From: a virus
Virus record (IMG/VR): IMGVR_UViG_3300025815_000061
Span: 1 to 31,887 of that record
Strand: one strand, 5' to 3'
DNA: 31,887 nt
Below are positions 1-31,887 of the stretch, piece after piece. The first letter of the stretch is position 1; each line of letters opens with the position of its first letter. Under the pieces are notes generated by a model. It searched no databases and was not told where the DNA came from. It saw only the letters and a program-made list of their open reading frames with translations. A program made the translations under genes and the position numbers.

Positions 1-514
1 GATTCTCTCCGGGCTTGCGAAACGTGCATAAATAATCCGGGATGCCCTGGCGACTCATGCACGAGTCTTTCACGAGCTGCTTGTGCAGAAGCCCGAGCGC
101 TTTGGTGCGCTGCATGGCGGTCACTGGATCTTTCCAAATGACGACTTCTGAATGATAAATCCAGCCGGCCTTCTCATGCGCCCGAATCACCTCCCCGCGA
201 AAGTCCTCGATGCCGATATACCCATGCCTCGTTTTCGAGGTGGGGAGATTCATGCAATGAACCGACGTCAATCGGCCTGGCTTGGTCACCCGGAAGAGCT
301 GATCCAATAGGAAGCCGTAGTTCTCAAAGAACTCATCATTGCTCCCGCAATTCCCCATGTCACGCTCTGAGCTGGAGTAGGTGTAAAGGCTCGCGAACGG
401 AGGAGAGTAGATGGAGAAACCGATGGACTCATCTGGCAGGCCAGAAAAGACCTCAACACAGTCGCCGCGGTAGGCAGTCCAAGTTGAACCGCTTTTCTGA
501 TCGATGCACTTCAT
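1..514 (-). CDS. DNA methyltransferase (N4/N6 type), cut by the left edge
   Basis: The reading frame is open from the ATG at 514 to the window edge (171 codons), so the C-terminus is missing. A catalytic motif IV, SPPF, lies at residues 37-40 after an N-terminal segment that resembles the usual start of DNA adenine-N6 or cytosine-N4 methylases (YRGDC...LPDESI). SPPF is commoner in N4-cytosine enzymes, and the early position of motif IV fits a class with the SAM-binding motif further on, outside the window. The start codon overlaps the stop of the preceding gene by four bases (ATGA), which implies translational coupling with the helicase operon. No restriction enzyme is seen beside it, so an orphan protective or regulatory methylase is likely. 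The target sequence cannot be read from this fragment. Confidence 0.8.
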   Translation of the reverse strand, partial: MKCIDQKSGSTWTAYRGDCVEVFSGLPDESIGFSIYSPPFASLYTYSSSERDMGNCGSNDEFFENYGFLLDQLFRVTKPGRLTSVHCMNLPTSKTRHGYIGIEDFRGEVIRAHEKAGWIYHSEVVIWKDPVTAMQRTKALGLLHKQLVKDSCMSRQGIPDYLCTFRKPGEN

Positions 515-702
515 GGCTTCTCAACGATCGTCATCATTAGTCTCAGCTTGCTATTGATCTTGCGGGCGTCTTCGAGCATGTCCGCGATCGCGACTTGCAT
601 GCCCGGATCATTTAGCGTGGACTTGCGGATCTCTGTGAGATCATTCTCGGCGAACTCCATGGATTGATTCGCCTTCGTAAGCAGCTCGTATAGACTGGTC
701 AT
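511..702 (-). CDS. Small helical protein of unknown function
   Basis: This 63-residue protein is predicted to be mostly helical and rich in charged residues, with Lys/Glu pairs throughout. It matches no family I recognise. It overlaps the helicase gene upstream (bases 699-702) and the methyltransferase gene downstream (511-514) by four bases each. This places it firmly in a coupled three-gene unit, and that overlap is the main support for it being real. It might be an accessory to the helicase or methylase, but this is inferred only from position. Confidence 0.7.
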   Translation of the reverse strand: MTSLYELLTKANQSMEFAENDLTEIRKSTLNDPGMQVAIADMLEDARKINSKLRLMMTIVEKP

Positions 703-2063
703 AATAAAAATGATGGGATCACCATCGATTGATTTGCTTTATAGGTTTTGTCGATTCGCTGAGAACCTTTGATGTTCTCCAGCGTGAAATTTTGCATTTG
801 TTCTAACATTCGGTTCGCCATCTCTTCAGCGTCGGCTTCCTTGCGCTTGATATTTTCCACCACCGCGCCCTCCGTGTTCGCCGTGACCACGTAGCAGGTG
901 ACAGGACTCAACTGGCCAAATCGCCAGCACCGCCGCACCGCCTGGTAAAATTGCTCATAGGAGTCTGAGAGCCCTGTGAATGCCATCTTGGAACAGTGCT
1001 GGAAGTTCATGCCCCAACCGCAAATGGAAGGCTTGGAAACAAGCACACGATAGCGGCCCTCAACGAATCCCATCATGCGGTCCTCCTTTGACTCTGGCGT
1101 GTCTGAGCCTCTTACCTCGACGGCATCACCGATAGCCTTCCGCAAGGCATCGCTCTCTGAGTTGAGATCGCACCAGACAAGCCATGGCTCATCTGACCCG
1201 TTGACTAGATCGGCCACGGCTTTCACCCGTTCATCCACGCTGTTTCTCCGGGCTTCCTGGCGCTCCTGTAATGTCCTCGCATCAAGAGCAAAAAGCATTT
1301 CACCAGCGTCTGGCTGGTGATCTACTTGAACGTGATCAATAAAAAGAGGAGGTAGCTCAAACGATCCGTTGTCGTATCCAATATCAGAAGGCTTTCGGAT
1401 CATGAGAGACCAAGACGCCATCCACTTCCAGAAGTCCGTTTTAGCGTGGCCCTTCAATCTCCACTTCTGAGTCTCACCGCCATCGTGGACAAAGAACCGC
1501 GCCAGCATCTCGGTCCGGCTCATGCACCCAAGGAACTCAGAGTGATTGCCAAGCTCCATGAAATCGTTAGGCGCAGGCGTTGCGGTTGCGCAGAGACGAA
1601 AAGGGACGCCTCCCCAATCATCGACAAGCTGATTGCGAAACTTGCCCGTGTAGCTCTTCAGGATTGAAGACTCATCCAGCACGATTCCCGTAAAATCTTC
1701 CGGGCTGAACCTCGCAAGCATCTCGTAGTTAGTGACCGCGAGCCGAGTCTCCTTGTCGTCTTCCCTTAGATACTTCGCCCCATCGATGCCAAACTTGCCA
1801 GACTCACGGACGGTCTGAGTTGCCACAGCCAGCGGCGCGACGATGAGCACGCGGCCAGGAATGTGTCTGGCCCACTCCATCTGCATCAGCGTCTTGCCAA
1901 GTCCGCAATCCGCAAAGATGGCCGCCCGCCCGCGCTTCAATGCCCAATGCACAATATCGCGCTGGAATGGGTAGAGGTTGCCATTAAGATCCCCAATCTG
2001 ATCTAGCCCCGTCGGGACATCCGCCACTCGCTTCATCGCGAGAAATTGTTGATAATCGCTCAT
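699..2063 (-). CDS. SNF2-like superfamily 2 helicase / DNA-dependent ATPase
   Basis: A 454-residue protein with the ordered motifs of an SF2 ATPase. These are a Q-like YPFQRD near residue 31, Walker A ADCGLGKT at 51-58, the motif II box DESS at 130-133, motif III ATATPAPN at 159-166, and an arginine-finger motif VI QAVRRCWRFGQ at 374-384. Phage helicases of this compact SNF2-like type sit beside methylase and recombination genes and probably remodel replication or recombination intermediates. I chose the ATG at 2063. The frame stays open to a GTG at 2126, but that extension would run through the terminator-like hairpin at 2076-2139. No clear Shine-Dalgarno sequence precedes 2063. The gene ends in a four-base overlap with the next gene. 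Confidence 0.88.
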   Translation of the reverse strand: MSDYQQFLAMKRVADVPTGLDQIGDLNGNLYPFQRDIVHWALKRGRAAIFADCGLGKTLMQMEWARHIPGRVLIVAPLAVATQTVRESGKFGIDGAKYLREDDKETRLAVTNYEMLARFSPEDFTGIVLDESSILKSYTGKFRNQLVDDWGGVPFRLCATATPAPNDFMELGNHSEFLGCMSRTEMLARFFVHDGGETQKWRLKGHAKTDFWKWMASWSLMIRKPSDIGYDNGSFELPPLFIDHVQVDHQPDAGEMLFALDARTLQERQEARRNSVDERVKAVADLVNGSDEPWLVWCDLNSESDALRKAIGDAVEVRGSDTPESKEDRMMGFVEGRYRVLVSKPSICGWGMNFQHCSKMAFTGLSDSYEQFYQAVRRCWRFGQLSPVTCYVVTANTEGAVVENIKRKEADAEEMANRMLEQMQNFTLENIKGSQRIDKTYKANQSMVIPSFLL

Positions 2064-2075
2064 GCTCACAAAAAA

Positions 2076-2139
2076 GCCCCCGGTTGCGATGGACCATGAA
2101 CCGAAGTCCATGCTGGAAACATCCACCGCAACCGAGGGC
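2076..2139 (-). terminator. Intrinsic terminator or attenuator in the helicase leader
   Basis: On the minus strand, arm 2139-2123 pairs with arm 2092-2076 over about 17 bases (GCCCTCGGTTGCG with CGCAACCGGGGGC, two wobbles). A run of six T follows at 2075-2070, only a few bases before the helicase ATG at 2063. It has the form of a Rho-independent terminator. It lies downstream of a good promoter (2182-2210), so it would act on the leader of the helicase operon as an attenuator, or it could be the end of the upstream operon. Confidence 0.75.
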
Positions 2140-2156
2140 CGCGATTCCTTTCTAGA

Positions 2157-2218
2157 CTGGTTTCCAGCTCAGTCATGGTTTATCATATCAAGCAGTTTCC
2201 CAGATGGCAACAGTTTCC
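2157..2218 (-). promoter_or_regulatory. Sigma70-like promoter for the helicase-methylase operon, with direct repeats
   Basis: On the minus strand a -35 box TTGCCA (2210-2205) and a -10 box TATGAT (2187-2182) are separated by exactly 17 bases. Each matches consensus at five of six positions. The octamer GGAAACTG occurs twice (2218-2211 and 2200-2193), once just upstream of the -35 box and once in the spacer. A related palindrome CTGGAAACCAG lies at 2167-2157, about where transcription would begin. The arrangement suggests an operator, but no regulator can be assigned. Confidence 0.6.
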
Positions 2219-2237
2219 TTTTTGGAAATCGTTCATT

Positions 2238-2399
2238 CTAGGAAATCCAGTAAAACCGCCAGCCGTCATCTGCGCCCCATCTGCGGAGCGTGTTCTGGAG
2301 GTGAATGCTGAGCTTGTTGCCGTAGGTCTCCCGAGAGGCTCCTGTGCGCCAGTTGATCGCCAAGCATTTCCAGAGCGGCTCTGACCCATCCCATTTCAT
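2238..2399 (-). CDS. Small tryptophan-rich protein
   Basis: This 53-residue protein begins MKWDGSEPLW and contains several tryptophans and aromatic residues, ending in RFYWIS. Its ATG overlaps the stop of the PD-(D/E)XK nuclease gene by four bases (2396-2399), which decides the start and supports the call. It resembles no family I can name. Its composition looks like a genuine small folded protein rather than a chance frame. Co-translation with the nuclease suggests a role in DNA metabolism, but that is inference. Confidence 0.6.
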   Translation of the reverse strand: MKWDGSEPLWKCLAINWRTGASRETYGNKLSIHLQNTLRRWGADDGWRFYWIS

Positions 2400-2710
2400 A
2401 GAGACTCCCTCACTAGGTTTAGAAAGTCCTCGGCCCGCATCATCACAAGCCACTCACAATTGTTTTTCCGGTGGGCGACGTAGGGAGTCTTCTCCCCAGC
2501 GTCGCGGATCGCCTGGCGCATCGCATCGTAAATTTGCAACCGCTCCACGCGCTTCACTTCGCAGTGAAACCCGGGCATGTCTTCGCACTGCACGTCTGGC
2601 GAATCTGGCCCGCCGGCAAACTGCTGCCCGCGCCTGGCGTTGAATCCATGCTCGCGTAAGAATGCCGCCCATTCACGCTCTCCTCTTGCGCCTTTGCTTC
2701 TGCTATTCAT
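2396..2710 (-). CDS. PD-(D/E)XK nuclease, Holliday-junction-resolvase/VRR-like
   Basis: A 104-residue protein with the compact nuclease pattern: KGARGERE at residues 6-13 supplies the first acid, SPDV at 37-40 the second, and CEVK at 50-53 the E-x-K pair. An Arg/Lys-rich helix and a C-terminal strand region follow. Small phage enzymes of this kind resolve branched DNA or nick replication intermediates. A good Shine-Dalgarno sequence (AGGAGG) lies about seven bases before the ATG at 2710. Its place between a recombination exonuclease and a helicase fits a recombination or replication role. The exact substrate is not evident. Confidence 0.75.
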   Translation of the reverse strand: MNSRSKGARGEREWAAFLREHGFNARRGQQFAGGPDSPDVQCEDMPGFHCEVKRVERLQIYDAMRQAIRDAGEKTPYVAHRKNNCEWLVMMRAEDFLNLVRESL

Positions 2711-2841
2711 CGCGTGCCTCCTCTTTGGCGTTCATTTTTGGTGCTTTGGTGCCCTGAGCCCCTCACCTCGAGGGGCTCCCGATGCTCCGCAGGTAACAGT
2801 AGGCGCTGTGTTTTGCGTTTTGTTTTTTCATCGGTGGGCAT
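2707..2841 (-). CDS. Possible small basic protein
   Basis: An open frame of 44 codons starts at the ATG at 2841 (MPTDEKTKRK) and ends in a TGA that overlaps the nuclease start by four bases. That is the same coupling used by many neighbours. The product would be basic and hydrophilic. No strong ribosome site is visible, and the frame runs through the hairpin at 2756-2778 (GAGCCCCTC pairing with GAGGGGCTC). The alternative is that this is a non-coding spacer with a hairpin. The overlap is the main argument for a gene. Confidence 0.4.
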   Translation of the reverse strand: MPTDEKTKRKTQRLLLPAEHREPLEVRGSGHQSTKNERQRGGTR

Positions 2842-2847
2842 GATTGG

Positions 2848-3054
2848 TTAGAATAGTTCCGTTTGGCCCTGCTCCTGGTGCATGAGCCTTTCCAGCTTGC
2901 ACTTGGCCGCCTTCATTGCAGCGATCCCGTGCTCTACCTGAGCCTCTGTCATTCGGCCTTTTGAGACCTCGAATGGGTAAACGCGCTCTCTACGGCGCAG
3001 CTCTTCGCTCACTTCTTCAAGAGCTTCCTGTGTGCTAATATGGTCAATGTTCAT
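2848..3054 (-). CDS. Small charged helical protein
   Basis: This 68-residue product begins MNIDHISTQEALEE and is rich in Glu, Arg and Lys, suggesting one or two long helices. The ATG at 3054 overlaps the stop of the exonuclease gene by four bases, which is why I prefer it to longer frame extensions reaching into that gene. No family is recognised. Tight coupling to the exonuclease suggests an accessory role in recombination, but position is the only support. Confidence 0.65.
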   Translation of the reverse strand: MNIDHISTQEALEEVSEELRRRERVYPFEVSKGRMTEAQVEHGIAAMKAAKCKLERLMHQEQGQTELF

Positions 3055-3671
3055 TTTGTAAGTAGAGGCATAATTTCCTCTCGTTTTTGTTGGTAGTAGA
3101 TAATGAAGCGGTCTATCGCGCTTCTGACAGTTTCCGTGTAGTCGTCTCGTTCGATTCTTGTGATAAATTCCGGGAGGCCCCGGCAGTAGCTCATGAAATA
3201 CCAGAAATCGAGTCCGGTGATGGCCATGCTGCCGTGAACCTGTGCTCGGTATTGGCCGGGCAGCTCTTTGGCTATTAGATATTTGCAATGGTTCTTTGCC
3301 AAGGGGCATTTGATCTCCAGGCCCGCGATCCACTCACCATCCTTCTGAATGAGGCTATCTGGCGAGCATCCCACCACCTCATCCTCACGAGTGCAGAAGC
3401 CCACCTGATGAGCCTCCATGCCCATGATCCGCTCAAATGCTTCTCTGGCTTCTGGCTCCAGCTCGTTGCCCCGGTCAGTGTGCAAATTCCCCTCGAACTT
3501 AATCTCATCCCATCGGATGCATTCGGCGCAAAGCTCAATGGCGTATTCTTCCCACTGGCTGGAGTCCTTCCCTGACGGAGTGATGATTCGCGAGAGTGAG
3601 GATGCAGTGATTCGACCCGCTCGGGCGCGAAACCACTCCTCAGTCTGCTGCGGGAGATCCCAGATTTTCAC
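3051..3671 (-). CDS. YqaJ/lambda-type exonuclease (viral recombinase family)
   Basis: A 206-residue protein of the usual size for phage YqaJ-like alkaline exonucleases. The N-terminal EEWFRARAGRITAS is typical. The active site is visible as GNELE (68-72), GCSPD (101-105) and LEIKCP (118-123), followed by YRAQVHGSM (141-149), which matches the conserved Q-containing motif. These enzymes resect double-stranded DNA to give single strands for a partner annealing protein. The likely partner is the gene at 5025-5903 in the same operon. The start overlaps the stop of the preceding gene, and the stop overlaps the start of the next. Confidence 0.9.
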   Translation of the reverse strand: MKIWDLPQQTEEWFRARAGRITASSLSRIITPSGKDSSQWEEYAIELCAECIRWDEIKFEGNLHTDRGNELEPEAREAFERIMGMEAHQVGFCTREDEVVGCSPDSLIQKDGEWIAGLEIKCPLAKNHCKYLIAKELPGQYRAQVHGSMAITGLDFWYFMSYCRGLPEFITRIERDDYTETVRSAIDRFIIYYQQKREEIMPLLTK

Positions 3672-3862
3672 GCTCTGTTTCTCCTGCGGCTTTTTCTAGC
3701 CGCTTTGTTTTTGGCGCGGCGTTTGCGAGTTGCTTTATCTTTTGAACATTGCGGCCTCTTCCCCCGACCCTTGAACGCCTCTCTCTTTTCCCAATCAGTC
3801 ATCACGCCTGCTCCTGCTGCCAGAGCCATCGCGCCAATTCCTAACATGGCTCTTTTGTTCAT
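3668..3862 (-). CDS. Small protein with hydrophobic N-terminus and very basic tail
   Basis: This 64-residue product starts MNKRAMLGIGAMALAAGAG, which could be a membrane segment or signal. It then becomes extremely rich in Lys and Arg to the end (KRRAKNKAARKSRRRNR). An excellent Shine-Dalgarno sequence (GGAGGTGA) precedes the ATG at 3862, which also overlaps the stop of the coiled-coil gene, so a longer start is not needed. The basic tail suggests nucleic-acid or membrane-surface binding. I recognise no family. Confidence 0.65.
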   Translation of the reverse strand: MNKRAMLGIGAMALAAGAGVMTDWEKREAFKGRGKRPQCSKDKATRKRRAKNKAARKSRRRNRA

Positions 3863-4809
3863 GCATTCACCTCCTTCCACGCTTCGTTGACGGCCTGGGC
3901 GAAGGCTTCGGCTTTCTGGAGATTTTCTTCGTGAGTGAGGTATTCCTTTGCTGCTTTGATGACAGCAAACCCCTGCTTGATGCTTTCCTTAAACCCCTGC
4001 CATTCAAGTCCCGGCGAAAGCAGCTCCGTCGCTTTTGCAGGCGCAGCCTGTTCGGTCTTCGACTCGGGGGGCAAGGGCGGCTTGTTGGCTTCCTCTTGCT
4101 CTTTCCTGACCGCTTCAGCTTCCGCCCTAGCCTGGCGCTCCCGCGCTTCGGCTTCTTCCTTCTCGCGCCTCAGACGAGCTTTCTCCGCACGCTCACCCAG
4201 GAGATTCGCCAAAGATTCTGCGCCGAGCGCGTGCATCTCCAACGTGCTCCGATCCGAAAGGAGATCCGCGTGATGAGATGCCGCTCCCTGGAATTCCTCG
4301 ATGACCTTTCGGTTCCCTTGAATCCTGCCCGTCCATTCCATCACAACGACATCGACCGCGGAGTTCATGCTCTTGATGGTGCGCTTGCCCTTCACCGCTT
4401 CTTGCAGTGCTGGCAACGCCTGTTTGGCCTGCTGGGGGAGCAGCTCGGCCTTCTCTTGCAGCTTTGTCACGGCCTTCTCGACGCAATCCTGTCGAATCTC
4501 CTCCTTCCGCGCCTTCACGGCCTTCCCGAGATCCAGCCGGACCTGCCGCACTTTCTCAGACGTGCTGGAGAGAGCCTCAAGGAGCTCGTTCAGTGCCTTC
4601 GCTTCCTTGAGCGCTTCTTTGGTTTTCGAGTCGATTTCCTCCTCGACGGCTTTCAGGGTTTTCCAGTCGTCTTCCGCTTGGCCAAATTCCTGATCTGTTG
4701 ACGGTGACGTGTTGATCTTTGCCAGTCGCGCTTCAATAGCGCCCTGGTAGGCGGGAAGGTTCGATTCTACAACCTCCCCTTTGACGATGATAGTAAGGGT
4801 TTCTTCCAT
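3859..4809 (-). CDS. Coiled-coil recombination-accessory protein (DUF1351-like)
   Basis: A 316-residue protein, mostly long charged helices. There is a particularly strong coiled-coil stretch rich in Glu, Arg and Ala in the second half (RLRREKEEAEARERQ), then a Pro-rich linker and a C-terminal helical domain. The overall plan resembles phage proteins of the DUF1351 group, which sit beside annealing proteins and exonucleases. The similarity is by general pattern rather than by a diagnostic motif. It lies between the putative annealing protein and the exonuclease, so a role in recombination or single-strand handling is likely. The ATG at 4809 is preceded by an A/T-rich leader without a clear ribosome site. 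Confidence 0.6.
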   Translation of the reverse strand: MEETLTIIVKGEVVESNLPAYQGAIEARLAKINTSPSTDQEFGQAEDDWKTLKAVEEEIDSKTKEALKEAKALNELLEALSSTSEKVRQVRLDLGKAVKARKEEIRQDCVEKAVTKLQEKAELLPQQAKQALPALQEAVKGKRTIKSMNSAVDVVVMEWTGRIQGNRKVIEEFQGAASHHADLLSDRSTLEMHALGAESLANLLGERAEKARLRREKEEAEARERQARAEAEAVRKEQEEANKPPLPPESKTEQAAPAKATELLSPGLEWQGFKESIKQGFAVIKAAKEYLTHEENLQKAEAFAQAVNEAWKEVNA

Positions 4810-4814
4810 GGTTA

Positions 4815-5021
4815 TTATCTAAGAGTTTCGATATAACAGCACTGGCTAACGCTTGATTTGAATTTCACCCAGAGCCGGTCTTCGACTCCCTCTCGGATCG
4901 TTGACACAATCCCACTTTCGCAGTCTGGATGACTAGCATCGCCATTGGCGTGGTGCGGTACGTAGGTGACTGGATCACCTACTTTGTATTCACTGGCTTT
5001 CTTAATGTGCGTGTCGGGCAT
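4815..5021 (-). CDS. Small SH3/KOW-like phage protein
   Basis: This 68-residue protein has a core of VGDPVTYVPHHANGD followed by HPDCESGIVSTI and WVKFKS, a pattern of short strands with conserved Gly, Pro and His. Similar small beta-barrel proteins occur in many phage genomes near recombination genes and have no assigned function. The paired Cys and His residues might bind a metal. It starts three bases after the stop of the annealing-protein gene and is clearly part of the same operon. Confidence 0.7.
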   Translation of the reverse strand: MPDTHIKKASEYKVGDPVTYVPHHANGDASHPDCESGIVSTIREGVEDRLWVKFKSSVSQCCYIETLR

Positions 5022-5024
5022 TTC

Positions 5025-5903
5025 TTACAGCAGGGTTTCTTCTTTCTGTTGTGCAGGAGCCTCTGCTGGCTTCTCCGTGGCTTTCTTTTTCTCAAAGGGA
5101 TCGACGGGCGCCTGTTCGGTTGGTGCAGCCTGTGCGTCGAACCAATCCTCCTTCGCGCTCATGCCGTCCCGGAGGCTGGTGTAGATTCGGCGCAGCCTGA
5201 GCACCTGTGCGGGCGTGATAGAATCCATTCGTCGTTGGATAAATCCCTCGATCATCGCTTTGGTGACGCCAAACTCCCCAAACTTTGAAAGGATCGAGCT
5301 TTGTGCTTCCGGCCCAGTGTCAGCGCTCGCCTGGAGCGTCACTTGGCACTGACTCACCGCATCCTCGATGATGTCACCGGGGATAACTGCCAGGATGCAT
5401 GCACGGAGTCGCCGAGCAGCCTGATTCGCGCAGAGTTCGTAAATGTCCCGCTCGTCCTTCAGCGCATAGCCTCCCTTTTTTGTGTCGCGCCAATGGCGGA
5501 CGGTGAATGTTCGGGGGACTCTCGTATTCGTCTCAAGATCCCAGGCGTAGGTTTCCACGGTGGAAATACCAACGCCGTCTTTGTCCTGCTTCCGGTCCAC
5601 CTCCCTCCAACCGCTCTCGATGTTCCCCCATTGCTGGGCGACCGCCTCCGCTAAACGAATGGACGGCCCAGCGACTTCAGTGCCCCCTCGTGAGAAGGTG
5701 TAGGTCGATTGCTCCGCCAGCGTCTTGCGGGAGCAGGCGTTCGCGATCCGGTCGATGGCAGCCTTTTCGTCTCGCGGGAATCGTTTCGCGGCAAGCATGG
5801 CCATCATGACCTGACCAGTCTCCCGGCTCGCCAAGGCGGCACCGAGTGGCGAATCAGCCGTTGGTTGTAATTGTGCGCCGAGTGGCGCCAGTTCTTCCTT
5901 CAT
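5025..5903 (-). CDS. Putative single-strand annealing / recombination protein
   Basis: A 292-residue protein with a well-ordered core: FSRGGTEVAGPSIRLAEAVA, then WGNIESGWREV, ETYAWDLETNT, and YELCANQAARRLRACILAVIP near the middle. I recognise this conserved pattern from phage proteins generally annotated as hypothetical or recombination-associated. The C-terminal 40 residues are a Pro/Glu/Lys-rich tail. Its place at the head of an operon with a YqaJ-type exonuclease makes a RecT/Red-beta-like annealing function likely; I infer this mainly from the partner gene. The ATG at 5903 has no Shine-Dalgarno sequence. A strong nested hairpin lies upstream at 5926-5992. Confidence 0.65.
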   Translation of the reverse strand: MKEELAPLGAQLQPTADSPLGAALASRETGQVMMAMLAAKRFPRDEKAAIDRIANACSRKTLAEQSTYTFSRGGTEVAGPSIRLAEAVAQQWGNIESGWREVDRKQDKDGVGISTVETYAWDLETNTRVPRTFTVRHWRDTKKGGYALKDERDIYELCANQAARRLRACILAVIPGDIIEDAVSQCQVTLQASADTGPEAQSSILSKFGEFGVTKAMIEGFIQRRMDSITPAQVLRLRRIYTSLRDGMSAKEDWFDAQAAPTEQAPVDPFEKKKATEKPAEAPAQQKEETLL

Positions 5904-5925
5904 GTTTCGTAAGGGTAAAAGTGAA

Positions 5926-5992
5926 GGAGAGAGCCAAGGGAACCCCCGTAGCCGCTGGAGGAGGATGCGGCTATCAAAACCCTGGCTCTCCC
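5926..5992 (-). promoter_or_regulatory. Nested hairpin in the leader of the annealing-protein gene
   Basis: On the minus strand an outer stem (GGAGAGCCAGGG with CCCTTGGCTCTC) encloses an inner stem TAGCCGC/GCGGCTA whose loop is CCTCCTCC-rich. It lies between the lipoprotein stop (6000) and the annealing-protein ATG (5903). No T run follows, so it is not a standard terminator. It could be an RNA control element, a processing site or a protein-binding site. Confidence 0.5.
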
Positions 5993-5999
5993 CAAGGCG

Positions 6000-6434
6000 T
6001 TACTTGCTGCCTTGCAGCAAAACGGGCCGAGCTAACTCAAGGCCAACGTTGATCGAGTCCGCAATGAGGCGGTTCGTCGCCTGGTCGCCGTAGTGGTCCG
6101 CGATCCGTCCCACAGTGAGCACCCCCAGGCCATAGAGAGGTTCGTCGAATGACGCGAAGTCCACGTCCCCCGTGATCTGGTGTTCGGCGAGCGCCTCCAT
6201 CACAGGCGCAAGCTCGGGCTTCGCCTCGACTGCCTGCTGGACAATCAAGGCTCCCCCGGCAGAAACAATCGTCTGCCCCAGCGGAGATTTCAAAAATCCC
6301 CAGGTTTGGGCACAGGATGGAAGTACCACCAGCGTCACGCCGCAGAAGACTCCAGCGAGGAAGATGGTAAGTGTTCTGGAAATGCGCTCGGCTCGGCCAG
6401 GCGCCCGGACAATGGGTGATTGCACGTGTCTCAT
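6000..6434 (-). CDS. Putative lipoprotein of unknown function
   Basis: A 144-residue protein. After a basic N-terminus comes a hydrophobic segment (TIFLAGVFCGVTLVV) ending in LPSC, near residue 41, which resembles a lipobox. The mature part is short and helical with no recognised domain (HQITGDVDFASFDEPLYG). It would be anchored at the inner or outer membrane. It follows the 30-residue membrane peptide gene by two bases, so the two are probably translated together. Position in the early region rather than the lysis cassette argues against a spanin. Superinfection exclusion or another envelope role is possible but speculative. Confidence 0.6.
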   Translation of the reverse strand: MRHVQSPIVRAPGRAERISRTLTIFLAGVFCGVTLVVLPSCAQTWGFLKSPLGQTIVSAGGALIVQQAVEAKPELAPVMEALAEHQITGDVDFASFDEPLYGLGVLTVGRIADHYGDQATNRLIADSINVGLELARPVLLQGSK

Positions 6435-6436
6435 AG

Positions 6437-6529
6437 TTAGTCGGAGTAAGGTGAAAGGAGAATCAAGAGAGAGGCGGCAATGGCCAAGAGAAGGGCCAGA
6501 ATGACGCCGTTGAAGAATAGTTCACTCAT
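6437..6529 (-). CDS. 30-residue single-pass membrane peptide
   Basis: A very short gene from the ATG at 6529 encodes MSELFFNGVI followed by an almost unbroken run of Leu, Ala and Ile, and ends LSPYSD. This is a classic single transmembrane helix. The stop lies two bases before the lipoprotein ATG, implying one translation unit. No Shine-Dalgarno sequence is visible. The composition and coupling make it more credible than a random frame. Function is unknown. Confidence 0.55.
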   Translation of the reverse strand: MSELFFNGVILALLLAIAASLLILLSPYSD

Positions 6530-6976
6530 GGTTAGGTTTGTTTGTTCGGGTTGCGGGATTGCTGGGCTGTGCGGCTGCCGCTCGGTTGATGCCGTCAGTT
6601 TTTTGCCGCTGCGATTCGGCCCAGGAGAATAGGGTGACCATTATAATGCCCCCCCTGTTTGAAAATTGAGCCAGCGGCAGCCCCCCGAATGTGTGGCCAG
6701 ACGGAGGCCGAATGAAAACTCACGAGGCACTTTCAACCCCGGGCCAATTCCGTAACCGCAGGGACGCATGACAATCCCCTGCCGATCGCTGCCGCTGGCC
6801 GCTCGGGAGCATTCTCTGCTCCCGAAATCTGCTACCCTGCCCGAAGGACAGAAATACGTATGATGCCCCCATCCCTCGGGGGAAGGCTTGAGTGGAACCT
6901 TTGTTTCCGGGGTGTTTCCCGGTAGATTCAAAAAACAGTCTTGCAGTTTGCTCCCCGCCTCTGCTACCCGAGCGGA
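6530..6976. other. Non-coding control region between early genes and integrase
   Basis: No convincing gene lies here. A perfect TATAAT can be read on either strand at 6640-6647 (self-complementary CATTATAATG), but without a matching -35 box. The 12-base inverted repeat GCCAGCGGCAGC (6670-6681) / GCTGCCGCTGGC (6788-6799) and a related GCTGCCGCT at 6574-6582 may be protein-binding sites. A perfect 8-base stem with a 5-base loop (CGGGAGCA/TGCTCCCG) lies at 6804-6824. Such a cluster beside an integrase could hold arm sites or the attachment site, but no core is identifiable. Confidence 0.4.
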
Positions 6977-7987
6977 GTGAAAATCAAGGGCCTCTACCAG
7001 AAACGGGAGTTCTTTTACTTCCAGCCGCCGATGGTGCAGGGTGTTCGCCCGAAGCCCATCGCGCTCCGCACGAAGAACCTGCACGAGGCCATTCGGATGG
7101 CTACAGAGCTTCGCCAACGACTTTCCTTCGATCAAGATCCGGATCGCCTTAGCCATGCGATCAAGCGCTACATCGGAGAGAAGCGAGCCCTTCAGGAAAT
7201 GACTCGCGGCACCCTTGAGCACACCGAGCGCTTTTTGGAGCGCTTTGCGGCCTGGGCCGGAGACATCCTGATCGCGGAGCTTTCCCGATCCCACATCGAG
7301 AACTTCCGCCTGCACCTCAATGAGAAGGGGCTGAAGGCCAGCACGATCGTCTGCCAGATGCGGAGACTCCAGGGTTTCTGTTCCTGGCTCAAGGCCAAAG
7401 ACAAGATCCTGAGAAGCCCTTTCGAGGGAGTGAAGCTGCCGACTATCAAGCGGACCCAGGCCATCACATTCTGCACCCGAGAACAGCGCGATCACTTGAT
7501 CGAGTGTTGCGACCGCGAAGACCTGCATTTTATCCTCATGGCGGGATTCTTCCTTGGGCTGCGGATCGGCGAGATCATCGAGGCAGTTCCCTCGTGGTTC
7601 CGAACACCGGGAGTCGTGGAGCTGACGGAGACGGCGCACTTTCAACCCAAGGACAAAGAGCGGCGCCTGATTCACTACGGCGACCGCTTCGCCCAATTCC
7701 TCGCCTCTTACGGGCTCCGTGAGCCCTTCATGGTGAGGCCCGAGGTCCGCCATGGCCGAGGCCGCATGCGCTGGCACTGTGAGCGACCCTGGAAGGCTTT
7801 GGTTGATTCTACGGAGCTTCCCTGGGTGACGCCGCACGTGATGCGCCACACTTTCGCCACGCTGCACATCCAGGCAGGAACACCTCTCGCCACCGTGGCG
7901 CGATGGCTCGGCGACTCCTACGCCGTTACCTTCGCCCACTATGCGGCCTATGCCCCTACCGATGCTCATATCAGGAACCTTGACTGA
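6977..7987 (+). CDS. int: Tyrosine recombinase (integrase)
   Basis: A 336-residue site-specific recombinase. The N-terminal part is an arm-binding and SAM-like core-binding region (HTERFLERFAAWAG). The catalytic domain shows Arg in LGLRIGE (residue 196), His and Arg in PHVMRHTFA (287 and 290), and the nucleophile Tyr in TFAHYAAYAP (322). The usual His/Trp of the LGH/W motif is Asp here (RWLGDSY), which is uncommon. I chose the GTG at 6977 (VKIKGLYQKR). A TTG at 6941 in the same frame is the alternative. It is one of only three rightward genes and converges on the excisionase-like gene with a 17-base overlap. Confidence 0.93.
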   Translation: MKIKGLYQKREFFYFQPPMVQGVRPKPIALRTKNLHEAIRMATELRQRLSFDQDPDRLSHAIKRYIGEKRALQEMTRGTLEHTERFLERFAAWAGDILIAELSRSHIENFRLHLNEKGLKASTIVCQMRRLQGFCSWLKAKDKILRSPFEGVKLPTIKRTQAITFCTREQRDHLIECCDREDLHFILMAGFFLGLRIGEIIEAVPSWFRTPGVVELTETAHFQPKDKERRLIHYGDRFAQFLASYGLREPFMVRPEVRHGRGRMRWHCERPWKALVDSTELPWVTPHVMRHTFATLHIQAGTPLATVARWLGDSYAVTFAHYAAYAPTDAHIRNLD

Positions 7988-8219
7988 GGATTGATTCCAA
8001 CGCTTCGCTGCGCTCTTGGTTGGCCTCTGCGGCCTCCAGCACGCGGTCCAGGGTTTCCCTGCGGAAATAGTCTCCGCGGGCCGTCTGAAAGTAAGGAACG
8101 AGGAGCTTCGGATACCGCCGCAGCAGTTCCTTGAAGACAGACTTCCCCCCGCAGTAAACCTCCGAGTCGCCTCGGTTGAGTCCCCCAGCGGGAGTGCTGA
8201 TGGTTGTTTTTTTGTTCAT
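7971..8219 (-). CDS. Excisionase-like small DNA-binding protein
   Basis: This 82-residue protein contains a core GGKSVFKELLRRYPKLLVP followed by YFRRETLDRVLEAAE. This resembles the winged-helix fold of phage excisionases and MerR-type adaptors, in which a short recognition helix is followed by a beta wing and a helix. The ATG at 8219 overlaps the stop of the upstream gene by one base, which fixes the start. Its tail end overlaps the convergent integrase. That pairing with an integrase is the main reason to call it a recombination directionality factor. A general regulator remains possible. Confidence 0.55.
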   Translation of the reverse strand: MNKKTTISTPAGGLNRGDSEVYCGGKSVFKELLRRYPKLLVPYFQTARGDYFRRETLDRVLEAAEANQERSEALESILSQGS

Positions 8220-8542
8220 CAGTCCAATTCGGTGAGCAGTCTTTGCAATCGCTCGCTGCGGTCTGCGCACTCCGGGCAGGGTTGATGACTGGCGGGGTCG
8301 TTGGCGTGCCCCATGATTAGCATACCCGTCCCATCGCATCTGCGGCAGGCTTCGCTTTCGGCAATGCACTCCTCGATGCAAAGGGTTTCCCGAAGGCCAC
8401 GAATCGCCTTTAGCTTGGCGTCAACGTGATCCTGGGTCGTTTGGCGACCGTCGGATTCCTTGGCGTAAATCGCGGCCAAGGACCGCAGCTCGCGCTCGAC
8501 GCATCCCTGTGATGGGACGATTGAAATGGGGCCGCAGTTCAT
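8219..8542 (-). CDS. Small zinc-ribbon protein
   Basis: This 107-residue protein has two CxxC pairs, CRRCDGTG and CPECADR, spaced about 25 residues apart. The pattern is like one zinc site of a DnaJ central domain. The N-terminal half is helical (ERELRSLAAIYAKE). A good ribosome site (GGAGGAGG) precedes the ATG at 8542, which overlaps the stop of the RHH-like gene by four bases. Such small zinc proteins are frequent in phage early operons. A specific role cannot be given. Confidence 0.7.
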   Translation of the reverse strand: MNCGPISIVPSQGCVERELRSLAAIYAKESDGRQTTQDHVDAKLKAIRGLRETLCIEECIAESEACRRCDGTGMLIMGHANDPASHQPCPECADRSERLQRLLTELD

Positions 8543-8718
8543 TCGGCCTCCTCCACTTTGGCGGGGTGAATTGTAGCCTTGCCGCTCTTCACTGCGGAGA
8601 GCGCCCAATCGAGCACTGCGGCGGTCGTGGCCTTCAGCGAAAGCCCTCTCCTCTTTGCCAACCGAGTGAGGTCACGCTTATGGTTTTCTGTTACCTCAAT
8701 AAGCATTTTTTTGCCCAT
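8539..8718 (-). CDS. Small ribbon-helix-helix-like regulator
   Basis: A 59-residue protein starting MGKKMLIEVTENHKRDLTRLAKRRG. One strand followed by two helices is the layout of an Arc/MetJ-type ribbon-helix-helix protein, and ATTAAVLDWALSAV would be the second helix. It is the first gene leftward from the divergent control region, opposite the XRE repressor, as Cro-like or early regulators often are. Longer in-frame starts exist (to 8754) but would overlap the operator dyad. The assignment rests on pattern, not on a diagnostic residue. Confidence 0.55.
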   Translation of the reverse strand: MGKKMLIEVTENHKRDLTRLAKRRGLSLKATTAAVLDWALSAVKSGKATIHPAKVEEAE

Positions 8719-8796
8719 GAGGGAACTTGTATCTCGTTGCACAGCAGGATACAACCCTAAAGTTGCCTAAAACAAAACTTTTTTGTATGTTCCGTT
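8719..8796. promoter_or_regulatory. Divergent promoter/operator region of the repressor
   Basis: The half-site TTGTATC (8727-8733) and its inverse GATACAA (8748-8754) form a dyad, and a third TTGTATG lies at 8783-8789. The repressor starts at 8797. A weak rightward promoter, TTGCCT (8763-8768) and TATGTT (8786-8791) with a 17-base spacer, would begin transcription about at the repressor ATG. A weaker leftward TTGTAT/TACAAG pair overlaps the dyad and points to the ATG at 8718. Neither ATG has a ribosome site, so leaderless mRNAs are possible. Confidence 0.5.
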
Positions 8797-9258
8797 ATGA
8801 AAATAACGAACAACACCCGAGCGCTGATCCTCAATGCGCTAAGGACCAAGGGGTTGACTCAAACCCAGCTGGCGGAGGAGATGGGCTATGGGAAGGCGTG
8901 GGTGACGCGACTTCTCGATGGGACACTCAAGCGACTGAAGGAGGAACAAATCGACAAGTTGCAAGACTTCCTTGGGATCAAGTTTTTTGTGGTGAAAGAC
9001 CTGCGCCCGCAGCTCCCTCCCTCACTAATGAACCTCGCCAGGATCGCAGAGGATAACGAAACCCTCATGGATCTGCTGACGACACTGGAGCATCTACTCC
9101 AACAGGAGGCCCCGCTAACTGCCCCCTACATCCCAACGAAAAACATGACCAAGCTCGGCCAGGAGATCATTCGACTGGCCTACGCCAACGAAGACAAGCC
9201 CGGGAAAGTCGCCCGGGAGGTTCTTCGCCTGCTCTCAGAGAAGGGCATGGGGTTGTAA
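8797..9258 (+). CDS. XRE-family helix-turn-helix repressor
   Basis: A 153-residue protein. Residues 18-42 form a helix-turn-helix of the XRE type (KGLTQTQLAEEMGYGKAWVTRLL), followed by KEEQIDKLQDFLGI, typical of the Cro/CI DNA-binding domain. The remaining 90 residues are mainly helical and lack a visible Ser-Lys self-cleavage pair, so it is not obviously a LexA-type repressor. It faces leftward early genes across an operator-like dyad, so it is the best candidate for the lysogeny repressor. Confidence 0.85.
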   Translation: MKITNNTRALILNALRTKGLTQTQLAEEMGYGKAWVTRLLDGTLKRLKEEQIDKLQDFLGIKFFVVKDLRPQLPPSLMNLARIAEDNETLMDLLTTLEHLLQQEAPLTAPYIPTKNMTKLGQEIIRLAYANEDKPGKVAREVLRLLSEKGMGL

Positions 9259-9265
9259 AAATCAA

Positions 9266-9910
9266 CTAACCCAGGCGATCCTTCAGCTTGGCCAGCTGCC
9301 ACTCGATCGCCTCAATGGACTGCATCGCGATCGGATCCGGCCCGCCGCGATCTGAGTCCCTTGGCATCGGCTGATCTTGCTCGTGGGCATGCATCAGCTC
9401 TTGCACGCCAGCGCGGAAGTCTTTCAGATCGACTTTCTTCCCCGGGCATGACTTTGATGTCCGAGGGTCGTCTCGGTGGCCGTTGATGGAGTCCACGCCC
9501 CATCCGGTTCTTTCAAGAATTGCGGCTGCCGCACGGGTTGCCATGTTCCAGCAGGCCAGCCCTCGCCCAGAGTAGGGATCCTCTGAATCGTAGTCGCCGA
9601 GCACTTCAATCCCGATGTGGGAGCGGTTGAAGCTGACGGCGTGAACGCCTCGCTCATCCAGTGGGCTCATCCCAAATATCTGATCATCGTCGATGAAAAG
9701 GTGCGGACCCCTGCTCCATCCAAGCGTGCCCTGGTAGTAGCTTTGGATGTTCTGGATGTGTTGGGCCTTGAGCCCGTTCGGACGCTGCCGGAGGGAAGGG
9801 GAAGCCGTGTGATGCATGGTGATCCCGCGAGCCCACGAAAGGTCAACGGTGCGCAGATAATCCGCGAAGCTCGCCCCATCCCACACTCGACCAACAAGGG
9901 AGAAACTCAT
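9266..9910 (-). CDS. Endolysin: N-acetylmuramoyl-L-alanine amidase (Amidase_2)
   Basis: A 214-residue protein of the T7-lysozyme/PGRP-like zinc amidase family. Zinc ligands are visible: His in MHHTAS (residue 33 or 34), His in NGHRDD (145) and Cys in SCPG (155). The substrate-groove motifs GWSRGPHLFID (64-74) and HIGIEVLGDYD are also present. It cuts the bond between N-acetylmuramic acid and L-alanine in peptidoglycan. About 40 residues at the C-terminus form a short charged helix, with no obvious cell-wall-binding domain. There is no signal peptide, so it should depend on the holin encoded just upstream, whose stop overlaps this ATG by four bases. Confidence 0.93.
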   Translation of the reverse strand: MSFSLVGRVWDGASFADYLRTVDLSWARGITMHHTASPSLRQRPNGLKAQHIQNIQSYYQGTLGWSRGPHLFIDDDQIFGMSPLDERGVHAVSFNRSHIGIEVLGDYDSEDPYSGRGLACWNMATRAAAAILERTGWGVDSINGHRDDPRTSKSCPGKKVDLKDFRAGVQELMHAHEQDQPMPRDSDRGGPDPIAMQSIEAIEWQLAKLKDRLG

Positions 9911-10140
9911 GGCGCAGGAATGGCTTTGCCTTTGATGAAGCTCCGGCCCGCGGTGTAGGAGCCGGCGATTCCCGTATTGGCCAGGATGGCGGAGATCAAA
10001 ATTTCAGGATCGATAGAGATGCCCCAGCGTGATAGAAAACCCGATCCGATACCAATCGCGAGATTGATCACCATGGCAATGACAGAGCCCTTCCACTCGG
10101 TGGTCTGGCTCCCCGTTTTTTGTGCTTGTTCTGTGCTCAT
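9907..10140 (-). CDS. Holin-like membrane protein
   Basis: This 77-residue protein has a hydrophilic start (MSTEQAQKTG) and a hydrophobic segment SVIAMVINLAIGIGSGFL. A second, weaker one follows (PEILISAILANTGIAG) before a basic end. Size, two membrane helices and placement directly before the endolysin fit a class II holin. The ATG at 10140 is preferred because the preceding gene stops five bases earlier, and a longer frame would overlap it. Confidence 0.7.
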   Translation of the reverse strand: MSTEQAQKTGSQTTEWKGSVIAMVINLAIGIGSGFLSRWGISIDPEILISAILANTGIAGSYTAGRSFIKGKAIPAP

Positions 10141-10144
10141 GCGT

Positions 10145-10711
10145 CTAGAGTTTTTCCGGAATAGCAATTCCCGCGATCCCGATTGGTTGCTCAATACCGT
10201 CCGCGTATCGCGGATATTTTATGATCCTCATAGGCTCAATGGATTTGTCTGGCATTTCGATCCGCTCCATCAGATCCATCACCTCACGCCTCCTCCATAC
10301 CTCCTTATCGTTGGCCATGAATTCAGCGGCTATCTCTGCGGGCCAGACCGCTGCATCAGTGTGATGGAGGTAGTCTTGGAGTTTATAGCCTCGAGGAAGC
10401 AGAAATGCCCTCTCATAAGCTCGGTTTACTGCGAGAACACGGCCATCCTCATCTTTCACCCATTGCGGGAGCGGCGATGAATCATGAGAGGATGAAAGAA
10501 TGATGAACTGCGTCAGTAAGCGCTGATTCTCGTTTTCCAAGAGCTGGCAACGCTTTTCGAGCCCTCTCTTCGCCAGCTCCAGCTCCGCTAGCCTTTTCTC
10601 TAAATCATCACGGAGACGAGTGGCACTTGCCACTTGCATCCTCCAAAGCTGCGCCAGCGCAGCTGCCATGACGCCAATGGCCGTCATGAGTGCCCCCTCG
10701 ATTCCTGTCAT
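10145..10711 (-). CDS. Membrane-anchored coiled-coil protein with a PAS-like domain
   Basis: A 188-residue protein with three clear parts. Residues 5-24 are an N-terminal transmembrane helix, and 28-68 are a heptad-rich coiled coil (LEKRLAELELAKRGLEKR). From about 80 to 186 there is a domain with PAS features: LPQWVKDEDGRVLAVNRAYERAF at its start and IGIAGIAIPE at its end, as in the closing strand of sensor PAS domains. No kinase or output domain follows. It lies directly upstream of the holin in the lysis cassette, where membrane plus coiled-coil proteins often act as inner-membrane spanins. A role in timing or sensing lysis is my inference. Confidence 0.65.
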   Translation of the reverse strand: MTGIEGALMTAIGVMAAALAQLWRMQVASATRLRDDLEKRLAELELAKRGLEKRCQLLENENQRLLTQFIILSSSHDSSPLPQWVKDEDGRVLAVNRAYERAFLLPRGYKLQDYLHHTDAAVWPAEIAAEFMANDKEVWRRREVMDLMERIEMPDKSIEPMRIIKYPRYADGIEQPIGIAGIAIPEKL

Positions 10712-10750
10712 AATCTGAAAATTGAATGCTAGACTTGCTCTTTTCCAGCC

Positions 10751-11299
10751 TCAGAAATGGGCGTTTCTCTGGCGAAAGACGAGTCCTGTTGAACGAAGAA
10801 AATCTCGCGCCATCGTCGATCGCTCTTTTGCCTGGGCGGTGTGTCTCTCCAAGAACCGGAATCCATATTGCCTGAATACCTTGATCCAGTAATCGGAGGG
10901 TTGGCAGTTGACGTGATGGTGCCCGCCGGCGCCAGGCGGCGCAGCCGTCATGATGACAAATCGGCAGCGCTGAAAGGCGTGCATGGCATTCGGAAGAAAT
11001 CGTTCCTCAATGTGCTCTAGAAATTCAACGGACCATCCAAGATCGTATTTTTTCAAGCCTACGCAGATGCCTTTCGTGAAGTCATGTCGAATCAAGCCAG
11101 GGAAACCATCGATGGACGGATCACCGTCGATCCCATCAGCCAAGCGCAAGAGCTTGGAGGCGAGGCGAACCATCCCGCCAGGTCCGCATCCAATATCAAG
11201 GAAGCTTTGCGCCTTCCATCTTGCAATGGCCCATCGGAGAGCTCCCTCATCAATGTGAGTGATCCCAGCATGGCCTCCAAGATGAGCGCCAGTCTTCAT
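10751..11299 (-). CDS. SAM-dependent methyltransferase (class I)
   Basis: A 182-residue protein with the glycine-rich SAM-binding motif LDIGCGPGGM at residues 34-43 and the acidic end of strand two at GIDGD (56-60). A later block, YDLGWSVEFLEHI, matches the post-II/III region of small-molecule and sugar methyltransferases of the Methyltransf_11/23 group. The start overlaps the stop of the glycosyltransferase gene by four bases. As the last gene of a sugar cassette, it could methylate a sugar residue to cap a chain. That is inferred from context, and other targets are possible. Confidence 0.75.
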   Translation of the reverse strand: MKTGAHLGGHAGITHIDEGALRWAIARWKAQSFLDIGCGPGGMVRLASKLLRLADGIDGDPSIDGFPGLIRHDFTKGICVGLKKYDLGWSVEFLEHIEERFLPNAMHAFQRCRFVIMTAAPPGAGGHHHVNCQPSDYWIKVFRQYGFRFLERHTAQAKERSTMARDFLRSTGLVFRQRNAHF

Positions 11300-12096
11300 A
11301 GGCCAAGGCGAGCAGAGAGATGGTGTGGAAGGGAATCCGCGGACTGCTTGACTTGTAGTGACAGAAGGGCCGCAAGAATGTGATCACGAGGCTCTGGTTT
11401 CCTTAGAAACCCTTCTCCGATTGCCACCACCTCCAGCCCCTGAATCATGGAGCACTCAAGAAGTGATGTCGAGTTGATCCCATAGACGAGCGAAGCATGC
11501 CTAGCGATCTTCCGGATGTCTCCATGCTTCACAAGGGGGAATCCATTGGTGTCATAGTTGGATGAGTCACGCGGATGCCTCTTGAAGACGAGAGGCATGC
11601 CAGACTCAAAGAAGAATTCACAGCAGTGATCTATGAAGTGCTGCATCAGCTTGAAAGGAGAGTGCTTTCTGATTTGAGTGTCGCTCTCAAGCTGAAGCGG
11701 GATCAATACATATCCATGAGGATCATGTTTTGGGACATAATGCTTCTGGAACTCCCTAAAGTCGTCTAACTGGTCACTTGTGAGCCACTCTAGTGAGTCA
11801 TTCATCACAGATGACTCCGGGCCAATGCCCATGGCATCGTAAAACACATTCCCAAATTGAGGAAAGAAACCGAGCTCGGCATAGATGATCTTCACGCCTC
11901 GTGACTTGGCTAAATCTACCGCTGGCCGCTGCCATTCATTCTGACCATTCCATACAACCAGCAGATTGCTGCCTTCCATTTTCTCTTTGAAATCCAAAGG
12001 GCCTCCCCATTCATAATCCCATCCTCGGCTTGATAGATGCCGGATCAATGGATCGAAGCATACCCAGTCTTTGTCTTTAAGAAATGTGGCCTTCAT
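11296..12096 (-). CDS. Capsule-type glycosyltransferase-like protein (KpsS/KpsC-like)
   Basis: A 266-residue protein. Residues 130-142 (VLIPLQLESDTQI) closely follow the pattern found in capsule polysaccharide synthesis proteins, and FKRHPRD (171-177) and GINSTSLLEC (206-215) give the nucleotide-sugar side of a GT-B-like fold. The family transfers Kdo or related sugars. The ATG at 12096 overlaps the end of the heptosyltransferase-like gene by 20 bases, and the stop overlaps the methyltransferase start. A longer start is possible but would duplicate most of the preceding gene's end. The neighbours suggest it extends a glycan begun by the other enzymes. Confidence 0.65.
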   Translation of the reverse strand: MKATFLKDKDWVCFDPLIRHLSSRGWDYEWGGPLDFKEKMEGSNLLVVWNGQNEWQRPAVDLAKSRGVKIIYAELGFFPQFGNVFYDAMGIGPESSVMNDSLEWLTSDQLDDFREFQKHYVPKHDPHGYVLIPLQLESDTQIRKHSPFKLMQHFIDHCCEFFFESGMPLVFKRHPRDSSNYDTNGFPLVKHGDIRKIARHASLVYGINSTSLLECSMIQGLEVVAIGEGFLRKPEPRDHILAALLSLQVKQSADSLPHHLSARLGL

Positions 12097-13228
12097 CGAT
12101 GCATTGTTGAAAAGCTGAGATGACTTTCTCTGGGGTGATTGATCGGCTGCATTCAAATTGACGCGAAGTCCCTTTGCGGTCAGGGCACCATTGCCAGTCA
12201 TTGGCCTGAATGCGATGACGGTTAAAACATCCAGCGCAAACATTGTCAGGCGCTGAAACTTTCACAGCCTCGCTCATTTCAGTCCAGGGATGAGAGAATC
12301 CGCTAACTAGCACGGTTGGCGTTTCTAGTGCCCATGCCATCCAAGTCAACCCGGACCCCACTCCTATGAATGCGTCTGCATGGCAGATGAATGTTGCTGT
12401 GGTTTCTATCTGATAGTCCGGCAGTCGTTCGGCATCCGCCGGCAAACGGTTCCCCATGAAACCATCTTCTTCGCGAGAAGCAATAAACACGCGATATCCT
12501 CGGGATTTCAGCCAGGAGGTCACCTCATCCCATCCAGATGGGTGATTCCAATATTTGGCTTGAGAGGTCGAATGAATACCGAGGCAGACATAGTGGTCAT
12601 CAACCGGCCTACCTCTGGTCGAGATAGAAACCCTTGGCCTAATTTCAACCGGCGGAAGGCCCAGTTGGCGAGCGGCTGTCCACTGCAAAGGCTCCGTCCT
12701 GGGGTCGTGACTGTGCTTGGTCGGATCTGGCAGCGACTCTTCAGATTCATCATAGAAAAATCCAATATTTGTGAGTGCGTAGATGTTCTTGACCTCAACT
12801 CCCGGCCCAATCCATTCAATCGAAGGATACGCAGACTCCACCCATTCGTTGTGATGAGAGCAGGCGACCACTTTGCATCCCCATCTCTGCTGAAAATTCT
12901 CCAGGTAAGGGACCCATGCCAACGTGTCCCCCATTGAGGAGGAGCCGATGGAAACCAACACCCTCTGCCCAGAAGGATTGAAGCGATGCTCATAAACATG
13001 AGCGCCGTCTCGCTTAATCACTACCCTCCAATCTTCAAGCCAATAGAAAGGGAAGATGACTTCTCCTGTTGCTTGAGCAGTTGCCGATCTTAGGACCCCC
13101 TGGCCGTCGTAGAGAAAAACATCATGCGGCAAAGACGTCGGCATGATGACATGAATTCCACCGACAAAATGCACCATGAATGAAGGCGCAATTTCAATGT
13201 CCTCATAGGGATCTCTCATTAAGCGCAT
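12077..13228 (-). CDS. Autotransporter-heptosyltransferase-like O-glycosyltransferase (Aah/TibC type)
   Basis: A 383-residue protein matching the bacterial autotransporter heptosyltransferase family through its length. The segments are SIGSSSMGDTLAW (93-105), the nucleotide-sugar site HSTSQAKYWN (219-228) and GVGSGLTWMAWAL (289-301). Four cysteines follow at 331, 334, 348 and 360, in CAGC, WQWCP and FEC. They match the iron-finger of TibC. Known members transfer heptose from ADP-heptose to serines in repeat regions of AIDA-I/TibA adhesins. Here the adjacent gene encodes a tail protein with hundreds of Ser/Thr residues in repeats. The start may be the ATG at 13228 or at 13219. The acceptor and the sugar donor are unproven. 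Confidence 0.82.
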   Translation of the reverse strand: MRLMRDPYEDIEIAPSFMVHFVGGIHVIMPTSLPHDVFLYDGQGVLRSATAQATGEVIFPFYWLEDWRVVIKRDGAHVYEHRFNPSGQRVLVSIGSSSMGDTLAWVPYLENFQQRWGCKVVACSHHNEWVESAYPSIEWIGPGVEVKNIYALTNIGFFYDESEESLPDPTKHSHDPRTEPLQWTAARQLGLPPVEIRPRVSISTRGRPVDDHYVCLGIHSTSQAKYWNHPSGWDEVTSWLKSRGYRVFIASREEDGFMGNRLPADAERLPDYQIETTATFICHADAFIGVGSGLTWMAWALETPTVLVSGFSHPWTEMSEAVKVSAPDNVCAGCFNRHRIQANDWQWCPDRKGTSRQFECSRSITPEKVISAFQQCIDEGHIS

Positions 13229-14129
13229 CAGCTAGTGATTTCGGGTCGTCAAGGTCAATAAAACTCACATCGTCATCTGCGTGAGATCCCTCATAAACTT
13301 CGAGGGGAGAAATGAAACAGGGGAGGCCAGCAGATAGAGCTTCTCTTAGAGAGATCGGCGCCAGCTCCTTCGTGGAGGGCAGCACAAATGCATCAGCGGC
13401 CTTTAGGATCTTGTCGATATCTCTCCTCTCTCCCCACACTTTACAATTCGATGGAACCGTGAGCCTGCTCCAGTAATCCTCCATGTTCGGCGCCCGATTC
13501 CCTACAAAGTGAACCTCCCAACTGTCCGGAAGGTGCCTTGCGGCATCAATCGTCCAATCCTGGCGCTTGTGGGCGGTCCAAAGCCCCAATTGCACTAAAT
13601 GCTTTTTCTTTGGATCCATGCCTAAAGATCGCTGAAGCGTTCTCTTAAAAGACTTAGGCGGAGGGCGTCGAGTGATTGGGTATTCCCAAACAACTACGTC
13701 TGCCGAGGGAATCTGTTGGTGAATCATTCGGGCCTGCCAATGACAGACCGCAATATATCTATCTGCCTTGTAAGGTAGCGATGAGTAATCAAGATCCCGC
13801 TCATGTGAGGTTAGGACAAATATCCATCTTCCTCTCCTTTGAAGGATGTCGCCGACTGTTTTTTTCGTCAGGAAGGACGTCGGCTCCTCTTGGAAATGCA
13901 CTAAATCAGGATTGAGATCATCAATCAGTGAGATCAGTGATCCCTCATTTCCATTATGACATGACCAGTCATGGCCCTTGCGGATATTGTCTCTCTGAAC
14001 AGTGTAATCGTCAGAGTAGTTTTTAAATTCGGCAAAGTGGAATTCATGAGGGCATTGTTTCATGAATTGCTCCACATAGGCCGGCATTCCTCCAGTGCTA
14101 CAGTGGGGAGCGATGATGAGTGATTTCAT
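13203..14129 (-). CDS. GT-B glycosyltransferase (family 4-like)
   Basis: A 308-residue protein. The glycine-rich turn STGGM is at residues 11-15. LGLWTAHKRQD (181-191) starts the C-terminal nucleotide-binding domain. The E-x7-E motif is in PSTKELAPISLREALSAG (Glu245 and Glu253). These are hallmarks of retaining GT4-type enzymes. It is somewhat shorter than average for the family. I chose the ATG at 14129 because an extension to 14264 would run into the repeat region of the tail gene. It starts 19 bases after the tail gene stop and heads the sugar cassette. Base composition looks more A/T-rich than in the tail genes, which may indicate acquisition. Confidence 0.85.
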   Translation of the reverse strand: MKSLIIAPHCSTGGMPAYVEQFMKQCPHEFHFAEFKNYSDDYTVQRDNIRKGHDWSCHNGNEGSLISLIDDLNPDLVHFQEEPTSFLTKKTVGDILQRRGRWIFVLTSHERDLDYSSLPYKADRYIAVCHWQARMIHQQIPSADVVVWEYPITRRPPPKSFKRTLQRSLGMDPKKKHLVQLGLWTAHKRQDWTIDAARHLPDSWEVHFVGNRAPNMEDYWSRLTVPSNCKVWGERRDIDKILKAADAFVLPSTKELAPISLREALSAGLPCFISPLEVYEGSHADDDVSFIDLDDPKSLADALNERSL

Positions 14130-14148
14130 GGTCAAGGGTTGTGCTCTA

Positions 14149-17100
14149 TCAGACAGACGTTCCCGAGGTTCCAGAGCTGCCGCTCGTTCCTGACGTGCCG
14201 CTGGACCCATTGATCCCGCTTGTCCCGGAACTGCCATTGATTCCGCTTGTTCCGGAGGTTCCACTTGTCGGCGTGGCTATAAGATTTGCCCATGTGCCGC
14301 CCTCTTGCCTCCATTGGAAATAGCCGCCAGAGATTCTCATCTCAACGCTGTATCCAGACGTCCCTGACGTCCCTGAGCTCCCGCTAGTCCCTGAGCTTCC
14401 TGAGCTTCCAGAACTGCCACTCGTCCCGCTCGTCCCATTCACCCCGGAGGTCCCCGACGTTCCAGAAACCCCTGAGCTCCCAGACGTTCCACTAGATCCC
14501 GAACTTCCAGAACTGCCACTCGTCCCGCTCGTCCCATTCACCCCGGAGGTCCCCGATGTCCCTGAGACTCCCGAGCTTCCAGATGTTCCAGAGCTCCCCG
14601 AACTGCCTGAGCTCCCCGAGCTGCCGCTAGTGCCACTGGTTCCATCGTTGCCCGAGGTCCCCGACGTTCCATTTACACCCGAGCTTCCGCTAGTGCCCGA
14701 GCTTCCTGAGCTGCCATTCACTCCTGAACTGCCCGAAGTCCCATCTTGGCCCGAAGTGCCACTGGTTCCATTTACACCTGAACTTCCCGATGTCCCGCTC
14801 GATCCGGAGCTTCCACTCACTCCTGAGCTGCCGCTGGTGGCCGAAGTCCCAGAGCTTCCCGAGGTCCCCGATTGTCCTGACGTTCCCGAGGTTCCCGATA
14901 CTCCGCTGCTGCCTGACGTTCCGCTGCTCCCGGAGGTTCCTGACGTGCCATTGTCGCCGTCTACTCCAGATGTCCCGGAGGCTCCTGAGCTTCCGCTAGT
15001 CCCTGAGCTTCCTGAGCTGCCACTTGTCCCATTGACCCCCGACGTTCCATTATTGCCATTGATTCCGCTAGTGCCCGATGTCCCGCTCGATCCGGAGCTT
15101 CCAGAACTGCCCGACGAAGAGCTTGTGCCCGATGTCCCACTAGTTCCGTCGTTGCCATTGATTCCTGATGTTCCAGAAGTGCCACTGGAACCGGAGCTGC
15201 CGCTGGAACCGGAGCTGCCGCTGGAACCGGAGCTGCCGCTGGAACCAAACCCAAAGGCCGATGGATACTCCATCAGGATTGTCCCGGAAGAATCCACCCG
15301 AGGAACCTTCCCTGAATCAGCGACGGTGACATCTGGGAGCTGTTTGTGCCGCGCCCTGTCAGAGTAATACTCCACCCCATGGCGATAGTAGACGACGGTG
15401 ATCTTGCCGCTTGAGTTGGTGGCGTCGAGGATGTGCCAGGCGTATTTCCCTACATCGCCCGAGCTCCCGGGAGCGTCGTAATTGTCGGGAGTGTGCTTTT
15501 TGAGCCCGGTCGGCTTCGAGGTTCGCCACTCCGTGGTCACGGCGGTGATGGCCCCGTCCTTGTCGGTGTCCGCGATCACCCAAAGCTGCTCGGTGCCCGT
15601 GATGGCTTTCGCGGCGCCCGGGTCGCAGTTGTGCACGGTGTCCCCGTCCTCGGTCAGGTCTCCATCCTCGACGAGAATCTTGCCGCCCTTCTCTATCGTG
15701 TAGCCAAACCCCTGAGAGATATTTATCGCCGGCTCCGTGGTTGTATTGCTACGCGGCGCCTGGTGCCCTCCAATCGACTGCGGGGATTCATCGGGCTCCT
15801 CATCCCTCGTGCGGAAAGTTTGCTTAGGAAGCATCCTGGCGAGCCTGAGCGACTCGAGGAAGTCTTGCGGAGAAAGATGCTCGGAAGGGCCGAAGGTGAT
15901 CGTGTCGCGGCCCGTTTGCAGATCCTGCGAAATCGTCTGGATCGTGCCGCCTGGGATCAGGACGGCTGTCCCATCGACGAGCTTGACCTTCTGGCCTACC
16001 GCCGGCGGGCCGTCCGGGATGATATCCGTGCCGTCGCGAAGCTCGATCGGCGTTCCGTCTCGAAGTGTGACCGCGCCGGGATCGTCGATGACCGAGCCCG
16101 CTTCTTCATCAATCAACGTAATCGTTCCTTCATAGGGGAGTGCATCGAGCGACTCATAATATGCTTGGGCCAGGCCAGTTGGGGTCGCCTCTGCAGGGGC
16201 TGATTTGACAACCTTCTTGTAAACCTTGTTCTGCGCGTTGGTCCCCGTGACTTCGATCGATACCCGGATTGCAGGGTAGGGCGTTCCCCCAACGTCTATC
16301 TGATCGGTAAAGATGGCCTTGGATGCGGCAGTTTGGGGATCGTTGTCGTAGGCAATGATCGCATCGATGCGCAGTCGTTCAGCCCGCACCCCCATCCAAT
16401 CCTCAATATTCCCATCGAGTAGCTCCCGCGGATAGTCCGCCGGGTCGGTGGAATCGGCGAGCGTGTTCTCTGGGTCGATCGCTTCCGGAAGCGTGGAATC
16501 AGAGGGCCGCGCAAACTCGACGGTGAAACCTCCAACGATCCAATCGTCGAAAGCAAAGTTGTTTAGCCATGGCAGGTGATCGCGCATCCACCGTTCCATG
16601 TAGCCGCCATTGAAACCGAGCGAGGTCGTGCCCGTGGGGATGGCTCGCGTGCGGATCTTCTGTTTTTGGTGTGATCGAGCTGAACCTCTCAGCGGAATCG
16701 TTGCCACAATCCCGCCAGGAGCTCGGCCTGTGGCATCCGCCGGATAGATGTCGCTCTCGACGGTCGTGTAGGTGTTCCCGTCAAAGTCGTGATCCTTCTC
16801 GTATTTGAATTGGACGAACGGCGGAACCAGATCCTTCCGGTGAGTGTATCGCGTGCTGACGACTCGTCTATCCGTGGCATCTAACTCATAGAGCGTGGTC
16901 GGCTCCACAATGTGGAGGATGGGAGTTTCCGCGGAGTAATCGAAAGAAGCGACGGCGCCTGGATGCCAACGCATGATCGATCGCACGACTTCCGCGCACG
17001 TCTGATCCCGTCCCTCAACACTCCAGACTTGCTGGCCGGCGAGGACATTCCCGATGCCGAAAGGGGCGGCCAACCCTGCCTCCTGAACGGAGGCGATTAC

Positions 17101-17631
17101 GTAGGCCAAGATCGCGTCGAGCTGGTCGCCGGTTGTGATCAGCGTGCCGGCGTCGTTCATCCCAAGCAGGACGTGAGAACGGAGCGCGGATTTCAGCTCG
17201 ACGGGCGAACCGCTGACGCTGGCATCGAGATCAATCTCAGACCAGTTCTGTTGGAAGACGAGGTTTTCTAGATACCACCATGGCCCAGAGATCTCGAACG
17301 TCTGCCCCTCGGATCCATCCTGATCTCCGATCCATGGGAGCTTGGTGACGATCCCCTGAAACCATTTCAGGTTATTCCGGTAGACCTTAATCGTGTCCCC
17401 ATAGGAAAATGGCGGGACAGGGTTTGCCTCAACCGGGCTGGCATCTCTGAGCTCGATGGGGGAGAGATCACGAAGCACGATGTTATCCACGCCATCGACA
17501 TCTGGAACATCGACGATTTCGAGCGTCAGGACATCAGGTGTCATGCTCTGCACCCTGCGGGAAGCCATCGTCACTCCCCACGCCTCAGCGGATTGTCTCG
17601 TCCCCTTGTGCTCGATTTCCCAGAAGGCCAT
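14149..17631 (-). CDS. Tail hub/tip protein with a collagen-like Gly-Ser/Thr-Ser domain
   Basis: A 1160-residue protein. Roughly the first 780 residues look like a phage tail hub or baseplate protein, with repeated RDxxPIELRD-like strands and strand-rich segments such as FGPSEHLSPQDFLESL. It is encoded directly after the tape measure, as in siphoviruses. From about residue 795 to 1092 come nearly 100 Gly-X-Y triplets with X and Y mainly Ser, Thr, Asn, Val or Asp and no proline (GSSGTSG types). A short non-repetitive strand region follows (GGYFQWRQEGGTW), then about 40 more repeat residues to the end. Such collagen-like domains form trimeric fibres. The very high Ser/Thr content offers many possible O-glycosylation sites, and the next genes are glycosyltransferases. 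Confidence 0.8.
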   Translation of the reverse strand: MAFWEIEHKGTRQSAEAWGVTMASRRVQSMTPDVLTLEIVDVPDVDGVDNIVLRDLSPIELRDASPVEANPVPPFSYGDTIKVYRNNLKWFQGIVTKLPWIGDQDGSEGQTFEISGPWWYLENLVFQQNWSEIDLDASVSGSPVELKSALRSHVLLGMNDAGTLITTGDQLDAILAYVIASVQEAGLAAPFGIGNVLAGQQVWSVEGRDQTCAEVVRSIMRWHPGAVASFDYSAETPILHIVEPTTLYELDATDRRVVSTRYTHRKDLVPPFVQFKYEKDHDFDGNTYTTVESDIYPADATGRAPGGIVATIPLRGSARSHQKQKIRTRAIPTGTTSLGFNGGYMERWMRDHLPWLNNFAFDDWIVGGFTVEFARPSDSTLPEAIDPENTLADSTDPADYPRELLDGNIEDWMGVRAERLRIDAIIAYDNDPQTAASKAIFTDQIDVGGTPYPAIRVSIEVTGTNAQNKVYKKVVKSAPAEATPTGLAQAYYESLDALPYEGTITLIDEEAGSVIDDPGAVTLRDGTPIELRDGTDIIPDGPPAVGQKVKLVDGTAVLIPGGTIQTISQDLQTGRDTITFGPSEHLSPQDFLESLRLARMLPKQTFRTRDEEPDESPQSIGGHQAPRSNTTTEPAINISQGFGYTIEKGGKILVEDGDLTEDGDTVHNCDPGAAKAITGTEQLWVIADTDKDGAITAVTTEWRTSKPTGLKKHTPDNYDAPGSSGDVGKYAWHILDATNSSGKITVVYYRHGVEYYSDRARHKQLPDVTVADSGKVPRVDSSGTILMEYPSAFGFGSSGSSGSSGSSGSSGSSGSSGTSGTSGINGNDGTSGTSGTSSSSGSSGSSGSSGTSGTSGINGNNGTSGVNGTSGSSGSSGTSGSSGASGTSGVDGDNGTSGTSGSSGTSGSSGVSGTSGTSGQSGTSGSSGTSATSGSSGVSGSSGSSGTSGSSGVNGTSGTSGQDGTSGSSGVNGSSGSSGTSGSSGVNGTSGTSGNDGTSGTSGSSGSSGSSGSSGTSGSSGVSGTSGTSGVNGTSGTSGSSGSSGSSGTSGSSGVSGTSGTSGVNGTSGTSGSSGSSGSSGTSGSSGTSGTSGYSVEMRISGGYFQWRQEGGTWANLIATPTSGTSGTSGINGSSGTSGINGSSGTSGTSGSSGTSGTSV
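14150..15249 (-). repeat. Coding repeat array for the collagen-like domain
   Basis: About 1 kb of 9-base degenerate repeats (triplets of Gly codon plus Ser/Thr-type codons). It is interrupted at about 14271-14355 by a non-repeat stretch. Several longer blocks are reused almost exactly, for example 14415-14460 and 14515-14555. The array is codon-diverse but highly self-similar, so it should be prone to length change by slippage or recombination. It also makes long false open frames on the plus strand. Confidence 0.85.
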
Positions 17632-17633
17632 GG

Positions 17634-20156
17634 CTATCGCTGATTGCGCAGGTTTTTCACCTGCCCTTGAAGATTGTCTATGGTGGAGAGAGCGCGGGCC
17701 ATCTCAGATTCCAGAGCAGCAGCCCGAGCCCCAACAGAAAGCAGCCCCTGAACGCCCGACTGTTGGGTTGCGAGGATTTGAGCAAGGATTCGGCGAAGGC
17801 TGGCCGTTTGCTCCTCAAGCACGGCACCGAGTCGCTGGGCATCCTCATTCGTCGATGTGACTGCCTGCTGAGTGATGTCGCCGACTCCCGCCAGGTTGCC
17901 CTGGCCGACTCCCTCAGAAACACCCTCAATCCTTCCTTGCTGGGCAGGATCAACGGCAATGGCCGCCAGTCGCTCCAGCGTGGCCGCGATTCCCCCGAGC
18001 ACGTCGCCTCCTTGATCCTGTAGCGTCGAGAATCTATTCTCTTCAGCTTTCGCTCGCTCCTTCCGTTGGTTGGCCTGAGCCGAGGAAACCGCGCTCTGTG
18101 TCTCTCCTTGGGCAAGCTGGCCCTGGAGCCTGGCCTTTTCGCGCTGGAATTCGATCTCGTCTTGCAAAGCCCGAATCTCTCTGGCGTGGCCCGCCCGCGT
18201 AGCCTCAAATTCAGATGTTAGGTCGGTGACTTCCTGCTTGGCGTTGGCGAGTGCCTCCTGCGCTGATTTCAGCTCAGATCGGGCTTGTTTCTTCCTCTCG
18301 TCATCAACAGGTAATTCTTGGCCCCGCTTCAAATCAAGAAGCTGGCTTTCAAGCCGAAGGCGCTGGTTGCGAACCGACAGCTCAAGGAAACTTGGCCCCA
18401 AGCTTCCATCTTTTTGAAGATCGGCCTCACGCTTTTCCAGTCCGGCAATCTTTGTCTCAAGCCGATTGATGAAGTCTTGGCGGGCCGACCCCGGACGCCC
18501 CCTCAACTCCGCCTCAAGTGAGGCGATCTGATTGGCGAGCTTTGACTCCTGTTCAGCCTGAAACGATATCTTCTGTTGAAAATCAACACGCTGTTGCTCT
18601 GCCAGCTCCAGCGTCCGCTGGAGCCCCTGGATCGTGTTCTGTGAAGTGGCCTGGCCAGCGGCTTCCCTCGCTGCACCCTTCCGCCGCTCCTTCTCCAGTG
18701 GGCTCAGGGTTTTGTCTCCCTCGATCTCCTGAATCTGGAGTTTCAGCCGAAGGTCCACCAGTTCATTGGCTCGCGTGACATTCTTCTGAATCGACCGCTC
18801 AAGCCGATCGTAGTTTGCAGCCAACCGAGAAATGCTGGCCTCTGCTTCCTCCGCCCCCTGTTTGGCTGCTGCTTGCAGGTCAGCGACGATCTCCTTGACC
18901 TTCTCCGTCTCCTCTGCGGCCTTGTCCGCGATTTTCTCGATCTGCTGGGGCATCAGGCCCAGGAACCGGAGAGTGCCGATCAGTGCCGCCGTAAGGCCAT
19001 TGAGCGAGGAAATCATCACCCTTACTCCCGCCTTGAACGGCGCTGCAAATGGAGTGGCCACGGCAGCGGTGAACTGCCCCCAGGCATCCCGAAGCGTCGA
19101 GATCAGACCGTTGATGGTCTTCGATCGACGCTCCATCTCGCCCTCGAAGCTCTTCAATGTAGATTCCAGCAATCCCCATGCCTCCTCCCCCCGAGTGCCT
19201 TCCTTGTGCAACTCACGGAGCTTGAATGAAGTGTCAGCCGAAATAAGGCCCAGCTCCTGAAGTCGGAGGGTTGATTCGCCAATCTCCCCTTTGCCGGATT
19301 TCAGGGCGGCATTGAGCCGGCCAACGTGGAGCGCCACATTTTGGATTGTCTGGTCGAGTGATTCGCCTGGCCGCTGGGCGACCGCCGCAGCATCACCCAC
19401 AAGTCGCAGGCTCTCTTCGGCGCCGAGCGCGTTCCCCGAGAGCGTTTCAAGAACACGGCTGGCCGTTGCCAGTCCGGCGATTGAGAGCGGCGTCTTGGCC
19501 GCAAACTCGCGCATTTCCTGAATGCGCTGCTGTGCTTTGTCTACCGACCCAAGGAGTGTCGTAAAGGATGCCTCCAGATCCTCCGTGACGCCGATCGTCC
19601 CAATGCCCTGGCGGACGATTCCGACGAAGCCAAGAAACCCTGCGGCCAGTGCTGCAATCTTGACCGTGGCCGAGGAAGCTCCGGAAGCGATGGCATTGAA
19701 GAAACCACTGAGCCGGCCACCGACCGGGATGGCGTTGTTCAGCTCCTGAAGCTTGCCCTTCGTCCGGTCGATCCATTGCGTTCGCGGCCCCTTGGAAAGC
19801 TCGTCCTTGGTCCTTCGGATGGCCGGTTGAACCTGCTGCACCCGTTGTTTGAGCGTTCCGAATCGCTGCTGGAGTCGAGCCAGTCCGCGGTCATCGAGAT
19901 TACCGACCTTGAGCCCCTTCAGGTCTTCCTTGGTCTTCGCAATCTGCTTTTGCAGTTTCCGGAATTCCCGAGTCCCAACGTCCGCTTTAGAGAGCGCGGC
20001 CTCTGCCTGCTTCAGCTCCTTCTCTAACTCATCGACGGACGTCTGCGCCTGATCGACGGTTTTCGTCAGGTTCTTGAGATCGGCCTGAGTCTTCTTGGCA
20101 CCGTCTCCACGGGCCTTTGTCTCAATACCGATACTGTAGCGCTTGTCTTCAGCCAT
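17634..20156 (-). CDS. Tail tape measure protein
   Basis: An 840-residue protein. The N-terminal 150 residues are a coiled coil (DELEKELKQAEAALSK), followed by a hydrophobic stretch TVKIAALAAGFLGFVGIV. The conserved tape-measure core SFTTLLGSVDKAQQRIQEMREFAAKTP comes next, with AAAVAQRPGESLDQTIQNVALHVGRLN. The second half is almost entirely long helices with a Lys/Glu/Gln-rich repeat-like character. It fixes tail length and is ejected during DNA delivery. At about 840 residues, a siphovirus-like tail of moderate length would be expected. It ends two bases before the tail-hub ATG. Confidence 0.9.
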   Translation of the reverse strand: MAEDKRYSIGIETKARGDGAKKTQADLKNLTKTVDQAQTSVDELEKELKQAEAALSKADVGTREFRKLQKQIAKTKEDLKGLKVGNLDDRGLARLQQRFGTLKQRVQQVQPAIRRTKDELSKGPRTQWIDRTKGKLQELNNAIPVGGRLSGFFNAIASGASSATVKIAALAAGFLGFVGIVRQGIGTIGVTEDLEASFTTLLGSVDKAQQRIQEMREFAAKTPLSIAGLATASRVLETLSGNALGAEESLRLVGDAAAVAQRPGESLDQTIQNVALHVGRLNAALKSGKGEIGESTLRLQELGLISADTSFKLRELHKEGTRGEEAWGLLESTLKSFEGEMERRSKTINGLISTLRDAWGQFTAAVATPFAAPFKAGVRVMISSLNGLTAALIGTLRFLGLMPQQIEKIADKAAEETEKVKEIVADLQAAAKQGAEEAEASISRLAANYDRLERSIQKNVTRANELVDLRLKLQIQEIEGDKTLSPLEKERRKGAAREAAGQATSQNTIQGLQRTLELAEQQRVDFQQKISFQAEQESKLANQIASLEAELRGRPGSARQDFINRLETKIAGLEKREADLQKDGSLGPSFLELSVRNQRLRLESQLLDLKRGQELPVDDERKKQARSELKSAQEALANAKQEVTDLTSEFEATRAGHAREIRALQDEIEFQREKARLQGQLAQGETQSAVSSAQANQRKERAKAEENRFSTLQDQGGDVLGGIAATLERLAAIAVDPAQQGRIEGVSEGVGQGNLAGVGDITQQAVTSTNEDAQRLGAVLEEQTASLRRILAQILATQQSGVQGLLSVGARAAALESEMARALSTIDNLQGQVKNLRNQR

Positions 20157-20160
20157 CGCG

Positions 20161-20601
20161 TTAGGACGGAGCGGTCACGATCTCCATTTGGCCGCCCATG
20201 ATCGTGACGGTGTGGAAAGTAAGAGATGCCCGCGCCTCGCCGGGAGCGGACAGAATCACGGCGTCTTTGAGCGTCAGCTCATAGAGAGTCGCCGCCGGAT
20301 CGGCGTTGCCTCGAATCTCGATTGAGCAATCACCGTTCGTCGTCGGCCAAGACTGAGGCAGTGCGAAAGCCCAATACTGAGCCAGCTCATGGGTCGCATA
20401 ATTCTCAACCCTCGAAAACTGGATCTGATTGCGGATATTCGCTCGCCCGATGTTACGCTGATAGGTCGCACGAAGAGCCGGGACCACCTGAACATTTCTG
20501 ACGTGTTCAGGCAGCCTCGGCTCAAATTCCATGTCGTGGGTCCAGTCGATCAACTCGACCCCACCTAGCGTAACTTTGATGCTAGAACATAGCCTTGCCA
20601 C
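20161..20601 (-). CDS. Minor tail or tail-assembly protein
   Basis: A 146-residue, probably beta-rich protein (SIKVTLGGVELIDWTH; EIRGNADPAATLYELTLKDAVIL). The position between the major tail protein and the tape measure, where tail-assembly chaperones or small tail proteins usually lie, is the main evidence. No frameshift signal is obvious to me, so a lambda gpG/GT-like arrangement is not claimed. The start is a GTG at 20601; no in-frame ATG is closer. Confidence 0.55.
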   Translation of the reverse strand: MARLCSSIKVTLGGVELIDWTHDMEFEPRLPEHVRNVQVVPALRATYQRNIGRANIRNQIQFSRVENYATHELAQYWAFALPQSWPTTNGDCSIEIRGNADPAATLYELTLKDAVILSAPGEARASLTFHTVTIMGGQMEIVTAPS

Positions 20602-20614
20602 TGTGGTTCATCGG

Positions 20615-21154
20615 TTACTCGAGATTATCCACAGTGATCGTGCCGAGAGCAGCAGCATCCAGAACGGGGAAGGTGATCTGAGGGCGGACAATGCCGCGCT
20701 CGAAGTTCATTCCCTGAATGGTTGCGCTGGTCCAGAATTCGACATCGAGGATGGTGTCGCCATCAGCAACATCGAGCTGCTTCAGCCAGACCCAGCCCTC
20801 GACTTCATAGGCTCCCGCCATGACCTGGCCGGCGACCCCGGCAGTCAACTGGCCGGTTCCGAAGAGCAGTTCATAGGCGAGAAGATCGAGCTTGCTGAAC
20901 GTGGCAACAAACTCCGTGCTCGCCTGCGTGACGACTGATCCCTTCTTGACGTAGGCTCCATTTGATCCTGGCGCGTAGGACTCGTCCTTCTGCACGTCAA
21001 CATTCGAGGTGATTCCCTCGCAGTTTCCGAGCTCATAGGCGGTCCAGTTTGCGGCTGGATCGTGATCCGGTTTTGCGGTGATCGAAACCGTCGTGGCGTC
21101 GACCGTCGTCCCCTCCCGGATGAAGTAGACAAAATTTCCAACTCCTTGAGGCAT
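20615..21154 (-). CDS. Major tail (tube) protein
   Basis: A 179-residue, strand-rich protein (TTVDATTVSITAKPD; GWVWLKQLDVADGDTILDVEFW). Its size and beta pattern match tail tube proteins. Order supports it: capsid, connector, tail completion, this gene, then tape measure. The ATG at 21154 has an A/T-rich leader without a ribosome site, like several other genes here, which seems odd for a very abundant protein unless the host uses such starts. Confidence 0.65.
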   Translation of the reverse strand: MPQGVGNFVYFIREGTTVDATTVSITAKPDHDPAANWTAYELGNCEGITSNVDVQKDESYAPGSNGAYVKKGSVVTQASTEFVATFSKLDLLAYELLFGTGQLTAGVAGQVMAGAYEVEGWVWLKQLDVADGDTILDVEFWTSATIQGMNFERGIVRPQITFPVLDAAALGTITVDNLE

Positions 21155-21172
21155 GATTTTAGATGGTTATTG

Positions 21173-21679
21173 TTATGTTAAGACTGAGAGCGATTGACCA
21201 ATCACCCGGTAGACAAAGAAAGGCTTGGGCACCTCGGATAAACGGAAGGCATCCTGGAAGGCGTATTTGAAACGAGTCTCTCCAGACGGGAACGTCTCGA
21301 AGATCAGGTCATCGAGCTTCACGATGATTTCGGCCACCACGTCCTCAACATCTCGAAGTTGAGCTACCACCGGCGAGCCATCAGAGAGAGTGAGGAAGTC
21401 ACTGTCCCTTTCGGTGACGTTGACCTTCTCGCCCCATGGGTTGATCCAGAGATCAGTGACGATGGAGAGCCGCTTCGCTGGGTCGCGGTCCTCGTCGCCT
21501 TTGGTGAGTCGCTCGATGGAAACGAAAGCCGCCAGCCCTTTCAGCTTGGACGCCACATGCGAAGACATGTGGCCAGGCTCCAAGGGCCGGAATGGATACA
21601 CGTGCTCTTGATTGTCAGCGAAAGCTGACGTGTCCTTGATCGCAGAGACGATCACCTCTTTGAGCACGGCAAGCGTCAT
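21173..21679 (-). CDS. Tail completion/terminator-like protein
   Basis: A 168-residue protein, probably alpha/beta (LAVLKEVIVSAIKD; AAFVSIERLTKGDED; VEDVVAEIIVKLDDL). No diagnostic motif is seen. Its position between the gp36-like connector and the major tail protein is where siphovirus and Mu-like tail-completion proteins lie. The ATG overlaps the stop of the connector gene by one base (TGATG). Confidence 0.5.
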   Translation of the reverse strand: MTLAVLKEVIVSAIKDTSAFADNQEHVYPFRPLEPGHMSSHVASKLKGLAAFVSIERLTKGDEDRDPAKRLSIVTDLWINPWGEKVNVTERDSDFLTLSDGSPVVAQLRDVEDVVAEIIVKLDDLIFETFPSGETRFKYAFQDAFRLSEVPKPFFVYRVIGQSLSVLT

Positions 21680-22134
21680 CAGAAGTCGAGCTTGATCTCT
21701 CCGCCGTAGCAGAAAGAAGCGTTCCCCCCGGTTACAGATTCACCGTCTGAACTATTCGTTTCCGTTGTCGTCGATGCCTGGCCGGGCGTGATGTGATAGT
21801 GACCGCGTGCCGTGTCCCGAAGACGCTGGATGGCGATCTCGTAGGACTGGCGGCGGCTTTCGTTCATCACAAGATCGGCGCCGGCCAATCGGCCAGCGAC
21901 TTTCTCCACGGCGATGACGATCGTCGTATCCTTCAACTCGGGCGGGATCAGAGTCGTATCTGAGTCCCGCTCGTTTTCTTTGATATATCCGCGAACCTCG
22001 GCCAAGGCCAGAGCGATCCCCGCGGTCACGGGGTCGCTCTGGCCATCTGCTAGATCGTAGGTGCTGACGCCATCATATTCGGGGCTTGAGAGCCTCGACT
22101 TGATGTCATCTGCGCTGATCGTGACCCAGGCCAT
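21679..22134 (-). CDS. Head-tail connector, Mu gp36-like (DUF1320-type)
   Basis: A 151-residue protein beginning MAWVTISADDIKSRLSS, which follows the pattern of Mu gp36-type proteins (a short strand, then an aligned helix). It continues with IVIAVEKVAGRLAGADLVM and RRQSYEIAIQRLRDTARG, typical of small helical head-tail connectors. The final 30 residues are Ser/Thr/Gly-rich. It comes after the capsid genes and before tail completion, consistent with a connector. Confidence 0.6.
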   Translation of the reverse strand: MAWVTISADDIKSRLSSPEYDGVSTYDLADGQSDPVTAGIALALAEVRGYIKENERDSDTTLIPPELKDTTIVIAVEKVAGRLAGADLVMNESRRQSYEIAIQRLRDTARGHYHITPGQASTTTETNSSDGESVTGGNASFCYGGEIKLDF

Positions 22135-22152
22135 TACTTGTCGGGAGAAGCG

Positions 22153-22425
22153 TTATTTCTTGGCGGTTCCAGAGGATTTGGCTGCGGCCTTCTTTGCGGG
22201 AGCTTTCACTTCCGGCTCCGTGGCCGTTTCCTTTTCAGCGGTTTTCACTTCCCGCTCCGTGGCCTTGGCCTCTTTCGGGGCAGGCTTCAGTTGCTTGAAA
22301 TAAACTCCGCACTTCGTGACGCCGTTCTTGGGATCGAGCTTCACCCGATCACCTTTCTTGAGCACTTCGCACTCTTGCGTTACGAATTCCTCGCTCGTCA
22401 CCTCATACTCTTTCAGGTCAGCCAT
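22153..22425 (-). CDS. Small head-associated protein with Lys/Ala-rich tail
   Basis: This 90-residue protein has a short N-terminal fold (VLKKGDRVKLDPKNGVTKCG, SH3-like) followed by 40 residues rich in Lys, Ala, Glu and Pro that are probably disordered. A strong ribosome site (AGGAGG, eight bases before the ATG) suggests high expression, as expected beside the major capsid gene. It may be a head accessory or DNA-contact protein; this rests on position. Confidence 0.6.
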   Translation of the reverse strand: MADLKEYEVTSEEFVTQECEVLKKGDRVKLDPKNGVTKCGVYFKQLKPAPKEAKATEREVKTAEKETATEPEVKAPAKKAAAKSSGTAKK

Positions 22426-22443
22426 TTCTCAGTCCTCCTGATG

Positions 22444-23382
22444 TTAGGTGAGCACGCTTGTGAGTTTGCGAACCAAGGTGGATCCCGTCTTCTTCACGTC
22501 CGTGTTGTGACGCACGGTGTGGATGTCCGATCGGATGTCTTGGTCTCGGTGACTCTCGACGATCACGTCGATGTCATCTTCCATTCCACTGTCCTCGGCC
22601 CAGACGAAGGTCCGGAAGGCGTTGGGGGCCTCGAGGTCTGCGGTGTTGTTCACGTGCGCCAAGACCACCGTGTCACCCCAGATTTGGGACAAGGAAGAGG
22701 TCAACCCTTCCTCGGCGGTGTCGTGATACTCGCCCGCGATGATGACGTTCGGAATCCGGAACACGCGAGCCAGGTCTTCCGCTCCAAGAACCGCGACCTG
22801 CGAATACTTGAAGAGATCGACCAACGTGGAGTGGTAGAAGAGAACCTCTGCCACTTCGCGAGTCAGAATCATCGTATTGGCGTCGATCCCCGAAGCATCG
22901 CGCAGTGCGGTCCGCTGTGTTTTGATGTCAGTGATCGGCGTTCCGCCTGCGTCCCACTTCGTGGAGGGCGTTGCGCTTCCAACCGACCCATCGTCAACCA
23001 GAGCCTTCACTTCCAGCTCGTGGTTATAATGGATCACAGACATGGCGCGACGGATAGCCGCCTGGTCAGCGTCAAACTGGGAGCGGTATTTCTTGCGCTC
23101 CGTGTCGTCGATTTTGACGGCATGGCCCTTGTCCTCACAGTTGTAGGTGTCACTCGACAGAGTGATGGAGCTGTGAGTGTAAGGCGTGCCTGGCGCACGC
23201 ATGATGTTGGTCGGACGGCGAAGCAGGTTCTCTTTCGAGAAGATCGGATACTTGGCCGCCTGCTCACCAGTGCGGAACATCGGAGCCAGCGCATGGCCAG
23301 CCCATTGAGTGCCATCATTCCAGTGCTCATACGCAAGCTGCGACAAGACTGGATTGAAGGTTGCGGTAGTGCTTACAGACAT
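22444..23382 (-). CDS. Major capsid protein
   Basis: A 312-residue protein with the layout of Mu-like/HK97-fold capsid proteins. An extended N-arm is followed by a P-domain helix (DADQAAIRRAMSVIHYNHE), then a conserved ANTMILTREVAEVLFYHSTLVDLFKY and a closing VWAEDSGMEDDIDVIVESHRDQ. A good ribosome site (AAGGAGA) precedes the ATG at 23382. The neighbouring decoration-like and protease/scaffold genes support the call. It makes the head shell. Confidence 0.8.
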   Translation of the reverse strand: MSVSTTATFNPVLSQLAYEHWNDGTQWAGHALAPMFRTGEQAAKYPIFSKENLLRRPTNIMRAPGTPYTHSSITLSSDTYNCEDKGHAVKIDDTERKKYRSQFDADQAAIRRAMSVIHYNHELEVKALVDDGSVGSATPSTKWDAGGTPITDIKTQRTALRDASGIDANTMILTREVAEVLFYHSTLVDLFKYSQVAVLGAEDLARVFRIPNVIIAGEYHDTAEEGLTSSLSQIWGDTVVLAHVNNTADLEAPNAFRTFVWAEDSGMEDDIDVIVESHRDQDIRSDIHTVRHNTDVKKTGSTLVRKLTSVLT

Positions 23383-23413
23383 TGTTTATTGTCTCCTTTT
23401 CTCAGGTAAATGG

Positions 23414-23935
23414 TTAGGACGCAGCCATGAGGTCATGCGCAATGAGAACATCGAGGATGTCGTTGATGGCGGAGCGGGCCTCAGCGTCTTGAGTTGCTCC
23501 ACCGGAAGGATCAGCGATGAAGGTGCTTTCGGCAGCCTTGTGCTCAACGGTGTGCGGGATGGCAAGGAACCGCTGATCGTCAGCCGTGTTCCCCTGGTAG
23601 AGCGAGCGGCCAAGGACGATCCCTGAGCCAGCGCTTCCAACGGGCGCCACTTTGCCTCCAGCCGCCGCGATGAACTTGCCGCCCTTGGCGATCACGCCAT
23701 TGGCAACGAATCGAGCGGTGCCAGGCTGGCCCAGCAGGCGGATTCGGACATATTCAGAATCAGCAGAAAGGCGGCCCTCATAGGTGCCGATTGCATTTGC
23801 TGCGGTGGCCAGAATCTTGCAGGTGTCCTCGGCGGTGCCGAGCTCCACAAGGTAACCTTCCTTTCCGCTGAGTTGGCCCGCGGTCTCCTCCTTGAGAGTG
23901 ATATAGGGGCCTTCAGTTACTCCAGTAGTGTTCAT
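23414..23935 (-). CDS. Head decoration or stabilising protein
   Basis: A 173-residue protein, beta-rich with many Gly and Ala residues (AAAGGKVAPVGSAGSGIVLGR), resembling capsid decoration or DUF2190-type proteins that sit between the protease/scaffold and capsid genes. The C-terminus ends in a short helix (INDILDVLIAHDLM). Position fits a decoration protein; the sequence alone does not prove it. Confidence 0.55.
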   Translation of the reverse strand: MNTTGVTEGPYITLKEETAGQLSGKEGYLVELGTAEDTCKILATAANAIGTYEGRLSADSEYVRIRLLGQPGTARFVANGVIAKGGKFIAAAGGKVAPVGSAGSGIVLGRSLYQGNTADDQRFLAIPHTVEHKAAESTFIADPSGGATQDAEARSAINDILDVLIAHDLMAAS

Positions 23936-23964
23936 GGTAGTCTAAAGTCGTTGTTGTTTGTCGG

Positions 23965-25092
23965 TTAGTTTTTGGACGACCGATGAGCCTGGAGAATGGC
24001 CTGGGTCGCTTCGATTTGAAGCGCTGCGCCTTCCTGACCGAGCCCCATTTGGGTGTGATAGTCCTGGTAAGATTGGGTTCCCATCTGGCGGATGGCATCG
24101 CCCACATTTTTGGCCTTGCCTGCCTGCACGAGATCGCGAGCACGTTCGAGCAGCGATTTGTCGCTATCGTCGATATCCTCTGCGGGGCCGGCCTTGGCCG
24201 CCTTCACGACGGGCTTTTCCAAGTCAGAGGCAGGAATGCGATTCATGATCGCCTTGGCCGTCTCGGGGCTGGATAGGAACTGCTCGCGCATCGAGGCCTT
24301 GAAATCCTCATCCTTCGGCTTGATGCGCCCGGCCTTTACGTGCTCCTCGATGAAAGCATCAGCTTGAGCTTCCTTCATGGCTTGCACTTGCGCCAGGGCG
24401 TCTTCTTTCTCCTTCTTAGCGGTTACGAGGGCCGCTTGAAGGTCCTTGTCTTGCTCTTTGGAACGGGAGGCGGTGATATGCTCGGCAATCATCGCCGCGG
24501 CCTTCTCAGGATCCTTGGCTTGCTCTGCGGTAATCACCCCCAGCTCCACGAACTTGGTTAGGTCCATTGGTTTCTGTGTTGGTGGTTGCTTGGGTTCTTT
24601 CGCAGCCCTCTTGGCGGCGATAGATTCGATGCTCTCGAAGGCCGGATCGCTCACCAGCCCGCCGATTGCTTTGCTTGATGGGTGTAGCCCTAACGGTTTA
24701 CCCTCCGGGGAGAGGAGAAACTCAGGGGAGAAAAATTGAAGCTCTTTGTCTTGGATCGATTGCTTGGCCGCCGTGGTCCATTCGGACTCACAGATGAGCC
24801 CTCGCTCTTCATCCCAAAGGAAACGTTTAGGATGGCCCGCCGCTCGGCCTCCCTCATGCAGGTAATCGAAGAACGGGGGAACGTTTTGCGCTTGAAGGGC
24901 CTCGAGGTCCGCCTGGAAGACCTTCTCGATGCCGGCTTCCACAACCACCTCACGAGTGGCGGTCTGACCGTTCACTTTGGCCGTGATCGTGTGCCGCCCT
25001 TTGGGAAGATACTGGATCAGCCTTTTCGGCTCTTTGGAGTCGGACGCAATGAGTGCCGTCGCAAATCCAGCCTGAATGAGATCGCCCTGCAT
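23965..25092 (-). CDS. Mu gpI-like head protease fused to a scaffold
   Basis: A 375-residue protein. The first 180 residues match Mu gpI-type prohead proteases, with VPPFFDYLHEGGRAAGHPK and SEWTTAAKQSIQDKELQFFSPEF. The second half is a Glu/Lys/Ala-rich coiled coil typical of a scaffold, after a Pro-rich linker. In Mu the scaffold (Z) is made from an internal start. Here an in-frame ATG at 24567 (MDLTKFVELG) lies right at the linker and could do the same. I chose the ATG at 25092 because GGGAG lies seven bases before it. A TTG at 25140 is possible but less likely. Confidence 0.82.
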   Translation of the reverse strand: MQGDLIQAGFATALIASDSKEPKRLIQYLPKGRHTITAKVNGQTATREVVVEAGIEKVFQADLEALQAQNVPPFFDYLHEGGRAAGHPKRFLWDEERGLICESEWTTAAKQSIQDKELQFFSPEFLLSPEGKPLGLHPSSKAIGGLVSDPAFESIESIAAKRAAKEPKQPPTQKPMDLTKFVELGVITAEQAKDPEKAAAMIAEHITASRSKEQDKDLQAALVTAKKEKEDALAQVQAMKEAQADAFIEEHVKAGRIKPKDEDFKASMREQFLSSPETAKAIMNRIPASDLEKPVVKAAKAGPAEDIDDSDKSLLERARDLVQAGKAKNVGDAIRQMGTQSYQDYHTQMGLGQEGAALQIEATQAILQAHRSSKN

Positions 25093-25170
25093 GGTATCTC
25101 CCACCAAGGACTGAAAACAACCCTGCGGAAAGGCTGGCAAATGGGCGTTGCTCGGCCTACCATCTCAAGA

Positions 25171-25647
25171 ATGAGCGACTCTCAGTATTCAGGAGCCCGA
25201 ATCAAATTTCGCTGCGGTGAGAAGGATTATGATATCAAGGTTAAGGAAGAAGACGCTTCCATATCCATTGACCAAGAAGTCTGCTACAAGGATGAGGATG
25301 GCATTTATTATTCACTGACAAGGGACAACGATGGCAACGATGCTCTCCGGTATTGTGCCGTGCCTGACGCAATAGTAGAGCTAAGGTTGAAGGCAAAGAT
25401 TGAAGATCCTCGCTCACTTCTTCTGAGGGCCCCCGAGACAGTGGATGTCACTATCGAACTGGCAGGGTCGGAAATCTTGGGCCATTTAAAATCGGTCTGT
25501 TCAGATGGCCATATCGAGGTTGTTGCCCACACTCCCACTAAAATCCGAGCGTTTGAGCTGCCTGCTGGTTGGAGGCGCCCCAAAGACTGGACCCCCCAGA
25601 TGCTGATGCCATTGCCATCTGAGTGTGGGGAGTGGGCGACGGGCTAA
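25171..25647 (+). CDS. Lone reverse-strand gene (moron-like), unknown function
   Basis: A 158-residue protein read opposite to all other head genes. It starts MSDSQYSGARIKFRCGEKDYD and appears beta-rich, with several Cys residues and a Trp-rich end (GWRRPKDWTPQ). No family is recognised. Base composition is more A/T-rich than the head genes on each side. A 15-base inverted repeat lies just after the stop. Reverse orientation, distinct composition and flanking dyads are typical of morons, which are expressed from prophages and often alter the host or exclude other phages. The exact role is unknown. Frames extending to 24736 run through the protease gene and were not used. Confidence 0.7.
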   Translation: MSDSQYSGARIKFRCGEKDYDIKVKEEDASISIDQEVCYKDEDGIYYSLTRDNDGNDALRYCAVPDAIVELRLKAKIEDPRSLLLRAPETVDVTIELAGSEILGHLKSVCSDGHIEVVAHTPTKIRAFELPAGWRRPKDWTPQMLMPLPSECGEWATG

Positions 25648-25651
25648 CGAG

Positions 25652-25697
25652 CAAGTTCAGAGTTGACCGACAAAATCGGAGCTCAACTCTGAACTTG
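25652..25697. terminator. Perfect 15-base inverted repeat behind the moron gene
   Basis: CAAGTTCAGAGTTGA (25652-25666) is followed by its exact complement TCAACTCTGAACTTG (25683-25697). Inside the loop CCGA and TCGG pair again around CAAAA. It begins four bases after the stop of the plus-strand gene. No T run follows on either strand, so it may be a terminator, a recombination scar or a binding site. Confidence 0.55.
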
Positions 25698-25712
25698 ACG
25701 ATTCGGTGGCAG

Positions 25713-25756
25713 GACATTCGCGAATGTCTCAGTTTTCGGTCCCGTAAACAGTTTAC
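25713..25756. promoter_or_regulatory. Two perfect palindromes between the moron and head genes
   Basis: GACATTCGCGAATGTC at 25713-25728 is a perfect 16-base palindrome. GTAAACAGTTTAC at 25744-25756 is another perfect dyad around a central A. They lie in a 139-base non-coding stretch and look like operator sites. No regulator can be assigned, and no strong promoter was found with them. Confidence 0.4.
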
Positions 25757-25786
25757 CAGAGCCAAATCGTTTAACGTCAACGGACG

Positions 25787-26389
25787 TCAGAGAGCCCCTT
25801 CCAGCTCCCGAGCCATCGCCTTGATGAAAGGCTCAAGGAAGACGTCATCCACCGGGAGAGCCCCTGGCCATTTTGGATGTGTCACCGAGCGCTTCAGCGC
25901 GTAGGCGGTCTTCGCCGGCGTGCCCTTCCGCTCGACGAACATCAGCACGTCTTTCCCGCGTGGCCGAAAGAGGCGGAATCCCGTGACTCGCTCGAACTGC
26001 TTCGTTGTGCGGCCATGCGCTCGGGGATCGATGGGAATCGTCAGCCATGGATTGCCTCGTATCGTGCCTCCCTCCACCTTGTGGCGGAAGTGAGGGTGAG
26101 CGTTGACGATGATGGCTTTGTCGGATGAGATCGGACCGCGAGCCCATGCCCGAGTGACATCCCTCGGCCATTGCGTGCGGGTTCGGCCTGCTCCCCAGGT
26201 GGGCAGAGCGTGGTTGAACCATCCTCCCGCCGAATCAAACTGGCGGTGATAGTCTTGGACCCCCTCAACGGCAGCCTGGGCGCCGACCGCGTTCAGGTCC
26301 CGCCTCTCCTCCGGGCCTAGCAGGTTAAGCAGTCGCTGGAGGCCTGGGGTGGCGTAGTCTTCAAGATGGAATGTGACACCGACGCTCAC
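25787..26389 (-). CDS. Virion morphogenesis-like protein
   Basis: A 200-residue protein rich in His, Arg and Trp in its middle (WGAGRTRTQWPRDVTRAWARG, NAHPHFRHKVEGG). It starts with a helical N-terminus (LQRLLNLLGPEERRDLNAVG) like phage morphogenesis/gpG-type proteins. It directly follows the portal gene with a four-base overlap and precedes the protease, as small morphogenesis proteins do in Mu-like genomes. The family assignment is by position and general shape. Confidence 0.5.
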   Translation of the reverse strand: MSVGVTFHLEDYATPGLQRLLNLLGPEERRDLNAVGAQAAVEGVQDYHRQFDSAGGWFNHALPTWGAGRTRTQWPRDVTRAWARGPISSDKAIIVNAHPHFRHKVEGGTIRGNPWLTIPIDPRAHGRTTKQFERVTGFRLFRPRGKDVLMFVERKGTPAKTAYALKRSVTHPKWPGALPVDDVFLEPFIKAMARELEGAL

Positions 26390-28170
26390 TTGGCTGGCAA
26401 ATCGAGGGCCTTCTGTCCCGCGCCTGCCAACATTGCGGTTCCCACCGCTCGAACCATCGCCTCCTCCAGTGCGCCGGTGTTGAGCTCAAGGTCAGGGATC
26501 GTGGCCGCAGCCTCAACCAGCACTCGCTCAAACTCTGCCGGCGTGGCTTTACCTTCCAAGGCCATCGTGACAAGCGGACGAAAGAAATCAGCGGCAGGTT
26601 CGAGCCATTCCTGTGCGACATTGGGAACCATGGCCGCGACATTCTCTTGAAGGGCCTCCAGTGTCGCCGTGTTGAGCGTGGCCGCCGCTTTGACATGATC
26701 GCCCTGCCTGGCCCTCTGCGCAGTTGTCTCACCTCCTCGGGGCTCCTCCTCGCCTTCTAAATTGAATGGAGCCCGACCCGACTCCGGGCCGGGTTGCGGC
26801 TGAGTTCCTGGCGTGACCCCATCTGCATCGCCTGGGTCGGGCTCCGGATTCACCAGCGATGGGGAAGATGATGGGGTGAAAAGCTCCTCGCCGTCTTCTG
26901 GCATCCTCACGCCATGACGATCATAGATATCCTTGATCGCGACGGGTAGACGCATGGATCCCGAGAAAAGCTTCTCGTCTCGCTCCACCTTTTTCAGCGC
27001 ATCCTCATCGTCGGGCCAGTCCGGTTGGATGTAGGGCAGCTCTTCTGCGTCTGGATAGTTTGCCCGGATAACCGCGGGAACCAGTTGGAAATTGAGGATC
27101 TCAGCAGCAAAGGCCACCGCGGACTCAATTCGACTGCGGCGAATAGACTCGTGCACATCGCCGAGTGCACGGCTGCCGGAGTCTCCAACGTCACTGGTCA
27201 GCGTCTGGCCAAGGATGAACTTCGCGACGGCATTGTTTGCCATCGTGATGAGTTCCTTCTGTGGCAGAGATTGAGCCCCGGATGGAATCGGTGTGATGTC
27301 AATCTTCGTGCCATCGGGGCCGGACGCCCATCCGGCGGTGCCGATGTTCTGGAGTGCATTGTTCAGCGCAATCCTCGCTTGGTCATCGCCTTCGCGGTAG
27401 GTGCCGAATCGGAAGGGAACACCGAAGACCTGGCCATATTGAAGGAACCACTTCAGCCCATAGACGGCAGCGATCCAGTAGGGAACAAGCGCACGGAGAG
27501 GAGCCGTCTGAAGAGTGCCGCCGCGGTGCCACCGTTTCTCGCCCACCAGGAACTTGTTGGGGTCGAATTGAACCAGCTTGTCGGCCATTCTTCCATTCGG
27601 AGAAAACAACACCTGATCAATCTCGCTCCCATGGCGAGGATAGCGGTAGAAGATCGGCGAGAGCTCCTCGGTGTCAGTTGGCAGCCAAAGCCCATCAAAG
27701 ACACCCCAGTGAATTTCTCTGATTGTCAGCCCATAGAAATACCCCATCGCCAGCTCTCGCACCGTGCCATGCCATCCCATCCGCCGAGTGTTGGCCATAG
27801 GCCGCATCGATCGCTTGAGCTTCTGGATGATCGACGCTTTATCCTCAGCAGTAGGAGTAGGCTCTTCCCCCTCCTCTGCGAATGGTTGCACTGCCAATGG
27901 TGCCCGTGCGGCCTCATCGCAGACCTGATTAAGGGCCTGGCCAAGATCCGGCCAGGTGCCCACCATGATATTGAAGAGATTGTCCTGCTCGAGGGGATCG
28001 CCGTTGATGGCGCCCTTGAGGATCCGAGCGACTTCATCAGGCTTGAGGATCTGCTCAAAACGTTGCCAAACACGATCATTCGCCAACGGCATGACGACGT
28101 TGGAGTTCAAACCGAAAGACCGCGAAGGTGTTCTCCTTACGGCCCTTGATCGTGTTGTGCGGATTCCCAT
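26386..28170 (-). CDS. Portal protein (DUF935, Mu gp29-like)
   Basis: A 594-residue protein with the DUF935/gp29 pattern: RRMGWHGTVRELAMGYFYGLT, then APLRALVPYWIAAVYGLKWFLQYGQVFGVPFRFG. SQLPQKE-like SLPQKELITMANNAVAKFILGQTLTSD follows, then a helix with RRSRIESAVAFAAEILNFQLVP. The C-terminal 150 residues, after a Pro/Glu/Gly-rich linker, form extra helices not needed by a minimal portal. They may represent a fused gp30-like morphogenesis part. The portal is the ring through which DNA is packaged. Confidence 0.85.
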   Translation of the reverse strand: MGIRTTRSRAVRRTPSRSFGLNSNVVMPLANDRVWQRFEQILKPDEVARILKGAINGDPLEQDNLFNIMVGTWPDLGQALNQVCDEAARAPLAVQPFAEEGEEPTPTAEDKASIIQKLKRSMRPMANTRRMGWHGTVRELAMGYFYGLTIREIHWGVFDGLWLPTDTEELSPIFYRYPRHGSEIDQVLFSPNGRMADKLVQFDPNKFLVGEKRWHRGGTLQTAPLRALVPYWIAAVYGLKWFLQYGQVFGVPFRFGTYREGDDQARIALNNALQNIGTAGWASGPDGTKIDITPIPSGAQSLPQKELITMANNAVAKFILGQTLTSDVGDSGSRALGDVHESIRRSRIESAVAFAAEILNFQLVPAVIRANYPDAEELPYIQPDWPDDEDALKKVERDEKLFSGSMRLPVAIKDIYDRHGVRMPEDGEELFTPSSSPSLVNPEPDPGDADGVTPGTQPQPGPESGRAPFNLEGEEEPRGGETTAQRARQGDHVKAAATLNTATLEALQENVAAMVPNVAQEWLEPAADFFRPLVTMALEGKATPAEFERVLVEAAATIPDLELNTGALEEAMVRAVGTAMLAGAGQKALDLPAK

Positions 28171-28172
28171 GG

Positions 28173-28502
28173 CTAACTGCCGCTCGCTTTCTTCGCTGCG
28201 GGTTTATTCGGCGGCCCGTCTGAGACTCCCTTGGGCTCATCCCCCTTCTTGTCCGATTTTAGAGGGATGACTTCGGGGCCTTTCTTCTTGGACTCTTCGG
28301 CCTGCTTCTTGGCCTCCTCTTTCTTCAAGACCTGCTCGGTGATGTGCTCCTCTTGGAGCTCAATCTCATACCTCCGCAGCTGGTCCTTAATCTGCGCAAC
28401 ATCCTCCACGATGTCATAGTGATGCTTTTTGAGGTGGCGCGAAAGTGCCGCGTGAATGATGTGGATCTGATTCGGAGTGAGTTTGATTTCTGGTTGCTTC
28501 AT
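28173..28502 (-). CDS. Small charged protein with helix and Lys/Glu-rich tail
   Basis: This 109-residue protein starts with a helical region (NQIHIIHAALSRHLKKHHYDIVEDVAQIK) and continues as a long Glu/Lys coiled coil with a probably disordered Lys/Pro/Ser-rich end. It stops two bases before the portal ATG. No family recognised; it may be a small head accessory or packaging factor, on position only. Confidence 0.6.
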   Translation of the reverse strand: MKQPEIKLTPNQIHIIHAALSRHLKKHHYDIVEDVAQIKDQLRRYEIELQEEHITEQVLKKEEAKKQAEESKKKGPEVIPLKSDKKGDEPKGVSDGPPNKPAAKKASGS

Positions 28503-28523
28503 TTTGATGGGGTGGGGAAATAA

Positions 28524-28913
28524 TCAAGGAGCGGCATCGGCCCACTCCTGCGCCAGATCATCGGCGAGAGTGACGCTGGAAAGATCCGGAGCAAACGTCG
28601 CCGCATACGCTGGCACCTTCTCCCATGGATCAAACGTGACCGCGCCAGAGCCTTCCAAGGCCTGCACCTGAGCGGCGTGGCGAGTGAATAACAGAGCCGC
28701 TGATGCCGGATCGACATTGAGAAGCGCTTCCACTTCGGCCTTGTCTCGTGGGTTCTCTGGAGTTCCCCAGACCTTTCGGAATGCTTCGCTCAGTGAATGC
28801 TCCAGATTGACGAGAACGTTATCTGAGGCGCTCACTAGAGCTTCCATTTCAAGCTCCACCGAAGTCTTTTCGGGCGGGACTTCCTCTTGCGTGATTTTGT
28901 TTAGTGTTGGCAT
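28524..28913 (-). CDS. Fibre-associated small protein A
   Basis: A 129-residue protein, mostly helical. Its core VWGTPENPRDKAEVEALLN and TRHAAQVQALE matches the other small protein at 30379-30762 (FWGTPGNVEDRDALVAKLE, SRHAAAMQYLL), and both end in a short VTL/ITV strand before a Trp. It follows the fibre gene at 28919-30355 by five bases. Two fibre genes each with such a partner suggest a chaperone or attachment protein for its fibre. No known chaperone family is recognised. Confidence 0.65.
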   Translation of the reverse strand: MPTLNKITQEEVPPEKTSVELEMEALVSASDNVLVNLEHSLSEAFRKVWGTPENPRDKAEVEALLNVDPASAALLFTRHAAQVQALEGSGAVTFDPWEKVPAYAATFAPDLSSVTLADDLAQEWADAAP

Positions 28914-28918
28914 GAGTG

Positions 28919-30355
28919 TTACGCACTAGTGACGGTTTCCCAAGCAGATCCGGTGTAAACCGCCAATTTGCTCAAAGTGGAGTCGTAAACCACCATCCCC
29001 GCCGTCGGTGACGCGATTGCGTTTTTCTGCGTGGTGGTCATGCGCGGAGGCATGAAAGCTTTCGTTGTAGACGTTAGGTCTAGGAGGGCGTTAGCGTTCG
29101 GCGCGCTCGTGCCAAAGCCCGCGTTGCCGCTGGAGTCGATAGTAAACGCCGTGGTGTCCCCCATTACGATTTCTAATGGGCTCGCGGTTGACCCGCCGGG
29201 AGTCGTCCATGAGTAAATCCGATTTTTCCCACTCTCAGCCCCAACCACCAGCGCTGAAGCCGTGGCGCCTGTTCGGCTAAAGGCCGCGTAAACGTTGTCA
29301 GCATCACTGACATGTAATTTTCGACTCGGTGCCGAAGTGCCAATACCCAAATTCCCGCCCAAAGGATTCAACACCAACGGCAACGCGCTCGTTCCATCAC
29401 CTGCTTGAATGCCTTGGGCGTTGTTCGCGCTGTTGGCATAGCCAAGATACAGCCCATAAGGCGTAGCGTTGTTGCTTCCCAGGATCTTGACTACTGCGTC
29501 AGTGCTCGCATCTGAAACGCTGGACCACGTGTTGGTGGCTTCGTCATGCTTTACGGTGAGCTTGTTAGGTGGCGCGACGCCATAGCCAACTGACACATTG
29601 CTATTTGCGCTAATTCTCAACAACTCATCCGAGGCAGTAGCTGCGGAAGCGGTTGAATCAGGGTCTACGCAAAAAATTAAATCCCCTAATCCATTAGAGC
29701 CAGTCTCTATATGGGCGATAAATGATTTATATGACGTGTAGTCCGTTCCGGCTGCGGTAGAAAATTTAATGCCCGCTAGATCCCCCGTGGTGGAGCGGTT
29801 GTCGCGAATAGCTAAAAACGTCCCCCCTGATCCCCCCCACAGATCGAGCGGGTTTTCGGGTCCAGTGGTGCCCCCTGTCCCGATGCCGATGTTGCCGCTG
29901 CTTAGAATGGACAAATGATTGTTCGCCCCATAGCCAAGATTGAGCGTCGTGCTCGCCTCATCCCAGCGGATCCTGCCAACGGTCGTTCCGTTGTTATTGT
30001 CGAAAAGGATGTCGGCGGTCGCGGCGGCGCTGTTGGCGTCGGTGTCAGCCTTGAGAGTGAGGGATGCGTTGCCGGTGTTGTTCAGCGAGAAGGCGCCGTA
30101 TCCAACAAGGGCCGTATCGCTGGATGTGCCTAAAGTGGTCGTTGTGCCGGATCGCTGAAGAACGACGCTCCCTCCAATCCTGACGTATCCGTTGATATCG
30201 ACGCCAAACTTCTCGGAGGTTCCGATATCGAGACGCTGGAGGAGGCTCCCGGCAGCACTGGCGGTATCCGTGACGTCCAGATAGATTCCCTGGTAGGTCG
30301 TCCCTGAGTCCGTCCAGGTGTCCGTCAATGCGTCGAGCTTAACCGGCGTGGGCAT
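28919..30355 (-). CDS. Fibre protein
   Basis: A 478-residue protein, strand-rich with repeated GIGT/GFGTSAP segments (NLGIGTSAPSRKLHVSD; NAGFGTSAPNANALLD). Its C-terminal motif AFMPPRMTTTQKNAIASPTAGM...GSAWETV is common at the ends of phage fibres and spikes. The protein is probably a trimeric fibre. It lies upstream of the portal rather than with the tail genes, so it could be a head or tail fibre. Base composition is similar to its neighbours. Confidence 0.75.
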   Translation of the reverse strand: MPTPVKLDALTDTWTDSGTTYQGIYLDVTDTASAAGSLLQRLDIGTSEKFGVDINGYVRIGGSVVLQRSGTTTTLGTSSDTALVGYGAFSLNNTGNASLTLKADTDANSAAATADILFDNNNGTTVGRIRWDEASTTLNLGYGANNHLSILSSGNIGIGTGGTTGPENPLDLWGGSGGTFLAIRDNRSTTGDLAGIKFSTAAGTDYTSYKSFIAHIETGSNGLGDLIFCVDPDSTASAATASDELLRISANSNVSVGYGVAPPNKLTVKHDEATNTWSSVSDASTDAVVKILGSNNATPYGLYLGYANSANNAQGIQAGDGTSALPLVLNPLGGNLGIGTSAPSRKLHVSDADNVYAAFSRTGATASALVVGAESGKNRIYSWTTPGGSTASPLEIVMGDTTAFTIDSSGNAGFGTSAPNANALLDLTSTTKAFMPPRMTTTQKNAIASPTAGMVVYDSTLSKLAVYTGSAWETVTSA

Positions 30356-30378
30356 GGCAAATTAAATGGAGTGCGTTA

Positions 30379-30762
30379 TCACTGGGATTCAGTTTCCCAC
30401 GCGGCGTTCAAGGTTTCACCAACGGTAATAGTGGAGCCGTCCACGGCGACTTCGTAAGGCGTTGCCAATTGCCAGTCTGCCACATCCTCAACCATTTGGT
30501 TGGTTAGCAGGTATTGCATCGCCGCCGCGTGGCGAGAGGAAAGCGCTAACCAATTGTCAGCCCCAAGCGCTTCGAGTTTGGCCACGAGCGCGTCACGGTC
30601 CTCGACGTTGCCAGGTGTTCCCCAGAACGCGGTGAAGCCCGAGAGGATTGCGGACACGTAACGTTGCGTTGCTAACGCCTCATCGTTGAGTGCGCGTTGC
30701 GCGGCATCTTGCGCCTCGGTGCGCGTTTGCGCTTGCGGGTCGAATACGGTTTTCGCTTTCAT
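30379..30762 (-). CDS. Fibre-associated small protein B (paralogue of A)
   Basis: A 127-residue protein that shares with protein A the blocks WGTPxN, RHAA and the terminal VTL/ITV...W region. It begins one base after the stop of the larger fibre gene at 30764, so the fibre and small-protein pair occurs twice. Helical N-terminal part (AQRALNDEALATQRYVSAIL). Family unknown; a fibre chaperone or structural partner is inferred. Confidence 0.65.
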   Translation of the reverse strand: MKAKTVFDPQAQTRTEAQDAAQRALNDEALATQRYVSAILSGFTAFWGTPGNVEDRDALVAKLEALGADNWLALSSRHAAAMQYLLTNQMVEDVADWQLATPYEVAVDGSTITVGETLNAAWETESQ

Positions 30763-30763
30763 T

Positions 30764-31887
30764 TTATGAGAGTGCTACGGTTCCGCTTCTGACAGTCCCG
30801 TCGGAGCCTTTGAGTTTAAATGTGAGAGTTGTGTTGTTGGTCGCCTCAATGCAAAGGTCTCCGTTTGCGCTTGGCGTCAGGGAACTAGACGGACGAAGGA
30901 AGATGTCGCCCCAAGGCGCCGATGTCTCGCCTAAATCCATTCCCCCTGCCGCGCTGGGTTGAAGATTGGTATTTTTTAGAATCATTTTATCCGACCCACC
31001 CTGCCCGAAAATCAGACCGGTGTTGTCACTGTAGTCTAGAACCTTAACGGTGCCATTGGACCCCGCTCCGATCTGGATATTGCGCAAAGAACCCGTTCCC
31101 GCTGCCTCGGTGCTGATTTTCAGGAAATTCGTATCCCACCCGATGCTGAGACGCTCGTAGTTCGAGCCGTCGGTGTAGGTGTTGTAGAGCCTGGTCTCCT
31201 GCGGGTTCGTGCCGTTCCGCTGCTCCAAGATATTGGCTGACGGGCCATACAGTTTTGCATTTCCGAATGCCCCGCCGATGCCGAGTGTCGAGACAATATT
31301 AAGGGAAGAGAGGAGCGACGCACCTCCACCATAGAGCCGCACAGCATAACTGCCAGATCCGAGAACCTGGGCCGCTCCGCCTGCAGCGGTTAGGTCAATA
31401 ATATTGTTACTGTAAATTCTGCCCGCTTCATTTCCAACCGCACCAATAACAGTTCCCGCCACATTAGGCACCAGCGCATTTCCTGCGCCTGCGCCCCAAC
31501 CGGTGATGCCGCCGCCGGCCAAGTCGAGAATTTGAAGGGTGCCAGCCTTGTTGAAGGCCAGCGAAATCGTGTCAGCGTTGGTGTCGTGGTGAATCCCCCA
31601 ATCATTGGCGTTCGGGTATTCGGTCAACGATGCCGGCGCCGCGCTCGATGTCTTTTGATTGGCGCGGCCGATATAAATTCTGCCCGCTTCATTCCCAACC
31701 GCACCAATATCAGTCCCCGCAACATCAGGCACCAGCGCATTGCCTGCGCCTGCGCCCCAACCGGTGATTCCGCCGCCGTCGAAATCGAGAGCTTTGATTG
31801 AGCCGCCTCGATTCACCGTCAAATACAACTTATCAGCGCCACTGTCGTAGTGAATGCCGAAATCTTTATCCGTAGGGTATTCGGTCG
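30764..31887 (-). CDS. Fibre/tail-spike-like protein, cut by the right edge
   Basis: The frame is open to the window edge (a TTG at 31828 is not a necessary start), so the N-terminus lies outside. The visible part is about 370 residues, strand-rich. It contains repeats of an 87-residue unit (TEYP...GIHYD..., GITGWGAGAGNALVPDVAG, AVGNEAGRIY). The end, SLTPSANGDLCIEATNNTTLTFKLKGSDGTVRSGTVAL, is a common phage fibre C-terminus. It is followed by a small paralogue of another fibre partner. Confidence 0.75.
   Translation of the reverse strand, partial: TEYPTDKDFGIHYDSGADKLYLTVNRGGSIKALDFDGGGITGWGAGAGNALVPDVAGTDIGAVGNEAGRIYIGRANQKTSSAAPASLTEYPNANDWGIHHDTNADTISLAFNKAGTLQILDLAGGGITGWGAGAGNALVPNVAGTVIGAVGNEAGRIYSNNIIDLTAAGGAAQVLGSGSYAVRLYGGGASLLSSLNIVSTLGIGGAFGNAKLYGPSANILEQRNGTNPQETRLYNTYTDGSNYERLSIGWDTNFLKISTEAAGTGSLRNIQIGAGSNGTVKVLDYSDNTGLIFGQGGSDKMILKNTNLQPSAAGGMDLGETSAPWGDIFLRPSSSLTPSANGDLCIEATNNTTLTFKLKGSDGTVRSGTVALS
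31409..31885 (-). repeat. Tandem 261-base coding repeat in the fibre gene
   Basis: Two units repeat with a period of 261 bases (87 codons). The first runs 31625-31885 and the second, incomplete, about 31409-31624. The most alike stretches are 31419-31516 and 31680-31777, where nearly all bases agree. More units may lie beyond the right edge. Confidence 0.8.

Follow-up and report, generated by a model that had tools for sequence, protein, structure and literature searches.

A phage gene cassette that probably O-glycosylates its own collagen-like tail arm and is exchanged together with it

Bacillus BclA is an exosporium glycoprotein whose collagen-like repeats are O-glycosylated. Collagen of the animal Riftia carries galactosylated threonine, which is reported to add thermal stability (PMC10141479). 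For TibC, one of the TibC/Aah (BAHT) protein O-glycosyltransferases, the residues that matter are Asp110, Thr226, Lys230, Trp305 and the four cysteines of an iron finger, and Arg286 contacts the adenine of ADP-heptose (PMC4358343). Amongst phages, virion O-glycosylation has been reported for the mycobacteriophages Che8 and Rita, with major capsid proteins named in a secondary account (PMC11256854, citing Freeman et al. 2023), and host-recognition clusters of pelagimyophages that contain rfaE and glycosyltransferase (GT) genes have been read as serving O-antigen modification (PMC7029224). Phage glycosyltransferases encoded near tail genes are usually taken to be host-surface tools; the locus described here offers a concrete alternative, with a named substrate, an initiating enzyme, a donor pathway and a natural module-exchange experiment. 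A search of the open-access literature for a BAHT or heptosyltransferase tied to a phage or to a collagen-like protein returned nothing on point.

The stretch of DNA analysed here (the window) is the whole IMG/VR virus record IMGVR_UViG_3300025815_000061, of 31,887 b. Its minus strand bears recognisable genes for the portal, maturation protease, scaffold, major head and tape-measure proteins, as well as a lysis module. All genes of the locus under study lie on this strand. The tape-measure gene (17634-20156; PHROG_973, E 1.9e-9) is followed directly by the gene for an 1160-aa tail protein, the proposed acceptor (14149-17631), and this neighbourhood assigns the acceptor gene to the tail module. 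After a gap of 19 b comes a gene for a GT4 glycosyltransferase, the probable chain extender (13203-14129; Pfam Glyco_trans_1_4, E 4.7e-16, 59.8 bits against a cut-off of 27), which overlaps by 26 b that for a BAHT-like (TibC/Aah) protein O-glycosyltransferase, the proposed initiator on serine (12077-13228; TIGR04414). A 20-b overlap leads to the gene for a KpsS-like (Capsule_synth) putative glycosyltransferase (11296-12096; PF05159, E 4.1e-10, 40.1 bits, cut-off 20), whose reading frame can open at 12243 but for which the ATG at 12096, in keeping with the gene spacing, is the likely start, and a further 4-b overlap leads to a probable SAM methyltransferase (10751-11299). The original prediction had read this order, GT4, BAHT, KpsS-like enzyme and methyltransferase after the tail gene on one strand, from the sequence, and it holds as claimed, with the qualification that the Pfam match of the methyltransferase (Methyltransf_23, E 7e-4, 19.8 bits) lies below the cut-off of 27. 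Between the cassette and the lysis genes, positions 10145-10711 (minus strand) encode a protein of 188 aa that contains a PAS-fold domain (PAS_4, E 1e-10), and elsewhere a protein adjoining the portal gene (28919-30355, minus strand) weakly matches tail-fibre PHROGs (E 1e-8); a fibre would be unusual there.

The tail protein consists of an N-terminal virion part of about 785 aa and a C-terminal collagen-like Gly-(Ser/Thr)-Ser domain. The collagen-like region (14152-15246, minus strand; Pfam Collagen, E 3.8e-43, 145.5 bits) has 110 triplets and one non-collagen insert (GYSVEMRISGGYFQWRQ...). Within the C-terminal 370 residues the 110 Gly-X-Y triplets fall into runs of 14, 30, 54 and 12; an exact Gly-(Ser/Thr)-Ser motif accounts for 87 of them, serine takes the Y-position in 94, and the 370 residues contain a single proline, so that the nearly 100 proline-free triplets originally described are borne out in substance. 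Runs in 2000 composition-preserving shuffles never exceeded seven triplets, compared with 54 for the longest observed, and the repeat draws on all six serine and all four glycine codons, which points to selection on the protein and not simply to young tandem DNA; taken together, run length and codon diversity rule out chance or a young tandem-DNA repeat as the origin of the array. The Gly-X-Y array by which a collagen-like protein is recognised is thus present, and the domain may form a triple helix. On the opposite strand a 245-aa open reading frame rich in PEVPLVP (14630-15367, plus strand) is a shadow of the repeat and an artefact. The further suggestion that this gene encodes a tail hub agrees with its position after the tape measure, but finds no echo in the protein itself: its N-terminal 780 aa gave no Pfam or PHROG match, and an AlphaFold (AF2) model of this part, from three sequences, had a pLDDT of 32 and gives no fold.

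Assignment of the proposed initiator to the BAHT family is supported by both sequence and predicted structure. The protein scores 263 bits against TIGR04414 (Aah/TibC; cut-off 200) and 39 bits against Pfam Glyco_transf_9 (cut-off 22), and its nearest solved relative is TibC (5e-46). An AF2 model built from 24 family members (pLDDT 88.9) superimposes on TibC (4RAP) with a TM score of 0.84 over 378 columns, including the N-terminal barrel, whereas the scores against WaaC and other GT9 enzymes are 0.42-0.52. A plain LPS heptosyltransferase (WaaC/WaaF, GT9) can be rejected on these TM scores and on a family score of 41.7 bits where 185.3 is required. Residues D101, T221, K225 and W296, which correspond to TibC D110, T226, K230 and W305, do not vary among 15 phage BAHTs, and the four cysteines of the iron finger (C331, C334, C348 and C360) are kept. 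The position of TibC Arg286, however, is occupied by threonine in the window and is variable among phage BAHTs; accordingly we term the enzyme BAHT-like, and its donor nucleotide and sugar are unsure. Heptose transfer to serine and assembly as a dodecamer ring, features of the BAHT family, may apply to it as well. In a subclade of four loci (L014, L015, L016 and L017) the iron-finger cysteines are lost whilst the catalytic residues are kept, and two of these loci, L015 and L016, have Gly-Ser/Thr-Ser arrays.

A comparison of loci, begun from relatives of the N-terminus of the tail protein, reveals that the collagen-like domain, the cassette and the small gene at 10145-10711 form an exchanged block (about 10145-15349, minus strand), which in L360, L364 and L365 is replaced by non-homologous sequence between flanks that are 98-99.7% identical. 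In L360, 10,283 b align to the window at 98.07% identity, as far as the opening residues of the collagen-like domain; after these, L360 encodes a non-homologous Gly-(Lys/Arg)-Thr collagen-like repeat (8001-11729), an 835-aa protein ending in a GT4 domain (11729-14233) and an FkbM methyltransferase. The N-terminal part of the 835-aa protein, about 600 aa, matched no Pfam family above cut-off. Identity with the window returns at the last methyltransferase codons, and again at the lysis genes; the methyltransferases of the two modules share their 3' end, both proteins terminating in FRQRNAHF. L364 and L365, both of which have the alternative glycosyltransferase of the L360 type, have downstream flanks that are 99.66% (4,691 b) and 99.57% (3,241 b) identical to that of the window, respectively. 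Upstream, 9,192 b of L361, from the same metagenome as L365, agree with the window at 99.97%. The chemistry of the repeat and the enzymes that accompany it switch together, as one block. A chimeric assembly is unlikely as the source of this pattern, as the alternative glycosyltransferase occurs in three metagenomes (L360/L363, L364 and L365), with a near-identical downstream flank in two of them. The window also contains genes for a YqaJ-like recombinase and a RecE-like exonuclease (3051-4809, minus strand), functions that could aid module exchange.

Such exchange might in principle have brought in the cassette as a passenger of recombination, functionally unconnected with the collagen-like domain, as tail regions are recombination hot spots and the GC content of the cassette genes (48.5-53.9%) is below that of the surrounding head and tail genes (57-61%). 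We regard this explanation as very improbable, given that the same types of gene recur beside arrays in many phage and bacterial lineages and that the alternative block again places a glycosyltransferase and a methyltransferase beside a collagen-like domain.

The recurrence of the pairing was examined across IMG/VR, where a scan with a BAHT profile found at least 565 BAHT-encoding stretches; among named phage records, 4 of 50,697 encode a BAHT. Defining an array as at least five Gly-Ser/Thr-Ser triplets and proximity as within 10 kb, and leaving out the window's own sequence, arrays lay near 23 of 78 kept phage BAHT loci against 1 of 51 random loci (p 2.5e-5), and in the reverse direction a BAHT was encoded in 16 of 50 array-bearing records, counted per record, against 1 of 50 random ones (p 3.9e-5), both comparisons being among the matches listed, with related, non-independent contigs and many fragments included and with random contigs unmatched for phage type. 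The array lies on the strand of the BAHT gene in all 23 cases, and the sole random record with a BAHT is also the sole random record with an array. The search for the same gene pairing in other phages, proposed with the original prediction, thus finds that it recurs. Mapped on a tree of 120 BAHT domains, the presence of an array switches 14 times or more, so that the array is not confined to one clade.

The original prediction had also named, as evidence against itself, a cassette kept in a conserved place in genomes lacking a Ser/Thr-repeat gene, and this is found in part: 23 of the 78 loci have an array and 55 have none within 10 kb, most of the latter belonging to a single clade. On the tree, 33 of the array-less entries group in a single 34-member clade; here the neighbour of the cassette is often an open frame of 1.8-2.5 kaa that has few motifs of this kind. 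In the reverse direction a BAHT is absent from 34 of the 50 array-bearing records, many of which are fragments. A further explanation is that BAHTs modify serine-rich parts of tail fibres generally, with the collagen-like arm as a non-essential acceptor among several. In its favour, 67 of the 78 BAHT loci have within 6 kb an open frame on the same strand that is 800 aa or longer, although the largest neighbour is rich in Gly-Ser/Thr tetrads at only 19; against this stand the strong bias to Gly-Ser/Thr-Ser arrays where a repeat is present and the joint swapping of repeat and cassette. We consider general fibre modification rather unlikely, although it overlaps with the explanation we prefer, and the alternatives discussed here are not mutually exclusive.

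The pairing extends to bacteria. In Methylococcaceae loci, whose BAHT genes are among those most similar to the phage type, a secreted Gly-Thr-Ser protein adjoins a BAHT gene among housekeeping genes, in a chromosomal context; the Gly-Thr-Ser repeat proteins at L276 (8791-9639), L277 (8771-9739) and L282 (8712-9659) have apparent signal peptides, and in each the BAHT gene follows directly. All ten bacterial loci nearest to the phage-type BAHTs have arrays, compared with 2 of the 69 others, a set that includes a 24-row clade of Pandoraea, Caballeronia, Selenomonadales and others; some of the ten, such as the contigs of Bacteroidetes and Rickettsiaceae metagenome-assembled genomes, may be phage contigs binned with bacteria.

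A cultured phage also carries the pairing. Microcystis phage Mel-JY01 encodes a Gly-Thr-Ser fibre upstream of a GT4-BAHT fusion, and is a directly testable system. Read on the plus strand, its record (L021, PP395634.1) contains a Gly-Thr-Ser fibre exceeding 1000 aa and the GT4-BAHT fusion (2-3052 and 4750-8430). The deposited record, misled by repeat-shadow frames of the same kind as that at 14630-15367 in the window, places minus-strand open reading frames over the fibre. It names the fusion 'methyltransferase FkbM'.

The partner genes of the cassette recur to differing extents. Relatives of the window GT4 enzyme are present at 64 of 98 phage BAHT loci and at 0 of 51 random loci, a GT domain and a BAHT form a single protein in many phages, and a GT4-methyltransferase fusion occurs in others; relatives of the KpsS-like enzyme or of the methyltransferase were not found at other BAHT loci at E 1e-5. 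Three loci (L029, L049 and L080) have, after the BAHT gene, homologues of both HldE domains, adenylyltransferase and kinase; these are best NCBIfam matches below the equivalog cut-offs. In L057 an HldE-like adenylyltransferase takes the same place. These neighbours support heptose as the probable first sugar in this group. No HldE-type heptose adenylyltransferase was found in the window, which would thus rely on its host for ADP-heptose.

The main rival explanation is that the enzymes act on the host surface, remodelling its LPS or capsule sugars so that other phages are kept out, with closeness to the tail genes reflecting a shared host-recognition island. Similar GT/rfaE clusters in pelagimyophages and jumbo phages have been interpreted in this way (PMC7029224, PMC7824862), the KpsS-like gene resembles capsule enzymes, many BAHT loci are array-less, and block exchange is also compatible with an island for host adaptation, with enzymes that have another target. 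Nevertheless, we judge it improbable. The initiator belongs with the BAHTs, whose characterised members act on proteins, and not with LPS enzymes of the WaaC type; the association of arrays with BAHT genes runs in both directions and reaches non-phage chromosomes with a secreted Gly-Thr-Ser neighbour; the cassette changes with the chemistry of the repeat and not with the rest of the tail; and none of the window genes tested was recognisable as an integrase.

We consider it likely, instead, that the cassette is a dedicated virion-protein O-glycosylation system that travels with its own substrate. Its action on the phage's own collagen-like arm, as first proposed, is supported comparatively in four independent ways, by the joint exchange, the two-way enrichment, the bacterial pairing of a secreted Gly-Thr-Ser protein with a BAHT, and the HldE-like neighbours. 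In the mechanism that we propose, the cytosolic BAHT-like enzyme would add the first sugar, most likely heptose from host-made ADP-heptose, to serines of the arm, mainly those in the Y-position, before or during tail assembly. The GT4 enzyme, and perhaps the KpsS-like enzyme too, would extend the glycan, which the methyltransferase would then cap or modify; this order, extension followed by a methyl cap, is plausible. The glycan would probably support the proline-free collagen-like rod and give the tail arm a variable sugar surface, and other benefits could be protease resistance or adhesion; arm and cassette are swapped as one block between related phages.

More tentatively, and with somewhat less than even confidence, we suggest that protein O-heptosylation is widespread among phages, in modular blocks each uniting a collagen-like arm, characterised by its Y-residue (serine or threonine), with dedicated enzymes for initiation and extension and in some cases with a separate source of ADP-heptose, the sugar replacing hydroxyproline as stabiliser and providing a swappable tail surface; many rfaE and GT genes now called LPS-modifying would then be tail-glycosylating. 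If the cassette does act on the arm, tail-arm O-glycosylation would be a common layer of phage surface chemistry, the substrates of the BAHT family would include, besides autotransporters, collagen-like proteins of phages and bacteria, and there would be a hint as to how proline-free collagens could be stabilised.

Set against described systems, the locus extends two known kinds, BAHT protein O-glycosylation and phage virion glycosylation. With the TibC/Aah BAHTs it shares the family score, the predicted fold, the catalytic aspartate, the phosphate-binding threonine and lysine, the heptose-contacting tryptophan and the four-cysteine iron finger, as well as a gene position adjoining that of a repetitive, serine-rich surface protein. 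It differs from them in that the neighbour is a collagen-like phage tail arm and not an autotransporter, in that the adenine-contacting arginine (Arg286) is not conserved, and in the pairing or fusion of phage BAHTs with GT4 enzymes and their pairing with a methyltransferase. Compared by description, the mycobacteriophage systems similarly use phage-encoded glycosyltransferases to decorate virion proteins, but the targets there are capsid proteins, whereas here a BAHT and a tail arm move as one block. The likeness to BclA, again one of description, spans a different organism and different enzymes, and Riftia collagen, in which sugar is likewise placed on hydroxyl residues of the triplets, is an animal collagen and serves as an analogy only. 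In the pelagimyophage clusters, finally, rfaE-type and GT genes similarly adjoin tail fibres, but have been interpreted as modifying O-antigen.
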